Program-made: the position numbers and the translations under genes
Origin: an uncultured Pelagibacteraceae bacterium
GTDB lineage: Bacteria > Pseudomonadota > Alphaproteobacteria > Pelagibacterales > Pelagibacteraceae
NCBI GenBank assembly: GCA_902576375.1
Contig: CACGUZ010000003.1
Span: 62,001 to 126,000 of the forward strand
DNA: 64,000 nt
Direction of reading: 5' to 3'
Shown: positions 1-64,000 of the stretch, one piece after another
Layout: each line of letters starts with the position of its first letter
Position numbering within the stretch: position 1 is the first letter of the stretch
The notes under the pieces: generated by a model
Seen by the model: the letters and a program-made list of their open reading frames with translations, nothing else
Databases searched by the model: none
Told to the model about the DNA's origin: nothing

Positions 1-564
1 TGACAAATCTTGTTTTACTAAAACATCAAATAAATGTTGTGGATCAACTTTGCCTATATCTAAATCAGAAGCTATATCGAAATAAGATAATTCAGAAATT
101 TCTATTTTTTCATTCTTAAAATAATTAATAATCGATTGATTAATCTCGTCGGTATATGGAGTAAATATCGAAACTTTATCTATCTTTAAAGTTTTAAGAG
201 CATTTATAGCAGACGTAATAGGTGTTGTTACTTTTGTATTAGGTTTTGCTAAATTTACTTTTTCAAAGATTGATTGGTAGCCTGCAGCAATAGTTCCTGA
301 TGTGCATCCATAAGCAACACAATCTAATTTTTGATCTGGTAAAATATTTTTGGTTACTTCGGGAATATCATCTGCCATCTTTTTCAAAGTTTCATTAGTA
401 AGAGGATTGTAACAATTTATTCTATTTGAATATAAATCTATATCTTTCCCATAAATTATATCGTTAAAATCTTTTTCAATTCTAAAATCACTAGCTAAAG
501 TTATCAAACCTATTCTTGGATTATTTTTTTTAATAAATTTTGGCTCTATCTTATTCAGTTTCAT
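1..564 (-). CDS. Asp/Glu racemase-superfamily protein (EutA/maleate isomerase-like), 3' end missing
   Basis: Reading the minus strand from the ATG at 564 gives 188 codons without a stop up to base 1, so the C-terminus lies outside the window. A YGCTSGT motif near residue 97 matches the first catalytic cysteine of the Asp/Glu/hydantoin racemase superfamily, in particular the maleate isomerase, arylmalonate decarboxylase and EutA branch. The substrate cannot be told from this part. Its ATG overlaps the panB stop as ATGA, so it is probably translated with panB. The family call is fairly sure, the specific function is not. Confidence 0.7.
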   Translation of the reverse strand, partial: MKLNKIEPKFIKKNNPRIGLITLASDFRIEKDFNDIIYGKDIDLYSNRINCYNPLTNETLKKMADDIPEVTKNILPDQKLDCVAYGCTSGTIAAGYQSIFEKVNLAKPNTKVTTPITSAINALKTLKIDKVSIFTPYTDEINQSIINYFKNEKIEISELSYFDIASDLDIGKVDPQHLFDVLVKQDLS

Positions 565-1340
565 TTTGAAAAAGAATGTTTGGCTTTAGGAAATTGTTTT
601 TTTAGTACTTCAGATTTAAATTTTTTCACACCATTTTCGATCAACTTTGTTATATCAACAAATTTTTTAACAAATCTTAATTTACTTTGACTTAATCCTG
701 TTAAGTCATCAATGACTAAAACTTGACCGTCACAATTGACTGAAGAACCAATTCCTATTGTTGGAATTTTTATATGATTTGAAATTTTCTTCGATAACTT
801 TGTTTCTACACATTCTAATACAATCGAAAAAACTCCAGCATTTTCTAAAAGTTTAGTGTCTTTAATTAATCTCTCACTTTCCTTTAGTTTTTTCCCTTTA
901 AAGGTAAATTTTTTATCTGTCTGAGGTAATATTCCAACATGTCCCATAACTGGTATTTTATTTTTAATTAATGTTTTAACGATAGGAATTATCTTTTTTC
1001 CCCCTTCTAACTTAACAGCATCACATTTGGTTTCTTTCATAACTAATTTTGAATTCTTTAAAGCTTCGCTTGGATTTCGATATGTATTATAAGGCATATC
1101 AACAACCATTAATGATTTCTTAATGCCAAGTCTGACACTTTTAGAATGATTAATCATGGTCTCTAAAGTCACTTGCTTAGTGGACTTAAAATTATACAAA
1201 ACTGATCCTAATGAGTCTCCAACCAATACTAAATCACAATGTTTATCAAGGATTGCGGCAACATTTTTAGAGTATGCCGTAAGACAAATAATTTTTGATT
1301 TATTCTTTTTATTAAGAATTTTTTTAATCTTTTTATTCAT
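561..1340 (-). CDS. panB: 3-methyl-2-oxobutanoate hydroxymethyltransferase
   Basis: Catalyses the first committed step of pantothenate synthesis, transferring a hydroxymethyl group from methylene-tetrahydrofolate to 2-oxoisovalerate in the cytosol. The 259 residues match the family length. Visible motifs are GDSLG (41-45) and DMP (81-83), which carry the metal-binding aspartates, LEGG (111-114), and GHVGILPQ (133-140). The ATG directly abuts the guaA stop and the stop overlaps the next start as ATGA, so it sits inside a minus-strand operon. No panC or panD is in the window. Confidence 0.95.
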   Translation of the reverse strand: MNKKIKKILNKKNKSKIICLTAYSKNVAAILDKHCDLVLVGDSLGSVLYNFKSTKQVTLETMINHSKSVRLGIKKSLMVVDMPYNTYRNPSEALKNSKLVMKETKCDAVKLEGGKKIIPIVKTLIKNKIPVMGHVGILPQTDKKFTFKGKKLKESERLIKDTKLLENAGVFSIVLECVETKLSKKISNHIKIPTIGIGSSVNCDGQVLVIDDLTGLSQSKLRFVKKFVDITKLIENGVKKFKSEVLKKQFPKAKHSFSK

Positions 1341-2903
1341 TTACTCTAATTCGATTGTGCTCGGTGGTTTCGAAGTTATATCGTAAACTACTCTATTAAT
1401 CCCTCTAATACTATTCACTATTTTATTTGAAATTTCTTGTATAAATGATTTTTTAAATTCATAAAAATCAGCTGTCATACCATCTTCAGATGTTATTGCT
1501 CTAAGCAAACACAAATACTCGTAAGTTCTATTATCACCCATCACGCCAACTGTTTTAACTGGGAGTAAAGCTGCATAAGCTTGCCAAATTTTATGATATA
1601 GGTTGTGATCTCTCAAAGCTTGAATAAAATAATGATCAGCCTCTTTTAAAATATTAATTTTTTCTTTAGTTATTATTCCTGGCATTCGGATTGCAAGTCC
1701 AGGTCCTGGAAAAGGATGACGAGAAATAATTTCTTTGCTTAAGTTTAGTTCTAACCCTAGTTTTCTAACCTCGTCTTTAAATAAAAATTTTAGTGGCTCA
1801 ACTAGTTTAAGTTTCATTTTTTTGGGTAGACCTCCAACATTATGGTGAGATTTAATTTTCGATGTTTGACTACCAGTAACTGATTTACTTTCTATTAAGT
1901 CAGGGTAAAGAGTTCCTTGAGCCAAAAATTTTACATTTTTAATTTTTTTGGCATAACGCTCAAATATTTTTATAAATAAGTTTCCTATTATCTTTCTTTT
2001 CTTTTCAGGATCTGAAATATTTGATAATTTTCTTAAAAACTCTTTCTCAGCATTCACGTATTTAAGATTAATCTTTAATTTTTTTTTAAATGTTGCAACA
2101 ACTTGTTTTTCCTCATTCTTTCTTAAGAGCCCGGTGTTAACAAAAATACAGTGTAAATTTTTACCAATGGCTTTATTTAATAATTGCGCAACTACACTAC
2201 TATCTACTCCCCCTGATAAAGCACAAATGACTTTATTATTTCCTACCATTTGTCTTGCATCTTTTATCAATTTTATTTTTTGATCTTTAGAAGACCAATT
2301 TTTTCTCATTTTACATATTAAGAATATAAAATTACTTATTAGTTTTTTTCCATTTTCTGTGTGGGTCACCTCTGGATGAAATTGGACTCCATAATAATTT
2401 TTAAATTTATTTTCAACTACTGCAAATTTAGAATTCTGGCTTGAGGCAATTACTTTAAAATTTTTGGGTAATTTTGAAACTTGATCAGCGTGACTCATCC
2501 AAACTTTAATTGACTTTTTTTTCTTAAATAAATTTTTAATTAAAAGACTATTATTTTTTTTTGTAATATTAGCTAAACCAAACTCTCTATGTTTAGATTG
2601 TTTCACTTTTCCACCATTTAATTTAGATATTATTTGATGCCCAAAACAAATGCCTAAAACTGGAACGTCTTTTTGAATTATCTTTTTATCAAAGGAGTAT
2701 TTATTAATTTGATAAACATTTAAAGGACCACCAGATAAAATAATACCTTTGATCGTGTGATTGATATTTTTACTTTTAATTTTTTTGTGACTTACTATCT
2801 CAGAAAATATTCCTAATTCTCTAACTCGTCTTGCTATTAACTGTGTAAATTGTGAACCAAAATCAACAATTAAAATCTTATTCAAATTTTGATCAAGACT
2901 CAT
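1341..2903 (-). CDS. guaA: GMP synthase (glutamine-hydrolysing)
   Basis: Converts XMP to GMP with ATP and glutamine, the last step of guanine nucleotide synthesis. Full length at 520 residues. The N-terminal class I glutamine amidotransferase domain has GICFGHQ with nucleophile Cys86 and the FHPEV motif with His176 and Glu178. The ATP pyrophosphatase domain has the PP-loop LSGGVDSS (229-236), followed by the C-terminal dimerisation domain. It lies downstream of guaB with one small TPR gene between them, so both guanine-specific steps are probably co-transcribed. The start overlaps the TPR gene by 11 bp. Confidence 0.97.
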
Positions 2904-3330
2904 TTTTTGGTTCTAAGTTTGCTAAAGACTCTAAGATACTTTTATTCTCATCACATAAATTTTTGCAAACTTTGATAAAGTCTTCTGAAAGACTTTTTAC
3001 CTTCGAGTAGTTTGATTTTTCTAATGCTATTTTCATCAACATTAATATTGCTTCTTCATTATTTGGTTCAATCAATAAAGTTGCCTCTAAATTTTTTTCC
3101 TCTTTCTTTTGATTTTTTTCCTGATTGTAAATTTTAGCTAAATATAAATATGAATTAGAGTGTTTTGGATTAAATACAATACTTCTTTCAAACATAAATC
3201 GAGCGTCTTCAAATTTTTTTTTATTATAAAGTTCTAAACCTTTATTGAAAAAATTTTCACTACCTAGCGAAAAATTAAAAACATTAATTAAGAAATAAAA
3301 AAAAACAGTTATTTTAAAGATTTTTGTCAT
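2893..3330 (-). CDS. small TPR-repeat protein, exported
   Basis: A 145-residue protein with a hydrophobic signal-peptide-like N-terminus (about residues 5-23) and then two or three tetratricopeptide-type helical pairs ([30 protein letters not shown] and a third after PNNEEA). It probably acts as a periplasmic scaffold, but the partner is unknown. It is wedged between guaB and guaA, sharing one base with guaB and 11 bp with guaA. This implies co-expression rather than a role in purine synthesis. The repeat assignment is by eye. Confidence 0.7.
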
Positions 3331-4412
3331 TAGTATTTATTATCACTTTTAACTATATCAACATTATGGACCATACTTTCGTAAAAACCAGCTTTTGTTA
3401 TTTTAACAAATTGTGGTTTATCTCTTAGATATTTAATTTGTCTTGATCCTAAGTATCCCATAGATGATCTTAATCCACCAATTAATTTAAAAATTATATT
3501 ATCAACTTTGCCTTTATATTTTGCAAATCCTTCTACTCCTTCTGGCACATATTTAGACGAGTCCTTTTGCTTTGATTGAAAGTATCGATCTGCAGATCCT
3601 TTATTCATAGCACCAACTGAACCCATGCCTCTAAAATTTTTAAATAATTTACCATTTCTCCTAATTAATTTTCCTGGTGCCTCATCTGTCCCTGCAAATA
3701 ATGAACCAATCATAACTGCGTCTGCTCCAGCAGCGAATGCTTTTGCCAAATCACCTGAGTATTTTATCCCTCCATCAGAAATAATTTTTACATTCTTATT
3801 TTTTATTCCATTTCTAACTTCTAGTATTGCACTAAGTTGTGGGACACCAATACCTGCAACTAATCTTGTTGTGCATATTGATCCGGGTCCAATCCCAACT
3901 TTAATAACATCAACACCAAGCTTTAACAAAAATTTTGCTGCAGCAGGTGTAGCAATATTTCCAGCACAAAGAGCAGTTTTTTTGTCTTTTGTTTTTTTGA
4001 TAAACTTAATTATTTCTGAGACCTTTTTTGTATGTCCATGTGCAGTATCAACAACAATCATGTCAATTTTTTCTTTAAGTATTGCTTCTGCTCTTTTAAA
4101 TTCACTTGGTCCAGCCCCAACAGCTGCGCCCACTAAAAGTTTTTGTTTTTTTACTTTTTTAATTTCAAGAATTTGTTTTTTTATATCTAAATTTCTATGA
4201 ATAATTCCTATCCCACCTGCTTTTGCTATCGCGATAGCCATTTTACTTTCGGTAACAGTATCCATAGCTGAGGATAATAGAGGAATTTTTAATTTTAAAT
4301 AATTTGTAAGTTTAATGCTAGTGTCAACATCTGAGGGTAAGATCTCAGAATACTTAGGCATCAGAGTTACATCATCAAAGGTGAGTGCTTCTTTTATAGG
4401 AACCATGATCAT
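3330..4412 (-). CDS. guaB: IMP dehydrogenase lacking the CBS (Bateman) module
   Basis: Oxidises IMP to XMP with NAD+, the rate-limiting step of GMP synthesis. The TIM-barrel core is intact: GIGPGSICTTR with catalytic Cys180, SDGGI (212-216), RGMGS (261-265) and flap motif DRYFQ with Arg276-Tyr277, which separates IMPDH from GMP reductase. Canonical IMPDH is about 490 residues with two CBS domains between the HRN motif (72-74 here) and the LLVGAA strand. Here only about 18 residues separate them, so the CBS pair is absent, giving 360 residues. The ATG at 4412 is preferred because AGAGGA lies upstream at suitable spacing. Confidence 0.92.
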   Translation of the reverse strand: MIMVPIKEALTFDDVTLMPKYSEILPSDVDTSIKLTNYLKLKIPLLSSAMDTVTESKMAIAIAKAGGIGIIHRNLDIKKQILEIKKVKKQKLLVGAAVGAGPSEFKRAEAILKEKIDMIVVDTAHGHTKKVSEIIKFIKKTKDKKTALCAGNIATPAAAKFLLKLGVDVIKVGIGPGSICTTRLVAGIGVPQLSAILEVRNGIKNKNVKIISDGGIKYSGDLAKAFAAGADAVMIGSLFAGTDEAPGKLIRRNGKLFKNFRGMGSVGAMNKGSADRYFQSKQKDSSKYVPEGVEGFAKYKGKVDNIIFKLIGGLRSSMGYLGSRQIKYLRDKPQFVKITKAGFYESMVHNVDIVKSDNKY

Positions 4413-4443
4413 TTATATACGATTCCTCTAAAATTTAAAGAAA

Positions 4444-5055
4444 CTATCTAAGATTTTTACAAATTATAAAACTTTCTTTAGAATCTTTTCTACTAGATTT
4501 AGGTTTAAAAACCCTAACTTCTTTAAAAATTTTTTTTCCCAGTGCGACAATTTCATTAAAGGTACTACCCATAAATATTTTTGAAATAAAAAAACCTTTT
4601 TCTGAAATCACATCCTTTGAAAAAACCATTGCCTCTTTGCACAATTCACCAGTTTGAATTGAATCGATATTTTTTATCCCAGTAGTATTTACAGCCATAT
4701 CAGACATGACTACATCAGGTTTTTTTTTAAGGTATTCTTTAATTTGGTCTTGAGTATCAGCTGAAGTAAAGTCACCCTGAATTTGTAAAGTATTTTCTAT
4801 ATTTTCCATTTCTTTTAGATCAATAGAGATTATCTTTCCGCTCTTAACTACTTTTGCAACATACTGTGACCAGCTACCAGGAGCAGCTCCAATGTCTACA
4901 ACTGACATTCCACCTTTAAATATTTTAAATTTTTCATCTATCTCTTTTAGTTTATATGCAGACCTAGCTCGGTAACCATCAACCTTTGATTGACGTACAT
5001 AGGTATCCCGTCTTTGCTTATTAACCCAATTTTTTGAAATCTTATTTTTTTTCAA
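4444..5055 (-). CDS. rlmE: 23S rRNA (uridine2552-2'-O)-methyltransferase
   Basis: Methylates the ribose of U2552 in the A-loop of 23S rRNA, a late step of 50S maturation. The 203 residues match the FtsJ/RrmJ family. Residues 30-36 (ARSAYKL) supply catalytic Lys35, DIGAAPGSWSQ (54-64) binds SAM, SDM (118-120) gives the catalytic Asp119, and SKIF (158-161) gives Lys159. The start is a TTG preceded by AGGA five bases upstream; no ATG fits. It is the last core gene before the accessory island, which begins upstream of its start. Confidence 0.95.
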   Translation of the reverse strand: MKKNKISKNWVNKQRRDTYVRQSKVDGYRARSAYKLKEIDEKFKIFKGGMSVVDIGAAPGSWSQYVAKVVKSGKIISIDLKEMENIENTLQIQGDFTSADTQDQIKEYLKKKPDVVMSDMAVNTTGIKNIDSIQTGELCKEAMVFSKDVISEKGFFISKIFMGSTFNEIVALGKKIFKEVRVFKPKSSRKDSKESFIICKNLR

Positions 5056-5092
5056 TTCAATCCTGAAGAATAATCTCTTTGTACATCATCTA

Positions 5093-5341
5093 TCAGTGTT
5101 TGTGCCAATGTTCGTAATCATCATCTAATTTCAAATTACCCTCTATTTCCTCTGTTATCATTTTTGCAAAGCCTGTTAAGCCAAAGCTATCATTTAGTCG
5201 TTTTACTAATTCTTCTGCTTGTTGATGAGTTATTTTATTTTCAATAATAAAATCATCTATTTCTGCTCTAAATTTGTCACTGGCATTGGTATCCCATTTA
5301 AGAATTTGTTTAATTAAAATTTCTATTTTATTATCTGTCAT
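5093..5341 (-). CDS. hypothetical acidic protein, 82 aa
   Basis: Not recognised. A small, charged, probably all-helical protein, rich in Asp, Glu and Lys, ending DDYEHWHKH. It has no signal peptide or membrane segment. The start ATG overlaps the stop of the next gene upstream as ATGA, so it is translationally coupled to it. It is the promoter-distal member of the minus-strand island run. The coupling and clean reading frame support a real gene. Confidence 0.6.
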   Translation of the reverse strand: MTDNKIEILIKQILKWDTNASDKFRAEIDDFIIENKITHQQAEELVKRLNDSFGLTGFAKMITEEIEGNLKLDDDYEHWHKH

Positions 5342-5640
5342 TCTTCCATTCTTTTTTTTAATTCGTCTAAACTCCTTATGCTATTTTTAGCTAACAAATC
5401 TTCATCTTTCAAATCTTCTAAAAAATAATCACTGTCTTCAGCGTAAATCATATCTTCTAATTCTTCATATAAATTTTTTTCTAATTTAAGTGTATCTAAT
5501 ATGTCTAAAAATTCTTTTTTTGTGATTGGTGAATTCTGTATCACTTTGTCTATTTCGCCATCAATTTCTTCGACTTCTGTGTTTCTGATTGCTACCCAAT
5601 TTCTAATAAACTGTTTTTGATTTTCTGTTAAGTCTTTCAT
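5338..5640 (-). CDS. hypothetical acidic protein, 100 aa
   Basis: Not recognised. It is strongly acidic, especially in the second half (EDSDYFLEDLKDEDLL), with predicted helices and no membrane segment. The frame extends to a TTG at 5649, but the ATG at 5640 giving MKDLTENQ is the more natural start. Its stop overlaps the following start as ATGA. The acidity and pairing with another small acidic protein recall DNA-mimic or anti-restriction proteins, but no motif supports that specifically. Confidence 0.6.
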   Translation of the reverse strand: MKDLTENQKQFIRNWVAIRNTEVEEIDGEIDKVIQNSPITKKEFLDILDTLKLEKNLYEELEDMIYAEDSDYFLEDLKDEDLLAKNSIRSLDELKKRMEE

Positions 5641-5652
5641 TCTTTGCAAATA

Positions 5653-6081
5653 TTATATTTTTTTATCTCTTTCACCTATAGCACAAATTAAATCAATAAC
5701 AAAATTCCTATCTAGTTTAGTACAATCATCATTTTCTTCCTCTATATAATTAACGGGGTGAAAACTTTTATCAGATTTATCAAACCAGTAACTAACACAA
5801 CATTCTTCTTCGCGACGGTGCTTTAAAGCCCACGGGGTAAATTCATGTTCTTTAAATTCTTTAGTTAATGAGTCTTTATGAATAAATATCGCAAAACATA
5901 ATCTTTCTTTAATTGGTTCTCCATTATCATTTTCAGCATATCCATCAAAAATTATTTTCACTCCAAATGGAGCTTCACCAGTATTATCTCCAGGTTTTAG
6001 GTTACCGGTATCATTCATTGATGAAATATAATGTTTAAGCCAATTTTCAAGAATATGGGGATATTTTTCTACGTTTTTCAT
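5653..6081 (-). CDS. hypothetical protein, 142 aa
   Basis: Not recognised. A soluble protein with several aromatic and Cys/His residues (EECCVSYWFDKSDKSFH near residue 90-107) and no signal peptide or transmembrane segment. It is part of the minus-strand run of island hypotheticals, separated by 10-12 bp from each neighbour, so probably co-transcribed. Function unknown. Confidence 0.55.
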   Translation of the reverse strand: MKNVEKYPHILENWLKHYISSMNDTGNLKPGDNTGEAPFGVKIIFDGYAENDNGEPIKERLCFAIFIHKDSLTKEFKEHEFTPWALKHRREEECCVSYWFDKSDKSFHPVNYIEEENDDCTKLDRNFVIDLICAIGERDKKI

Positions 6082-6091
6082 AAAATAAAAA

Positions 6092-6862
6092 TTATTTAAT
6101 TAATTTTAAAATATCTGGATCATTCTTAAGGGATTTATCTAAGTATTTGTAAGCAATTGTATCATTCTTTATAGCCTCTATAACAATTTCTTTATCTTTT
6201 AATATATTTTGATCTGCAAAATATAATGTACTTCCACAATTCCTTACTATATCCAATATTTTTTTTTTGTTATCTTTATTTTGATCACTATTTAAATTTC
6301 CTGAAATAGTAATTTTATCTAATTCCCTTTTCCATACCTCATAATGAATAAATTTTTCTGTAAAATAATTAAGATCTGTATCTTCGTCATTTTTCCAAAG
6401 ATGATAATCTTTTAAAATCTCTAGGTAAATTTTACTTTCTTCTGCATTATTAATCATCAAATCATCACTCATATAATCCATCAGACCTTCCCAAGTAGTT
6501 GCAGTTTCTTCCATTAGAACTTTAATTTCATATTTGATATCATCATCGGATAAATCATTTTGTTTATTGTTTTCATTATCAAATGTAAGATTATCTAAGC
6601 TATCATAAAAATAATCATCTTTTAATTGACGTTCTTCTCTTCCGAATGGATGTAGTGGTCCATAAACTTCCTTTTCTAATTCACTCCAATATTCTTCATA
6701 AAAATTTTTCCATTTTTCTGTTGCAGTTTTAGAAAAAATATTATTTTCGATTAATGATCTAATTTGATTTTCTATACTTGAATCAACTTCGTTTATTTTA
6801 TCATTTGCCTCTTTTATATTTTGAAGAACCCTGTCAGTAAATTTTGATGTTGAAGCTGTCAT
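6092..6862 (-). CDS. hypothetical protein with C-terminal DUF4116-type repeat
   Basis: The first roughly 195 residues are acidic and unrecognised. The last 55 residues contain one to two copies of the same 25-residue repeat that dominates the gene at 7931 (KDKEIVIEAIKNDTIAYKYL followed by the start of a second copy). The frame is open to a TTG at 6880, but the ATG at 6862 (MTAST) has GAGGA 11 bases upstream and is preferred. It shares the repeat with two other island genes, so the three probably belong to one functional family. Confidence 0.6.
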   Translation of the reverse strand: MTASTSKFTDRVLQNIKEANDKINEVDSSIENQIRSLIENNIFSKTATEKWKNFYEEYWSELEKEVYGPLHPFGREERQLKDDYFYDSLDNLTFDNENNKQNDLSDDDIKYEIKVLMEETATTWEGLMDYMSDDLMINNAEESKIYLEILKDYHLWKNDEDTDLNYFTEKFIHYEVWKRELDKITISGNLNSDQNKDNKKKILDIVRNCGSTLYFADQNILKDKEIVIEAIKNDTIAYKYLDKSLKNDPDILKLIK

Positions 6863-6869
6863 TGTTAAT

Positions 6870-7412
6870 TTATTCCTCAACCTTTATTGGAGTTTGGTGA
6901 TACTCCTCTGTTTCAAAACTATAATTTAATTCATCAGCTATAGTATCAAGTGGAACCATATCATTTAGCATATTTTCAACTTTTGAAATTTCATTATCAT
7001 CTACTCCATTATGAAAAATCATACTTAAACTGCTTCCTCCACCAGTTGATCCTGCCCATAAATAATCAATATCTAAATCTAATTTATTCTCAATATTTCT
7101 GATATTATAAAAATTATTATAATCTTCATTATTATAAAAACTCTTTTCATTTTTGTCTTTGGAAATTGGTGTTAAGGAATTAATTGAACTGTTTATCAAA
7201 TTTTGTATTTCCGATATGTCATTGCAATCTTTAAATATTTTAACCTCATTAGAGTCAATAAATTCACGATCTATTCTTCCCCAATCTCTTTGAAAACTTA
7301 TCCATTTATTATGCTTTGCATCTTTATATTTATCATCTTTATGATATTCGGGATGAAGATCTATTAATGTTTCAACGACTAAATGTTGGGCTGGAATAAT
7401 TTTAAATTTCAT
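6870..7412 (-). CDS. hypothetical protein, 180 aa
   Basis: Not recognised. A soluble, acidic protein with a glycine/serine-rich stretch (WAGSTGGGSSLSM near residue 118-130) and no export signal. A TATTATAAT element lies directly upstream of the ATG, so it may have its own promoter and a very short or absent leader. It overlaps the extended frame of the next gene by 11 bp. Function unknown. Confidence 0.55.
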   Translation of the reverse strand: MKFKIIPAQHLVVETLIDLHPEYHKDDKYKDAKHNKWISFQRDWGRIDREFIDSNEVKIFKDCNDISEIQNLINSSINSLTPISKDKNEKSFYNNEDYNNFYNIRNIENKLDLDIDYLWAGSTGGGSSLSMIFHNGVDDNEISKVENMLNDMVPLDTIADELNYSFETEEYHQTPIKVEE

Positions 7413-7440
7413 AAATTATAATACGTTCTTTTTGTGTATA

Positions 7441-7938
7441 TCATTTGATCTTTGAGTTAATGACTATAAAATATTCATCAATTACTTTGTCGTGGCCATC
7501 TTTATCAACTTCTAAATTTAAATAATTAATATACCAATGATTACCATCACAATATTCTTTTTTGTTTTCAAGATCTCCTATCCCTTCAAGGTCATTTTTA
7601 ACAACAAATGAACCATCCGGTATATTTCCTTCCTGATTGAAAAAACCCCAAGATTTTCCTAAAGTTATTGGATTTAGTGATGAGACTCCTTTTGATAATT
7701 GATTACAAAATTTATCAGTGAATAATTTCCACATTTTTGATGAAGGATCCCACAAATCATCATACGAAATTGGTAATTCAGTGTCACCATCTTGTTTCCC
7801 CCAAAAATAAAATTTTTTATCTTTAAGTTCGATACATGTCTCCACAGTCTCTGACTGATCGGGATTATAGGGAGTTATGTACTCTGACTTACAATTCTCA
7901 GGAATATATCCTATTACAAGACGTTGAAGACTAGTCAT
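7441..7938 (-). CDS. hypothetical protein, 165 aa
   Basis: Not recognised. A soluble protein rich in aromatic residues (FYFWGKQDGD, GKSWGFFNQEG), with no membrane segment. The frame is open to 7977, but the ATG at 7938 (MTSLQRLV) is the better start because it overlaps the stop of the DUF4116 gene by only 8 bp. The longer version would overlap by 47 bp. It is therefore probably co-translated with the repeat protein. Confidence 0.55.
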   Translation of the reverse strand: MTSLQRLVIGYIPENCKSEYITPYNPDQSETVETCIELKDKKFYFWGKQDGDTELPISYDDLWDPSSKMWKLFTDKFCNQLSKGVSSLNPITLGKSWGFFNQEGNIPDGSFVVKNDLEGIGDLENKKEYCDGNHWYINYLNLEVDKDGHDKVIDEYFIVINSKIK

Positions 7939-9268
7939 TATTTTCTTCTTTATTATTGTATGATGATCCTGGATCATTCAATATTTCTTCAACAAAATCT
8001 AATGCCATTTTAAAATCTGGGCTATAATGATTAAGAAAATAATTATCATCTTCACCAACAACACCTAATACACCAAAATGAATTGCAAAAGATTTAATTA
8101 CACTTTTTGTTATAACTTTATGGTCTAAACATAAACTAGAAATTGTTAAATTAGTTGTTAAGATTCTGTCATTTATATACATAGTTTCATCATTTTTTGT
8201 ATTGTTAAATTCTTCGACAATTTTTTTAGGATCTATTTTTTTTATTCCAAAAAAGTCTAGTGTTTTTGAAATCAATACTGCTGATTGATGAATATAATTC
8301 TCTTTGTTAAATTTTTTTAATTCTAGATCTGGTTTATCATTGACAAGATTAGGTAAATTTTTTTTTACAATTTTTTCAACTATGTCTTGATTTATTTTTA
8401 TCCACTCCAAAGAACGATCTTGCCACCAACCGCCACCTGTAATTCCAAAATGGTCACTATTTTCAAGTGCTAAATTGATAATTTCTTTATCATCAGCCAA
8501 TTTTGCTTTTGATCGTGATAAGCTATCTAAAACATTTACTCCTTTTTCATTTATCATTAATGATTTAATAAAATCTTTGTCTTCGTATAATGTTTTATCT
8601 GCATAATCAAATGCATCAATACTTCCATCTAAAGCTGCTTTAACAATTTCTTTATCCTTTTTAAAATTTTCAGCAACGCATTGAAGTGCACTTTGCAGTC
8701 CTAAAGTGCTTACAGCTTTTAAAACAATCTCTCGGTCATTTTTAAAACTTTCATCAAGATATTCAATTGCTGTTCCATCTCGTTTGACTGCTTCTATAAC
8801 AATATCCCTATCTTTTTTTAAATCTGGGTGAGCATATTCAATTGCTGTTCCATTTTGTTTGACTGCTTCTATAACAATATCCCTATCCTTTTTTAAATTT
8901 TCATCTGCATGTTGAAGTGCCCATCCACTATTTTTTACTGCAACTAAAACAATTTCTTTATCCTTTTTTAAAGTATCATGCGCATCCCCAAGAGCATCAC
9001 CATTGTTCTTACAAGCTGCAAGCACAATTTCTTTATCTTTTTTTAAATTTTCATCTGCACGATTTAAACAAATGCCATCTTTCGTAACGGCAATTAAAAT
9101 TAGATCTCTATCTTTATAAAATTTTTTGTCAGCATTCTGTAAGCCCCCCATACCAGATGTTTTAATAGCTTCTAAAACAACATCCCTATCTTTTTTGAAT
9201 TCTTCAGACAATGTTTCTAGTGCAAAACCATCTTCTTTTACAATTTCTAAAGCTTCTTTTTTATCCAT
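7931..9268 (-). CDS. DUF4116-type repeat protein, 445 aa
   Basis: Residues 1 to about 270 are ten to eleven tandem copies of a 25-residue repeat with consensus KDKEIVLEAVKxxGxALxYA followed by xxxLK. This is the pattern of DUF4116, a family of unknown function. The remaining roughly 170 residues are unlike the repeats and unrecognised. Two adjacent repeats (about 8761-8900) are nearly identical at DNA level with a 75 bp period, showing recent tandem duplication. Such solenoids usually bind proteins; a binding role here is inference. Cytoplasmic, with no signal peptide. Confidence 0.75.
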   Translation of the reverse strand: MDKKEALEIVKEDGFALETLSEEFKKDRDVVLEAIKTSGMGGLQNADKKFYKDRDLILIAVTKDGICLNRADENLKKDKEIVLAACKNNGDALGDAHDTLKKDKEIVLVAVKNSGWALQHADENLKKDRDIVIEAVKQNGTAIEYAHPDLKKDRDIVIEAVKRDGTAIEYLDESFKNDREIVLKAVSTLGLQSALQCVAENFKKDKEIVKAALDGSIDAFDYADKTLYEDKDFIKSLMINEKGVNVLDSLSRSKAKLADDKEIINLALENSDHFGITGGGWWQDRSLEWIKINQDIVEKIVKKNLPNLVNDKPDLELKKFNKENYIHQSAVLISKTLDFFGIKKIDPKKIVEEFNNTKNDETMYINDRILTTNLTISSLCLDHKVITKSVIKSFAIHFGVLGVVGEDDNYFLNHYSPDFKMALDFVEEILNDPGSSYNNKEENND

Positions 9269-9275
9269 TATGAAA

Positions 9276-9428
9276 TTAAGATCTCACTAATATTGGTGCA
9301 CCTAACACATTACCTTCACCATATTGTGATTTAGCCATGTTTAAAGCTGCATGAACATCGGGTGCTTGAATGTTAATATCTACTATTCTGCCGCCATGAA
9401 GTCTTACTCTTACTCTAAATGTTTTCAT
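9276..9428 (-). CDS. small basic protein, 50 aa
   Basis: Translated by hand from the ATG at 9428. The sequence begins MKTFRVRVRLHGGRIVDINI, continues with an alanine-containing helix (APDVHAALNMAK) and ends in a strand (GAPILVRS). The beta-alpha-beta pattern and clean stop support a real gene. Its first 15 bases match the start of the 71-residue gene at 10074. No family is recognised. It fills an otherwise empty 200 bp gap. Confidence 0.55.
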   Translation of the reverse strand: MKTFRVRVRLHGGRIVDINIQAPDVHAALNMAKSQYGEGNVLGAPILVRS

Positions 9429-9469
9429 ATTTTATTCTAACATTTTCTTTTAGATTAGTAAGATTAATT

Positions 9470-9850
9470 TTATCTATTAATCAATTCAAATAATTCTTTA
9501 TCTTCCTCAAATTTTTTACTTGATGAAATTTTAGTGTTTTTTAAAACATTAAAATAACCATAAATATAAATACCACTAGTCAAAAGATTAATGAGTAACC
9601 AAAGTTCCTTCTCTAGATGAATTGGAAATACTGGATTAAATAAAATTAAAATTAAAGAAAAAATTATTATTGTTTCATTTATTCCTTTTGCTGATTTAAA
9701 TCCATAAAAGATAATTGTTCCTGAGGTAAAACAAATTATCATTTTAACAAATGCGTTGAATCCTGCGGTAACAGTAATCAAATTAGAAATAATTAATAAT
9801 CCTGCAGGAATAAAAAGAAATAATGCTAAGGTATTTTTGTTTTTAATCAT
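9470..9850 (-). CDS. small integral membrane protein, 126 aa
   Basis: Four hydrophobic segments of 18-22 residues (around 7-27, 30-50, 57-78 and 83-102) indicate a polytopic inner-membrane protein with a short charged cytoplasmic tail (SSKKFEEDKELFELINR). No family is recognised. It lies 8 bp after the small basic protein gene at 9859, in the same direction, so probably co-transcribed from the promoter element near 10108. Confidence 0.6.
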   Translation of the reverse strand: MIKNKNTLALFLFIPAGLLIISNLITVTAGFNAFVKMIICFTSGTIIFYGFKSAKGINETIIIFSLILILFNPVFPIHLEKELWLLINLLTSGIYIYGYFNVLKNTKISSSKKFEEDKELFELINR

Positions 9851-9858
9851 ATTTATTA

Positions 9859-10074
9859 TTAAATTGTTAAGTTGTGTTTAATTAGTTTTGGTGTCCAATA
9901 ACGCCTACCTGACGCAGTAACTTTCATATGCTGAATAGTTCCATTTTTTAACCATCGACCTCTTTTGGGAGGTTTAGGTTTTTTTACACGTATTGGTTTA
10001 TAGACAGGTCTCTTTTTTATCTTGAACTTGAAAGGTTTATATTTTTTTATTTTAAAAGGTCTAAATGTTTTCAT
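9859..10074 (-). CDS. small Lys/Arg/Pro-rich protein, 71 aa
   Basis: An extremely basic protein (KIKKYKPFKFKIKKRPVYK region), with Lys, Arg and Pro making up nearly half of it and no acidic residues. It is likely a nucleic-acid-binding or charge-neutralising protein, but no family is recognised. The first bases (MKTFR) and the sequence just upstream match those of the 50-residue gene at 9428. One of the four AGTGAA-N16-TTCACT palindromes lies 34 bp upstream. Confidence 0.55.
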   Translation of the reverse strand: MKTFRPFKIKKYKPFKFKIKKRPVYKPIRVKKPKPPKRGRWLKNGTIQHMKVTASGRRYWTPKLIKHNLTI

Positions 10075-10107
10075 ATTTAGACTTTAAACTAATTATGAAA
10101 TAATGTT

Positions 10108-10135
10108 AGTGAAGTGTCTATTGACCTATTTCACT
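10108..10135. promoter_or_regulatory. palindromic island promoter element, copy A
   Basis: AGTGAA (10108-10113), 16 bases, TTCACT (10130-10135). It lies upstream of the minus-strand gene at 9859-10074. The left flank (AATAATGTT) and part of the 16-base core match copy B at 11338. The exact 16-base spacing recurs in all four island copies, which points to a dimeric regulator's operator rather than a chance hairpin. Confidence 0.6.
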
Positions 10136-10431
10136 TAATCCTCAAAAGTAAAATCCTCATCTATAACTACATCTGGACTATTGTCGTCTAAATCTAAACT
10201 TTCTCTAGCTTCATTTTCATCACTAAACTTTTCAGAATTAAATACGTGCATTCCTCTTGGACTATAAATTGGTTTATCTCCAGTATCATAAGTTTCATCA
10301 ATGAGATGTCCTCTTCTTCCAGCCTTCTTTAATTTTTCTACAGCTTCTTTAATATCTTTAGCTTCAATCTCTTTAATACCTTCAAAATCATAAATTTTGT
10401 CAAATAAATACACTGCTTTAAATTTAGGCAT
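10135..10431 (-). CDS. hypothetical acidic protein, 98 aa
   Basis: Not recognised. Begins with a predicted strand (MPKFKAVYLFD), then a helix containing EAKDIKEAVEKLKKAG, and ends in a very acidic tail (DLDDNSPDVVIDEDFTFED). The beta-alpha arrangement resembles that of the 50-residue protein at 9276, but similarity is weak. Its start is one base from the stop of the gene at 10433-10696, indicating an operon. Its stop codon lies within promoter element A. Confidence 0.55.
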   Translation of the reverse strand: MPKFKAVYLFDKIYDFEGIKEIEAKDIKEAVEKLKKAGRRGHLIDETYDTGDKPIYSPRGMHVFNSEKFSDENEARESLDLDDNSPDVVIDEDFTFED

Positions 10432-10432
10432 A

Positions 10433-10696
10433 CTACTCTCCGTTAAGTTTTTTTAAAATTGTTTCGTATTCTTTTAACAATTCATCACTTTTATCACCAA
10501 TATGATCTACAAATCTACCTGGTGTCATTTCCATTTCAGGATCATCAGAACCATCATTTTTAAGATCTTCTAATGATAATTGATATTGTTCAGGAAATTT
10601 CTTCTTTAGTTGTTCTACTAATTCCTCTTCAAATTCAGAAGATTCATTGCCATACTTAGAATTAAGCTCGCTTATTTTTTTATTTAGGTTTGTCAT
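10433..10696 (-). CDS. hypothetical acidic helical protein, 87 aa
   Basis: Not recognised. Predicted helical and acidic (SSEFEEELVEQLKKKFPEQY), ending in LLKEYETILKKLNGE. The frame is open to an in-frame start at 10741, but that start lies inside a promoter (TTGAGT-N17-TAGAAT), so the ATG at 10696 (MTNLNKKI) is chosen. Together with the 98-residue gene it forms a two-gene unit. Confidence 0.6.
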   Translation of the reverse strand: MTNLNKKISELNSKYGNESSEFEEELVEQLKKKFPEQYQLSLEDLKNDGSDDPEMEMTPGRFVDHIGDKSDELLKEYETILKKLNGE

Positions 10697-10712
10697 AAAT
10701 ACTAAAAAAATT

Positions 10713-10741
10713 ATTCTATCAGTTATCTTTATATAACTCAA
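10713..10741 (-). promoter_or_regulatory. sigma70-type promoter for the 10696-10135 pair
   Basis: On the minus strand TTGAGT (10741-10736) is followed by 17 bases and TAGAAT (10718-10713). Transcription would start near 10706, about ten bases upstream of the ATG at 10696. This decides the start of the downstream gene. Confidence 0.55.
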
Positions 10742-10752
10742 ATATCTTTTAT

Positions 10753-11304
10753 TTATAAAGCCTTTGGATCATTTAAAAAAGTATAGTCAGAAAAACTTTC
10801 TTTATACTCTTTGTAAATTAAATTCTCAAATTGTCCCAAGGTAATCGTAGAGTCACCATCTCTATGATAAAAATTGATAAATAAATCATTAAGATTAACA
10901 CTTTCTTTTCCTAATAATTTATATCTTTCAAAAGAAATTTTCTGCCATTTTTTGGGAGTTGTATTTTTATTATTATTAGTACTGGTTAATTTTTGAATAT
11001 GAGAACTTAGTCTTTGTTTAATATTTGATAAAGTTTTACCAATATAAAAATATTTTAAATATTTATCAACAATTACATATATACCCTCAGAATTAGTTGT
11101 TAAATTTAAAAGATTGTTTTCATTAATCTTTAATTTAAAATTTGAAAATTCTTTGTTTGGTCTAAAGTAAAATGTTTTACCAATTTTAATTTTGTTAAAA
11201 CTACCATCCCAGTTTTCTACAAATTTTGGTGGGTAATAATCTACGATATTAGTAATTGGTATAAATTTATCTAAGTTCTTTTTCATATTTAATTGAGTTT
11301 TCAT
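10753..11304 (-). CDS. GIY-YIG nuclease-fold protein
   Basis: A central GIY-YIG domain is visible: GIYVI (74-78), FYIGKT (86-91), Arg98 in the following helix (SNIKQRLSSH), and Glu160 in FENLIYKEY as the likely metal-binding residue. The first 70 residues are not recognised. The family includes UvrC-type repair nucleases, homing endonucleases and restriction enzymes, and the compact single-domain form does not tell which. A second, different GIY-YIG protein follows at 11364, so repeated capture or a nuclease pair is possible. Promoter element B lies just upstream. Confidence 0.75.
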   Translation of the reverse strand: MKTQLNMKKNLDKFIPITNIVDYYPPKFVENWDGSFNKIKIGKTFYFRPNKEFSNFKLKINENNLLNLTTNSEGIYVIVDKYLKYFYIGKTLSNIKQRLSSHIQKLTSTNNNKNTTPKKWQKISFERYKLLGKESVNLNDLFINFYHRDGDSTITLGQFENLIYKEYKESFSDYTFLNDPKAL

Positions 11305-11337
11305 ATTTTAAATATAATACAAATTACAAATATTGTT

Positions 11338-11365
11338 AGTGAAGTCCTTGTTGATCTATTTCACT
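11338..11365. promoter_or_regulatory. palindromic island promoter element, copy B
   Basis: AGTGAA (11338-11343), 16 bases, TTCACT (11360-11365), with the palindrome extending to TTAGTGAA/TTCACTAA. On the minus strand, TTCACT (11343-11338) is followed after 18 bases by TATTAT (11319-11314), a plausible -35/-10 pair ahead of the gene starting at 11304. Confidence 0.65.
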
Positions 11366-12185
11366 AAAATAAACTGATTAAATTAGGTAGCAAATCAATA
11401 ATTTTCTTTTTATCATTTAGATATATTTTAAGTAATTTTTTATCTAAATAATATGGTAAATATTTTCCAAAGGCGTTTCCATTTCGAACTTTTTCCTCTG
11501 GAAATTTTTTCAAAATTAGTTTTTCAAATTCTTTTTTTACTTTAGAGGAGACAGGTATAAAGTTAATTGTAAAATATGTTCCAGACTTAGGGGGCATACG
11601 TATTTGTATTTGTAATATTTTAGAAAAAATAGGTATGGGGATTAACAAGCAGGGATCCATAGGTGTTAAGATTATTGGCTCGCTTATATTAATTGTTGGA
11701 TAAAAATGTAGAAGATCCTCTTTTAAATCGTTTAATTTAGTTAAGATCTTATTGTCTCTAATTTGATTTTTATATATTTTTGTATACTCACCTGTATGAA
11801 CATGAAGTTGCCTTTCTTGATCAATACCCGGTAAATCTATAAAATTTTTGTCTCTTAGATGAGAATGTGGACGTATCAAACTATGACCATGACCAAATAC
11901 TTCATTTGTTAAATTTTCTTTACCATAAACCCATTTAATTAGAGTTGACTCAACACTGAAAGCTTCTTTTTCAGTTTCATATCTTCCAATTATTCTTGTA
12001 ATTAATTTAAAACCAGTTTTTTCAATTTCTTTTATCTTTATTCCTTTTTGCTTTTCTTCTCCTGGTTTATGATCAAAATTTCTAAAACCTTGCCCTTTAC
12101 CTACATAAAATATCTCATAATTGCGTGGATCAATTAAAACATAAACAAAATATTTCAATAACTCATCTTTATTTTTACCTGTCAT
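11364..12185 (-). CDS. GIY-YIG protein of the LEM-3/ANKLE1-like type
   Basis: The N-terminal domain has YVLID (15-19), FYVGKGQGFR (26-35) and a Glu79 in EAFSVESTLIKW. This is the pattern of the LEM-3-like GIY-YIG subfamily found in many bacterial proteins and in animal LEM-3/ANKLE1. Residues 110-273 are unrecognised and may be a DNA- or protein-binding domain. Length 273. It is distinct in sequence from the GIY-YIG protein at 10753. Cytoplasmic. Confidence 0.75.
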   Translation of the reverse strand: MTGKNKDELLKYFVYVLIDPRNYEIFYVGKGQGFRNFDHKPGEEKQKGIKIKEIEKTGFKLITRIIGRYETEKEAFSVESTLIKWVYGKENLTNEVFGHGHSLIRPHSHLRDKNFIDLPGIDQERQLHVHTGEYTKIYKNQIRDNKILTKLNDLKEDLLHFYPTINISEPIILTPMDPCLLIPIPIFSKILQIQIRMPPKSGTYFTINFIPVSSKVKKEFEKLILKKFPEEKVRNGNAFGKYLPYYLDKKLLKIYLNDKKKIIDLLPNLISLF

Positions 12186-12263
12186 TTTTAATCATCCTTA
12201 AATATTTATTCACCTTTTTTACGGAACAAATAACTTTGATCTGTCATTATCTTGTTAAATTAA

Positions 12264-12389
12264 TTAGATTTTTGTTAAAATAATTAATTGAACTACTAAT
12301 ATAATTACAGGAACAATGGTTCTTATGAGTTCCATAGTGTGATTTACTTCATCAAGTTTTCTCTCTAGTTTTGATCTATTGTTTTTCAT
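12264..12389 (-). CDS. 41-aa single-pass membrane peptide
   Basis: Translated by hand from the ATG at 12389. Residues 1-20 are charged (MKNNRSKLERKLDEVNHTME) and residues 22-40 form one transmembrane helix (IRTIVPVIILVVQLIILTK). It lies 17 bp downstream of the channel gene in the same direction, so it is probably the last member of that operon. It could be a channel subunit, regulator or small toxin; the sequence alone does not say. Confidence 0.5.
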   Translation of the reverse strand: MKNNRSKLERKLDEVNHTMELIRTIVPVIILVVQLIILTKI

Positions 12390-12406
12390 TTAATGTGCCT
12401 TTCTTT

Positions 12407-14935
12407 TTATAAAATATGTAAATGTCTATTACCTTTAATCATCTCTAAGTCATTGAAGTTTGCAATTGTAATTAATCGATCTCCCTCATCTAAATCAATT
12501 TGTTTTTTTTGTTCTGGGTTAATGGAAATACTTTTAATTTTTCTTTTTGATAAATAAAAATCATAATCAATAATACCAATTAAGACCTCATTTTTGCTTT
12601 GAAAGTATTTTTCAAGCTCACAAAATGTTGTTGATAATGACTTGTCTAATAATGTGTGGGATTTTAATGTATGAGCCCGTTTAAATAATAAGTTTATTAA
12701 ATCAGAATTATTCATATCAAATGTTGCTGCAGCAATATATTTACTAATAATAGAGTTTATTTCTACAACATCATTTCCAATAGTTGGGCTGAAATATTTA
12801 TATTTAAAATCTTCCAATATCTTTTTAGTTCGATACCCATTAACTTCGGTAATCAAAGATTGATCATTTAATATCCTTGAAAATCCAACAAAGTTGTTAA
12901 TCATCGCATGATCTTCTATAGGATTTTCTCTAAATTTTTGTATTTGTTGATTAGACTCATTTAATAAAATGATACAATTACTCTGTTCAAATTCTTTATT
13001 ATAATCAAGAACTTTGTCTATATTAGTAATATCTTCAGAAAGTTTATCTAAATTTTTTTGTATAGTATTTATTTTAATATCTTCTTGGAAACTTTTCTTT
13101 TTTGATTCAATTTTGTCAAATTCCTTCAAAATTTTTGTTTTGCAATCTAATACTTCTGTTTTTGAAATTTCTAAAAATTCAATTTTTCCAGTATCATATT
13201 TTTTCAAGATTATTATAATTTCATTATTTTCATTCAAAATATTATTTAATTTTATTTTAAATTTGTTTTCAGTGCCTCCTGCCCATTTTGTATAAATACA
13301 ATATTCTTTTTCATCCAAATTTTTTTTCAAATCTTTTTTTTTTATAATATTAAGAATTTCATCAGCAGGTTTGATCTTTGAATATAAAGGCGAATTTTGA
13401 TTAACCTTATACACTTGAAATTTATAATAATGCTCATGATCTGTATCAATCCTGTGGAAAATAATACCTAAATTAATTAATTCATTTTCTTCAGAAGAAT
13501 TAATCTTTGTTGAAAAATTAATATTATTAAGTTCGTCAACTTTTTCATTATGATAAATATCAATTTTTTTTAGATTATTGTAATAATTTGAGCTAACCAA
13601 TTTTCCAACAATTTTTGTAAGATATTCTTTATTTTTTTCCTTACTAAAATCTAAAAGAGAAATGTTGAGATCTTGATCATCTTGTTTAAAATTTGGATCG
13701 ATATCTTTTACCTCTTTTTCGTGACTTTCTAATTCATTTAATTCTTTTATTATTTGATCCTCATTTTCAGCTATACAGATAATTCCAAAGTTTTTTGTCA
13801 GCGGAAAGTTAATTGGGGTATTTAAAAAAATCTTATTAAGGACTTTATTTTTGTTTTGATCTTTATAAAAAAAACCAATTACAATTATATTATCACATAA
13901 TCTATTTAAATCTTTAATATTTTTACCAATGTTTTTATTTAAAACTTCTTTAAATTTTGATTTATCTGGATCAACAAAATATATCTCTGAACCTTCATAG
14001 CCAAAAAGATTATCATATATTTCAGTTAGATCTGGTGTGTTTGTACATTGAGATAAAATATCACTTTTTAATTCCTGTGAACTGACAAGTTCTGGCACAT
14101 AATCATTTCCTACCTTGCCAATTTTTTTACCCCAAATATCCATGCTAAACATAAGATGAGAAAGACCTGATTTTTCATTATGAAACTCACTGAAAATTTT
14201 ACACGGTTTTTTATTATATTCTTTGGAACCGATAATCGATGAAACACTTTTACCTACTTCGACATCACAATCCATTTCTGTTTTAAACAATTCATTAATA
14301 TCAGGCTTTAAAATTATTACTTGTTTAGCTTTTTCTAAATTAATTTTATCTAATAAACTTTTTTGCCAAGCGTATCCTTTTCTTGCAAGAATAGTTATGT
14401 TTTTTGGAATTTTGATTACATTTTTTATTTTCTCCATTACAACCAAAGGTTCCTCATTCGAAACAACAACAAAAGATTGTTTTTCATTTTCATAAGCTTT
14501 ACAAAGTTCAGTTAAGAGAGGAATTAATCTTCTACTAAAATTAAAAAATATTATGTGATTTTCCTCTTCTATTTTAGTTTTACCAGTTCGTAATTCTTCA
14601 ATTCTGTTTGATATTAAATTAGTAATTATACCGATGATTGATGAAAAAATTAAAATTCCAAATATAGTTATATTGAATTTAAAGAAATAATCTAAAAAAG
14701 TATTTTTATCATCTAGACTAAAAAATGCTTCGGTAACAAAAAATAATCTAAATCCTTGCCATAAAGTCTCAGTATAAAAGTTATTTTCAGATAAAACTCC
14801 TAATTCTTGTAAAACAAAAATTAGAGTAGATATAACAGTAACTCCAATAAAACTTAGAAATAAAAAAAAGATAATTAAATATAACAAATCTTTCTCAAAT
14901 GCTTTGTTGAAACTATACTTAATGAATTTCCACAT
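12407..14935 (-). CDS. CASTOR/POLLUX-type ion channel with PDZ-like insertion
   Basis: An 842-residue membrane protein. TM helices at about 17-43 and 86-108 flank a pore segment. They are followed by EELRTGKTKIEEENHIIFF (113-131), which matches the junction of CASTOR/POLLUX channels into the first RCK domain, and by the family signature around ELKSDILSQC (288-297) and YEGSEIYF (313-320). A related second half (DVVEINSIISKYIAAATF, 722-739) ends in a TrkA-C-like segment. Residues about 485-585 look like a PDZ domain (VYKVNQNSPLYSKIKPADEI), which the family does not normally have. It is probably a K+ or Ca2+ channel. It is four bases from the 98-residue gene upstream. Confidence 0.75.
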   Translation of the reverse strand: MWKFIKYSFNKAFEKDLLYLIIFFLFLSFIGVTVISTLIFVLQELGVLSENNFYTETLWQGFRLFFVTEAFFSLDDKNTFLDYFFKFNITIFGILIFSSIIGIITNLISNRIEELRTGKTKIEEENHIIFFNFSRRLIPLLTELCKAYENEKQSFVVVSNEEPLVVMEKIKNVIKIPKNITILARKGYAWQKSLLDKINLEKAKQVIILKPDINELFKTEMDCDVEVGKSVSSIIGSKEYNKKPCKIFSEFHNEKSGLSHLMFSMDIWGKKIGKVGNDYVPELVSSQELKSDILSQCTNTPDLTEIYDNLFGYEGSEIYFVDPDKSKFKEVLNKNIGKNIKDLNRLCDNIIVIGFFYKDQNKNKVLNKIFLNTPINFPLTKNFGIICIAENEDQIIKELNELESHEKEVKDIDPNFKQDDQDLNISLLDFSKEKNKEYLTKIVGKLVSSNYYNNLKKIDIYHNEKVDELNNINFSTKINSSEENELINLGIIFHRIDTDHEHYYKFQVYKVNQNSPLYSKIKPADEILNIIKKKDLKKNLDEKEYCIYTKWAGGTENKFKIKLNNILNENNEIIIILKKYDTGKIEFLEISKTEVLDCKTKILKEFDKIESKKKSFQEDIKINTIQKNLDKLSEDITNIDKVLDYNKEFEQSNCIILLNESNQQIQKFRENPIEDHAMINNFVGFSRILNDQSLITEVNGYRTKKILEDFKYKYFSPTIGNDVVEINSIISKYIAAATFDMNNSDLINLLFKRAHTLKSHTLLDKSLSTTFCELEKYFQSKNEVLIGIIDYDFYLSKRKIKSISINPEQKKQIDLDEGDRLITIANFNDLEMIKGNRHLHIL

Positions 14936-14939
14936 GATT

Positions 14940-15236
14940 TTAATTTACGTTTTTATCTCTGAATTGTCGATAATCTTTTATAAAGTTTTTTATTAGTTCG
15001 TAATATTCATCATTCTTAATTTCTTTAAAAACTTCATCTCTTGCTAAGATTACTGATTTGTCTTCTTTAACTTTTATTCCATTATTAATTTTAAATCTTT
15101 GATGAAGAATTCTTGCTATCAAAATAAGTTCGGACGTTACTTCAAGGTCATGATCTACTCTTTCATCTCTAAATTGTCCTAAAATAAAACTAATAACTTC
15201 TGTTACTTTGGTCTCTGAATTAATAAGTTTTTGCAT
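14940..15236 (-). CDS. hypothetical protein, 98 aa, between nuclease and channel
   Basis: Not recognised. Predicted all-helical and charged, with no membrane segment or signal peptide; ends DYRQFRDKNVN. The ATG overlaps the nuclease stop by one base (TAATG) and the channel gene starts four bases after its stop. The three are therefore one translational unit. It may bridge nuclease and channel, but that is only inferred from position. Confidence 0.65.
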   Translation of the reverse strand: MQKLINSETKVTEVISFILGQFRDERVDHDLEVTSELILIARILHQRFKINNGIKVKEDKSVILARDEVFKEIKNDEYYELIKNFIKDYRQFRDKNVN

Positions 15237-15904
15237 TACTTCATTACCTTTTTAAAGTTACATACGCCACAAGTAGAAGTAGGCTCAGGTTTAGTTTTAG
15301 AATACAAAACATCTTGAATTTTTGTAATATAACCAATTAGATCTTTATCATCTCTTGGTATATCAAACCATTGAGTATCCATAACCATGTTACAATTATT
15401 TTTTCCTAACTCTGTAATATCACTTGGCTCAAAACAAAAAATTCCTAATCGCTTTACTGGAGTTAGTTTAAGACTACCCTCTTTGGGTTTTTGCATCATC
15501 AATGCATAGGTTTGTAACTGAGTTGCATAAGTATCAATTTTATTTTCATCAATTTTTGTTGTTTTAAAATCAACGATAGTAAATGAGTCTTTGTGTTTGA
15601 TATAACTATCTATGTAACCACTTAGTGTAAAAGGTCTATCTTTAAGATCGTACAAAATTTCTGATTGTAACCTTTTATTATAATCTCCAACTATTTTACC
15701 ATCTTCAAGTTTATCTGAAAGAAGCTTACTGGATTTTCCATGATAAAATTTTTTTTGAAGACTATCAAATTTTGAAAAAATCCCAGGAAATGGAACTTTT
15801 AATTCAATACCATTAATTTTTTTATCATAGTAACAACTATTGCAAGCTTCAAAGCCAAATGCAAACTCACTTGGTGAATAATTAATTATATTTTGATTTT
15901 TCAA
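15236..15904 (-). CDS. Cas4-like PD-(D/E)XK nuclease with cysteine quartet
   Basis: A 222-residue protein of the RecB/Cas4-type PD-(D/E)XK superfamily. Asp99 lies in SGYID, VDFKT gives Asp112 and Lys114, and QLQTYA (129-134) is the conserved QxxxY helix. Cys21 and Cys24 (ACNSC) with Cys212 and Cys215 (TCGVC) look like an Fe-S cluster site, arranged 2+2 rather than the 1+3 of typical Cas4. No cas1 or CRISPR is present. The start is TTG with a good AGGAG 8 bases upstream. It is first gene of the operon with the channel. Confidence 0.75.
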   Translation of the reverse strand: MKNQNIINYSPSEFAFGFEACNSCYYDKKINGIELKVPFPGIFSKFDSLQKKFYHGKSSKLLSDKLEDGKIVGDYNKRLQSEILYDLKDRPFTLSGYIDSYIKHKDSFTIVDFKTTKIDENKIDTYATQLQTYALMMQKPKEGSLKLTPVKRLGIFCFEPSDITELGKNNCNMVMDTQWFDIPRDDKDLIGYITKIQDVLYSKTKPEPTSTCGVCNFKKVMK

Positions 15905-15959
15905 TATTAATCTCCTTTGTTATTAGTAATGATATTACTCTGATTATTAAATTTTGTTT

Positions 15960-15987
15960 AGTGAAAGGTTTGGGGTTGATTTTCACA
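15960..15987. promoter_or_regulatory. palindromic island promoter element, copy C
   Basis: AGTGAA (15960-15965), 16 bases, TTCACA (15982-15987), with one mismatch from the other copies. It sits between the divergent nuclease operon (start 15904) and the regulator-like gene (start 16011). A TTGATT hexamer inside the core (15976-15981) is followed by TAACTT after 17 bases, which would give a nearly leaderless transcript for the plus-strand gene. Confidence 0.55.
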
Positions 15988-16010
15988 AGTTTAAAAATTA
16001 ACTTATAAAT

Positions 16011-16475
16011 ATGGCGGGATATCCAAGAAAACTATTATCTCTAGAATTAGCTCTTAAAAATATTATTAAGGAGTTAAAAAAAGATGAGATAAAGGAAATA
16101 ACTGGAAAAAGTGAATCTCATTTTAGAAAATGTACTGATGAGCAAGACTTAGATCACAATATTCATCACTTAGACTCTGTTCGGCTTGATCTAGAATTCA
16201 GAAGAAGAAAACTTGGAAGCCCCATGCTTGAAGCCCACGAGTCTATGCTTGAAGCTGCAGACTTAAAACTTGGAAAACTTGATAATACCTCCAATACATT
16301 AATAGATATAAGTGCTAAAATTGGCAGACTAATGGAAGCTACTAAAGATGCTATAGAAGTAGATAGTGAAGGCGGCACTAAATTTAGTAAAAATGAAAAA
16401 GAAAAAATTAATATTGCAATTGAAGAAGTAGAAAAAAAAATATTAACTTTAAAACAGATTATTGATAGCAACTAA
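16011..16475 (+). CDS. possible phage CII-like helical regulator
   Basis: A 154-residue, probably all-helical protein. The first 65 residues (ALKNIIKEL, ITGKSESHFRKCTD, HLDSVRLDL) resemble, by eye, the helix-turn-helix arrangement of phage CII-type regulators in alphaproteobacteria. The C-terminal half is a probable coiled coil (KEKINIAIEEVEKKILTLKQ) suited to dimerisation. It is divergent from the nuclease-channel operon across palindrome C, which fits an autoregulated repressor. The family call is tentative. The stop overlaps the neighbouring convergent gene by four bases. Confidence 0.5.
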   Translation: MAGYPRKLLSLELALKNIIKELKKDEIKEITGKSESHFRKCTDEQDLDHNIHHLDSVRLDLEFRRRKLGSPMLEAHESMLEAADLKLGKLDNTSNTLIDISAKIGRLMEATKDAIEVDSEGGTKFSKNEKEKINIAIEEVEKKILTLKQIIDSN

Positions 16476-17290
16476 ATCATTGAATACTGCATAAATGCAG
16501 CACTAACATCTTTATCGAGTTTCATTGAATTATCAACAAAGTCATAACTTTCTCTATTTTGTTTTATGGCCTCTATAATTATTTCTTTATTTTTTCGAAG
16601 ATGACCCTCTACAAAACTAATCGATAATCCATTTTGTTTAACAGCTACAAGCGCTAAGTTAAGGTCATCCTTATATACATCTGGAATATATTTTAAACAA
16701 TAACCATTTATTTTAACTAATTTTTCTAAAAACAAATAATTTAATCTTAATTTTGGATCTATAAACCTTAGTATATAACCATGTTCCTTAATGCATTTTT
16801 CTATAAAGGTTTTATCTCTCTTATATTTTTTGGGTAATAACTCAAAAGCATATCCATGATATTTTACTGCAGAAAATAAGAAATTAGGATCTCTTAAAAA
16901 TTTTCTACCCACAAATTGTAGTGCCCAACCATCAGATTTAATTGCTTCGAATACTATTTCCTTATCTTCTTTAAATATTTGGTCGGCATATTTTAAAGCA
17001 AATCCACATTGTTTTACTGCTGTAAACACAATCTCTCTATCTTTCTTTAATTCATCAGACACAAATTCCAGCATTAAACCGTATTTTTTTAGCGAGGCTA
17101 AAACAATCTCACGATCATTTTTTAAATTTTCTGGTACATCATAATATACAAAACTTTCATGACGTATAGCTTCTAATACAACTTCTTTATCTGCTCTTAA
17201 AATATTGTCTAGTTTATCGTAAGTGATTTTACCACATGCAATATCATTTAATGTTTTTGATTTTAGTTTTTTATAAAATTCTTTTTCCAT
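16472..17290 (-). CDS. DUF4116-type repeat protein, 272 aa
   Basis: Almost the whole protein, from about residue 33, is nine or ten tandem 25-residue repeats of the pattern KDREIVFTAVKxxGFALKYA plus xxxxK, the same repeat as in the gene at 7931. Unlike that gene there is no long C-terminal domain. A solenoid-like protein-binding role is likely but unproven. It is divergent from the exported-protein cassette, with palindrome D between them. A TGTATA hexamer 18 bases from the TTCACT half implies a very short leader. Confidence 0.75.
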   Translation of the reverse strand: MEKEFYKKLKSKTLNDIACGKITYDKLDNILRADKEVVLEAIRHESFVYYDVPENLKNDREIVLASLKKYGLMLEFVSDELKKDREIVFTAVKQCGFALKYADQIFKEDKEIVFEAIKSDGWALQFVGRKFLRDPNFLFSAVKYHGYAFELLPKKYKRDKTFIEKCIKEHGYILRFIDPKLRLNYLFLEKLVKINGYCLKYIPDVYKDDLNLALVAVKQNGLSISFVEGHLRKNKEIIIEAIKQNRESYDFVDNSMKLDKDVSAAFMQYSMI

Positions 17291-17324
17291 AAATATTTTT
17301 TATACAACTAGCTTATCAAAACAT

Positions 17325-17352
17325 AGTGAAACGAGTTATCCTTCATTTCACT
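17325..17352. promoter_or_regulatory. palindromic island promoter element, copy D
   Basis: AGTGAA (17325-17330), 16 bases, TTCACT (17347-17352). It lies between divergent genes starting at 17290 and 17387. Leftward, TTCACT is followed after 18 bases by TGTATA (rc of 17301-17306). Rightward it is followed after 19 bases by TATAAG (17372-17377). The outer half-sites may thus be -35 elements for both directions. Confidence 0.65.
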
Positions 17353-17386
17353 AACAATATTATGATTTAGGTATAAGTTTACTTAT

Positions 17387-17677
17387 ATGAAAAAACAAAA
17401 CTTAAAAAAAAAAATAATGATTACACTTACAGTGTTTATCATCTCTATACAGCCTGTTAATGCAAATGAAAATAACTTTAATGAGTTTACTCAAAAATTT
17501 AATGAGTTTTTAAAATGTTTCAAAGACAATGTTAAAGAAGAATTTGAAGAAACTAAAGAGTTTCAAATAAAAAAATGGAAAGAAGCTAAAAATCAAAATA
17601 AAAAAACACTTTCAGTTGTTCAGCATAAATTAACTGGTTTTTTTTCAGATTTTCCAAACCCAAAAGGAGATAAATAA
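17387..17677 (+). CDS. small exported protein, 96 aa
   Basis: A signal peptide is clear: a lysine-rich start, a hydrophobic core at about 10-22, and a likely cleavage after VNA. The mature part is a charged helix (FKDNVKEEFEETKEFQIKKW). No family is recognised. It is first gene of a plus-strand cassette of exported proteins and its stop overlaps the next ATG as TAATG. Confidence 0.6.
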   Translation: MKKQNLKKKIMITLTVFIISIQPVNANENNFNEFTQKFNEFLKCFKDNVKEEFEETKEFQIKKWKEAKNQNKKTLSVVQHKLTGFFSDFPNPKGDK

Positions 17678-18246
17678 TGAATAAAACAATTAGGATTATA
17701 ATCGCTACTTTATTAAGTCTTACATTATTTAATTGTAGCACATACACGGTTAAAAAAGATATGTCGAAAAGAGGTGAGCTTACTAAAACACCTAAATGGT
17801 ACATAAAATACAAGCGTGAAGATAAAAAATGGATGTATGAGACTGCTTCGAGTGTTTCGCCTGATTTAGAGTTAGCAGTTAAAAAATCCACTATATTAGC
17901 AAAAGCTAAGTTAGCTGATCGGATTAATGGTAAAATGAATAATCAGTCTTCAATAAATAAAAGTGAAACTGGTATAGATGAGAATAATAATATTACAGGT
18001 TCCGCCGAAGACACTATAATTAATTTAATTAACGACACTCTTGTAAGAGATTATATTGTTGAAAAAGTAGAGATATTTTATACACATCACAAATCTTATA
18101 GAGCATATGTAAAGCTTAAAGTTTCAAAAGAAAATGTTTCTTTAGTAATTCAAGAAATAAAAGCTGATAAAAAACTTGTTCAAAACAATAAAAATCAAAA
18201 AAAATTATCATCTAAAGTAAAAGAGGTTTTAAAAAATCTTGATTAA
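17677..18246 (+). CDS. lipoprotein, LPP20-like
   Basis: A lipobox LFNC at about residue 17-20 follows a hydrophobic signal sequence, so it is likely a membrane-anchored lipoprotein. The region PKWYIKYKREDKKWMYETAS, and the following segment with AVKKSTILAKAKLADRI, resembles the LPP20 lipoprotein family by eye. GGAG lies 8-11 bases before the ATG. Coupled to the preceding gene (TAATG); the next gene overlaps its end by 8 bp. Function unknown. Confidence 0.6.
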   Translation: MNKTIRIIIATLLSLTLFNCSTYTVKKDMSKRGELTKTPKWYIKYKREDKKWMYETASSVSPDLELAVKKSTILAKAKLADRINGKMNNQSSINKSETGIDENNNITGSAEDTIINLINDTLVRDYIVEKVEIFYTHHKSYRAYVKLKVSKENVSLVIQEIKADKKLVQNNKNQKKLSSKVKEVLKNLD

Positions 18247-18583
18247 AAATATAATTATTCTGGTTCTAGGGTTCTTTGTTTGGCTTGCTTACTTTGATGA
18301 AGCACATTCTGCTAATCAAGAAAATCAATACTGTGATATCAAAACGACTCTTGTAAAAACGGTGGATAAAAACGGAAAAACTATAAATGAAGAGAGTAAA
18401 GAAATAGTTGAATGTGACGATGGAGTAAAACATTTTTTACAAGATGCGGGAATTGCTAAAGAATGTAAATACTATAACTGGACAGGAATTGAAGGTTATA
18501 CTCCAATAGAATACCGATCTTTAGCCTGTGAAAAATTAGATGGAGGATATGAAATTATTCCAAATTATACTGGTATTGAGTAG
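18239..18583 (+). CDS. small exported protein with conserved cysteines, 114 aa
   Basis: Not recognised. The frame begins with a TTG at 18239 inside the end of the previous gene, and the first 24 residues form a signal peptide ending AHSA. The mature part has four cysteines (QYCDI, IVECDD, KECKY, LACEKL) that could form two disulfides in the periplasm. It overlaps the following lipoprotein gene by about 35-44 bp, which is long for this genome. Confidence 0.5.
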   Translation: MIKNIIILVLGFFVWLAYFDEAHSANQENQYCDIKTTLVKTVDKNGKTINEESKEIVECDDGVKHFLQDAGIAKECKYYNWTGIEGYTPIEYRSLACEKLDGGYEIIPNYTGIE

Positions 18584-19061
18584 TTTTTTTTTACTTAATA
18601 ATTGTGTGGGTGTTGCCCCTGAAAAAGTAAATATAAACAAAATAAAAAAAGAGAGAAAACTTCCGGATCCAAATTTTTTTATACCTGATGCAATGTATGT
18701 GACTGCAGGAAATGGTCATCGATGGGATTTAAGGCAATTTATGGATTTTAGATTTTGGTCTCCACCATACTTTAATACCAAAGAGGCAAAACAACACGAG
18801 AGTGCCGTTCATATGGCATTAACACACGCAAAAGATTTTGAAATTGTTAGTTGGTATAGTGAAAGTCGTGATGCGGGAGGGAAAGTAAGACCTATATTTA
18901 CTTACCAAACAAATGCAAGCCTGTGCAGAGATTATCAATCTTTTTTATATATAGATAAAAAAGCTAGATCAAAAACTTTTACTGCTTGTAAAGGAATAGC
19001 CTGGAATGGTTTACTTTTTAATTATTGGGATTGGCCAGGTGCAGAAAAATATTTAAATTAA
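18540..19061 (+). CDS. lipoprotein with 17-kDa surface-antigen-type domain
   Basis: A hydrophobic leader ends in lipobox LNNC (about residue 19-22); an alternative ATG at 18549 gives MKLFQII. The C-terminal part from about residue 85 has HxxAVHMALTHA, SWYS, GKVR, TYQTNASLCRDYQSFLYI and a final TACK. This follows the pattern of the rickettsial 17-kDa antigen and related RT0821-type surface proteins. The gene at 19596 has the same domain, so the two are paralogues flanking the pilin gene. Probably outer-membrane anchored. Confidence 0.65.
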   Translation: MEDMKLFQIILVLSSFFLLNNCVGVAPEKVNINKIKKERKLPDPNFFIPDAMYVTAGNGHRWDLRQFMDFRFWSPPYFNTKEAKQHESAVHMALTHAKDFEIVSWYSESRDAGGKVRPIFTYQTNASLCRDYQSFLYIDKKARSKTFTACKGIAWNGLLFNYWDWPGAEKYLN

Positions 19062-19063
19062 TT

Positions 19064-19582
19064 ATGACAAAAAATATAAAAACTCATAAAGGATTTACTT
19101 TAATAGAATTGTTAGTGGTGGTGGCAATCATAGGCATTATATCTTCCGTCGGTATAGTCGCTTATAATGGTTACACCAATTCGGCAAAAAGAAATGCAAC
19201 CATCGCTCAGCACAAAATAGCTGTAAAATTCATTAAACATAAACTAGCTTTGTGTATGACTAATGGTGGTGGTTCATTGCCAATAAATTCTAAATATTCA
19301 ATTAACTGTGAACTTGATAATAATGCTGGTGGAATAAATGATTTAAATAATATCTTTATAAATTATTTTTTAGAACAAGGTTGGAAAAATCCATATGGTG
19401 ATAAAAATCCTGTTGTTTATGCAGGAAGAAATAGCAGTAAGGATTTTAACGGAAGAATGCGTTTTGATGAAACTGAATGTTCAAGTGGTTCATCAAAAAA
19501 ACAAATATCGCTTTGGGTTAAGACGCATAAAAACGAGGATTATAAACCTACTTTAATAAGTATGGATGGGTGGTGCAATTAA
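19064..19582 (+). CDS. type IV pilin-like protein
   Basis: The prepilin signature KGFTLIELLVVVAIIGII is present right at the N-terminus from the ATG at 19064, with Gly before the cleaved bond and Glu at position +5. A long hydrophobic helix follows, and the globular part holds cysteines that could form a disulfide (ALCMTN, NCELDN). The frame extends upstream to 19025, but the prepilin leader makes 19064 the start. No pilus assembly ATPase or prepilin peptidase is in the window, so it depends on machinery elsewhere. Confidence 0.85.
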   Translation: MTKNIKTHKGFTLIELLVVVAIIGIISSVGIVAYNGYTNSAKRNATIAQHKIAVKFIKHKLALCMTNGGGSLPINSKYSINCELDNNAGGINDLNNIFINYFLEQGWKNPYGDKNPVVYAGRNSSKDFNGRMRFDETECSSGSSKKQISLWVKTHKNEDYKPTLISMDGWCN

Positions 19583-19595
19583 GTTGATAAAACGA

Positions 19596-20039
19596 ATGAT
19601 AGTAAGGACTTTCTTTTTAATTTTAATAACTCTTCTATTAACAAATTGCTCAACTACCAATCATACAAAAACTGAAAAAAAAATACTTGATTATGAAAGT
19701 TCAGGTTCTGTATTAAATGCTCTTTCTCTTGGGGTTCCAGGTGCTGCTATTCTTTTTTTGACTGTGGATATAAATAATTATTTAAAATTTAATCTTAACG
19801 AAAAAGAAATCAAAATGCACACAGATGCAATACAAATTGCACTAAATAATACTCCAAATGGTAAAATAGTTTCATGGTATAATGGGGATAGATTATCTTC
19901 AGGAAAAGTTAGAGTTGTAAAAACTTATTATAAAAATGATAGATATTGTAGAATTTTTCAATCTTATATTAAATTAAACGGCGCTAAAAAACATAATACT
20001 AAACATGTTTGCAAAGTTAATAATGTTTGGAAGTTTTAA
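19596..20039 (+). CDS. lipoprotein with 17-kDa surface-antigen-type domain, paralogue
   Basis: From the ATG at 19596 the leader MIVRTFFLILITLLLTNC ends in a lipobox; a longer frame starts at 19566 inside the pilin gene. The region from about residue 90 repeats the pattern of the lipoprotein at 18540: HTDAIQIAL, SWYN, GKVRVVKTYY, CRIFQSYI and a final VCKV. The pair therefore arose by duplication or joint capture. It ends seven bases from a convergent glycosyltransferase gene, marking the right edge of the island. Confidence 0.65.
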   Translation: MIVRTFFLILITLLLTNCSTTNHTKTEKKILDYESSGSVLNALSLGVPGAAILFLTVDINNYLKFNLNEKEIKMHTDAIQIALNNTPNGKIVSWYNGDRLSSGKVRVVKTYYKNDRYCRIFQSYIKLNGAKKHNTKHVCKVNNVWKF

Positions 20040-20045
20040 GCTTTT

Positions 20046-20960
20046 TTAATTAATATTATATCTTAAACTTTTCAGTATTTTATCTTTATCTAAAGTTTCC
20101 AATTCAATTTTAATACTTTTATCTATTCTCATATCTTTACCATCTTTCCAAATACCTGCTGCAAGATGCATTATGCCAATTTTATAATTTGGTAAATATG
20201 GTTCAACAAATGTGCTTTGTTTCTGATCATATTTTGGAAGCAAATTACTTGTGATCCAATTACAATTTAAAGGAAGAAACTCTGTTTCTAAATTATCAAT
20301 ATAAACGGACATGTTAATTGCTAAACCTTCAGATCCAAAAATATTACCTGCTTTTAAAGTTTTCTCTAAATTATTTTGCCAAGTACTCCATCCTTTAGAG
20401 TCTTTTTCTAAGGAAAAAACTCCAATATTAATATGTGGGGCAAAAGCTAATTTCCTAGCATCTGCATAACTAATTTTTGATTTTACAGCGTGTTTAAAAT
20501 TTTGAGATTTGATTAACGCCAGCTTTCCAAAAAGCCAGTTTACTTTTGATGTAATCTTATATCCTGGGCCAATTGTTTGAGTAATTCCAAGCTTTCCATC
20601 ATCACAAGCCTTAAAATATAATTCTACGCAACTCCAATCATTTACCCATGCATCACAATCAATCCACAGATATTTTTCATAGTTAGGAAAGTATCTTGGT
20701 AAAAAGGCTCTTGAGACCTGACTTTTCAACCACTCTTTACCTTTAACCTTATAACCAGGCACTTCAATATCCCATTCGGCATTTTTAATTTCATCAACTT
20801 TTTTAGATAAACTATCTTTCTGATCTTGTTTTAATCCTGCATCCAAAATGCAAATAGCAACATCTTCACTCTGTTTAAATCTTTTAATTGAATCTACCAG
20901 TTCATCTAGTAAAGGAAAATAATTAGCATCGGCTAAAGAAACGATTACATTTTTTTTCAT
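20046..20960 (-). CDS. glycosyltransferase with GT-A fold, GT8-like
   Basis: 304 residues. The N-terminus (VIVSLADANYFPLLDELVDS) resembles nucleotide-sugar-binding GT-A enzymes, and YLWIDCDAWV supplies a DxD motif around residue 100. IGIMHLAAG near the C-terminus fits the metal-binding His of GT8-type enzymes. The sugar and acceptor are unknown. Its ATG overlaps the pssA stop by one base, so it follows the phospholipid genes and may modify an envelope lipid or protein. It could be island-derived or core. Confidence 0.65.
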   Translation of the reverse strand: MKKNVIVSLADANYFPLLDELVDSIKRFKQSEDVAICILDAGLKQDQKDSLSKKVDEIKNAEWDIEVPGYKVKGKEWLKSQVSRAFLPRYFPNYEKYLWIDCDAWVNDWSCVELYFKACDDGKLGITQTIGPGYKITSKVNWLFGKLALIKSQNFKHAVKSKISYADARKLAFAPHINIGVFSLEKDSKGWSTWQNNLEKTLKAGNIFGSEGLAINMSVYIDNLETEFLPLNCNWITSNLLPKYDQKQSTFVEPYLPNYKIGIMHLAAGIWKDGKDMRIDKSIKIELETLDKDKILKSLRYNIN

Positions 20961-21763
20961 TAAAGTACGTCTTCAAGGTCATCTTCGTCTTGAATTTTGT
21001 CATTTTCGTGTTGTTTCTTAATTTTTTGAAAATGGAAAAAGCTTATTGGTAATAAAAGTACATAAATTGCAGTGCTTATCGCAATTACATTAAAAGTATA
21101 AATCAATAAAAGACCAAAAAATAGAACAATTCCAAATAAAAGAAATATTGTTGTCTTTCTTGGGATCACTATCTTTTTAAAAGAATAACTAGGGAATTTA
21201 CTAATTAGTAAAAAAGAAGTCCCAATAAAAAAAATCGGTACCATTAAATCATAATTTAATTGAACAAAGTCAAATCCGCTTAAACTAATAATCAAAGGTG
21301 TTAAAACTAAAATTCCTCCAGCTGGTGACGGAACTCCCTCAAAAAAATTATCTCTCCATGAAGGTTCTTGATTTGAATTGATATTAAACCGCGCTAAACG
21401 TAATGCAACGCAAATTACATATACTAAACAAAGCAACCAACCAAATCTTCCTAGAGTATTGAGCTTCCAGAAATACATTATAAATGCTGGTGCTACTCCA
21501 AAACTTATCATATCTGTAAGCGAGTCTAATTCTTTTCCAACTTTAGAAGTGCCTCTGATTAATCTAGCTATTCTTCCATCAAGACCATCTATTAAAGCAG
21601 CAAAAAGAATTGCTATAATTGCAAGTTCAAACCTTCCATCAAGAGCAAATCGTATCGAGGTTAAACCAATACAAACCCCTATTAATGTAAGCATATTTGG
21701 CAAGATCATTCTTGCTCTTTTTTTATCTGCTACAATCTTCAAATTATTTTTTGGTTGTTCCAT
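20960..21763 (-). CDS. pssA: CDP-diacylglycerol-serine O-phosphatidyltransferase
   Basis: Makes phosphatidylserine from CDP-diacylglycerol and serine in the inner membrane. The CDP-alcohol phosphatidyltransferase signature runs from Asp59 to Asp84 (DGLDGRIAR, then KELDSLTD). Seven or so hydrophobic segments are present, and the 267-residue length is normal for the type II enzyme. It is one base downstream of psd, so the two consecutive steps to phosphatidylethanolamine are co-transcribed. Confidence 0.93.
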   Translation of the reverse strand: MEQPKNNLKIVADKKRARMILPNMLTLIGVCIGLTSIRFALDGRFELAIIAILFAALIDGLDGRIARLIRGTSKVGKELDSLTDMISFGVAPAFIMYFWKLNTLGRFGWLLCLVYVICVALRLARFNINSNQEPSWRDNFFEGVPSPAGGILVLTPLIISLSGFDFVQLNYDLMVPIFFIGTSFLLISKFPSYSFKKIVIPRKTTIFLLFGIVLFFGLLLIYTFNVIAISTAIYVLLLPISFFHFQKIKKQHENDKIQDEDDLEDVL

Positions 21764-21764
21764 T

Positions 21765-22412
21765 TTATTTTTTAGCTAGGAGTGTTTCGCCCGAAATAGC
21801 TTTTTGACCTACTTTTACTAAAGGTTGATAATTCTCATAATAAACATCTGCTCTGCTGCCAAATCTTATCATTCCAATTCTATCACCTTGTTTTAACTCT
21901 TGATCTTTATTAGATTCACAAACTATTCTTCTCGCTACCAACCCTGCTATTTGAACTACAATAATATCGTTATTATCTGTGTCCTTAATTTTAAAATAAT
22001 TTCTCTCGTTATCTTCACTTGCTTTGTCAAGAGAAGCATTAACAAATGTTCCAGGTTTATATAAAATTTCTTCAATTTTTCCAGCACATGGAGTTCTATT
22101 AACATGGCAATCAAATACGTTCATAAAAACACTGATCTTATTAAATTTTTTATTTTCTAAGCCTAGCTCTTTTGGACCATCAACTTCCTCAACTTTTATG
22201 ATTTCTCCATCAGCAGGGCTAACCAGATAATTATTATCATCAATGATTACTCTATCAGGATCTCTAAAAAAATAATAAACCCAGATTGTTAATACCAAAC
22301 CAATTAAACCTAAAAAATTACTGAAACTATAAAATACGATTGTAATAATTCCTGAGATAACTAGGAACTTGTACCCCTCAGCGTGAATTTTTGGAAATAT
22401 CTTACTAAACAT
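21765..22412 (-). CDS. psd: phosphatidylserine decarboxylase proenzyme
   Basis: Decarboxylates phosphatidylserine to phosphatidylethanolamine. The 215-residue length is that of the short alphaproteobacterial type. Two hydrophobic segments occur at about 15-48, then SPADGE (65-70), HVNRTP (103-108) and FGS (184-186). Gly185-Ser186 is the expected self-cleavage site that creates the pyruvoyl group. It heads an operon with pssA and the glycosyltransferase and is divergent from icd. Confidence 0.93.
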   Translation of the reverse strand: MFSKIFPKIHAEGYKFLVISGIITIVFYSFSNFLGLIGLVLTIWVYYFFRDPDRVIIDDNNYLVSPADGEIIKVEEVDGPKELGLENKKFNKISVFMNVFDCHVNRTPCAGKIEEILYKPGTFVNASLDKASEDNERNYFKIKDTDNNDIIVVQIAGLVARRIVCESNKDQELKQGDRIGMIRFGSRADVYYENYQPLVKVGQKAISGETLLAKK

Positions 22413-22422
22413 GTTCTTCTAT

Positions 22423-22452
22423 TTGATAATTTTTCATTAATATGTATATAAA
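22423..22452 (+). promoter_or_regulatory. probable icd promoter
   Basis: TTGATA (22423-22428) is followed by TATATA at 22445 (spacing 16) or TATAAA at 22447 (spacing 18). It lies in the 73 bp between divergent psd and icd and would start transcription about 25 bases before the icd GTG. Confidence 0.45.
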
Positions 22453-22485
22453 ATTACGAAATTCAATTATTAAGATATAAATAAA

Positions 22486-23700
22486 GTGAGCAAAATTACT
22501 GTAAAAAACCCCATTGTAGAGTTAGATGGTGATGAAATGACCAGAATAATCTGGGAATTTATTAAAAAAAAATTAATCCTTCCTTATCTTGATATCGGTA
22601 TTGAGTACTATGATTTAGGTATGAAGAGCAGGGATGATACTGATGACCAGATTACAATAGACTCTGCTAATGCGATTAAAAAATTTGGCGTAGGTATAAA
22701 GTGTGCAACAATCACTCCTGATGAAGCACGAGTTGAAGAATTTAATTTAAAAAAAATGTGGAGGTCACCAAATGGGACGATAAGAAATATCATTGGTGGA
22801 ACTGTTTTTAGAGAGCCCATAATTTGTTCTAACATTCCAAAATTAGTGCCTTCATGGTCAGATCCAGTGGTAATTGGCAGACATGCCTTTGGCGATCAAT
22901 ACAGAGCAACCGATTTTAAAGTTCCAGGTAAAGGAAAGATGGAAGTTAAGTGGACATCAGAGGACGGTAAAGATGAAATTAAACACGAAGTATTTAATTT
23001 TACTGGACCAGGAGTAGCTCTTTCTATGTATAACTTAGATAAATCTATCGAAGACTTTGCTAGATCTTGCTTCAGCTACGGTCTTATAAAAAAGTGGCCA
23101 GTATATCTTTCAACAAAAAATACAATCCTTAAGAAGTACGATGGGCGTTTTAAAGATATATTTGAGGATGTGTTTAATAAAGAATTTAAAGAAAAATTCG
23201 ACAAGGAAAAAATTACTTATGAACATAGACTAATAGACGACATGGTGGCATGTGCAATGAAATGGAGTGGAAAATATATTTGGGCTTGTAAAAATTATGA
23301 TGGTGATGTCCAGTCTGATACGATGGCACAGGGTTATGGATCTTTAGGTTTAATGACAAGTACGCTCTTAACTCCTGATGGAAAAATTATGGAGGCTGAG
23401 GCAGCTCATGGAACGGTTACAAGACATTATAGAATGCATCAACAAGGAAAAGAAACATCAACCAATCCTATCGCCTCAATTTTTGCCTGGACGAGAGGTT
23501 TAGCTCATCGAGGTAAATTGGACGGAAATGATGATCTTATAAAGTTTGCTAACACTATTGAGCAAGTTTGTATTGGTTGTGTTGAAAGTGGTTCTATGAC
23601 CAAAGACCTAGCGATATTAGTTGGGCCATCAAGTAAGTACTTAACTACAAATCAATTTCTAGATGAAATTGATAATAATTTAAAAAAGAAATTAAATTAA
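22486..23700 (+). CDS. icd: isocitrate dehydrogenase (NADP), eukaryote-type
   Basis: Oxidative decarboxylation of isocitrate to 2-oxoglutarate in the TCA cycle. The 404 residues and the motifs [19 protein letters not shown] (about 95-113) and [10 protein letters not shown] fit the subfamily II, eukaryote-type homodimeric NADP enzyme rather than the E. coli type. The start is a GTG. The stop overlaps the convergent alaS stop by nine bases. No phosphatase/kinase gene (aceK) is nearby. Confidence 0.95.
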
Positions 23701-26358
23701 AGACTTAATTTTTTCAAAAGCTTCATCAATTTTGCTCTTATCTTGGCCCCCTGCTTGAGCAAAATCTTTTCTACCACCCCCACCTTTTCCTCCAACTGTC
23801 TCTGATCCTAATTTTGCAAATTTTACTGCATCATATTTATCAACTAATTTATCAGTAATACCAACTGCCAAGCCAACCTTATCTTCACTACTTGCAAAAA
23901 CAATTACAATACCATCACCTAATTCTTTTTTACCATTATCAACTAATTTTCTTAAATCTTTAGGAGGTAAATCTTGCACTTTTTGAAATCTAACTTTTAT
24001 ATTATTTATCTTATCATCTTTAATAATGTTTTTAGTTTTGTCTTGAAGAACTGAACTAACATTTAGTTGTTCGAGTTGTCGTGAGAGATTTTTTATAATT
24101 TCTTTTAAATCTTTATTATCAAGATTTGGTTTACCTCCAAGTTTAATAATTTGCGATGACAAATCTTTAATCGTTTCTTCATCTTTTTGAGTGGATAAAG
24201 TTGATAATTTTTCTTTATTCTTAATAAAGTCCTCAAGTTGTTTATCTCTTAGAGCTTCAACTCTTCTAACGCCCGCAGCAATAGACGATTGGCTTACAGT
24301 TTTAAATTTTCCAATATCACCAGTATTTTTAACATGTGTTCCTCCACATAACTCTGTTGAAAAGTAAGCTTCTTTTTCCTTTCCCATAGACACAACACGA
24401 ACTTCTTCTCCATATTTTTCTCCAAAAAAAGCTAGCGCTCCTTTTTCAATTGCAGCTTTTGGTGTCATAATTCTTGTTGTTACCTCAGAACTATTTGAAA
24501 CATATTCATTAACTAGCTTATCAATAGTTACTAGCTCTTCATCAGTAATTGGTTTCATATGACTAAAGTCAAATCTTAATCTATCTGGAGCAACTAATGA
24601 TCCTTTTTGCATAACATGTTTACCTAGAGTTCTTCTTAATGACTCGTGAAGTAAGTGTGTAGCAGAATGATAAGCTTTTAGATTATCTCTTCTCTCTACA
24701 TCTATTTTCATTTCAACTACATCATTAATTTTCATTTCTCCAGTTTTCAAAGATCCGTAATGAACAAATAAGTCTCCAAGTTTTTTTTGTGTATCTTCTA
24801 CTTCAAAAACAGAATTACCAGAAACAATTGTACCTTTGTCTCCAAGTTGTCCTCCTGACTCTCCATAAAACGGGGTTTGATTGGTAATGATCATTCCTTC
24901 TTCACCAGAAGATAAAGATTTTGTTTCTTTGTTATCTTTAATTAGGTTTAACACAACACCCTCAGACTGATTAGACTCGTAACCTAAAAATTCTGTTGGA
25001 CCAGTTTTGTCTTTAATTGAAAACCAGATTGCTTCCTCAGAGCTGTCTCCAGAACCTTTCCAATTCTTTTTTGCAAGCTCTTTGCTTTTTTTCATTAATT
25101 CATCAAATTTCTGATGATCAACTTTTAAAGATTTATTCTTTAAAATGTCTTCAGTAAGATCTAATGGAAAACCATAGGTGTCATATAATTTGAAAGCGAC
25201 ATCCCCAGGTAAAACTTTGTCTATTTTTGCAATTTCATCATTCAAAATTTTGATACCTCTATCAAGTAAAACTAAAAATTTTTCCTCCTCCATCCTTAAA
25301 GTTTCTTTGATTAAAGATTGAGACCTTTGAAGCTCTGGATAATTTCCTGACATCTCATTTTTTAATGAGTCAAAAATTTTATAAAAAATTGGTTCTTTCG
25401 ATCCTAATAAGTGAGAATGTCTCATTCCTCTCCTCATAATTCTTCTTAAAACATATCCACGACCTTCATTTGAGGGTAAAACTCCTTCGGCTAAAAGAAA
25501 TGAGCTTGCTCTTAAGTGATCAGCAATTACTCTAAAACTTGATATATTTTTATCTTCTTGTTTGACTTTTGTTGCATCAGATATCGAGCTAATTAATTTC
25601 TTAAAATGATCAGTTTGATAATTATCATGTGTGCCTTGTAAAAGAGCTGCAATTCTCTCTAACCCCATCCCTGTATCAACAGATGGTTTTGGTAAATCTA
25701 TTCTTTTATCTTTTGAAACTTGCTCATATTGCATAAAGACTAAGTTCCAAATTTCAATAAAACGATCTCCATCTTGATCTTTGGTTCCTGGCAATCCACC
25801 TTTTAAGTGATCGCCATGATCATAAAATATTTCTGAGCAAGGACCACAAGGACCAGTTTCACCCATTGACCAGAAATTATCTGATGTTGCAATTCTAATT
25901 ATTCTATCATCACTAAAACCCGCTATTTTTTTCCAGAAATTAAAAGCTTCATCATCTTCATGAAAAACGGTTACATAAAGCCTATTTTTATCTAAGCCAA
26001 AATCTTTGGTGATTAAATTCCATGCAAGTTCAATTCCTTTTTCTTTAAAATAATCCCCAAAAGAAAAATTTCCCAACATTTCAAAGAAAGTGTGGTGTCT
26101 TGGTGTATAACCAACATTTTCTAAATCATTATGTTTACCTCCTGCTCTAACACATTTTTGAGAGGTAGTTGCTCTTTGGTAATCTCTTTTCTCTAAACCG
26201 GTAAATACATTTTTAAACTGAACCATTCCTGAGTTAGCAAACATTAAGGTTGGATCGTTATTTGGGACTAAATTGCTAGATTCAACAATCTTATGATGAT
26301 TTTTTTCGAAGTATTTAAGAAACGTGCTTCTTATTTCATTTAATGATTTGTCCACCAT
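23692..26358 (-). CDS. alaS: alanyl-tRNA synthetase
   Basis: Charges tRNA-Ala. At 888 residues it is full length: a class II catalytic domain at the N-terminus, the editing domain with the CGGTHV zinc motif, a coiled coil (about 715-760), and a C-terminal DHHA1 domain with a glycine-rich stretch ([17 protein letters not shown]). It is downstream of recA, an order common in alphaproteobacteria, with a stem-loop in the 99 bp between them. Confidence 0.97.
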
Positions 26359-26408
26359 ATTTTTAAAATACAGCTTTTTTGTTCTATGTCTAGATAACGA
26401 TAAGGGGG

Positions 26409-26433
26409 AAAGGCGCCTATAATAAGCGCCTTT
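26409..26433 (-). terminator. stem-loop downstream of recA
   Basis: AAAGGCGC (26409-26416) and GCGCCTTT (26426-26433) form a perfect 8 bp stem with a 9-base loop, between the recA stop and the alaS start. It is GC-rich in an AT-rich background. Read from recA, the stem ends in TTT followed by C residues, so it is only a partial intrinsic terminator and may also attenuate alaS. Confidence 0.55.
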
Positions 26434-26457
26434 ATAATTTAAAGATGACCTTTAATT

Positions 26458-27606
26458 CTAGTTCTTTTTAGTAGGAGCAGTCTCTTTTGCAGCCTCTTCC
26501 TTTTCAGCTACTTTCTTCTCCTTTTCAATTTTTTCAGGACTTAATGGATTTCCTTCAATTTTCTTTGAAATCACACCAGCTTTTTCTCTAATTGCCATTT
26601 CTATTTCTGCAGCAACTTTAGGGTTTTGTGCAAGATAAGTTTTTGCATTTTCTCTTCCTTGTCCAATTTTCTCACCTTTATAAGCATACCAAGCTCCTGA
26701 TTTTTCAATGATGTCAGCTTTAGCACCTAGATCGACTAACTCACCCATTTTGCTAATACCTCTTCCATACATCAAATCAAACTCGACAACTTTAAATGGT
26801 GGTGCAACTTTATTTTTAACCACTTTAACTCTTGTAGTATTTCCAATAATTTCATCTTTATCTTTGATGGCACCAATTCTTCTAATGTCCATTCTCACAG
26901 ATGAGTAAAATTTAAGTGCGTTACCACCCGATGTTGTTTCTGGACTTCCGAACATAACACCAATTTTCATTCTGATTTGGTTAATGAAAATCATCATTGT
27001 GTTTGTATTTGAAATTGAACCAGTTAATTTTCTTAAAGCCTGACTCATTAATCTTGACTGAAGACCCACATGATGATCTCCCATTTCTCCTTCAATTTCA
27101 GCTTTTGGAGTTAAAGCTGCAACTGAGTCAATTACGATAACTGAAATAGAGCCTGATTTTACTAATGTATCTGCTATTTCTAAAGCTTGTTCACCAGCAT
27201 CTGGTTGTGAAATTAAAAGCTCCTCAGTATTTACACCTAATTTTTTTGCATAGACTGGATCTAAAGCATGCTCAGCATCAACGAAAGCACAAATTCCACC
27301 AGCTTTTTGAGCTTCAGCAACAACTTGTAATGCTAATGTTGTTTTTCCAGAAGACTCTGGTCCGTAAACTTCAATAATTCTTCCTTTAGGTAAACCACCA
27401 ATTCCTAAAGCTAAATCTAAACTTAAAGAACCTGTTGATATCGACTCGATATCCATTGCTCTTTTTTCACCAAGCTTCATCACTGAACCTTTTCCAAAAT
27501 TATCTGTGATTTGGCTGATTGCTGCGTCTAAAGCTTTATTTTTTTCTTTATTATCCAATTCTTGATCTTTAGTAGATTTAACTACTTTTAAGTTATTTTT
27601 AGTCAT
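26458..27606 (-). CDS. recA: recombinase RecA
   Basis: Strand exchange and SOS co-protease. 382 residues. The Walker A motif GPESSGKTT is at 82-90, the Walker B region is [10 protein letters not shown], and the DNA-binding loop lies near [16 protein letters not shown]. The C-terminus ends in an unusually long Lys/Glu/Ala-rich tail ([21 protein letters not shown]). A promoter with an SOS-like operator between its -35 and -10 lies upstream. Confidence 0.98.
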
Positions 27607-27653
27607 TTTTTGCCTCTTTTTTTAATATTTTTGTCACTCGAATCATGCTAATA

Positions 27654-27681
27654 AATGTACACATTTTGTTCTCATTGGCAA
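27654..27681 (-). promoter_or_regulatory. recA promoter with LexA-like operator
   Basis: On the minus strand TTGCCA (27681-27676) is followed by 16 bases and TACATT (27659-27654). The spacer holds GAAC-N7-GTAC (27671-27657), one base away from the alphaproteobacterial LexA box GAAC-N7-GAAC/GTTC-N7-GTTC. A repressor there would block the polymerase directly. That LexA recognises this site is inference. Confidence 0.55.
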
Positions 27682-27714
27682 GATTTATTTATTTAAGCCT
27701 AAAAAAAGCTAATT

Positions 27715-29010
27715 TTATCTTAATTTGAGATATTCGCTATTGAGCAATCCGATAGATTTTAAAAGATTAAATTGCGAAAGAATGTAGTTTCTCTCTGAAT
27801 CTGCCAACGAAATCTGAGCATTCAATAATAAAGAGTTAGACTGAATAACTTCTAAAGTAGTTCTATCTGAACCACTATTATATTCAGCTACAATTCCCTC
27901 ATTTGCGATTTCTGCAGCATTCACCTGAGCTCTTACTGAATTAAGAAGACTTTTGTTTGATTGATAATTTGACCAGGCACTCGCAACATCTGTTTGATTT
28001 TTTTTGATCATATTATTTAAAAGAAGATTTTTTTGTGTCTCCTGACTTTTGTTTTTATTTAAATTTGCATAATTCTTTCCACCTGAAAAAAAAGGCCATG
28101 TGACAGTTGCTTTTAAAGTATCTTGCTCTTTTTCATCATAGGTAGAACTTAGATCATCTGTTTTTGATCTATCAAAAGATAAGGTTGCTGTTGGGGCTAA
28201 ATCAGATCTTGCACTTGTTGTATCTTTTTTTGATTGTTCATATTCAAGTTGAGCTATGATTAAATCTGGATTGCCTTTTTTTGATATCTTTATTGCTGAA
28301 TTTAATTCATTGGGCAAATTAACTATTGTGATAGATGATTTATCTAGTGCCTCTACATCATTAATAGTGCCGATCACATTTTCATAATTTAGCTTACTAG
28401 TTAAAAAATCATTTTCAGCTTGGATTAACTTTGCTTGTGCTCCAGCTAAAGAAGACTCTGATTGAGCAACATCCGATAACGATATATTACCTCGCTCAAG
28501 CCTAATTCTATCTGTTTCGACCTGTCGATCTAACAGATTAACATTGGATCTATTAATCTTCAGTTTTTCGTTTGCTGAAATTAACCCCGTATAAGCTTCA
28601 ATTGATTTATATAGAATTTCTTGTTCTTTTTTTAAAAGCTTTGCTTTAGCTAATTCAATACCAATTTTACTTTTACTTAATTCAGCACCTCTTCCAAAAT
28701 CTATTAATGTTTGGGTAATTGTTAATGATTGTACAGTTGGGTCTACATCTGAAATTGTAGCATTAGTTCCATTCTGATTGGTTAATTTATTAGTATCTTC
28801 TGAGCTTTTACTTCCACTCAAAGTTACTGATGGTAAATATGAACTAATTGAAATTTTTAATTCTTGCTCAGAAATGTTTAAACTCTCTCTTTCAGCATTC
28901 AACTCATTATTGTCATTATACGCCTTTTTTAATGCTGCAGAAAAAGTTTCAGCACTAGCATTATTTAGCAAAAATATAAAACTTGTAATTATAATTAAAA
29001 TCCTAATCAT
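27715..29010 (-). CDS. tolC: TolC-family outer membrane channel protein
   Basis: A 431-residue outer-membrane efflux protein with a signal peptide (residues 1-20, ending NASA) and two homologous halves of long alpha-helices and short beta segments. Examples are LTITQTLIDFGRGAEL in the first half and ATVTWPFFSGGKNYANLNK in the second. It would form the trimeric exit duct for tripartite pumps or type I secretion. The matching pump or adaptor genes are not in the window. Its ATG overlaps the stop of the kinase gene as ATGA. Confidence 0.88.
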   Translation of the reverse strand: MIRILIIITSFIFLLNNASAETFSAALKKAYNDNNELNAERESLNISEQELKISISSYLPSVTLSGSKSSEDTNKLTNQNGTNATISDVDPTVQSLTITQTLIDFGRGAELSKSKIGIELAKAKLLKKEQEILYKSIEAYTGLISANEKLKINRSNVNLLDRQVETDRIRLERGNISLSDVAQSESSLAGAQAKLIQAENDFLTSKLNYENVIGTINDVEALDKSSITIVNLPNELNSAIKISKKGNPDLIIAQLEYEQSKKDTTSARSDLAPTATLSFDRSKTDDLSSTYDEKEQDTLKATVTWPFFSGGKNYANLNKNKSQETQKNLLLNNMIKKNQTDVASAWSNYQSNKSLLNSVRAQVNAAEIANEGIVAEYNSGSDRTTLEVIQSNSLLLNAQISLADSERNYILSQFNLLKSIGLLNSEYLKLR

Positions 29011-29930
29011 TTCTTTTTATATACAGCAGATTTAATTTGATGGTTACTATTTAAATTGAATATGACTGATGCATATTTTGGCATATTTCTAAACATGTTT
29101 TGAGTAATTCTTTGATAAGTTTGCATAAAATTTAATACATCTCCTCTACTCATTATTTTTGATTTCACTTTGCTTTGAACCCAAAGTTTCCTCTCTTGTT
29201 TTAATCTCCATTTTTGTAACAAGCTAAAATTTTTTGCTTTTAGATAAACCAAACAATTTAATTGTGAATATAAATTTTTATATTTTGATTTTAATTGGTG
29301 GTTAACATATTTTCTCCAAATCTGTTTTTGATCTTTCGCCTTTTCCAATGAATTAATTGATTTCTTTAAAGTATTATTTTTTTCTGATTTTGCTCCAACA
29401 CACCATCCTTCAAAAATAATTACATCCGGCCTCCTTTTTAAATCATACCATTTTTTTTTATTATACCTGTCATCGATAGCTTTATTAAATATTGGTAATT
29501 TTAATCTATTGAATTTCTTACTTTTTGACTTTTTAAAAAAATTCAACATCATATTAATGTCATGTGTTCCGGGCACACCTCTAGTTAAAAGCATGGGATG
29601 TACTCTTTTTGACAAAATTATTCGTTCTTTTCTTGTTTTATAAAAGTCGTCTATTGAAATCCTAAAAACATTTAATTTAAAGTATTTAGTTAAGATAATT
29701 CTGATTAAAGAACTAATTGTAGTTTTACCAGTGCCTTGCCCTCCTGCTAAACCTACAAAATACGGTTTTTCTTTATCAGCTTTTTTACTGATCCAAAAAC
29801 ATAGAGGAATTAAGAAAGATTTAATCATTCTTTCTTTATTTTTAAATTTATCAGCTTTTGTCTCTTGAGATTTAATGAACTTTAAACAGTCTTTTTTTAC
29901 CTTATCAAAGCATAAACTAAATTGTTGCAT
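29007..29930 (-). CDS. D-glycerate 3-kinase, plant GLYK-like
   Basis: Phosphorylates D-glycerate to 3-phosphoglycerate, linking glyoxylate/glycolate metabolism to glycolysis. The Walker A motif GGQGTGKTT is at 63-71. It is followed by ISIDDFY, RGVPGTHD, IFNKAIDDR and EGWCVGA, all hallmarks of the plant-type GLYK/YggC P-loop family. 307 residues. The related pantothenate/uridine kinase families lack RGVPGTHD. It is translated just before tolC with an ATGA overlap, an odd pairing of metabolism and export. Confidence 0.85.
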   Translation of the reverse strand: MQQFSLCFDKVKKDCLKFIKSQETKADKFKNKERMIKSFLIPLCFWISKKADKEKPYFVGLAGGQGTGKTTISSLIRIILTKYFKLNVFRISIDDFYKTRKERIILSKRVHPMLLTRGVPGTHDINMMLNFFKKSKSKKFNRLKLPIFNKAIDDRYNKKKWYDLKRRPDVIIFEGWCVGAKSEKNNTLKKSINSLEKAKDQKQIWRKYVNHQLKSKYKNLYSQLNCLVYLKAKNFSLLQKWRLKQERKLWVQSKVKSKIMSRGDVLNFMQTYQRITQNMFRNMPKYASVIFNLNSNHQIKSAVYKKK

Positions 29931-29935
29931 GAAAA

Positions 29936-30298
29936 TTATTTTTTATCCAAAGGATGATTTTGACCATCGTTTACTGGCACATCTTTCATTTCAAAAGTAT
30001 TTATTTCATCAACACACCCAACATTAAACCCTGTCATAGCTGGATTTATTCTTGGGTTGTGATGGGTATAAATTCCACAGTCTGAGCAAAAGTAATGTTT
30101 GGCAACTTTTGAATGAAATTGATAAAGTTTTAATTTATCTTCACCTTTAACAATTTTAAAATCTTCATTTTTTACCATCGACATAATTGCTCCTTTTCTT
30201 TTACAAATAGAACAATTACATTTTATTACTTTAGCTAAATCTCCATCTAAATTAATTTCTGCTTCTACAGCCCCACAATGACAAATTAATTTTTTCAT
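29936..30298 (-). CDS. GFA/CENP-V-type zinc protein
   Basis: 120 residues with the zinc-binding cysteines of the glutathione-dependent formaldehyde-activating (GFA) fold: Cys6 and Cys8 (CHCG), Cys27, Cys29 and Cys32 (CNCSIC), and Cys71 and Cys74 (CSDC). Members bind zinc and small thiols, but most have no proven reaction. It could help in formaldehyde or C1 handling. It lies five bases upstream of the kinase gene and abuts the next one. Confidence 0.8.
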   Translation of the reverse strand: MKKLICHCGAVEAEINLDGDLAKVIKCNCSICKRKGAIMSMVKNEDFKIVKGEDKLKLYQFHSKVAKHYFCSDCGIYTHHNPRINPAMTGFNVGCVDEINTFEMKDVPVNDGQNHPLDKK

Positions 30299-30718
30299 TT
30301 AATAAATACTTTTTTCACAATCATAATAGTTTGTCTTTATAATTCTTTTTTCTTTACGATGATAAAAAGTTTCAGTTAATTCACCTTTAAAGAAAATCCC
30401 ACTATATCTATCTTTTCTAAAACTGTAAGAAAATTTAAACTTTTCATTCATTTCCATTATCCATCTCAAATCATAAAGACCATCATTTGGATAAAATCTA
30501 ACTTTTTTTGCTGTAAATTCGTAAGGGTAAGATTTTACCTCTTTTGTGTGTTCGTTGTATGTAAACGATAAGACATCTCCTTTATTTTTTTCTTTAACTA
30601 CAATCTTTTCATTTTGAAATGTACTCGCATAATTACAGTTCAATTTAATGTCCTCGGCTTTAATTTGAAAACTTAAACTGAATAAAACCAAAAATGAGTA
30701 AATAAATGACTTAATCAT
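30299..30718 (-). CDS. hypothetical exported protein, 139 aa
   Basis: Not recognised. A signal peptide (residues 1-21, ending IKAEDI) is followed by a beta-rich mature protein with two cysteines (LNCNY and YYDCEKS) near the two ends that could form a disulfide. It directly abuts the GFA-type gene and probably starts the minus-strand operon running to tolC, divergent from umuDC. Confidence 0.6.
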   Translation of the reverse strand: MIKSFIYSFLVLFSLSFQIKAEDIKLNCNYASTFQNEKIVVKEKNKGDVLSFTYNEHTKEVKSYPYEFTAKKVRFYPNDGLYDLRWIMEMNEKFKFSYSFRKDRYSGIFFKGELTETFYHRKEKRIIKTNYYDCEKSIY

Positions 30719-30774
30719 TAATATCGACTAAAACTATCCTTGGTTGAAGTTATCCACAAGCATACAAAATATAG

Positions 30775-30810
30775 TTTTGATGTTCACGTTTTGATTCACT
30801 TTTGATTCAA
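30775..30810 (+). promoter_or_regulatory. triple direct repeat upstream of umuDC
   Basis: TTTTGA recurs at 30775, 30789 and 30800, each time followed by a TTCA. GTTCACGTTTTGATTC (30782-30797) within it resembles the operator-like GTACACATTTTGTTC at recA (11 of 15 aligned bases). Probably an SOS or other regulator site; the spacing of 14 and 11 differs between repeats. Confidence 0.4.
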
Positions 30811-30833
30811 TTACGGACTCAAAATACAACCTC

Positions 30834-30862
30834 TTGCGTGCATTGTATAAATGGGCTATAAA
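30834..30862 (+). promoter_or_regulatory. probable umuDC promoter
   Basis: TTGCGT (30834-30839), 17 bases, TATAAA (30857-30862). Transcription would start near 30869, so the in-frame ATG at 30851 would not be transcribed and the ATG at 30881 is the likely start of umuD. A weaker alternative is TTGATT at 30802 with TACAAC at 30825. Confidence 0.5.
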
Positions 30863-30880
30863 TTAGAACAAAACAAGAAC

Positions 30881-31276
30881 ATGAAACTAACTATTCCCTA
30901 TTATCTACATAAAGCTGGTGCTGGTTTCCCATCACCTGCCACTGATTATATCGAAGAAGATATCGATCTGAACATGCATTTAATCAAAAATGTTCCAGCT
31001 ACTTTTATCATCAGAGTTCAAGGTAAATCCATGGTCGATGTTGGGATTAATGATGGAGACTTATTGGTTGTCGATAAAAGTTTAAAACCAAAAAATTTTT
31101 CAACGGTTATTGCAAATGTTCATGATGAGCTTGTGGTCAAAACTTTAGTTCAAGAAAGAGATAAAAAATTTCTATCATCTGGCTCTAAAGATTTTTCTAA
31201 TAGAATTTTAATTAATGAAGAAGAAGATGTTTTTATTTGGGGAGTTGTGACTTATGTCATCCATTCTACGTACTAA
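30881..31276 (+). CDS. umuD: UmuD-type SOS mutagenesis protein (S24 peptidase)
   Basis: Self-cleaving partner of the translesion polymerase UmuC. From the ATG at 30881 it has 131 residues. The AGFPSPA motif (14-20) holds the expected autocleavage bond Ala14-Gly15. GKSM gives nucleophile Ser50 and VVKT gives Lys87 of the Ser-Lys dyad. There is no DNA-binding domain, so it is not LexA itself. The frame extends to 30851 but that start lies within a promoter. umuC begins inside its 3' end. Confidence 0.92.
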   Translation: MKLTIPYYLHKAGAGFPSPATDYIEEDIDLNMHLIKNVPATFIIRVQGKSMVDVGINDGDLLVVDKSLKPKNFSTVIANVHDELVVKTLVQERDKKFLSSGSKDFSNRILINEEEDVFIWGVVTYVIHSTY

Positions 31277-32534
31277 AAAAATAGGCTTAGTTGATTGTAA
31301 TTCTTTCTATGTTTCATGTGAAAGATTGTTTAATCTAAAAATAAGAAAAAAACCTGTGGTTGTTTTATCTAATAATGATGGTTGTATCATTTCTAGATCC
31401 AATGAAGCAAAAGCGCTGGGGATCAAGATGGGTGAACCTTACTTTAAAGCAAAAGATATTATTGTAAAAAATAAAGTTGAAGTTTTTTCATCAAATTACT
31501 CTTTGTATGGAGATTTATCTAGAAGGGTAATGAGAACTCTAAAAAGATTTAATACTGAAATAGAGGTGTATTCAATTGATGAAGCATTTATAGATTTGTC
31601 TAATTTTCCAGATACTGAAGTTGAAAAAGTTGGAAGAGAAATTAGAGAGACAGTTTTACAATGGACCGGGATTCCAACTAGTATTGGTATCGCTAAAACT
31701 AAAACTTTAAGTAAAGTTGCAAATCATATTGCAAAGAAAAAACAATCAGGAGTCGCAAGTTTAATTGGCATTGAGAATTTAGATCCTATTTTAGAAAAAG
31801 TTGAAATTAATGATGTGTGGGGTGTTGGTAGGCAACTTACCAAGTTTTATCAAAAGAATGGTATTTACAATGCAAAACAACTTAAGAATAAATCTAATAC
31901 ATGGATCAAAAAATGTTCAAACGTTTTAAGTTCAAGAACTGCAATGGAACTTAGAGGAGTACCATGTATTGACTTAGAGACAACACAAACGAAAAGAAAG
32001 AGCTGTGTCGTTTCAAGGTCATTTGGAAAAAGAATTGAAAAATTTCAAGAATTAAAAGAAGCGGTTGCAAACTATTGTTTAAATGCATCTGAGAAAATTA
32101 GATCAGAGTCTTTAGTTGCAAAAGCAATTACAGTTTTTGTCAGAACCAGTCCTTTTCAAAGAGACTATGGCTATTATTCAAATGCAAAGACAATTGATTT
32201 TCCAATTGCAACAAATAATAGTATTGAAACTGTTAAAACTGCAGTCTCAATTTTAGAAAGTATTTTCAAAGATGGATATCGATATCAGAAAGCAGGCGTC
32301 ATGCTTACAGGACTACGTAACGATGATGGTAGAAAAAATCTATTTTCATCAGAAAAAGATGAAAAGATAAAAAGTTTAATGCGATCAATTGATAATACTA
32401 ATTATAGATATGGCAGATCAACTTTAAGTCTTGCAAGTGCAGGTGTACACAAAAAATGGAACATGAGAAGACAATACTCTTCTAAAATAGATACAGCTGA
32501 TTTTTATTGTCTACCGACAATTAGAGCTATTTAG
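31254..32534 (+). CDS. umuC: UmuC, DNA polymerase V catalytic subunit
   Basis: A Y-family translesion polymerase of 426 residues. VDCNSFYVSCE (13-23) carries the first catalytic Asp14 and the steric-gate region, and YSIDEAFIDL carries the Asp-Glu pair. TSIGIAKTKTLSKVANHIAK follows in the palm, and the little-finger domain occupies the C-terminal third. It overlaps umuD by 23 bases, so the two are co-translated. The stop overlaps the convergent lyase gene by eight bases. Confidence 0.95.
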   Translation: MSSILRTKKIGLVDCNSFYVSCERLFNLKIRKKPVVVLSNNDGCIISRSNEAKALGIKMGEPYFKAKDIIVKNKVEVFSSNYSLYGDLSRRVMRTLKRFNTEIEVYSIDEAFIDLSNFPDTEVEKVGREIRETVLQWTGIPTSIGIAKTKTLSKVANHIAKKKQSGVASLIGIENLDPILEKVEINDVWGVGRQLTKFYQKNGIYNAKQLKNKSNTWIKKCSNVLSSRTAMELRGVPCIDLETTQTKRKSCVVSRSFGKRIEKFQELKEAVANYCLNASEKIRSESLVAKAITVFVRTSPFQRDYGYYSNAKTIDFPIATNNSIETVKTAVSILESIFKDGYRYQKAGVMLTGLRNDDGRKNLFSSEKDEKIKSLMRSIDNTNYRYGRSTLSLASAGVHKKWNMRRQYSSKIDTADFYCLPTIRAI

Positions 32535-33723
32535 TAAAATGACAAAAAGGTTCAACGACTGTCCAAGATGCACTACCGAAACCTCTCTTAGAAATATTTT
32601 TTAACTGATAAAGTATTTTTCTTTGATAATTATTTAGTTTACTTTCATCTTTAAACCAACTCTTTAATCTCTTAATATTTTCATGATTTGGAAATCGTGT
32701 TGCATATGCGTAAATCCAACCCCAGTTACTGCCAGAATTTGATCTGAGATCCTGAACTTTATAGTTTGTAGCTGGTCCCGGTGATCTCATTTCTTTGGCG
32801 TACTTAAATACAATTTCGTTATTTTCAGTAAAATCTATAAAAAACTTTACAAGGTTATGATAATTTCTTCCTCTATATTGATAATTCCAAATATCGTACC
32901 CCTGATTTTCAGCAATAATTGCTATAACTGCTAAAGCATTCATGGCTCTTCCTTGATAAAACATTGCTCTGCCACCACGCCTTGTTTCAATAGGTAAGCT
33001 TCCATCTCCTCTTTGATACTTAATTGCAGCTTCATAATTTTTAAACGCTTTACGAAACTGAGTATTATCATTTAATAAGATTCCTAATTCCATGTGTGCT
33101 ATAGCTGAGGAAAGTGCATGGTTATGAGCTCTCTTAGGGACACCCATTGCTTGAGTATCTTGTTTGTAAGTCATGCCGTACATTAAATGTTTATTTTTTT
33201 TAACAATTTTCTCAAACCATTCTTTTATAATTTTGTCTTCTTCGACTGGAACTTTGATTATTTGTTTTGCAAACGAGTAAGCTGCCATCATTGGAGAAGC
33301 TACCCAAAGATTTACAGTCAAAGTATCATTCCAATGTCTATCTTCGTGATTAGATGGACTAGTTCTTTTTGCAGCATCAGATTTTGCCCAATTCAAAATA
33401 ACTTCCTTTACAAGCTCACAAGCTTCTGGATTGCCGCCACCGCAGGGGAAACTAAAATTTGAAAATCGATTTAATGCATAATCAAATCTATTATCTAGGC
33501 CATATCCAGTTGGTGCTTGAACATCCAAAATTGGTTCTACCCGATTAAAATCTGGTGGAACATATAATTTAGTTTGACATCTATTTAGATTATTAGGAAT
33601 GGGAAAAATAATTTCTGGATTATTGATTATTGCTTTTTTTTTAATTTCTTTAAAATCACTTTTTGATGGGTTGGTGATCATGCAAGATAATAAAATAAAA
33701 AAAGTGACTTTTTTAAACATCAT
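32527..33723 (-). CDS. alginate-lyase-like exported protein (PL5/AlgL type)
   Basis: 398 residues with a signal peptide (about 1-22). The alpha-barrel signature of AlgL-type lyases is visible: His200-Asn201-His202 (KRAHNHALSS), and GSLPIETRRGGRAMFYQGRA (241-260), which matches the AlgL LPRE...RALHYHN region. It would act on an acidic polysaccharide in the periplasm; the substrate need not be alginate. Its ATG overlaps the ppc stop as ATGA, and two glycosyltransferases are further upstream, so it may trim a polymer made by neighbours. Confidence 0.75.
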   Translation of the reverse strand: MMFKKVTFFILLSCMITNPSKSDFKEIKKKAIINNPEIIFPIPNNLNRCQTKLYVPPDFNRVEPILDVQAPTGYGLDNRFDYALNRFSNFSFPCGGGNPEACELVKEVILNWAKSDAAKRTSPSNHEDRHWNDTLTVNLWVASPMMAAYSFAKQIIKVPVEEDKIIKEWFEKIVKKNKHLMYGMTYKQDTQAMGVPKRAHNHALSSAIAHMELGILLNDNTQFRKAFKNYEAAIKYQRGDGSLPIETRRGGRAMFYQGRAMNALAVIAIIAENQGYDIWNYQYRGRNYHNLVKFFIDFTENNEIVFKYAKEMRSPGPATNYKVQDLRSNSGSNWGWIYAYATRFPNHENIKRLKSWFKDESKLNNYQRKILYQLKNISKRGFGSASWTVVEPFCHFTK

Positions 33724-36407
33724 CCAGTATTTTTCATTGCAGCTGAAATACCTGCGATAGAGGTCAGCAAAGCGTCCTCTAAATATTTTCTATTTTTTTT
33801 ATCTTTTTTCTTTTTTAATTTGTAAATGACTATTGGTTGAATAATATTTAAAACCTCAGAATAAATATTTCTTGCTAATACCTTAGATCTAAACTCTTTT
33901 CTTATCTTCAAAATTTCCTTAGGGGTAATTTTTTTATTTAATTCCTTTATTGTGTCAAATTGAAATCTTAGTTTCTGTCCAACTCTTTGGAGTTTTTTAT
34001 CAGCGAGAAACTCCTCATAAATTTTTGAAATTTCTGGATCAGCTTTAGAAATGACCATATCAAGCATATCAAGCATTGAATTAAAAAAAGGCCAATTTTT
34101 TTCCATATCATATAAAGTTTTTCTAAACTGTTTGATATAAGAGTATCTTAATGCTTCTGCACTTCCTAACCAGGCTGGAAGCATTAATCTGATCTGTGTC
34201 CATGCAAAAACCCAGGGTATTGCCCTTAAACTTTTTATATTATCAACATTTTTTCTTTTTGATGGTCTTGAACCAATAGATAATTTGCCAAGTGCTTTGT
34301 GAGGAGTGACAGTCCTAAAATACTCAATAAAATCTGAACTTTGATTTATATTTTTTCTATAAGAATTTTTAGAAATATCAGACATTTTTTCGATTAGATC
34401 TCTCCAATTTTTTTTAGGAATTGGTGGAGGATTTAATGTGGCCTCTGTAACAGCACCAATGTAACTACATAAATTATAATTAGCTAAAGGTTCATAGCCA
34501 TACTTTTGTTGAATTACTTCACCTTGATCAGTAATTCTTATATTGCCATTAACTGAATTGGGTGGTTGTGATCTTAAAGTAGCCTGTATCGGACCTCCTC
34601 CTCTGCCAGCAGATCCACCTCTGCCGTGAAAAAAAGTTACTCTAATCTTAAATTTTTTTGCTAATTTTATTATTTCTTCTTGTGCTTTATATTGATGCCA
34701 ACTAGCACATATTTTTCCAGCATCTTTACTTGAGTCGGAATATCCAATCATTACCTCCTGTTCATGATTGATCAGTTTTCTATACCATTTTTGTGAGAAC
34801 AAGGTTTCCATAATAGATTTTGCATTAATAAGATCATCTAAAGTTTCAAATAAAGGAACTACTCTTAATTTGTTTTTTATATTTGCCTCTTTTTGTAAGA
34901 AAGATACTGATAAAATATCTGAAGCAGAGGTAGTCATTGATATTACATATGCGCCTAAACACTCTGGTGGCTCTTTAGATAAAGTACCAAAAGTTGTCCA
35001 TACTTCCTTATTTTCTTTATTCTTAAATTGAAAATTTCCAATTTTATTAAATTTAGAAGTTATAAATTTCTTTAAAAATTTAATTTTTTCTTTCTCAGTA
35101 AAATTTGAATAATTTTTTTTATACTTCGTCTTAACAAACTCAGATATCAATTGTTTATGTCTTGCAGACTCTTGTCTAATATCTAATCTGGCTAAATTAA
35201 TCCCAAAACATTTTGCTCGCCTCATTAAATCTAACAATTCACCACTAGCAATATTCTCATTTTGATTTTGCTCTAAAGACTCTCTTACAACTCTTAAAGG
35301 TTTAAGAATTTCCTCTCGAGAACTTAATAATTTTTTTTGATCTAACGGCTTATTATGCACCAGGTGTTGTTCAATAGATCTATGGGTAATTCTCATTTTA
35401 TCTCTCAAAGGTCTTAAAAAAACTCTATAAGGCTCGAATGATTGACCAACTCTACTTAAGATTTTTTTTGAGGCCTTTTCCATAGAATAGGATCTTATTA
35501 TTTTAGTAAGAGCTTTTTCATACAATTTAGCTGCTTCCCATCTAGAAAGTAAAATTACTTTTCTTGTGACTTCAGAAGTAACATTAGGATTGCCATCTCG
35601 ATCACCGCCCATCCATGAACCAAATACAATAGGATTGAAATTTTTTGGTAAATTTTTACCCATATTTTTTACAAATATAGAATTTAATTTTCTGTAAACT
35701 TTTGGAACAGTATCCCACAGACTATCCTCAATAATGGCCAATCCCCATCTAGCCTCATCAAATGGTGATGGTTTAAATCTTTTAAGATCATCCGTATTCC
35801 AAATAATCGTTAACTCATCGTAAAGATTTTTATCGAGAACTTTTAACTTTGAGGGAAAATTTTTAAACAATTCTCGCTCCTCAAGTATCTTTATAATCTT
35901 GTGATATTTTTGAATTAAAGTTCTTCTTTTTACTTCTGTCGGATGAGCTGTTAAAACAATACCTATATTAAGATTTTTTGCTAAATCATAAATCTTATTG
36001 TCTGAAATATTTTTTTTTCTAAATAAGTCCTCAAAAATTTCCTCAATAAATAAATTTTTTTTATTTAATTTTTTCTTATTATTTTCATTTTCATTTATCC
36101 TTCTAGAGGCATCAACTAGCTCAGCCAAATTCATAAAATTCATAAAATGTGAAAATGCTCGAGTTAATTTAAAAGTATTTTTAGGATCAAGTTTTTTGAC
36201 TGCGTTAATTACATCATTATTTAGTTTTTTTGAATTAGGATTGGCTTTATTAGCTTTTGATAATTTTCTTATTTTTTCAACTAAATTAAAAAACTTTTGT
36301 CCCTCTTGTGCCCTTATTACATTCCCTAATATATTGCCTAAATACCTAACATCCTCTCTTAAAAGTTTTGTAGGAATTCGTTCATAGTAAAGATCTTTTT
36401 TTTTCAT
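33720..36407 (-). CDS. ppc: phosphoenolpyruvate carboxylase
   Basis: Fixes bicarbonate onto PEP to form oxaloacetate, replenishing the TCA cycle. Full length at 895 residues. LTAHPTEVKRRT (about 152-163) carries the catalytic His, FHGRGGSAGRGGGP the mobile glycine-rich loop, and GYSDSSKDAG the essential Lys region. It is coupled through ATGA overlaps to a GT2 glycosyltransferase upstream and the lyase-like gene downstream, an unusual setting for this enzyme. Confidence 0.97.
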   Translation of the reverse strand: MKKKDLYYERIPTKLLREDVRYLGNILGNVIRAQEGQKFFNLVEKIRKLSKANKANPNSKKLNNDVINAVKKLDPKNTFKLTRAFSHFMNFMNLAELVDASRRINENENNKKKLNKKNLFIEEIFEDLFRKKNISDNKIYDLAKNLNIGIVLTAHPTEVKRRTLIQKYHKIIKILEERELFKNFPSKLKVLDKNLYDELTIIWNTDDLKRFKPSPFDEARWGLAIIEDSLWDTVPKVYRKLNSIFVKNMGKNLPKNFNPIVFGSWMGGDRDGNPNVTSEVTRKVILLSRWEAAKLYEKALTKIIRSYSMEKASKKILSRVGQSFEPYRVFLRPLRDKMRITHRSIEQHLVHNKPLDQKKLLSSREEILKPLRVVRESLEQNQNENIASGELLDLMRRAKCFGINLARLDIRQESARHKQLISEFVKTKYKKNYSNFTEKEKIKFLKKFITSKFNKIGNFQFKNKENKEVWTTFGTLSKEPPECLGAYVISMTTSASDILSVSFLQKEANIKNKLRVVPLFETLDDLINAKSIMETLFSQKWYRKLINHEQEVMIGYSDSSKDAGKICASWHQYKAQEEIIKLAKKFKIRVTFFHGRGGSAGRGGGPIQATLRSQPPNSVNGNIRITDQGEVIQQKYGYEPLANYNLCSYIGAVTEATLNPPPIPKKNWRDLIEKMSDISKNSYRKNINQSSDFIEYFRTVTPHKALGKLSIGSRPSKRKNVDNIKSLRAIPWVFAWTQIRLMLPAWLGSAEALRYSYIKQFRKTLYDMEKNWPFFNSMLDMLDMVISKADPEISKIYEEFLADKKLQRVGQKLRFQFDTIKELNKKITPKEILKIRKEFRSKVLARNIYSEVLNIIQPIVIYKLKKKKDKKNRKYLEDALLTSIAGISAAMKNTG

Positions 36408-37273
36408 TTAATATTCTCAATATCATTTATTTGGCTTAAACAATTCTCAAATTCTTCCATATTTTCTCTTAATGCTAAATTTGAGATTGAATAAACAGCT
36501 ACCAATAAAAAAATGAGAGGTATTGCAGTGATTATCGATGCATTACTTTTTATCATTAAAATATAAATTATTATAAATAATGCAGATCGAATTAAAAAAG
36601 TTTTTCTAAACACGCTAATAATTGAAAGTGAGTGTTTAATTAAATTTATAAAACTCATTTTTGATGGTCCAAAATATCTATTACCTCTAATAGAAGGGAT
36701 AGAAATTAAATTACTTTCAATTTTTTTTAATGAACCCGAAAAACTATTCCATGTCGCTTTTTCATTAATCATTTTTTCAACAGTTGATCTTGGTAAACAA
36801 GTATAATTTCCAAACTTAATTGACTTACTTGTAAATACTAATGTGATAAATTTATGTAGTAGGTAACAAATCTTAAATATCGTCTTTTCAGACCTTTTAA
36901 TTCTTTCTCCTACAATAGGTTGATTTTGCGATTTTTTTATTTGATCTAAAAAAAATTCAATTTCTTCGGGTCTATCTTCACCATCGCCGTCCATAGGAAT
37001 GACATAATCAAAATTATCTTTTTCAAAGATATATCTTAAACCAGTGGCAATACATCTTGCATGTCCTTGATTTTTTTTCAGATTAAATATCTTTATAGAA
37101 TTTATATTTTCTGGATTTTTTTCAAAATCAGGACGATCATGATTTGAATAATCATTAAATACATAAACTGAAATTTCAAATTCTTTGTTTAACGATAGGT
37201 TATTTATTTCATCAATTAGTTTATAGACCGATTGCCAGTCATTATATATTGGGGTCAAAATTATTATTTTCAT
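36404..37273 (-). CDS. GT2 glycosyltransferase with C-terminal membrane segment
   Basis: From the ATG at 37273 (MKIIILTPIYND) it is a GT-A enzyme with FNDYS, NQGHARCIATGL and PMDGDGEDRPEEIE (the acceptor-side DxD), followed by two transmembrane segments in the last 70 residues. A longer frame from 37306 would overlap the GT39 gene. The dolichyl-phosphate-mannose synthase-like layout suggests transfer to a lipid carrier. It overlaps ppc by four bases. Confidence 0.8.
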   Translation of the reverse strand: MKIIILTPIYNDWQSVYKLIDEINNLSLNKEFEISVYVFNDYSNHDRPDFEKNPENINSIKIFNLKKNQGHARCIATGLRYIFEKDNFDYVIPMDGDGEDRPEEIEFFLDQIKKSQNQPIVGERIKRSEKTIFKICYLLHKFITLVFTSKSIKFGNYTCLPRSTVEKMINEKATWNSFSGSLKKIESNLISIPSIRGNRYFGPSKMSFINLIKHSLSIISVFRKTFLIRSALFIIIYILMIKSNASIITAIPLIFLLVAVYSISNLALRENMEEFENCLSQINDIENIK

Positions 37274-37287
37274 AATATAATCTAATT

Positions 37288-38607
37288 TTAGTATCTTCCT
37301 AAACAAATATCTTCAACGCAAATAAATTGTGATGCATTTTTCAATATTTCACTATTGTTAGATCCTTCCCAAACAGGTCGCGATTTTAAGTGATACGATA
37401 AATTTCCAGCTTTCCATTCGTCTCCAGTCACGAATTGAATTTCTCCGTCAAAATCTTTGCTCCAAATTAATTGAACTTTAGATGCAATCTCTTTTCCAGG
37501 ATAGTCGGTTCTTTTATCTTTTTGAGAAATTGAAACGTAAGAGTAAAGAGTTGGTGACAAAAAGAATAGAAATAAAAATCCCAATAAAAAAGATTTTATT
37601 TTTTTAACATTTATTTGTGATTTTAAAATATAGATAAATAGAACCCCAAAATATAAATAAAAGGGTGTCATCCACATCGTTCTAATTTTAGAGCCCATTA
37701 TAGCTGAAGTAATCAAAATTAGGAAAATTGGTAATAAGTTTATGAATAATAGAAAAAGTAACTTTTTATCTTTAACATTAAACTTAAATTTGATTTTTTT
37801 AATCAATAACCAAATTAACAAGAAAAACGGGACAAGTATCCCTACTTGTTTAATTAAAAATAATATTGGTTGTTCAAAGTGATTTGATAAACTTGGTTCT
37901 AAGCCAGTCCTTTTTAGACCATAAAAAATTGTGATAAAGTCATTACCATATAACCATATGAAATGAGGAATTAATAAAATTACAAAAATCTCTAAAGTAA
38001 TAAAATATTTAAAATCGAATTTTCTATCTTTTTTGACCAATATTAAATATATAAAGAGTAAAAAGATTGATGCTAATAGATAAACAAATAAATACTTTGA
38101 CAAAAATCCTACCGCACTAAACAAACCGATTAAAAAACAATCTAATAATTTTATTTCTTTTGAAGAGTAGATTTTCCATGAAAAATAAACAACTAAAGAC
38201 CAAAATGGGAGCTGGCACACATTTACATTAAACTCAGGTGTCGTAAAATTATAGAAATAGATTGCTTCTAAAATTAGAACTGAAAAGAGACTTAATAATT
38301 TATCTGATAAAATTTCGTCAGCAACTTTGAAAACAAAATAGAAAGAAATCACAACAAATAATGAACTTAGAAAGTAATATGCCCAATCCTGTGCACCAAA
38401 AATATGAAAAAAAATTTCTGGAAAGAAAGCGCTTCCAGGTGGATGTTTATTGAAACCCCAGTCTAAATTGCTTCCCCACGCTAATGCTTCGATGACATCT
38501 AGGGGTAGATTTTTGTTAGTTATTGTAGGAACAACCGTCCAAATTAATAAATGTGATAAAACAAAAATAAAAAATATATTATTTATATTTCTATTTAAAT
38601 TGATCAT
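37288..38607 (-). CDS. GT39-type membrane glycosyltransferase (ArnT/PMT-like)
   Basis: 439 residues with about ten hydrophobic segments. The first periplasmic loop contains LPLDVIEALAWG and NKHPPGSAFFPEI, the conserved acidic and HPP motifs of polyprenol-phosphate-dependent GT39/PMT_2 enzymes such as ArnT. It would transfer a sugar from a lipid carrier to an envelope acceptor, consistent with the GT2 gene 14 bases downstream. It is divergent from dksA. Confidence 0.8.
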   Translation of the reverse strand: MINLNRNINNIFFIFVLSHLLIWTVVPTITNKNLPLDVIEALAWGSNLDWGFNKHPPGSAFFPEIFFHIFGAQDWAYYFLSSLFVVISFYFVFKVADEILSDKLLSLFSVLILEAIYFYNFTTPEFNVNVCQLPFWSLVVYFSWKIYSSKEIKLLDCFLIGLFSAVGFLSKYLFVYLLASIFLLFIYLILVKKDRKFDFKYFITLEIFVILLIPHFIWLYGNDFITIFYGLKRTGLEPSLSNHFEQPILFLIKQVGILVPFFLLIWLLIKKIKFKFNVKDKKLLFLLFINLLPIFLILITSAIMGSKIRTMWMTPFYLYFGVLFIYILKSQINVKKIKSFLLGFLFLFFLSPTLYSYVSISQKDKRTDYPGKEIASKVQLIWSKDFDGEIQFVTGDEWKAGNLSYHLKSRPVWEGSNNSEILKNASQFICVEDICLGRY

Positions 38608-38636
38608 TACTTAATAATTACAATAATTAACGTTGC

Positions 38637-38664
38637 TTGACACCCATATTTTGCTGAATATACT
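38637..38664 (+). promoter_or_regulatory. near-consensus sigma70 promoter of dksA
   Basis: TTGACA (38637-38642), 16 bases, TATACT (38659-38664). Transcription would begin near 38671, 16 bases before the ATG at 38687. This excludes the in-frame start at 38633. Confidence 0.7.
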
Positions 38665-38686
38665 TCCTCGAACTCAATTAGAAAAT

Positions 38687-39241
38687 ATGGCTAAAACCAG
38701 CAAAGTTAAAAAAAAAGTTATAAAAGTAAAGAATAAAACTGGCAGTAAAACTAAAGTTCAGACAGCAGTTAAAACTAAAGTAGCTAAAACTAAAGTAGCT
38801 AAAACTAAAGAGATAATTAAGAGTCCAATTAAAATTTCTAAAACTTATATTCCAAAAGATACAGAAAAATATATGTGTGAAAAACACAAAGTTTTTTTTA
38901 AAATAAAATTACAAGAATGGAAAAAAGAATTAGTTAGAGCCAATAATGAAGCTCTATATAATGGAAGTATGGACGATAATAGTATTTCCGCAGACATTGT
39001 AGATCAAGCAAGTTCATACACTGATAAAAATGTAGAAATGAAAGCGATCAATAGACAAATAAAATTAATATCTGAAATTGATAAGGCTTTAATGAGAATT
39101 AAAGATGATACTTATGGTTACTGTCTTGATACTGCAGAACCAATTGGACTAAAAAGACTTATGGCGAGACCTGTTGCTAAGTATACTATTGCTGCTCAGG
39201 AAAAACATGAAAAGGATGAAAAAGTTCACGCAGATGACTAA
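38687..39241 (+). CDS. dksA: DksA-family RNA polymerase-binding regulator
   Basis: Binds the RNA polymerase secondary channel and mediates the stringent response. 184 residues from the ATG at 38687. The coiled coil with the acidic tip (NGSMDDNSISADIVDQAS) and the terminal YGYCLDTAEPIGLKRLMARP region match DksA. Only one of the four zinc-finger cysteines remains, so it is a low-cysteine, probably zinc-free form. Residues 1-50 are a Lys-rich tail with a 15 bp tandem DNA repeat (KTKVA units). Followed by two tiny coupled genes. Confidence 0.9.
   Translation: MAKTSKVKKKVIKVKNKTGSKTKVQTAVKTKVAKTKVAKTKEIIKSPIKISKTYIPKDTEKYMCEKHKVFFKIKLQEWKKELVRANNEALYNGSMDDNSISADIVDQASSYTDKNVEMKAINRQIKLISEIDKALMRIKDDTYGYCLDTAEPIGLKRLMARPVAKYTIAAQEKHEKDEKVHADD
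38774..38810 (+). repeat. 15-bp tandem repeat in dksA
   Basis: The unit ACTAAAGTAGCTAAA occurs at 38774 and 38789, with a partial third copy at 38804. It encodes KVA/KTK repeats in the Lys-rich N-terminal tail and keeps the frame, so copy number could vary without breaking the gene. Confidence 0.75.
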
Positions 39242-39359
39242 AAAAAAGAAAAAAACTAAAAAGGTTCATAATCCAGTAACTTATTATTTTACTAAAAAGT
39301 ATATATATTATTATTATGGTTTGTTTTGGATAATTTTGTTATTTATTGTTTTTAGTTAA
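39234..39359 (+). CDS. 41-aa membrane peptide downstream of dksA
   Basis: The ATG at 39234 overlaps the end of dksA. A very basic stretch (MTKKKKKTKKVHNP) is followed by a tyrosine-rich segment and one transmembrane helix (YGLFWIILLFIVFS). Its stop overlaps the next ATG as TAATG. The chain of overlaps supports real, co-translated genes. Function unknown. Confidence 0.5.
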   Translation: MTKKKKKTKKVHNPVTYYFTKKYIYYYYGLFWIILLFIVFS

Positions 39360-39463
39360 TGGATACAAAAATACTTTTGATAATTATCATAGTCCTTGCC
39401 ATAGAGGTTTCGGGTCATGGAATTTTTGCCTCTTTGTTTAGATTGCTTAGCTCAATGAACTAA
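39359..39463 (+). CDS. 34-aa hydrophobic peptide
   Basis: Starts on the ATG at 39359 that overlaps the preceding stop. It consists of one hydrophobic helix (KILLIIIIVLAIEVSGHGIF) and a short amphipathic tail. The stop overlaps the convergent GST stop. Too short to place in a family; the support is position and overlap only. Confidence 0.4.
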   Translation: MDTKILLIIIIVLAIEVSGHGIFASLFRLLSSMN

Positions 39464-40089
39464 TATGGTTTAGGTGGAACTTCATTTTCCTCCATAAAAG
39501 CAAATCCCTTTTTAACACCATCTCTTTTTGAAATTTCCTCGTACCATCTGGTAAGATTTATATAATTTTTAAGGCCAATATCATGCCATTCATGTCTTGC
39601 TATCCATGGAAATGTTCCAATATCTGCAATAGTGTAATTATTACCTGATAAATATTTTGATTTGGACAATCTCTCGTCCAACTCTTTATATATTCGTTTA
39701 GAAATTTTAAAATATCTGTCCTCTCCAAATTTACTTTTTCCAGGATTATAATGATGAAATTGATGATGTTGACCTAACATTGGACCAACATAACCCATCT
39801 GTGCCATAAGCCATTGGTTAATTTCTAATCTTTCCTCAGAATTATAAAATTTCCCACTTAACTCAGCTAAATAAATTAAAATTGCTCCAGACTCAAAGAC
39901 AGTTTTTTTGTTTTTATGATCAACAATTACTGGAATTTTGCTTAAAGGACTAATCTTTTTAAATTCATCTTTAAATTGCTCACCATTATTAATATCAACT
40001 TTAATTACCTTATAATCAAATCCAATTTCCTCTAGCATAATACTAATTTTTTTGCCGTTAGGTGTGTTGGCTGAGTAAAGGTCTATCAC
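39460..40089 (-). CDS. glutathione S-transferase family protein
   Basis: 209 residues: a thioredoxin-like N-terminal domain (YSANTPNGKKISIMLEE, then SKIPVIVD and FESGAILIYL) and an all-helical C-terminal domain with NYTIADIGTFPWIAR. The TPNGKK motif resembles the YghU/YfcG disulfide-bond oxidoreductase branch. Its ATG overlaps the ferredoxin reductase stop as ATGA, so it is part of the ferredoxin operon. Confidence 0.85.
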   Translation of the reverse strand: MIDLYSANTPNGKKISIMLEEIGFDYKVIKVDINNGEQFKDEFKKISPLSKIPVIVDHKNKKTVFESGAILIYLAELSGKFYNSEERLEINQWLMAQMGYVGPMLGQHHQFHHYNPGKSKFGEDRYFKISKRIYKELDERLSKSKYLSGNNYTIADIGTFPWIARHEWHDIGLKNYINLTRWYEEISKRDGVKKGFAFMEENEVPPKPY

Positions 40090-41102
40090 TCTTTTTTTCC
40101 AAGCCTTTTCAATAAGTTCGTTGAGGTTGTTGTGAACTCAAATCTATATTTTTCATCAGGTCTTGCTAATTTAAAACATGCTCTTGCTGCTAAAGCCCCT
40201 TCATGAAATCCTGACAAAATAAGTTTTAATTTACCAGGATAATTACAAATATCACCTACCGCATAAATACCTTTTTGATTAGTCTCAAATTTTTCGGTGT
40301 CTACTTCAATAGTTTTTTTATTTAAATTTAATCCCCAATTAGCTATTGGTCCTAATTGCATAATAAGACCAAAAAACCCTAAAACATATTCTGTCTTTAA
40401 GTTTTTTATTTCATTATTATCATGTTTGATATCTATACTTTCTAGTGTTTGTTCCCCATGAGGATTGGTCATTTGATACTTGGTAAAAAGATTTATTTTA
40501 CCTGCTTCTTTAAGCTCATGCATTTTGTCTACTGTTGCTTGTGCACCTCTAAATTCATCTCGTCTGTGTATCAAGTTAACTTTAGATTCTTTTGATAGCT
40601 CAATGGCCCAATCTAATGCACTATCTCCACCTCCGAAAATTGAAACTGTTTTTCCTTTGAATATGTTTTTATCTTTTACTGAATAAAACAACGATTTATT
40701 CTCAAATTTTTCACAATCTTTTGGTGAAAATTTTCTAGGTTCAAATGATCCGACACCACCTGCAATAATTACATTTGGTGTCAAAAAAGAATTACCACTG
40801 CTAGTTTTTACTAACCAATCATTATCTTCTTTTTTAACTTCTTCGACTCTTTCACTTAAATGAAATTTGATATCAAAAGGTTTTAACTGATTTAATAAAT
40901 TATTAGTGAGTTCTTCGCCTGTACATTCGGGCACTGCAGGTATATCATAAATTGGCTTATCAGGATAAAGTTCAATACATTGCCCTCCAACTTTATCTAA
41001 ATTATCAACTATTTCACAATCTAATCCAATTAATTTTAATTGATGAGCAGTAAAGAGTCCTGTTGGACCTGCTCCGATAATTAATGCATCAGTTTTTTTC
41101 AT
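40086..41102 (-). CDS. ferredoxin-NADP reductase, thioredoxin-reductase-like
   Basis: Transfers electrons between NADPH and ferredoxin. 338 residues with the FAD-binding motif IIGAGPTGLFTAHQL (8-22), the NADPH-binding motif FGGGDSALDWAIEL (about 156-169) and GDICNYPGK for the second FAD site. There is no CxxC redox pair, so it is the TrxR-like FNR type rather than thioredoxin reductase. The ferredoxin gene is directly upstream and is its likely partner. Confidence 0.88.
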   Translation of the reverse strand: MKKTDALIIGAGPTGLFTAHQLKLIGLDCEIVDNLDKVGGQCIELYPDKPIYDIPAVPECTGEELTNNLLNQLKPFDIKFHLSERVEEVKKEDNDWLVKTSSGNSFLTPNVIIAGGVGSFEPRKFSPKDCEKFENKSLFYSVKDKNIFKGKTVSIFGGGDSALDWAIELSKESKVNLIHRRDEFRGAQATVDKMHELKEAGKINLFTKYQMTNPHGEQTLESIDIKHDNNEIKNLKTEYVLGFFGLIMQLGPIANWGLNLNKKTIEVDTEKFETNQKGIYAVGDICNYPGKLKLILSGFHEGALAARACFKLARPDEKYRFEFTTTSTNLLKRLGKKE

Positions 41103-41423
41103 TTAAGCTTGTTTGGATGGTATGTTTACTTCAAGTCCATCTAATTCATCTGAAACAATTATTTGACAACTAAGCCTACTATTTGTTTTTGGTTCAAATG
41201 CCATATCTAACATATCATCTTCTCCATCCTCTTTTTTTGGAATTCTATTAAACCAATCATCTTTGACATAAACATGGCAGGTTGCACATGCCATTCCCCC
41301 ACCACAATCTGCATCGATACCAGGGATATCGTTTTGAACAGCTCCCTCCATGACCGTAAGGCCATTTTGCACCTCAACTGTATGAGTTTGATTATCAGAA
41401 GTTATGTATGTTATTTTAGCCAT
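41103..41423 (-). CDS. 2Fe-2S ferredoxin, adrenodoxin type
   Basis: 106 residues. Cluster ligands Cys40, Cys46 and Cys49 (CGGGMACATC) and Cys86 (RLSCQ) match vertebrate-type or Isc-type ferredoxins. It directly abuts the ferredoxin reductase gene. It follows proteorhodopsin, but a strong terminator separates them, so it probably has its own promoter or depends on read-through. Confidence 0.92.
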   Translation of the reverse strand: MAKITYITSDNQTHTVEVQNGLTVMEGAVQNDIPGIDADCGGGMACATCHVYVKDDWFNRIPKKEDGEDDMLDMAFEPKTNSRLSCQIIVSDELDGLEVNIPSKQA

Positions 41424-41442
41424 TCAATTAAATATAGGGATC

Positions 41443-41482
41443 AAAAAAAATAGGGCAAGTATGCAAAAACATACTCGCCCTA
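41443..41482 (-). terminator. intrinsic terminator of proteorhodopsin
   Basis: 13-base arms at 41470-41482 and 41451-41463 enclose a 6-base loop. On the minus-strand RNA all 13 positions pair, with one G-U. An eight-U run (41450-41443) follows. This is the clearest terminator in the window. Confidence 0.9.
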
Positions 41483-41505
41483 AAATTATTTTAATTACTT
41501 AGTAA

Positions 41506-42282
41506 TTATCTTGCTCTTGAGCCAGCTCCTGAACTCATTGCAGCAGCCCAGATTACTAGACCAAATGCAATTTTGTTAATGAAGTCAGCTAAGTTGTAAA
41601 CAACGTTTAATGAGTTAGCATCTACACCACCTGTTAGGTAACCAAATACATAACCTAATGGATAAATAGCCCAACCAACAGTTACAATCATTCTCATTGC
41701 ACCGAACGCAGTTACTAGAGCTTTGTTACCGCTTTTAGCAGCAGCTCTTCCAGCTTCACCAGAGAATATTTCATATAGAATGTAAATCCATCCAGCCATA
41801 CCGATTACAAAACCAAGTGTAGCATTGATGTATCCAGCTTCTCCTAAGTATCCTCCGATTAACATTACTAATGAACCGATTAACAATCTCCAGAACATTC
41901 CAGAATTTGCTTTTCTTACTGCTACTAAAATTAAGTAGAATTCTACCATCTGTAATGGCACAGTAATTAACCAGTCAATATATCTATATACTGTTGGTGA
42001 GTCACCTGTAGCAACCCATACTTCTCTCATGTACATGTAGTGAATGAAAGCAATACCAGTTACAAGACCTGCAACAGTTACTGATGTTTTCCACGCAGGG
42101 TTAACAGTACCTCTCTCCATGAAGAAGAAAGCCGTAGCTGCTAACATACCCATTGAAATTATCCAAAAAGATATTCCAACAAAGTCATCCTGAGCTAACA
42201 TCGTTGCGTCTGCTGCGTTAGCAACACCTGCATAACCCACTAGGGCTAAAGCTGCTAGAGCAAACAGTTTAAGTTTTTTCAT
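41506..42282 (-). CDS. proteorhodopsin, blue-absorbing type
   Basis: A light-driven proton pump with seven transmembrane helices and a signal peptide (1-23). Lys237 in DFINKIAF binds retinal. Asp103 (counterion/acceptor), Glu114 (donor) and His81 correspond to Asp97, Glu108 and His75 of the reference protein. Gln111 occupies the spectral tuning position (Leu105/Gln105), which predicts blue absorption. A good GAGGGAG ribosome site precedes the ATG. It is more GC-rich than its neighbours, as expected for high expression. No retinal synthesis genes are in the window. Confidence 0.97.
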   Translation of the reverse strand: MKKLKLFALAALALVGYAGVANAADATMLAQDDFVGISFWIISMGMLAATAFFFMERGTVNPAWKTSVTVAGLVTGIAFIHYMYMREVWVATGDSPTVYRYIDWLITVPLQMVEFYLILVAVRKANSGMFWRLLIGSLVMLIGGYLGEAGYINATLGFVIGMAGWIYILYEIFSGEAGRAAAKSGNKALVTAFGAMRMIVTVGWAIYPLGYVFGYLTGGVDANSLNVVYNLADFINKIAFGLVIWAAAMSSGAGSRAR

Positions 42283-42312
42283 AAAAAACTCCCTCTTTAG
42301 TTAGTTTTTACT

Positions 42313-42348
42313 TTAGTTTATATAAACTAAGCTTAGGCTTCCCTAAGC
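42313..42348 (-). promoter_or_regulatory. proteorhodopsin promoter with two inverted repeats
   Basis: TTAGTTTATATAAACTAA (42313-42330) is a perfect 18 bp palindrome that includes the -10 region. GCTTAGG-CTTC-CCTAAGC (42331-42348) is a perfect 7 bp hairpin lying between it and a TTGCTT-like -35 on the minus strand. The two could bind a regulator or form structures over the promoter. Confidence 0.5.
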
Positions 42349-42494
42349 AAAAGTTGTGGTTAAATACCAAATAAAAACACTTAATAGAAGACATAATTGT
42401 CATTAATTTACATTGATTTTACTCGTTTTTTAAAATTAAATACAATTTGTGATTTAAAAACCACAATAAATTAACTAACGAATCAACTTAAATT

Positions 42495-44396
42495 ATGTCA
42501 GATAAATTCAAGAAAATTTATAGAAAATCAATTGAAGATCCAGAGAATTTCTGGAGGGAGGCATCTGACGATATATTTTGGTTTAAAAAACCCTCAAAAA
42601 TTTTAAACAAATCTAACGCTCCTTTCTACAAATGGTTTGAGGACGGGGTTACAAACACTTGCTACAATGCATTAGATGTTCATATAGACAAAGGTCAAGG
42701 TAAAAAAACTGCACTAATTTATGATAGTCCCATCACAGGTAACAAAAGTAAGCTAACATATGAGGAATTAAGATCAAAAGTTTCTAAATTTGCTGGTGCT
42801 TTAAGAAATCAAGGCGTTGGTAAGGGTGATAGAGTTATAATTTATATGCCAATGATCCCTGAGGCAGTGGTAGCAATGCTTGCTTGTGGAAGAATTGGAG
42901 CAATTCACTCAGTTGTTTTTGGTGGATTTGCATCAAATGAACTTGCAAGCAGAATAGATGACAGTAAAGCTAAAATTTTAGTCACAGCATCATGTGGTTT
43001 TGAGCCAGGTAGAACAGTTGAATACAAGCCATTAGTAGATGAAGCAGTCAAACTAGCAAGTCATAAGATAAGTAAGATGATTTTATTTCAAAGAAAAGGT
43101 CATGAAGCTAAATTAAATGCACCTAATGAAATTAGTTGGGATGAGGCACTAGCTGATGCAAAAGATACTGACTGTGTGGAGATGAATTCAAATGAGTTTG
43201 CTTACATACTTTATACCTCAGGCACAACAGGAACGCCCAAAGGAATTGTAAGAGATATTGGAGGTCACATAGTAGCTTTGAAATGGACAATGAAAAATAT
43301 CTACAATATCGATGAAGGAGATATCTGGTGGTCAGCTAGTGATATTGGTTGGATTGTAGGTCACTCTTACATTGTTTACGCTCCTTTATTTAAAGGGTGC
43401 ACAACAGTTTTGTTTGAGGGTAAACCTGTGGGTACACCTGATGCAGGGGCTTTCTGGAAAATCATATCTGATTATAAGGTAAAATCTTTATTTACAGCTC
43501 CAACCGCTTTTAGAGCAATTAAAAAAGAGGATCCTGATGGAAAATTCTTCTCTAAATATGATTTGAGTAGTTTTGAAAGTTTATTTCTTGCTGGTGAAAG
43601 AGCAGATCCAGATACAATCAAATGGGCAGAAAATTTATTAAAAGTTCCAGTAATAGACCATTGGTGGCAAACTGAAACAAGTTGGGCAATAAGCTCAAAT
43701 TGTACTGGAATCGAAATGATGAAAACGAAATATGGGTCTGCATGTAAAGCTGTACCAGGTTATGATGTTCAAATTATCAAATCAGATCAAACTTTAGCTA
43801 AACCAAACGAAATGGGTGATATAGTTGTCAAACTACCTTTACCTCCAGGAACTTTTCCAACTCTTTGGAACGCAGATCAAAGATATAAAGAAAATTATAT
43901 GTCAAACTATGTAGGTTATTATCAAACTTATGATGCAGGTCATATAGATGAAGATGGTTATATCTGGATTATGTCTAGGACTGATGACATAATAAATGTT
44001 GCTGGCCATAGATTATCAACTGGTGCGATTGAAGAGGTTTTGTCTGAGCATCAGTCAGTGGCTGAATGTGCAGTTCTTGGTATTTCCGATAAACTAAAGG
44101 GACAATTACCTATAGGTTTAATTGTTTTAAAAGCTGGCGTTGATAAAGATAATGAAATTATTTCCAAAGAATGTATTCAAATGGTTAGAGATAAAATTGG
44201 ACCCGTTGCTGCTTTCAAAGTCGTAATAGTTATTAAAAGACTTCCAAAAACAAGATCAGGCAAAATATTGAGGGGAACAATAAGAAAAATTGCTGATAAT
44301 GTTGAATACAAAATGCCACCAACTATAGATGATCCAGTTATTTTGGATGAAATAAAAGAAGATTTAATTAAAAATAATATTCTTAAAAGTGTTTAA
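42495..44396 (+). CDS. prpE: propionate-CoA ligase
   Basis: Activates propionate, and possibly acetate, to the acyl-CoA with ATP. 633 residues of the ACS-like adenylate-forming family. YTSGTTGTPKGIVRD is the P-loop and is followed by IGGH. Together with SDIGWIVGHSYIVYAPL and DHWWQTETSWAI this resembles PrpE more than Acs. The C-terminal RSGKIL lysine motif is present. It is divergent from proteorhodopsin across 212 bp. Confidence 0.88.
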   Translation: MSDKFKKIYRKSIEDPENFWREASDDIFWFKKPSKILNKSNAPFYKWFEDGVTNTCYNALDVHIDKGQGKKTALIYDSPITGNKSKLTYEELRSKVSKFAGALRNQGVGKGDRVIIYMPMIPEAVVAMLACGRIGAIHSVVFGGFASNELASRIDDSKAKILVTASCGFEPGRTVEYKPLVDEAVKLASHKISKMILFQRKGHEAKLNAPNEISWDEALADAKDTDCVEMNSNEFAYILYTSGTTGTPKGIVRDIGGHIVALKWTMKNIYNIDEGDIWWSASDIGWIVGHSYIVYAPLFKGCTTVLFEGKPVGTPDAGAFWKIISDYKVKSLFTAPTAFRAIKKEDPDGKFFSKYDLSSFESLFLAGERADPDTIKWAENLLKVPVIDHWWQTETSWAISSNCTGIEMMKTKYGSACKAVPGYDVQIIKSDQTLAKPNEMGDIVVKLPLPPGTFPTLWNADQRYKENYMSNYVGYYQTYDAGHIDEDGYIWIMSRTDDIINVAGHRLSTGAIEEVLSEHQSVAECAVLGISDKLKGQLPIGLIVLKAGVDKDNEIISKECIQMVRDKIGPVAAFKVVIVIKRLPKTRSGKILRGTIRKIADNVEYKMPPTIDDPVILDEIKEDLIKNNILKSV

Positions 44397-44721
44397 AACT
44401 TATTTATTTCTAATCGGAGCAATTTTTTGCGAAGTCGCGGGTACTATGCTTTTGCCAGTTTCTCAAAACTTTACTAAGCTTATCCCCACAAGTTTGCTTA
44501 CAATATTTTATTTAACTGCTTTTTATTTACTTACCTTTGTAGTAAATAAACTCCCAATCGCAATTGTTTATGCAACATGGAGTGGACTTGGAATATTCAC
44601 AATTGCAATATTAAGTTATATTTTCTTTAAACAGGCTTTGGCGTGGCAAGCAATTTTAGGATTATTTTTAATTGTTATTGGCGTAGTTCTTGTTAACAGC
44701 TTCACAATAAAACTTAATTAA
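44389..44721 (+). CDS. small multidrug resistance (EmrE-like) transporter
   Basis: 110 residues with four transmembrane helices. Glu15 in GAIFCEVAGTMLL is the conserved proton/substrate carboxylate of the SMR family, and ATWSGLGIF holds the conserved Trp-Ser-Gly of helix 3. It exports cationic compounds or small organic cations by proton antiport. The start is a GTG overlapping the prpE stop by eight bases. The stop overlaps the convergent oxidoreductase gene. Confidence 0.88.
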   Translation: MFKTYLFLIGAIFCEVAGTMLLPVSQNFTKLIPTSLLTIFYLTAFYLLTFVVNKLPIAIVYATWSGLGIFTIAILSYIFFKQALAWQAILGLFLIVIGVVLVNSFTIKLN

Positions 44722-45748
44722 GTTTTATCCATTGTTCTAATAATTCTGTATTAAAATCTATCTCTTCTATTGAAATTGCCGGAAAGGTTGGCTTATTTTT
44801 TTTGTTAATTAACTGTTTAGAGATATTTTCAATTTGATGAGAATAAAAATTTTTATCATTTTTAAATTCTAACAAATCCATTTTTTTATTAAGTTGTAAA
44901 TTAATAGTCATATTTTGTTTAGGAGTCCATGTATCCCTAATACTAATTAAACCATTTTCGAAATAAATTTTAGTAGATTGATCGTGATTATCTTTGAATG
45001 AACACTTTATTTTTGAGATAAATTTATTATTTAAATTCAATTCTATTTCAGAATAAATATCTACACCACTTTCACAAAATTCTTTTTTTACTTTTTGAAA
45101 CTTTATATCACTTATTTTAACATTATGAGTAATTGAGTTTAAAAATGAAATTAAGGATATGGGATAACAACCCAAGTCTAATATTGATCCACCACCTAAA
45201 TCTTTGTTAAATAATCTATTTGAGTAATCTGGTTTATATATCTTAAAGCCAAAAAAATTTTTTTGTTTATAAAGTTTTTCACAAAAATGGGAGTCAACCT
45301 TTAATAAATTTCCTAAATTATTTTCATTTATAATATCTTTTAAATAACTAAAATACGGTAAGTGTCTGTACATAAAGCTCTCCGTAAAATATACATTATT
45401 TTTTAAAACAAGATCTTTAATTAAATTTAAATCTTTGGTATTTGTTACTGCGGGTTTTTCTACTAAAACATTTTTAAAATTTTTAAGCGCTTTAATTGTT
45501 ATTTCTGCATGAAATGAATTGGGTAAAGCTATGTAAATTATATCTACATCTTTAGATAATATTAGATCGTCATAATTTTCAAAGCAAAACTGATTTTCAA
45601 TTTCAAATTTTTTTTTGAATAATTTAAGGTTTTCTTTTTTTTTACTAGCAATAGCTTTTAATGATGAATTATTTGAGCTAGAAAAACCTTTGGCAAATTT
45701 TTTAGCTATATCTCCAAGCCCTATTATACCCCAATTAATTATAGTCAT
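44714..45748 (-). CDS. Gfo/Idh/MocA-family oxidoreductase
   Basis: 344 residues: an N-terminal Rossmann domain (WGIIGLGDIAKKFAKG, 6-21), the EKPAV motif that carries the catalytic Lys, and a C-terminal alpha/beta domain with GGGSILDLGCYPI. Members oxidise or reduce sugars or sugar-nucleotides with NAD(P). The gene abuts a GT4 glycosyltransferase and lies at the edge of the surface-polysaccharide region, so it may make a modified sugar for it. Confidence 0.85.
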   Translation of the reverse strand: MTIINWGIIGLGDIAKKFAKGFSSSNNSSLKAIASKKKENLKLFKKKFEIENQFCFENYDDLILSKDVDIIYIALPNSFHAEITIKALKNFKNVLVEKPAVTNTKDLNLIKDLVLKNNVYFTESFMYRHLPYFSYLKDIINENNLGNLLKVDSHFCEKLYKQKNFFGFKIYKPDYSNRLFNKDLGGGSILDLGCYPISLISFLNSITHNVKISDIKFQKVKKEFCESGVDIYSEIELNLNNKFISKIKCSFKDNHDQSTKIYFENGLISIRDTWTPKQNMTINLQLNKKMDLLEFKNDKNFYSHQIENISKQLINKKNKPTFPAISIEEIDFNTELLEQWIKLN

Positions 45749-46846
45749 TTATAAGTGTTTTCGTATTAAATTATAATATAAATTTAAATTTCTGGTTTCA
45801 TCAAATCTATCTAAATTTTTGAAACCTAAGGAAATTTTTTTCTTAAGTTGAGATTTATTTTTAAAGACGTAAATAATTTTTTTTGATAAATCTTTATAAT
45901 CATTCATTTTAAAAAAAATGCCTGCTTTTCCATTGAGCAATATTTCATTTGGCCCTGTTGGACAATTTGTTGAAATAATTATTTTTTTTAGACATTGTGC
46001 CTCTAATAAAACATTTGGTAAACCCTCATAGTTTGAGGATAAAACAAAAACATCAGCAGATTTGATTAGGGGATATGGATTATCAATAAAATTCATTAAT
46101 TTTACGTATTTAGATAATCTATTTTTTAAAACATAGTTTTTTAATAAATCATGATTTACACCCCTGCCGGCGATTATAACTCTGATAGGAAAACTTTTAT
46201 TCATATGTTTAATAGACTTTAGTATTAATAGTTGATTTTTTTGATCAGTGAACCTTCCAATATTTACAATCTTAAAATATTTTTTTCCTTTAAAAAAATT
46301 TAATTTCTTTTTAATTTTACTTAATCTTAATATTTTTGATTTATTTAAAGGATTGTATATACATTTTGATTTTACTTTAAAAAAATTATTTAAACTTGTC
46401 TTAAATTCTAAGCTATTAACTATTACCTCATCAGATAAGTTAATTATGATCTTATAAAGAAATCTTTTAAGAGGATTTTTTGACCATCCCTCTGGTGCTG
46501 TATTTGATCTTGAAATAATTTTTAAACTAATCAACTTACATATTATGATTGCATACCAATTTGCTTGAAAAGAAAGTACTAGATAATTTTTATCTTTTAA
46601 TAAAGTTTTTAAAAGAATGATCAACGAAATAAAGTATTTAATATATATTGAGCTATTTTTCCACCTGCTGGTAACTGGAGAAATAATGTTAATATTCTTA
46701 TGAAGTTTATTTTTAAATTCTTTGTTAATTGTAATGACTGATACGTGACCTACCTTTTTTGCAAGAAAGTTTGAAATTATAAAAAAATTTTTTTCTACGC
46801 CTCCACCACCAATATGAGGAATAAATATTAGAAGTTTTTTGTTCAT
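45749..46846 (-). CDS. GT4-family glycosyltransferase
   Basis: 365 residues with the GT-B layout of family 4: an N-terminal acceptor domain (FIPHIGGGGVEKN) and a C-terminal donor domain with NIGRFTDQKNQ, then SSNYEGLPNVLLEAQ and the EALA-type ending CPTGPNEIL. Acts on an envelope glycan. It directly abuts the oxidoreductase gene downstream. The start is divergent from a GT2 gene across 67 bp. Confidence 0.85.
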   Translation of the reverse strand: MNKKLLIFIPHIGGGGVEKNFFIISNFLAKKVGHVSVITINKEFKNKLHKNINIISPVTSRWKNSSIYIKYFISLIILLKTLLKDKNYLVLSFQANWYAIIICKLISLKIISRSNTAPEGWSKNPLKRFLYKIIINLSDEVIVNSLEFKTSLNNFFKVKSKCIYNPLNKSKILRLSKIKKKLNFFKGKKYFKIVNIGRFTDQKNQLLILKSIKHMNKSFPIRVIIAGRGVNHDLLKNYVLKNRLSKYVKLMNFIDNPYPLIKSADVFVLSSNYEGLPNVLLEAQCLKKIIISTNCPTGPNEILLNGKAGIFFKMNDYKDLSKKIIYVFKNKSQLKKKISLGFKNLDRFDETRNLNLYYNLIRKHL

Positions 46847-46913
46847 TTTTAAAAAATGTTTATTACTTAGATAATAATTTTGGTATATTTAAGAATTATA
46901 TAAATTAAATTTA

Positions 46914-47720
46914 ATGCAAAAAAAACCTTTAGTTTCAATATTAATTGCAAGTTACAATAAAGAAAAATACGTCAATAGATGTATTAATTCATGTTTATTA
47001 CAGAATTATAAAAAAATTGAAGTTATTTTTTACGATGATGGATCTAAAGATAATTCTTATAATCTTGCAAAAAAAATAAAAGGTATAAAGGTTTTCAGAA
47101 ATTCAAAAAGAAAATCCAAAGGAAAATTTAACACATATTACCAAATTAATAGTTATGACAAAGCTTTTTTAAAATCAAAGGGTGAGTATATTTTACTGCT
47201 AGACTCTGACGATTTTTTCAAAAAAAATAAAGTTAAAGAAATAGTAAACTTTTTTAAGAAAAACCCAAAATCTAATGTTGTTTTTGATTTACCAATTTAT
47301 TTTTTTTCAAAAAACAAAAAAATTTATGCAAAAAATAAAAAAACTATAAAAAAAGATATATGGCCACGATTTCCTATCGCTGGTAGCTGTATTTCATTTA
47401 AAAGAAAATTTTATAAGAATTTTTCATATATAATCAAAGACAAAAATTTCTCAATGCTTACTATAGATTTTAGAATAGCAGTAATAGCAAATACAATTTT
47501 GAATGATTTTCAATTATTAAATAAGAATTTAACATATTATTTTCAAGATAAAAAAGGTGAAAGTAAATCAAAATTTAAAAAATTTAATAAAAATTGGTGG
47601 CTTAGAAGAAGACAAGCTCATAATTTTGTAAAAAAATTTTATGATAATGGTAAATCTTTGAAAACTGAATTAGATCATTTTACAACAAATATAATTGGTA
47701 AAATTTATAATTGGTTATAA
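46914..47720 (+). CDS. GT2-family glycosyltransferase
   Basis: 268 residues. SILIASYNKEKYVNRCI (8-24), FYDDGSKDNS and LLLDSDDFF are the nucleotide-binding and DxD motifs of family 2. Lysine content is extreme. The remainder has a GSCISFK motif seen in polysaccharide glycosyltransferases. It is the only plus-strand gene of the polysaccharide region and ends five bases from a convergent membrane-protein gene. Confidence 0.85.
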   Translation: MQKKPLVSILIASYNKEKYVNRCINSCLLQNYKKIEVIFYDDGSKDNSYNLAKKIKGIKVFRNSKRKSKGKFNTYYQINSYDKAFLKSKGEYILLLDSDDFFKKNKVKEIVNFFKKNPKSNVVFDLPIYFFSKNKKIYAKNKKTIKKDIWPRFPIAGSCISFKRKFYKNFSYIIKDKNFSMLTIDFRIAVIANTILNDFQLLNKNLTYYFQDKKGESKSKFKKFNKNWWLRRRQAHNFVKKFYDNGKSLKTELDHFTTNIIGKIYNWL

Positions 47721-47724
47721 AACC

Positions 47725-49020
47725 TTATTTATTTAAAAATTTATAGTTTAAATTATTTAAAAATTGGACAACTACAATTAAATAGAAACCTGAAGTAGAA
47801 AATATTAGTCTTTCAGTTGTTGTTCTCATTGCATATTCTGTGTCAAGATTTGTTGTAAGATAAACTAGCGTCAAAAAAATTAAATTAAGTGATAAGAAAA
47901 AGTAAGTAAATTTAATATTCATAAAAACTTTTCCCTTTCTTGAAAATATTAATATCATAGTCAATAAACTTAAAATAATAAATTCATTCGTTAAAATATA
48001 ATAAAACATAAACATTAGTATGACCTTTAATTTTTTTAAAATTGTGAAAATATCTAAGTTTAGGACATAATAAAGACCATAAGAGTCTGGCCTAGAGTCA
48101 ATACTAAAATCACTGATATAATATAAAAAATATTTAAAAATAACGAAACCTATCAAAGAAAAACAACTAATAATTTTTTGATTATTATTAATAGGTGAAA
48201 AAAGAAGCAATGTTACCAGCATGAAAGAGTATACAAATGCTTCGGCTTTAATCCAAATTAAAAGATTCAAAATTAAAATATATTGTAAAAAATCAAATAA
48301 TGATTTTTTATTTTTGTGTAAGTTGAATAAATTTATTGAAGAAATAATTAACAAAGAAAAAATTAATACTTCTTGTAAACCAGAAAATCGAGAATATTCA
48401 TAAGTAAGAAGTATTAAGAGAAGATAAACTAATAAATAACTATTGTTTTTAAATTTTATTTTTGAAGATATAAGAAAAACTGAAAAACAGTACATAAATA
48501 GATAGAATAGTCTTCCAAAAACTTCTTCCTCTAATAAAGATGTTTTTGAAAAAAAAGCCCAAAAATATTGACCTAAGTGAGGATGAAAATAATTATATTC
48601 AAAGTTTTTTAAATCAGAAAAAGTGCCCCCTTGGGTAAAAATTAAACTTTTGATTAAATAAAATTTTTGTCCATCCCATTCTAGATAAAGCTGGTTTAGA
48701 ATATCTGATGCAAGAATAAAAAAGATAACTAATAATAAAGTATTTTCAATTATAAATATTTTATTAAAAAAATTTTGACTATTATTTTTATAAATAAATA
48801 TAACATAAACTAAAACAAAAAATCCTATTAAAGGTATATGATCAATTATACTAAAAGGTAATAAAGACAAAATAAGCAAAATACTTAAATTAATTAGTAA
48901 ATTCATTGATCTTATATCTAATGTATTTACGATTAATTTAGGATTAAAAATATTAATGGGAAAAAAAGTTAGAGTAAGGAATATAAAAAAAACAAATATA
49001 ATATTTATTATTTCAATCAT
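47725..49020 (-). CDS. polytopic membrane protein, 431 aa
   Basis: About ten to eleven hydrophobic segments with a long loop containing YLEWDGQKFYLIKSL and NYFHPHLGQYFWAFF. The acidic and HPH residues resemble the periplasmic loop of GT39/GT-C enzymes, but the match is weak and O-antigen polymerase is an alternative. The ATG at 49020 overlaps the upstream stop as ATGA and is preferred over 49038. Likely part of glycan assembly by context. Confidence 0.6.
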   Translation of the reverse strand: MIEIINIIFVFFIFLTLTFFPINIFNPKLIVNTLDIRSMNLLINLSILLILSLLPFSIIDHIPLIGFFVLVYVIFIYKNNSQNFFNKIFIIENTLLLVIFFILASDILNQLYLEWDGQKFYLIKSLIFTQGGTFSDLKNFEYNYFHPHLGQYFWAFFSKTSLLEEEVFGRLFYLFMYCFSVFLISSKIKFKNNSYLLVYLLLILLTYEYSRFSGLQEVLIFSLLIISSINLFNLHKNKKSLFDFLQYILILNLLIWIKAEAFVYSFMLVTLLLFSPINNNQKIISCFSLIGFVIFKYFLYYISDFSIDSRPDSYGLYYVLNLDIFTILKKLKVILMFMFYYILTNEFIILSLLTMILIFSRKGKVFMNIKFTYFFLSLNLIFLTLVYLTTNLDTEYAMRTTTERLIFSTSGFYLIVVVQFLNNLNYKFLNK

Positions 49021-49754
49021 TTTTTTAAGTAATAACAATTGTTATAACTATGTACTATATTGTAATCATCTAGATCTAAATTATTTTCAAATAGTAATCT
49101 TGCACCAGTTATATTTTTATTAGCATCATTTGATGTCAAAATATTTATTTTAAAACTTTTTGCGTAATTATCACCAATAAATTCCATGTTAATTGGAAAA
49201 TATATTTTTTTATCTTCAGTAATTTTCTTTGATAATTTTTTGCTTTTATATTCTTCAAATTTTTTAGATTTTGCCAGTTTGACTCTAGAACTAACTTCAA
49301 TTATCATTTCATTATCTAATACATCTTTAAAATTTCCTGATATTTCAACACCTATTATTCTTTTTGCGTTATAAACTCTATTATTATCATAAAATTTATT
49401 TGATGAAATTAATTCAAGAGTTCTTGAAAAAAATTTTCCTTGATGATTTAATATTATTATTTCGTCAGCATTTTCCACTTTTTTTGAATTATATAAGACC
49501 CAATCAAGTCCTGGAGTATGAGATTGAACTATAATTTTTGGATTAGATTTAAAATCAAACTCTTTTTTTAAAAATCTCAAATAACCTACCCCTTCATCTG
49601 AACAATAAGCATAGGCTTTGGTTAATCTTGTGTCATAGTCATAATATATAATTTTTGAAAAACTTTTAAAAAAATCTACCTTATGCAATAATAATATTAT
49701 TAAAAAAAATAAAACAAAAAAAAAGTTTTTTTCTATTTTACTTTTGAGTTTCAT
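49017..49754 (-). CDS. hypothetical protein with one N-terminal membrane anchor
   Basis: Not recognised. One transmembrane segment at about 11-26, then roughly 215 residues of mixed alpha/beta structure, predicted outside the cytoplasm, with two cysteines (AYCSDEGVGY and NNCYYL). The ATG at 49754 is preferred over the TTG at 49757. It is coupled on both sides (17 bp overlap with the GT2 gene, ATGA with the membrane protein gene), so it belongs to the glycan operon. Confidence 0.55.
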   Translation of the reverse strand: MKLKSKIEKNFFFVLFFLIILLLHKVDFFKSFSKIIYYDYDTRLTKAYAYCSDEGVGYLRFLKKEFDFKSNPKIIVQSHTPGLDWVLYNSKKVENADEIIILNHQGKFFSRTLELISSNKFYDNNRVYNAKRIIGVEISGNFKDVLDNEMIIEVSSRVKLAKSKKFEEYKSKKLSKKITEDKKIYFPINMEFIGDNYAKSFKINILTSNDANKNITGARLLFENNLDLDDYNIVHSYNNCYYLKK

Positions 49755-50478
49755 CAATTTGCTTTTGTTTCTTTAGCAATATTTTCTCTGAAAAACAATA
49801 AATCAAAGTAAATATATAATTTGAGCCTAATTCCTTTATATTAAACTTTGATAAACCCTTTTTTCTTCCGGTCCATGAAATAGGAATTATTTTATAAGAG
49901 TATTTTCTACTTATGATTTTAAGTGGAAGTTCAAGGAATATATTAAAACTTTCAGATACAAATGGGAATAAAGATTTAAGGGTCGATGTCTTATATATTT
50001 TAAAAGCATTTGTAAAATCGTTATAATTTGTTAAAAACAAAAATCTTATAATGTTGTTCGCAATTCTGTTTAATATAAGTTTTTTTGTTGGATAATTTAT
50101 TACATTTGAACCCTCTATAAACCTCGAACCAAAAACAGAGTCTAAACTTTCATCTTTGATAGTATCATAATATTTTTTCAAATCATCTAAACTATCTGAT
50201 AAGTCTGACATAAAAATTGTAAAAAAGTTTTTACTAGAATTTTTAACTCCTTCGTGTATGGCTGATCCAAGTCCTTTTTTAATATTTTTTACAATTTTTA
50301 TATTTAAACTTTTCTTCGTATAATTTTTAATTTTTTGGAAAGTGTCATCTTCGCTGTAATCATCTAAAAATATTATTTCATGATCAATTTCTTTTAACCA
50401 ACTATTTTCTAATACTAGCAAAGTATTTTCAATTATTTCTGTCTCATTTTTGATTGGTATTAATATTGTTAAACTCAA
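49738..50478 (-). CDS. GT2 glycosyltransferase, polyprenyl-phosphate-mannose synthase-like
   Basis: 246 residues. LTILIPIKNETEIIENTL (3-20), FLDDYSEDDT, KGLGSAIHEGV and FMSDLSDSLDD match the DPM1-like branch that loads a sugar onto a polyprenyl phosphate. GRKKGLSKF near the C-terminus is also typical. It would supply a lipid-linked sugar to the membrane protein encoded downstream. It lies one base after the GMC gene stop. Confidence 0.82.
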   Translation of the reverse strand: MSLTILIPIKNETEIIENTLLVLENSWLKEIDHEIIFLDDYSEDDTFQKIKNYTKKSLNIKIVKNIKKGLGSAIHEGVKNSSKNFFTIFMSDLSDSLDDLKKYYDTIKDESLDSVFGSRFIEGSNVINYPTKKLILNRIANNIIRFLFLTNYNDFTNAFKIYKTSTLKSLFPFVSESFNIFLELPLKIISRKYSYKIIPISWTGRKKGLSKFNIKELGSNYIFTLIYCFSEKILLKKQKQIDETQK

Positions 50479-50479
50479 T

Positions 50480-51901
50480 TTAAGCTAATTTTTCTTTTAT
50501 ATGTTTTGATAATTTTAATGAAAATTGGATGATACTTAATGTTGGATTTACGTATCCAATTGAGGTGAAAGTTGAACTGCCAAGGACGTATAGATTATTC
50601 GTATTATGAACTTTTAAATTTCTATCGACAACTGAATTATTTTTGTTTACTCCCATTATAGTACCTCCACTATGATGATAACCACCTCCAGCTATATTTT
50701 GAATTTTATTTTCATTGACTATATCATCTGATAGAGCAATCCTCCCAATATTTTCTTCAACACAAAAATTTGCAAAAGACATTAATGCTTTTTTACAGCT
50801 TTTAATTGTACTTTTCGACTGTAAATAATTGAGTCTTGGTAATGGTACTCCACTAAGGTCTTTTTTGATATCTAATGAAATATAATTATTTGACTCATAA
50901 TTTTCCTCTAAATGCATCTTTATATTTCCACAATAAAGTTGTTTTTTTTCTAAAAACATTCTCAACTTGTTGCCTAATTTTGGAGCGAAGCAAGCAATTT
51001 CTCTAATAATTTGTTTTGCATTTTTAAGTTTTTTGTCTTCGTTAGGAATAATGTGCATAGAGCAACTCAACAAATTATTTTGACTTAAAAAGTTTTCACT
51101 TGGAGTAAAATGCACTGGACCCTCATAATCGAGGAATTTTTTGCTAAATCTTTTGTTTAATTTAGTTTTATAAACAATGCCTTTACCTCCGTAAATAAAA
51201 GGGTGGTGCATCCACATTTTTCCAATTGGTAGTTCTTTGTCAAGTAATCTTTTATTTTTAATTCTAGACCAAAGCAAAATTCTCGAATTTTCAATTCCAC
51301 CTGCTGCCAGAATAAAATGATTGGATTTAACTTTTATTGATTTGTCATTATTATTGACAACTGCATTTGTTATATTTCCATTTACGCTTTCAAAATATGT
51401 TAGTTGAGAATTTAAAAATATTTTAATTTTATCTGATTTATTCAAATGTTCTTTGTAATGTGAACCAAATTGAATATTGGAATATTGATATTCAATTTGA
51501 TTTACATCTTGACTTAAACTTGATGTCCTAAAATTATTTTGTATTTCTAAAATTGAACAAGCTTCTTCTAAAAAAGGATCAATATCTTTTTTTTTAATTA
51601 ACCACTTTTCAAAATCATAAGACTCAAAAGGTCTACACCATCCACCCCATATTCCGCTTGTTCCACCCAATTGTCTTAATCGACTTTGACTTAAACTCTC
51701 AAGCTTATCGCCTATAATCTGACCTTCATATTGAGATTGAGATTTTTCGTCATAAAATTCACTCCCAGCCTCTACAATAATTGAGCTTATATTTTTTTTT
51801 TCGAGATCTAGAGCAGCGGAAATGCCTGCTGGTCCACTACCTACAATAAGAACTGGTGAATCTAAATTTAAATACTCTTTTTTAATCTCGTTAAAAATCA
51901 T
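50480..51901 (-). CDS. GMC-family oxidoreductase
   Basis: A 473-residue FAD-dependent enzyme. VLIVGSGPAGISAALDLEKK (17-36) is the dinucleotide-binding motif. The C-terminus has GGGYHHSGGTIMG with candidate catalytic His and ends with VNPTLSIIQFSLKLSKHI. It oxidises an alcohol or sugar hydroxyl. Its ATG overlaps the stop of a 55-residue twin-arginine gene as ATGA, which recalls the small subunit of membrane-bound sugar dehydrogenases. By context it may tailor a polysaccharide precursor. Confidence 0.82.
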   Translation of the reverse strand: MIFNEIKKEYLNLDSPVLIVGSGPAGISAALDLEKKNISSIIVEAGSEFYDEKSQSQYEGQIIGDKLESLSQSRLRQLGGTSGIWGGWCRPFESYDFEKWLIKKKDIDPFLEEACSILEIQNNFRTSSLSQDVNQIEYQYSNIQFGSHYKEHLNKSDKIKIFLNSQLTYFESVNGNITNAVVNNNDKSIKVKSNHFILAAGGIENSRILLWSRIKNKRLLDKELPIGKMWMHHPFIYGGKGIVYKTKLNKRFSKKFLDYEGPVHFTPSENFLSQNNLLSCSMHIIPNEDKKLKNAKQIIREIACFAPKLGNKLRMFLEKKQLYCGNIKMHLEENYESNNYISLDIKKDLSGVPLPRLNYLQSKSTIKSCKKALMSFANFCVEENIGRIALSDDIVNENKIQNIAGGGYHHSGGTIMGVNKNNSVVDRNLKVHNTNNLYVLGSSTFTSIGYVNPTLSIIQFSLKLSKHIKEKLA

Positions 51902-52065
51902 TTGTCATTAAAATCTAAAAACCAAGTAAATTTGTTTTTTTTAACAATTCTCTTATTAATTAATTTTGTGTTGAATTTTGGAAAAGCTTTACTTGGAAAA
52001 AATAGAAAAATGCCTAGAAATTTTAAAAAATTTCTTCTGTGTTTTTTAAATTGAAAAAAACTCAT
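51898..52065 (-). CDS. 55-aa twin-arginine-leader protein coupled to GMC gene
   Basis: Translated by hand from the ATG at 52065. MSFFQFKKHRRNFLKFLGIF begins with HRRNFLKF, close to the Tat motif (S/T)RRxFLK, and a short hydrophobic core follows, ending SKAFP. After the leader only about 27 basic residues remain. The stop overlaps the GMC start as ATGA. It may be a reduced accessory subunit that carries the enzyme to the Tat pathway. That is inference from motif and coupling. Confidence 0.55.
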   Translation of the reverse strand: MSFFQFKKHRRNFLKFLGIFLFFPSKAFPKFNTKLINKRIVKKNKFTWFLDFNDK

Positions 52066-52087
52066 TTTTTTATATTATCAATTAAAC

Positions 52088-53395
52088 TTAATCAAATACT
52101 AGTGGCTTACCTTCAGCCTCACCAATAATTTTACCATTTTTCATTTTAATTTTTCCATCAATAATTGTAGCTACTGGTGTCCCTTTAAATTCAAATCCAT
52201 TGAAAGGTGACCATCCACATTTACTTTCAATATTTTTGTTTTCAATAATAATTTTTTTATTCATATCTACAATTGTAAAATCACCATCATATCCCTCTTT
52301 AATAAATCCTTTGTTCTGAATTCCAAATATTTTTATTGGATTTTCACAAACAAGTTTTATTAGTTGATTTAAAGATAACTTTCCTTCATTTACATGATTT
52401 AACATAACAGGCATGAGAGTTTGAACACCTGGCATACCTGATGGAGAATTGGGGTACTCTTTATCTTTATTAACTTTTAAATGTGGTGCGTGATCTGACC
52501 CAATAGTATCATTTATATTATTTCTTACAGCGTACCACAATCGATCATAGTGAGACTTATCTCTTATTGGTGGATTCATCTGCGCGTAGGTTCCAAGTTT
52601 ATCATAACAATCAGGTGCATAAATTGTTAAATGTTGTGGCGTAATTTCAAAAGTAATATTACCTTTATGTTGAGATAAAAAATCTACTTCTTGTTTAGTG
52701 GTAATATGTAGTACGTGCGCTTTCTTGCTATATTTTTTTGCAAGTCTAACTATTCTTCTAGTTGAAGAAATTGCACACTCCTCACTTCTCCAAATAGGAT
52801 GTGAATGCACATCACCATTTTTAATTAATTTTTTATTCTTATTTAAGATTTCTTCATCCTCTGAGTGAACTGCTACTACTTTTGAACTATTTTGGAAAAC
52901 TTTGTCGATATCTTCCTCGAGTGCTACTAAAAGATTACCTGTTGAAGAACCTACAAACAATTTGATCCCACAACAGCCCTCTAAATTTTTTAACTCAGCG
53001 AGTTGACTGACGTTACCTGCTGTGGCACCAAAATAGAAAGCGTAATTGCAATACATTCTATTTTTTGCAAGATCCAATTTTCTTTGAAATTCTTTTAAGT
53101 TTGAGGTTGGAGGATTAGTGTTTGGCATTTCAAATACCGCTGTAATTCCTCCTACTACTGCCGCCCTACTTCCAGAGTGAAGATCCTCTGTATCTGTAGA
53201 ACCCGGTTCTCTAAAATGGGTCTGCGTGTCTATGCATCCAGGTAAAGTAATTTTATTTTTGGCATCATAGACTTCTTTTGCCTCCTCTGATATTTGACCA
53301 ATCTTTAATATTTTACCGTCTTTAACGGCAATATCTTTATTCTCTAGTTTCCCATCGATATAACATTGCCCATTTTTGATTATTAGATCTAACAT
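52088..53395 (-). CDS. pyrC: dihydroorotase
   Basis: Cyclises carbamoyl aspartate to dihydroorotate in pyrimidine synthesis. 435 residues, the long class I type. THFREPG (61-67) carries zinc-binding His and substrate Arg. GIKLFVGSSTG is near the metal-bridging Lys position, HVLHITT and GSDHAPH supply further ligands and the catalytic Asp. Allantoinase is a related alternative, but the context is core metabolism. Its 5' end overlaps an in-frame extension of ygfZ by 20 bp, but not the preferred ygfZ start. Confidence 0.9.
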   Translation of the reverse strand: MLDLIIKNGQCYIDGKLENKDIAVKDGKILKIGQISEEAKEVYDAKNKITLPGCIDTQTHFREPGSTDTEDLHSGSRAAVVGGITAVFEMPNTNPPTSNLKEFQRKLDLAKNRMYCNYAFYFGATAGNVSQLAELKNLEGCCGIKLFVGSSTGNLLVALEEDIDKVFQNSSKVVAVHSEDEEILNKNKKLIKNGDVHSHPIWRSEECAISSTRRIVRLAKKYSKKAHVLHITTKQEVDFLSQHKGNITFEITPQHLTIYAPDCYDKLGTYAQMNPPIRDKSHYDRLWYAVRNNINDTIGSDHAPHLKVNKDKEYPNSPSGMPGVQTLMPVMLNHVNEGKLSLNQLIKLVCENPIKIFGIQNKGFIKEGYDGDFTIVDMNKKIIIENKNIESKCGWSPFNGFEFKGTPVATIIDGKIKMKNGKIIGEAEGKPLVFD

Positions 53396-53438
53396 TTATG
53401 AAAAAAGTTATTATATTAAATTTAACGATCAATCAAAT

Positions 53439-54326
53439 ATGAATAATAGTGTTTATATATTAAAAGATAGAGCTTTACTTTATGTAAATGGCCAGGACGC
53501 TAGAGACTTCTTGCAAAATTTAATTAGCAATGACATTAATAAAGTTACAGATAATTCAAGTTGTTTTGCCTCATTATTGACTCCTCAAGGCAAGTTTCTT
53601 TATGAATTTATTGTTGTAAAGCATAAGTCAGGTTTTTTTATCGATTGTGAAAAGGCTCAATCTGAAGAAATATTGAATCAACTAAATTTATATAGAATAA
53701 GATCAAAAGTGGAAATCCTAAATCTTAGCAATGAATTTGTTGTTGCTAGTTTTGGCTATGAAAAATATTTATCATTAGATAACTCAAAAGATATTCTTGG
53801 TTTTACTATGAGATATAGAGAAGATCCAATAGTTCTAGATCCAAGAAATAAAAATTTGGGTGCTAGACTAATTATTAATTTAGAAAAACTTTATTTATCT
53901 CTAAAAAAACTTGAATTAAAAGACGATAAAATTGAGGACTATTATCATCAAAGTCATAAACTTGGGATTGTTCCAAAGAATTTAAATAAACTTAAAAATA
54001 AATTATTCGGTATTGAATGTAATTTTGAAGAACTAAATGGTATTGATTTTAAAAAAGGATGTTACGTAGGACAAGAAAATACTGCTAGAATTAAACTTAA
54101 AAATAAACTTTCTAAAAGGTTGCTGCCAGTTGAGATAATTGATGGAAAACTTAATGAAGATGAGACGGTATATTGTAATGAGATTGAAATTGGAAAAATT
54201 TTGATAAATGAAGAGTATCCGTTTGCTTTGATAAAATTTTCAAATGAAAATTTCAATAAAGATCTTACTTTAAAAAGTAAAAATGCATCATTTAAAATAT
54301 TTATACCTGAATGGCTAAAGATTTAA
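53439..54326 (+). CDS. ygfZ: folate-binding protein YgfZ/IBA57-like
   Basis: A GcvT-fold protein that helps assemble or repair 4Fe-4S clusters using folate. The family signature KGCYVGQE lies near residue 204, and LYVNGQDARDFLQNLISNDI is near the N-terminus. From the ATG at 53439 it has 295 residues. A longer frame from 53376 would run into pyrC and is rejected. It is followed by a tRNA gene on the other strand. Confidence 0.88.
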   Translation: MNNSVYILKDRALLYVNGQDARDFLQNLISNDINKVTDNSSCFASLLTPQGKFLYEFIVVKHKSGFFIDCEKAQSEEILNQLNLYRIRSKVEILNLSNEFVVASFGYEKYLSLDNSKDILGFTMRYREDPIVLDPRNKNLGARLIINLEKLYLSLKKLELKDDKIEDYYHQSHKLGIVPKNLNKLKNKLFGIECNFEELNGIDFKKGCYVGQENTARIKLKNKLSKRLLPVEIIDGKLNEDETVYCNEIEIGKILINEEYPFALIKFSNENFNKDLTLKSKNASFKIFIPEWLKI

Positions 54327-54331
54327 TTATT

Positions 54332-54417
54332 TGGTGCGGCCAGAGAGACTCGAACTCTCATGGACTAGGTCCACACGGCCCTCAACCGTGCCTGTCTACC
54401 AATTTCAGCATGGCCGC
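54332..54417 (-). tRNA. tRNA-Leu(GAG)
   Basis: An 86-base cloverleaf on the minus strand. The acceptor stem GCGGCCA pairs with TGGCCGC, the CCA end is encoded, and the anticodon stem CACGG/CCGTG closes the loop TTGAGGG, giving anticodon GAG. A long variable arm (GGAC/GTCC) is typical of leucine tRNAs, and the T arm contains GTTCGAGTC. It lies between ygfZ and nadA with no sign of integration. Confidence 0.95.
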
Positions 54418-54474
54418 AAATATGACCCACATTAAATCAATGACAAGTAGGTTTCAAATTGATAAATTTTATTT

Positions 54475-55464
54475 ATGAAATTTAATCAAGAAGTAAAATT
54501 GGCAACTGATCCAATTTATAAGAAGATTTCAAAAGTTATGCCTGAAATTGAGTGGGCAGTTCATGCTCCTTATATTCATAAAATTAATAAATTAAAAAAA
54601 GAGAAGAATGCAGTAATACTTGCTCATAACTATCAAACTCCAGAAATTTATCACGGCATTGCAGATTTTTCTGCAGACTCTTTAGCTCTTGCCGTTGAAG
54701 CATCTAAAACCTCGGCAGATATAATTGTTATGGCTGGAGTTCACTTCATGGCTGAGACTGCAAAATTAATGAGTCCAAATAAAAAAGTTTTATTACCAGA
54801 CATGAAAGCGGGTTGTTCATTATCCTCTTCAATTACAGGTAAAGATGTAAGGTTGTTAAAAGAAAAGTATCCAGGAGTTCCTGTTGTCTCATATGTAAAT
54901 ACATCCGCTGATGTAAAAGCAGAAACAGATGTATGTTGTACATCAGCTAATGCAGTTAAAATTGTAAAATCCTTAGGTGTGAAAAAAGTTATTTTTTTGC
55001 CTGACGACTATTTAGCAAAATATGTTGCCTCACAAACCGATGTTGAAATTATTTCATGGAAAGGAATTTGTATTGTTCATGATCAATTCAATGAAAACGA
55101 GATTAAAAATATAAGGAAAAATAATCCTGGGATTAAAATAATTGCACACCCAGAATGTCCTCCAGAAGTGATTAAAGCAAGTGATTTTGCAGGATCAACA
55201 TCGGGAATGATTAATTATGTTAAAGATAATCAGCCGAAAAAAGTAATGATGGTAACTGAATGTTCTATGAGTGATAACATTCAAGTGGAAAATCCAAACG
55301 TAGAATTTATAAGACCATGCAATATGTGTCCGCATATGAAAAAAATCACTTTGCCAAAAATTTTAGACTGTTTAGAGAATGAAACTGGTGAAATTATCAT
55401 GGACCAAGAAACAATTGATAAAGCTAGATTGTCAGTAGAAAAAATGGTTGCTATCGGTAGATAA
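54475..55464 (+). CDS. nadA: quinolinate synthase
   Basis: Condenses iminoaspartate and dihydroxyacetone phosphate to quinolinate in NAD synthesis. 329 residues. Candidate 4Fe-4S cluster cysteines are in AGCSLSS, TECSM and CNMCPHMK. Other motifs are AHNYQTPEIYH, PDDYLAKYV and HPECPPEV. It lies six bases upstream of nadC, so the two consecutive enzymes are co-transcribed. No nadB is in the window. Confidence 0.96.
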   Translation: MKFNQEVKLATDPIYKKISKVMPEIEWAVHAPYIHKINKLKKEKNAVILAHNYQTPEIYHGIADFSADSLALAVEASKTSADIIVMAGVHFMAETAKLMSPNKKVLLPDMKAGCSLSSSITGKDVRLLKEKYPGVPVVSYVNTSADVKAETDVCCTSANAVKIVKSLGVKKVIFLPDDYLAKYVASQTDVEIISWKGICIVHDQFNENEIKNIRKNNPGIKIIAHPECPPEVIKASDFAGSTSGMINYVKDNQPKKVMMVTECSMSDNIQVENPNVEFIRPCNMCPHMKKITLPKILDCLENETGEIIMDQETIDKARLSVEKMVAIGR

Positions 55465-55470
55465 CACTTC

Positions 55471-56304
55471 GTGTCAAAAATTAAATTAAGTGAAACGTTT
55501 ATCAAAGATAGAGTAAAACTTGCACTTACCGAAGATTTGTATCCTTACGGAGATATAACATCTAACCTCATAAACAATAATAAAATTATTGAGGCGAAAA
55601 TAATTTCTAATCAAAAAGCAGTTGTTGCAGGTTTGTTATTTGTAAAACACTCTTTTAAGCAAGTTGACAAAAAAATTAAATTTATATTAAAAAAAAAAGA
55701 TGGGTCCACAGTCAAAAAAAATTCTGTAATAGCATTAATAAAAGGTCAAGCTAACTCTATAATGATTGCAGAAAGGGTTGCATTAAATTTTTTATCCCAT
55801 ATTTCAGGAATAGCTACAAAAACAAATCAATTTGTAAAATTAGCTGGAAAAAAATGTAAAATTTGCTGCACCAGAAAGACTTTACCGAATTATAGGGTTA
55901 TTCAAAAATACGCAGTTAAATTAGGAGGTGGTACAAATCATAGATTTAATTTAAGTGATGAATTTTTGATAAAAGATAATCATATCGCTAGTTCTGATTT
56001 AAAAGAATTAGTTTCATTAGCAATAAAAAACAAAAAAGGAAAAAAAATTACAGTTGAAGTGGATAATTTAAAGCAACTGAAAAAGATTATTGGTCTTAAA
56101 TTTAATACTATTTTGTTTGATAATATGAGTATTAAAAATCTTAGAGCAGGTGTAAAACTAGTTAAAAAATATTATGAAACAGAAGCCTCAGGGAATATAA
56201 ATCTTAAAACTGTAAAATCTGTTGCTGCAACTGGGGTAGATAGAATTTCAATTGGAAGCATCACTCATAGCGCCTCAGCTATAGATTTCAAACTAGAAAT
56301 CTAG
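55471..56304 (+). CDS. nadC: nicotinate-nucleotide diphosphorylase (carboxylating)
   Basis: Makes nicotinate mononucleotide from quinolinate and PRPP. 277 residues with EDLYPYGDITS (17-27), CCTRKTLPNYRVIQKYAV and GGGTNHRFNLSD for substrate binding, IKDNH, and the C-terminal DRISIGSITHSA phosphate site. The start is GTG. It follows nadA directly. The 12 bp palindrome AAATCTAGATTT lies across its stop. Confidence 0.95.
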   Translation: MSKIKLSETFIKDRVKLALTEDLYPYGDITSNLINNNKIIEAKIISNQKAVVAGLLFVKHSFKQVDKKIKFILKKKDGSTVKKNSVIALIKGQANSIMIAERVALNFLSHISGIATKTNQFVKLAGKKCKICCTRKTLPNYRVIQKYAVKLGGGTNHRFNLSDEFLIKDNHIASSDLKELVSLAIKNKKGKKITVEVDNLKQLKKIIGLKFNTILFDNMSIKNLRAGVKLVKKYYETEASGNINLKTVKSVAATGVDRISIGSITHSASAIDFKLEI

Positions 56305-56324
56305 ATTTAGATTATTTGATTTTT

Positions 56325-58991
56325 TTAATTTTTATTTTTCGTGAGTTCAGCCTGTGCCGCTGCTAATCTAGCTATTGGAACTCTGTAAGGTGAACAGGAA
56401 ACATAATTAAGCCCAGCTTTTGAACAAAATTTAATACTCCTTGGATCACCACCATGTTCACCACATATACCTAGCTTAATTTTTTTATTTTGTTTTTTTC
56501 CTTTAGAAACCGCTATTTCGACTAAATCTTTCACTCCGTCATCAATGGATACAAACGGATCAATAGTAAAAATCTTATTATCTATATAATCATTTAAAAA
56601 TTTACCGCTATCGTCTCTACTTATTCCAAAAGTTGTTTGTGTTAAATCATTTGTGCCAAAACTAAAGAATTCAGCATGTTTTGCAATATCATCAGCCTTA
56701 ATTGCTGCTCTAGGTAACTCAATCATTGTACCCACAAGAAATTCAATTTTAGTTTTATTTTCTTTTTGAACTTTTCTTGCAGTATTGATTACTAAATCTT
56801 TCATTATTTTAATCTCGGCTTCAGTAGAAACTAAAGGAATCATTATCTCGGGAAAAGCAAATTTTTGTTTGTTTTTTTTTAAGTCTGCAAGAGCCTCGAA
56901 TATCGCTCTACATTGCATCTCATAAATTTCAGGAAATGAAATGCCAAGTCTACAACCTCTATGTCCTAACATTGGATTTTGTTCATGAAGTTCTTCAATC
57001 CTGCTTTTAATATCTTTTTTGTCTGATCCAACAACATTAGCTACTTCAGAAATTTCTTTATCAGATTTCGGTAAAAATTCATGTAATGGTGGATCTAATA
57101 ATCTTACCGTAACTGGAAGACCATGCATAATCTTAAATATCTCCATAAAATCTTTTTTTTGATGTGGTAGAATCTTTTTTAAAGCGTTAGATCTATCATC
57201 TAGCGTTTTTGATAAAATCATTTCTCGTACTGATAAAATTCTTTCCTCATCAAAAAACATATGTTCGGTCCTACAAAGTCCAATTCCCTCTGCACCAAAA
57301 TCTCTGGCTGTTTTAGTGTCTAGAGGAGTCTCAGAGTTAGTTCGTACTTTAAGTTTTCTAATTTTATCAGCCCAGCTCATCAATTTTGAAAAATCTCCTG
57401 ATATCTCAGGTTTTATAGTTGGAACTGTACCTAAAATTATTCTTCCCGTAGAACCATCAATAGTAATTGTTTCACCTTCTTTGATCTCAGCCGAGGATGT
57501 TTTAAAGACTTTTTTATCGTAATTAATTTCAATTTCACTTGAACCAGAAACACAAGGTCTTCCCATTCCCCTGGCTACAACTGCAGCATGACTAGTCATA
57601 CCTCCTCTTGAAGTTAAAATTCCCTTCGCAGCGTGCATTCCTTGAATATCTTCTGGAGAAGTTTCAACTCTAACTAAAATTGTATCTTGCATCATATCAT
57701 TTAATCTTTCAGCCTCCTCTGAACTGAAAACTACTTTTCCACTTACGGCACCAGGAGACGCTGGAAGACCGTTTGCTATAACTTTGATTGTACTTCTCTC
57801 ATCTAAAGTAGGATGCAAAAGCGTGTCTAAAGAGTTGGGATCAACTCTTAAAACAGCATCATTTTTATTGATTAACTTTTCTCTAACCATATCAACAGCA
57901 ATTTTTACTGCTGATTTTGATGTTCTTTTTCCAGATCGAGTTTGTAATATCCAAAGTTTATTACTTTCAACAGTGAATTCCACATCTTGCATATCCTTAT
58001 AATGTTTCTCTAGTTTTTTTAAAATTTTATTTAATTCTTGATATACTTCTGGCATCGACTCTTCCATAGATGCATCATCAACTTTAGCCTCTTTTCTTGC
58101 CTTCTTTGTAATGTACTGTGGAGTTCTTGTTCCAGCTACAACATCTTCTCCCTGAGCATTAATCAAATATTCTCCATAAATATCATTTGACCCATCTGAA
58201 GGGTTTCTAGTGAAGACAACTCCTGTTGCACAATCATTACCCATATTTCCAAAAACCATAGATTGAACATTGACAGCTGTTCCCCATTCAGAAGGAATTT
58301 GATTCAACTTTCTGTAAACTTTCGCTCTTTTGCTCTCCCAAGATAAAAATACAGCACTTATTGCCCCGAATAATTGATGATAAACATCTTGAGGAAAATC
58401 TTTACTAGTCTTTTCTTTAACTACATTCTTAAAATCATTTATTAAACCATCCCAATCCTCTTCATCGAGATCCGTATCAAGCAATACACCTTTTGTTAAC
58501 TTATAATTTTCTATCAATTCCTCAAAATTGTAACTTTCAACACCCATAACTACATTTCCGTACATCTGAATGAATCTTCTATAGCTATCTTTCGCAAATC
58601 TTCCGTTGGATGTTCTATTAGCCAAAGCAACAACTGTTTTGTCATTTAGACCTAAATTCAAAATTGTATCCATCATACCTGGCATTGAAACTCTTGCTCC
58701 AGATCGAACTGATAAAAGAAGAGGATTTTTTAAATCTCCAAATTTTTTTGATACATCTTTTTCTATTGATTTAATTTCTTTTTTAATTTGGCTAATTAAT
58801 TTGGAATTTAATTTTTTTTTATCCTTATAAAAAATTTCGCACACTTTTGTTGAGATAGTAAAACCAGGAGGTACTGGTAAACCCATTCTTCCCATTTCAG
58901 ATAAATTTGCTCCCTTACCACCTAAAAAATTTTTTGGATCTTTTATTTTTTTTGAATCTTTACACTTAAAATTAAGAATTAAATTATTCAT
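56325..58991 (-). CDS. ppdK: pyruvate, phosphate dikinase
   Basis: Interconverts pyruvate, ATP and phosphate with PEP, AMP and pyrophosphate. 888 residues: N-terminal ATP-grasp domain (GGKGANLSEMGRMGLPVPPG), the phosphohistidine domain with GGMTSHAAVVARGMG, and the C-terminal TIM barrel with GICGEHGGDP and SCSPYRVP. It connects gluconeogenesis to the PEP carboxylase elsewhere in the window. It overlaps glyS by eight bases, an uncommon pairing. Confidence 0.97.
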   Translation of the reverse strand: MNNLILNFKCKDSKKIKDPKNFLGGKGANLSEMGRMGLPVPPGFTISTKVCEIFYKDKKKLNSKLISQIKKEIKSIEKDVSKKFGDLKNPLLLSVRSGARVSMPGMMDTILNLGLNDKTVVALANRTSNGRFAKDSYRRFIQMYGNVVMGVESYNFEELIENYKLTKGVLLDTDLDEEDWDGLINDFKNVVKEKTSKDFPQDVYHQLFGAISAVFLSWESKRAKVYRKLNQIPSEWGTAVNVQSMVFGNMGNDCATGVVFTRNPSDGSNDIYGEYLINAQGEDVVAGTRTPQYITKKARKEAKVDDASMEESMPEVYQELNKILKKLEKHYKDMQDVEFTVESNKLWILQTRSGKRTSKSAVKIAVDMVREKLINKNDAVLRVDPNSLDTLLHPTLDERSTIKVIANGLPASPGAVSGKVVFSSEEAERLNDMMQDTILVRVETSPEDIQGMHAAKGILTSRGGMTSHAAVVARGMGRPCVSGSSEIEINYDKKVFKTSSAEIKEGETITIDGSTGRIILGTVPTIKPEISGDFSKLMSWADKIRKLKVRTNSETPLDTKTARDFGAEGIGLCRTEHMFFDEERILSVREMILSKTLDDRSNALKKILPHQKKDFMEIFKIMHGLPVTVRLLDPPLHEFLPKSDKEISEVANVVGSDKKDIKSRIEELHEQNPMLGHRGCRLGISFPEIYEMQCRAIFEALADLKKNKQKFAFPEIMIPLVSTEAEIKIMKDLVINTARKVQKENKTKIEFLVGTMIELPRAAIKADDIAKHAEFFSFGTNDLTQTTFGISRDDSGKFLNDYIDNKIFTIDPFVSIDDGVKDLVEIAVSKGKKQNKKIKLGICGEHGGDPRSIKFCSKAGLNYVSCSPYRVPIARLAAAQAELTKNKN

Positions 58992-61056
58992 TATGAGCTT
59001 TTAAAAATCGAAAATTTATATAATTTTGAAACGTTTTACATAACATATTAATAAGTTCCAAACGATTTTTTCTTAAAGTTTCATTATCTTCATTAACTTT
59101 TACATTATCAAAAAATTCGAAAACTTCTTTTTTAGTTTCAGCTAAAATTGATAATGATTTTTCACAATTTTCATCATTGTTTATGGTAGAATAATATTTT
59201 TTAATATCATTAATTTTTTTATATAAATTTTTTTCAAAGTCACTTTTAAAAATACCAGGATCAGTTGTATCATTTATTTCAATCTCATTATTTTTCATCT
59301 CATGATCTAAAATGTTTGATGCTCTTTTATAACTTGAATTAATGTCTATACCAATTTGGGTGTTAATTACCTTATTAAGACATTTTGCTTTTTCAAAAGA
59401 CGAAAATAAATTATTCAATGAAAAGGATGATAAAGTGGCCTCAATTATATCATAACGTATTTCTTTGTCTTTAAGGTAGTATCTAAACCTATCTTTTAAA
59501 AAATCCTGTAATTCTTTTTGTAAATCTTTGTTTTCAAGAATGTATCCTTGGTCATCGTAAAGGCGTGAGGAATAATTCAAAAGATCATTTATTTTCAAAT
59601 TCTTTCTATTTTCTATAATGGTTCTTATAATACCTAAAGCAACTCTCCTCAATGCTAATGGATCCTTTGAACTTGTAGGTCTCTCGTTAATACCAAAAAA
59701 ACCCACTAAAGTATCAATCTTATCTGTAATTGATATCGTGACACTGAATGGTTTTTTTGGAACTATTGAATTGAGTCCAATTGGTAAATATTGCTGAGAG
59801 ATAGCTAAAGAAATATCTTTGTCAAATCCTTGATATTCAGAAAAGTACCCTCCCATAAGTCCCTGAAGTTCAGGAAATTCACCAACAAGATCAGAAGTAA
59901 GATCAGTCTTACAAATTGATGCTAACAATTCTACTTTCTCTTTACTAATTAACAATTCATCTGAAATCATTCCACCAATTTTTCTCATTCGTTGGACTTT
60001 GTCGAAATATGATCCAAGCCCTTTAAAAAAATTCATTGATTTTAATTCTGACACTTTTTTTACTAAATTTTGAGTTTTATCTTTATTCCAAAAAAATTCT
60101 GCATCACTTAATCTTGCATCAACTACTCTTTCATTACCTATTTTAATGAGACCTTTTTTGTCTTTTTTATTCGTTACAATTAAAAATTCATTTGTAATTT
60201 CATTTTTATCATTAAATGTTGGAAAATATTTCTGGTGAGACTCCATTGTTAGGGTCAAAATCTCTTTAGGAACTGATAAAAATTTTTTATCAAATTTGCA
60301 CAATAAAATATTTGGGTTATCTACTAAATTTACAACCTCATCCATTAATTTAGGATTTTCATTAATTTTTAACCCTTTTTTCCCTAATATCTTTAAAAAA
60401 GATTTATTGATTATTTTTAATCTTTTATTTTGATTAACGATAACTCCATTATCTTCAAAAAATTTTTCATATTTCTTAAAATTTTCAAAAGATCTTTTTT
60501 TTTCCTCAAAATCTTTATCTAAAAAAGTCAAATTAGAGGAAGCTAAATGATGAAATTTAAAACTTAAAACTTTTTTATCAAATATTGATAAAATTGATTT
60601 TAATGGTCTTCCCCAATTTAAATCAAATTCACCCCATTTCATTGATTTTTTCCATTGATAGTTACTCAAAATTTTTGGAATGAATTCAGTGAGTAAATCA
60701 TGTGTTTTTAATGAGGTTGCTACAGTTTTGTAAAAATAAAATTCATCCTTTTCAGTTTTTTTTTTTAATAAATCCCTTTTGTTAATTTTGTTTGATCTCA
60801 AAAAACCCTCCAACGCTTGTTCAGGAGCGTTAGTTTTAGGGCCTCTAATCTCTTTAGATTTAATTTTAATTTGTTTATCTAGGCCTTCAAAAACTATAAC
60901 TAACCTATTTGGAGTTGAAAAAGAAAAATTTTTTTTTGATCTTATTGATTTTTCCTCAAATAAATTTTTAAAATCTTCTAAAATTTTTTCTCTTAAATTT
61001 TTTTGAAGCCCAGCAGGAATTTCTTCACTAAATAGCTCTAAAAAAAATTCTGACAT
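58984..61056 (-). CDS. glyS: glycyl-tRNA synthetase beta subunit
   Basis: The tRNA-recognition subunit of the heterotetrameric bacterial glycyl-tRNA synthetase. 690 residues. It begins FFLELFSEEIPAGLQ, has EFPELQGLMGGYFSEYQGFD and DKIDTLVGFF (HD-like region) in the middle, and an anticodon-binding domain at the C-terminus. It follows glyQ after one base and overlaps ppdK by eight bases. Confidence 0.96.
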   Translation of the reverse strand: MSEFFLELFSEEIPAGLQKNLREKILEDFKNLFEEKSIRSKKNFSFSTPNRLVIVFEGLDKQIKIKSKEIRGPKTNAPEQALEGFLRSNKINKRDLLKKKTEKDEFYFYKTVATSLKTHDLLTEFIPKILSNYQWKKSMKWGEFDLNWGRPLKSILSIFDKKVLSFKFHHLASSNLTFLDKDFEEKKRSFENFKKYEKFFEDNGVIVNQNKRLKIINKSFLKILGKKGLKINENPKLMDEVVNLVDNPNILLCKFDKKFLSVPKEILTLTMESHQKYFPTFNDKNEITNEFLIVTNKKDKKGLIKIGNERVVDARLSDAEFFWNKDKTQNLVKKVSELKSMNFFKGLGSYFDKVQRMRKIGGMISDELLISKEKVELLASICKTDLTSDLVGEFPELQGLMGGYFSEYQGFDKDISLAISQQYLPIGLNSIVPKKPFSVTISITDKIDTLVGFFGINERPTSSKDPLALRRVALGIIRTIIENRKNLKINDLLNYSSRLYDDQGYILENKDLQKELQDFLKDRFRYYLKDKEIRYDIIEATLSSFSLNNLFSSFEKAKCLNKVINTQIGIDINSSYKRASNILDHEMKNNEIEINDTTDPGIFKSDFEKNLYKKINDIKKYYSTINNDENCEKSLSILAETKKEVFEFFDNVKVNEDNETLRKNRLELINMLCKTFQNYINFRFLKAHNE

Positions 61057-61057
61057 T

Positions 61058-61939
61058 CTATGTTTGCGACTGTACCCAAATTGTAGCAGCTTGTTTTGTG
61101 ATTTCTCTTATTCGACCAATGTATTCTGCTCTTTGCGCAACGCTAATTGCTCCACGAGCATCTAATACGTTAAATATATGACTAGCTTTCAAACATTGAT
61201 CGTATGCAGGTAAAGATATATTTTTTTGAACTAATGATTTTGCTTCACTCTCATGCATATCAAAAATTTTAAATAAATTTTCTGTATTAGCATGCTCAAA
61301 GTTATAAGCTGAAAATTCTTTTTCCGATTGATGAAAAACTTCCCTGTAATCAATACCTTCATCATTCCAAACTAAGTCATAAACGTTTTTTTTCTGCTGG
61401 GTAAACATACAAATTCTTTCAAGGCCGTAAGTTATCTCCACTGAAACTGGTTTACATTCAAAACCTGCCATTTGTTGAAAATATGTAAATTGAGATATTT
61501 CCATTCCATCACACCAAACTTCCCATCCAAGACCTGCAGCTCCTAGAGTTGGGCTTTCCCAATCATCTTCAACAAATCTAATATCGTGTTCTTTATGATT
61601 AATTCCTATTACCGACAAACTATTCAAATAAAGTTTTTTAATATTAATTGGAGAGGGTTTTATTATAACTTGAAATTGATAATAATGCTGAAGTCTGTTT
61701 GGATTATCTCCATATCTTCCATCTGTAGGTCTTCGTGAAGGTTGGACATACGCTGCTTTCCATGGCTTAGGCCCAAGAGATCTTAGAGTAGTAGCTGGAT
61801 GAAATGTTCCAGCTCCAACTTCCATATCATAAGGTTGTAAAATTACACACCCATTTTTACTCCAAAACTTTTGAAGATTTATAATTGTATCTTGGAAAGT
61901 TTGAAATTTTGGTTTTTTTTTTGTTTTTTTAGAGGCCAT
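61058..61939 (-). CDS. glyQ: glycyl-tRNA synthetase alpha subunit
   Basis: The catalytic class II subunit that activates glycine. 293 residues with [20 protein letters not shown] (about 24-43), [20 protein letters not shown] (motif 2) and YGLERICMF (motif 3). An in-frame start inside the S49 peptidase gene gives an 11-base overlap. The gene order glyQ-glyS is conserved widely. Confidence 0.97.
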
Positions 61940-62735
61940 ATTTTTGCCAAACTGATTTTTCCTCTAATATGTTCGCTAATTGATCGACATGATCATTTGA
62001 AGACGATAATTTTTTACTAAGCCAACTTTTTGATTTTTCAAATTTTTTAATAACAACGTCTTCTCCAAATTTTTCTCTTAATATCTGATTTGCATTTCCT
62101 ATATCATCTATCAAACCAAGATCTTTAGCTTTTCTACCTGACCAAAATTCACCTGAAAATAATTCTACTTCAGATTTTTTAAGTTTTAATGACCTGCTTT
62201 TTTCGACCACCTCTATGAAATCTTTATGTAGATCTAATTGTATATTTTTTAATCTTTCGATATCTTCCTTTTTTTCATCTAGAAATGGGTCTAATGTACT
62301 TTTATTTTTCCCAGCAGTATGCACTCTTCTCTCAACACCTATCTTTTTTATCAATTCTGTAAAACCAAAAGAAGAGTAGATTACTCCTATTGAGCCTATT
62401 ATTGAACTTGAGTTCGCATAAATTTCATCTCCAGCACAAGCTATTAGATATCCGCCTGAGGCTGCTACATCTTCGGCAAAAACTATTACTTTTTTTTTAT
62501 TTTTTTTTGCCTGTTGTCTAATTAAGCTGTAAATTAAATGTGATTGAACAGGAGAACCTCCGGGTGAGTTTATTGTTATAGCGACACATGGTGCTTTTTT
62601 AAGAGAAAATGCTTTTGTAATAATGTCTTCTTGACCAGAAAAATCTATACCTTGTTTAAATTTCCCTACATTCCCAATAACTCCAATTAGTTTAATATGT
62701 GGAATAATTTTTTTTTTTTTAAAAAAAGAGAGCAT
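61929..62735 (-). CDS. S49-family serine peptidase (SppA/SohB-like, short form)
   Basis: 268 residues of a signal-peptide-peptidase-like enzyme with a ClpP-like fold. INSPGGSP (55-62), EDVAASGGY with nucleophile Ser93, GSIGVI (114-119), and Lys145 in [11 protein letters not shown] as the general base. There is no long transmembrane anchor, only a basic N-terminus. The single-domain length contrasts with about 600 residues of E. coli SppA. It starts the operon that continues into glyQ, glyS and ppdK. Confidence 0.87.
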
Positions 62736-62846
62736 TTTTAATATTTATAGAATTTTTTTGAATATAAAGACACCTTATAATTGAAGATTCAGGTGCGTCA
62801 ATTGATAAGTATAAAAAGCAACCTATTATACTAATTTGCTGAATTA

Positions 62847-63860
62847 ATGGGAAGCGTCATACAATTAAAAAACAAACTTAATAATTCATATTTTCAACTC
62901 AAAAATTCAGTTGAGGATAAATTGATATTAGTTGAAGAAAAAATAAAGTCTAAATTAGATAGCAATGTTGACTTAGTTCAGAAAATGACAAGCTATCACC
63001 TTAATACAGGCGGAAAAAGATTAAGAGCCTTACTTACTCTAGGTTCTGCAAAATTATGTGGATATGCAAAAGGAACTAGAGATATTAATTTGGCTGCTTG
63101 TGTAGAACTTATTCACTCAGCAACTTTAATGCATGATGATGTAATAGATAATGGATCTATTAGAAGGGGGAGAAAAACTTTAAACAAAGTTTGGGATAAT
63201 CATTCTTCTGTTTTAGTTGGAGATTATTTGCTTAGCAGATGTTTTGAAATGATGGTAGATGATGGAAATATTGAGGTTTTAAAATTATTATCCTCAACTT
63301 CCTCTAAGATTGCTCAAGGAGAAGTTCTTCAATTACAGCACAGAGGTGAGGTAGATATGTTGGAAGAAACTTATTTAAGAATAATTTCTGCGAAAACTGC
63401 TGAATTATTTGCAGCAGCTACCAAAGTTGGCGCAATTCTGTCAGACGTGACATCAAAAGAAAAAGAGGCTTTAGAGTTTTACGGAAGAAATTTGGGATTA
63501 ACTTTTCAAATAGCTGATGATACTTTAGATTACAAATCTGAGTCCAAATTATTTGGAAAAAAAATCGGCAAAGATTTTTATGAAGGAAAAATTACTCTGC
63601 CAATAATCTTGTTATTTCAAAAAGCAAATCTTAAAGAAAAGGAAAGTCTTAAAGATATTTTTTTAAAAAATAGTAGAGATGAAAATGATTTTAATTATAC
63701 ATTATCTTTAATTAAACAATATGAAATTATTAAAGAATGTTATCAAAAAGCAAATCATTACATAAATTTAGCGTCAAACTCATTATCGATATTTAAAGAC
63801 TGTAATGATAGAAATATTCTTGAAAATTTGACTTCATTTAGTTTATCAAGGGATTTTTAG
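62847..63860 (+). CDS. ispB: trans-polyprenyl diphosphate synthase
   Basis: Elongates farnesyl diphosphate with isopentenyl diphosphate, probably to the side chain of ubiquinone. 337 residues. GGKRLR (55-60), the first aspartate-rich motif DDVID (97-101) and the second DDTLD (224-228) are present. Chain length cannot be read with certainty. It is divergent from the S49 gene and its stop overlaps the convergent pdxH stop. Confidence 0.92.
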   Translation: MGSVIQLKNKLNNSYFQLKNSVEDKLILVEEKIKSKLDSNVDLVQKMTSYHLNTGGKRLRALLTLGSAKLCGYAKGTRDINLAACVELIHSATLMHDDVIDNGSIRRGRKTLNKVWDNHSSVLVGDYLLSRCFEMMVDDGNIEVLKLLSSTSSKIAQGEVLQLQHRGEVDMLEETYLRIISAKTAELFAAATKVGAILSDVTSKEKEALEFYGRNLGLTFQIADDTLDYKSESKLFGKKIGKDFYEGKITLPIILLFQKANLKEKESLKDIFLKNSRDENDFNYTLSLIKQYEIIKECYQKANHYINLASNSLSIFKDCNDRNILENLTSFSLSRDF

Positions 63861-64000
63861 GGACTTAAAAGACTTTTTGTCCAACTACCATTTTTATCTA
63901 AAGAATACTTCAATCTTTCATGTATTCTATTATCTCCATCTAACCAAAATTCAATTGTGGAAGGTGTTAAATTCCAACCAGACCAATGGCTTGGTCTTGG
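63857..64000 (-). CDS. pdxH: pyridoxamine 5'-phosphate oxidase, 3' end only
   Basis: The last 47 codons of a gene that continues past the right edge. PRPSHWSGW, then IEFWLDGDNRIHERLKY and a short C-terminal tail, is the characteristic PdxH ending that binds FMN and pyridoxal phosphate. The stop TAA (63859-63857) overlaps the ispB stop. Confidence 0.88.
   Translation of the reverse strand, partial: PRPSHWSGWNLTPSTIEFWLDGDNRIHERLKYSLDKNGSWTKSLLSP

What the first reader, a model, noticed from the sequence alone, without database searches (positions are those of the whole stretch)
12407..14935. PDZ-like domain inserted into a CASTOR/POLLUX-type channel
The N-terminal pore and first RCK region match the family well, but at 842 residues it carries an extra region. 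Residues about 485-585 have PDZ character, including the VYKVNQNSPLYSKIKPADEI segment. A PDZ domain could gate the channel through a peptide C-terminus, for example that of the neighbouring 98- or 41-residue protein.
Basis: partly seen in the sequence, partly recalled or inferred. Interest (0 to 1): 0.6.

Follow-up and report, generated by a model that had tools for sequence, protein, structure and literature searches.

The report
PDZ-fold insert in SAR11 ion-channel relative
A rare marine-bacterial relative of the plant CASTOR/POLLUX ion channels carries a PDZ-like peptide-docking domain that ordinary relatives lack, and its own added C-terminal tail, rather than a neighbouring protein, is the best guess for what docks there.

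Summary
The ORF is real: minus strand, 14935..12407, 842 aa, in SAR11 (Pelagibacteraceae). Seven distinct long forms (842-855 aa) carry about 174 residues (476-649) in RCK2; three short SAR11 relatives (719-720 aa) and ten other bacterial relatives lack them. Sequence profiles call no PDZ, but AlphaFold2 on residues 474-616 (best model pLDDT 77.5) gives a PDZ fold: all 50 structural rows listed are PDZ proteins (title or recall), best Z 8.3 (CtpA). The PDZ reading stands as a predicted fold. The proposed ligands fare badly: the 98-aa neighbour ends in Asn, and the 41-aa peptide is missing from 4 of 8 loci and ends a hydrophobic segment. The long forms also carry a tail of about 16 residues ending in a conserved Leu, a better candidate. 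The pore does not match well: the filter Gly is lost in all seven long forms and the Asp in this one. CASTOR/POLLUX homology is clear but distant. The channel forms a trio with a Cas4-like PD-(D/E)XK protein and the 98-aa protein in every long-form locus compared, here on a clean 15-kb island with GIY-YIG genes. Function is untested.

The parts
12407..14935 (-). 842-aa CASTOR/POLLUX-related channel homologue, long (PDZ) form
14804..14887 (-). first transmembrane helix, residues 17-44 (approximate)
   Evidence: predicted helix in the low-confidence full-length model and hydrophobicity; aligned with relatives
14702..14737 (-). selectivity-filter region, residues 67-78; VTEAFFSLDDKN here, DQNAIF... 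in other long forms, DVGTIS... in short forms
13736..14584 (-). RCK1 (residues about 118-400), with the PF06241 match at 288-398
13511..13693 (-). start of RCK2 (residues 415-475), aligned with the short forms
12989..13510 (-). insert, residues about 476-649, absent from short forms and from ten other bacterial relatives
13160..13480 (-). PDZ-fold domain, residues about 486-592
   Evidence: profile alignment to SAR11 PDZ domains
12989..13162 (-). helix (about 592-616) and linker to residue 649
12458..12988 (-). rest of RCK2 (residues 650-826)
12410..12457 (-). C-terminal tail, residues 827-842, ending HLHIL; only in long forms
14940..15236 (-). 98-aa protein, immediately upstream of every long form examined
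15236..15904 (-). Cas4-like PD-(D/E)XK protein, 222 aa, TTG start
12264..12389 (-). 41-aa hydrophobic peptide, present beside some long forms only

Best explanation
A rare accessory SAR11 membrane protein: two probable transmembrane helices with a pore loop, then two RCK domains of CASTOR/POLLUX ancestry (homology shown). A PDZ-fold domain sits between the second and fourth strands of the RCK2 Rossmann lobe, where the third strand and helix would be (insertion shown by alignment; strand numbering and PDZ fold rest on alignment reading and prediction). A short C-terminal tail ending in Leu occurs with it (shown). Inferred mechanism: four subunits form a gating ring; the PDZ groove captures the tail of its own or the next subunit and holds the ring in one state; a partner, perhaps a member of the conserved three-gene operon, releases it, so that peptide occupancy joins or replaces Ca2+ as the gating signal. 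My odds: PDZ fold 0.85; the groove binds a peptide 0.5; the ligand is the protein's own tail 0.35.
For: Insert in 7 of 7 distinct long forms, absent in 3 of 3 short SAR11 forms and 10 of 10 other bacterial relatives aligned. Insert model pLDDT 77.5, pTM 0.73. Foldseek's four best PDB hits are PDZ domains of a CtpA-type protease, HtrA, Prc and PulC, probability 0.99-1.00. All 50 VIA rows are PDZ proteins by title or recall, best Z 8.3, rmsd 2.5, 83 aligned (a second look at Foldseek's own hits, not independent). Insert against SAR11 PDZ sets (28 sequences): hhalign probability 5.6, 16.3, 1.2 and 22.8%, against at most 0.69% for six other parts of the same protein, with NSPL..I.P.DEIL.I in PDZ register. 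L-G-[IL]-I-F stands where the carboxylate loop would be in 7 of 7. Tail in 7 of 7 long and 0 of 13 others, last residue Leu in 7 of 7. Purifying selection on the PDZ.
Against: No Pfam or PDB sequence search names a PDZ; the best Pfam matches of the insert members were others, DUF5457 (E 0.0047) and Rtt102p (E 0.0076), each in 3 of 6 members, judged chance. The five AlphaFold models of the insert scored 77.5, 70.0, 51.1, 46.6 and 42.3. Foldseek E-values are weak: none at or below 0.001. Most VIA rows lie below Z 8, which the tool warns can be a common arrangement. Against the RseP-type PDZ set the insert (1.20%) barely exceeds the membrane part (0.69%). The full-length model failed (pLDDT 35.6), so tail docking and the placement of the PDZ in the ring were not tested. 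A hydrophobic last residue is not rare: 16 of 58 window ORFs end in L, I, V or F. The altered filter leaves open whether it conducts at all.
Confidence: 0.4

Rival explanations
1. The PDZ-fold domain is structural: it adds contacts within or between gating rings and binds no peptide terminus. The tail is a separate elaboration.
For: The PDZ diverges fast (35% identity between the window's and L013's insert segment, against 61% overall); dN/dS up to 0.47. No sequence profile recognises it as a canonical PDZ.
Against: The L-G-[IL]-I-F loop and the S.L stretch stay conserved in 7 of 7, and PDZ and tail occur together.
Confidence: 0.25
2. Pseudo-channel: the altered filter no longer conducts, and the RCK-PDZ body serves as a membrane-anchored sensor or scaffold for the nuclease-like and 98-aa proteins.
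For: Filter Gly lost in 7 of 7 distinct long forms and the filter Asp in 3 of 7, including the window. In CASTOR the D265N mutant gave no current (PMC6697748, passages). The trio is conserved.
Against: The membrane and pore region stays under purifying selection (dN/dS 0.00-0.18 in seven pairs); filters vary in this family (Asp in 8 of 10 and Gly in 9 of 10 other bacterial members).
Confidence: 0.2
3. The ligand comes from a neighbour, as the first reader proposed (98-aa or 41-aa protein).
For: The 98-aa gene adjoins every long form compared, and its 3 hits in 201 genomes were all in genomes with the long channel. The 41-aa peptide ends T-K-I, a textbook class I PDZ ligand (motif recalled).
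Against: The 98-aa protein ends in Asn in 8 of 8 loci read. The 41-aa gene was not found in 4 of 8 loci, and its end closes a hydrophobic segment.
Confidence: 0.1
4. The insert is not a PDZ; the AlphaFold2 model from six sequences is a chance resemblance.
For: Wide spread of model confidence; weak Foldseek E-values; no PDZ in sequence searches.
Against: All 50 structural rows listed are PDZ proteins by title or recall, and a separate profile comparison puts the same residues in PDZ register.
Confidence: 0.12

Closest known systems
CASTOR / POLLUX / DMI1 nuclear ion channels and their bacterial relatives (PF06241)
   Same: Pore loop followed by two RCK domains; PF06241 above cut-off; the profile of 18 relatives including this one matches the CASTOR gating ring at E 5.7e-92; the glutamate aligned with CASTOR E493 (Ca(II) site) is kept as E317, as in 17 of 18 sequences.
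   Different: PDZ-fold insert in RCK2, added C-terminal tail, two probable instead of the plants' four transmembrane segments, selectivity filter changed; CASTOR D442 and D444 align with N253 and K255 here (by my count; D442 is Asp in L003 and L013).
PDZ domains of bacterial CtpA/CtpB, Prc, HtrA/DegS and PulC
   Same: Predicted fold; register of the NSPL..I.P.DEIL.I segment.
   Different: Those are attached to proteases or secretion proteins; this one is inserted in an RCK domain that should face the cytoplasm (inferred), and no sequence profile recognises it.
BK/Slo and MthK RCK-gated channels
   Same: RCK gating-ring ancestry.
   Different: No TVGYG-type filter here; I recall no BK or MthK chain with a PDZ inside it, PDZ domains being on partner proteins in animals (recalled, not searched).

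Membership tests
CASTOR/POLLUX-type channel | Castor_Poll_mid (PF06241) above its cut-off | tested here: met
   28.4 bits against 26.7 for the window protein; 9 of 9 members of A1 match at the E limit of 10
CASTOR/POLLUX-type channel | Two tandem RCK domains after the pore | tested here: met
   alignment along both RCK domains with bacterial relatives and CASTOR
CASTOR/POLLUX-type channel | Filter with the conserved Asp and Gly (CASTOR AD265(S/A)GNHA) | tested here: not met
   window has V67 and E69; Gly absent in 7 of 7 and Asp in 3 of 7 distinct long forms. It is therefore filed as a divergent homologue, not as a proven functional member
CASTOR/POLLUX-type channel | Tetrameric gating ring; Ca2+-regulated Ca2+ conduction | not testable with these tools
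   no multimer prediction available; full-length model failed
PDZ domain | PDZ fold | tested here: met
   predicted structure only:
PDZ domain | Recognised by PDZ sequence profiles | tested here: not met
   no PDZ family for 9 full-length members or 6 insert members; profile-profile only weak. It is therefore called PDZ-fold, not a confirmed PDZ family member
PDZ domain | Carboxylate-binding loop (G-hydrophobic-G-hydrophobic or variant) | tested here: inconclusive
   L-G-[IL]-I-F at the start of the strand in 7 of 7: the second half of the motif fits, the first Gly is replaced
PDZ domain | Binds a C-terminal or internal peptide | not testable with these tools
   needs a binding assay or co-folding
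Cas4-type PD-(D/E)XK nuclease (upstream neighbour) | PD-(D/E)XK core and cysteine pairs | tested here: inconclusive
   PDDEXK_1 34.5 bits against 22; Cas4 TIGR00372 31.6 bits against cut-off 65; CNSC, VDFKTTK, QLQTYAL and a C-terminal CxxC are visible in the window and the six relatives printed (cysteine role recalled)

The most novel reading that the evidence does not exclude
The PDZ-bearing channel is the membrane arm of an undescribed three-gene mobile cassette (Cas4-like nuclease, 98-aa protein, PDZ-RCK channel), possibly anti-phage. The nuclease or the 98-aa protein senses an event and, by displacing the channel's own tail from its PDZ, opens or shuts the pore: a gating-ring channel controlled by peptide occupancy instead of a small ligand.
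Probability: 0.12. Interest if true: 0.8.

Novelty: new variant of a known kind. Interest (0 to 1): 0.52.

Why it matters
Known RCK gating rings respond to ions or small molecules (recalled; for CASTOR, Ca2+, PMC6697748 passages). A PDZ-fold domain in RCK2 that occurs together with a Leu-ending tail would be a channel carrying both the peptide reader and a candidate peptide in one chain, testable with a single purified domain. The short SAR11 relatives provide a natural with-and-without comparison. The conserved link to a Cas4-like protein on a genomic island also gives a first handle on why a streamlined ocean bacterium keeps it.

Tried and rejected
Sequence searches for a PDZ failed: Pfam on 6 window proteins, on 9 full-length members and on 6 insert members (best matches DUF5457 E 0.0047 and Rtt102p E 0.0076, 3 of 6 members each, judged chance); PDB by profile of the insert (three hits, SRP68 and U1A, best E 0.16, judged chance). 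A weak DUF2779 match at residues 612-671 (14.7 bits against a cut-off of 23.3; 1 of 9 members) was not pursued. PHROGs and NCBIfam gave only matches judged chance for the channel (best E 0.34 and 0.13), PADLOC none. Full-length AlphaFold2 with six sequences gave pLDDT 35.6 and was not used for any claim on domain packing or tail docking; it shows two strand or bridge residues at 840-841, which I do not count as evidence.

Viral and plasmid origin: no relative in viral contigs by two scans, which reach close relatives only, none in phages; plasmids gave one distant Deinococcus TrkA-like hit over 37% of the protein. No phage origin is claimed. The idea that the insert is standard in the family was rejected on the 3 short SAR11 and 10 other bacterial relatives aligned. 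The Pfam scan used 27 of the 32 non-SAR11 PF06241 loci held (the searches listed more matches than were fetched); five (L036, L043, L046, L050, L053) were left out because the longest frame in the locus did not look like the channel. Only the ten aligned look CASTOR-like; 17 of the 27 also match Ion_trans and look like other K+ channels. That output showed 25 of its 27 matching families, with no PDZ among those shown. Phyla other than the window's own were not sampled. The 41-aa and 98-aa proteins as ligands were considered and ranked low. Papers: CASTOR+POLLUX+PDZ and PDZ+'RCK domain'+channel+bacterial each returned 0 papers; 'PDZ domain'+RCK+channel returned 30, of which the 15 listed looked like animal or medical work from titles and abstract starts; CASTOR+POLLUX+RCK+bacteria 11 (10 listed); CASTOR+POLLUX+prokaryot+'ion channel' 16 (8 listed); a SAR11 island search 8. 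Of all these only PMC6697748 was opened, and only passages of it were seen.

Full report
Observation. The coordinates hold a single 842-aa frame on the minus strand. The window lies in a 1.17-Mb, 18-contig genome, and the protein is matched at 100% over its whole length by a contig titled uncultured Pelagibacteraceae bacterium AG-912-C16: this is SAR11. Homology to CASTOR/POLLUX is real but distant: PF06241 28.4 bits against a cut-off of 26.7, Slo-like RCK below cut-off, CASTOR chain 6o6j at E 1.6e-6. A profile built from this protein and 17 relatives matches CASTOR at E 5.7e-92 (the relatives carry much of that score).

Distribution. Matches occur in 5 of 297 genomes of the family sample, 7 of 399 of the genus sample and 5 of 297 of the order sample; these samples overlap, and many genomes are incomplete. 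Two length classes exist. Long forms (842-855 aa) came from the window, L002, L003 and L009-L016: 11 sequences, of which L002, L014 and L015 are identical to L010, L011 and L009, and L016 differs from the window at one position, so I count seven distinct. Short forms (719-720 aa) are L004, L005 and L017, 37-39% identical to the window's. No relative was found in viral contigs (two scans) or phages, and one distant partial hit in plasmids.

The insert. MAFFT shows a large insertion in the long forms. Profile alignment of long against short forms puts the shared stretches at residues up to about 475 and from about 650 (the first of these matches is weak on its own, 1.2%). The insert of about 174 residues thus lies between the second and fourth strands of the RCK2 Rossmann lobe, where the short forms have about 40 residues (strand assignment is my reading of the alignment). 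Ten other bacterial relatives, 619-749 aa, lack it. No PDZ was among the 25 of 27 Pfam families shown for 27 PF06241 proteins, only ten of which look CASTOR-like. The insert is thus not standard in the family, within the window's phylum as sampled.

Is it a PDZ? Sequence searches do not say so: no PDZ family, and chance-level hits to others. The best of five predicted structures of residues 474-616, from six sequences, has pLDDT 77.5 and pTM 0.73, with strands and helices in PDZ order by my reading; the other four scored 70.0 to 42.3. Foldseek against the PDB puts PDZ domains first (Vibrio CtpA-type protease, HtrA, Prc, PulC; probability 0.99-1.00; best E 8.1e-3, none at or below 0.001). VIA-align, a second look at Foldseek's own hits, gives Z 8.3 for CtpA (rmsd 2.5, 83 aligned), with 5 of 990 chains at Z 8 or more on the whole model; all 50 rows listed are PDZ-containing proteins (for MamP, the M61 peptidase and the entries titled only by protease name this is recalled). 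Profile-profile comparison with 28 PDZ sequences from SAR11 genomes gave probabilities of 5.6% (Ctp), 16.3% (Deg), 1.2% (RseP) and 22.8% (all) for the insert. Six other parts of the same protein gave at most 0.69%, so the RseP set separates little, and the hits put NSPL..I.P.DEIL.I in the PDZ register (grouping into Ctp, Deg and RseP is mine, by position in the locus). I take the fold as probable (0.85), not proven.

Selection. Nei-Gojobori dN/dS for the PDZ is 0.04-0.14 in five of seven pairs and 0.40 and 0.47 in the two with L013; the linker has the highest dN of the listed regions in three of seven pairs, and the second half of RCK2 has 0.009-0.10 (synonymous sites are near saturation in the more distant pairs, so these ratios are rough). 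The domain is kept by selection but changes quickly.

Ligand. Long forms run about 16 residues beyond the family's normal end, N-F-N-D-L-E-... to R-H/Y-L-H/N-I/M-L; 7 of 7 end in Leu. The 3 short forms and 10 other relatives end 2-7 residues past the position of window residue 824 and have no such tail. PDZ and tail therefore occur together, which makes self-binding the most economical reading. Against over-reading this: 16 of 58 window ORFs end in L, I, V or F, and the full-length model was too poor (pLDDT 35.6) to test docking. The 98-aa protein is conserved but ends in Asn (NVN, NIN or TVN) in 8 of 8 loci read. The 41-aa peptide is in 4 of 8 loci (3 of 7 distinct), and in L011 and L012 another gene starts there directly. 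Its T-K-I end would suit a class I PDZ (recalled motif), but it closes a hydrophobic segment that probably spans the membrane.

Pore and Ca2+ sites. CASTOR's filter is AD265(S/A)GNHA and D265N abolished channel activity (PMC6697748, passages). The aligned positions in the window are V67 and E69. Gly is lost in 7 of 7 distinct long forms, Asp in 3 of 7; short forms keep both (3 of 3); other bacterial members keep Asp in 8 of 10 and Gly in 9 of 10. The glutamate aligned with CASTOR E493 is kept (E317; 17 of 18 sequences); D442 and D444 align with N253 and K255, D442 being Asp in L003 and L013 (CASTOR residue names, numbering offset by my count). Conduction and Ca2+ control are therefore open questions, and I file this as a divergent homologue.

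Surroundings. Immediately upstream, in the order PD-(D/E)XK, 98 aa, channel, the frames touch: the first stop overlaps the next ATG, and four bases separate the 98-aa stop from the channel ATG. The 98-aa and PD-(D/E)XK genes adjoin the long channel in all seven other loci compared (L002, L003, L009-L013). The PD-(D/E)XK protein was found in 5 of 5 long-form genomes and 0 of 3 short-form genomes searched, the latter 80-92% complete, and the 98-aa protein in 3 of 201 genus genomes, all with the long channel. The PD-(D/E)XK protein resembles Cas4 with CxxC pairs at both ends.

Island. The genes flanking the region, rlmE-like (4444-5055) and pssA-like (20960-21763), lie 0.01-0.92 kb apart in 7 of 7 complete same-genus genomes but 15.9 kb apart here (gene names recalled from sequence character). 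Against G003, 91-93% identical in DNA on both sides, the break is clean at 5057 and 20042 with an 11-base overlap that is T-rich. In G035 the channel lies at 813 kb, far from its own rlmE-pssA site at 554-556 kb, which has no such island, so the cassette occurs at more than one chromosomal site. Two GIY-YIG proteins next to it match PADLOC PD-T4-3 (E 3.6e-15) and UzuA (E 6.5e-6). This makes a defence role worth testing; it does not show one.

Verdict. A search of the held open-licence library for CASTOR, POLLUX and PDZ together returned no paper. I call it a new variant of a known kind.

Noticed in passing
window 5058-20041: A clean island of about 15 kb between genes that are at most 0.92 kb apart in 7 of 7 complete same-genus genomes; the empty site was seen directly in G003 (L097), 91-93% identical in DNA.
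   Followed up: yes
window 15236-15904 and 14940-15236: A Cas4-like PD-(D/E)XK protein with CxxC at both ends and a 98-aa protein form a trio with the long channel in all 8 loci compared; the PD-(D/E)XK protein was not found in 3 of 3 genomes with the short channel.
   Followed up: partly
window 11364-12185 and 10753-11304: Two GIY-YIG proteins matching PADLOC PD-T4-3 (3.6e-15) and UzuA (6.5e-6); L011 and L012 carry a relative of the first directly after the channel.
   Followed up: no
window 14702-14737; L010 and L011 channel genes: The filter region has two alleles (VTEAFF, DQNAIF) that differ between otherwise close sequences: L010 against L011, dN 0.26 over residues 62-82 and 0.017 in RCK1. 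It looks like allele exchange or local selection at the pore.
   Followed up: partly
window 12407-15904; L011, L016 (G390): The operon is mosaic: the window's 98-aa protein is 97% identical to L011's while the channels are 74%; G390's channel differs from the window's at one position while its 98-aa protein is 87% identical.
   Followed up: no
L057 3929-4714, L058 11160-11882: One gene away from the short-form channel lies what looks by eye like a six-helix K+ channel with a TTIGYGD filter (L059's contig ends before it could be seen); L057 and L058 also carry look-alikes of small genes of the window's island (by eye).
   Followed up: no
window 16472-17290, 7931-9268: Proteins built of a repeat like KKDKEIVLEAVK (recalled as DUF4116-like, not scanned in Pfam here) flank the channel operon.
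   Followed up: no
window 19025-19582: A pilin-like protein (GFTLIELLVVVAIIGI; recalled motif) inside the island.
   Followed up: no
window 12264-12389: A 41-aa probably membrane-spanning peptide ending T-K-I just downstream of the channel, identical in L009, one residue different in L010, and not found in L003, L011, L012 or L013.
   Followed up: partly
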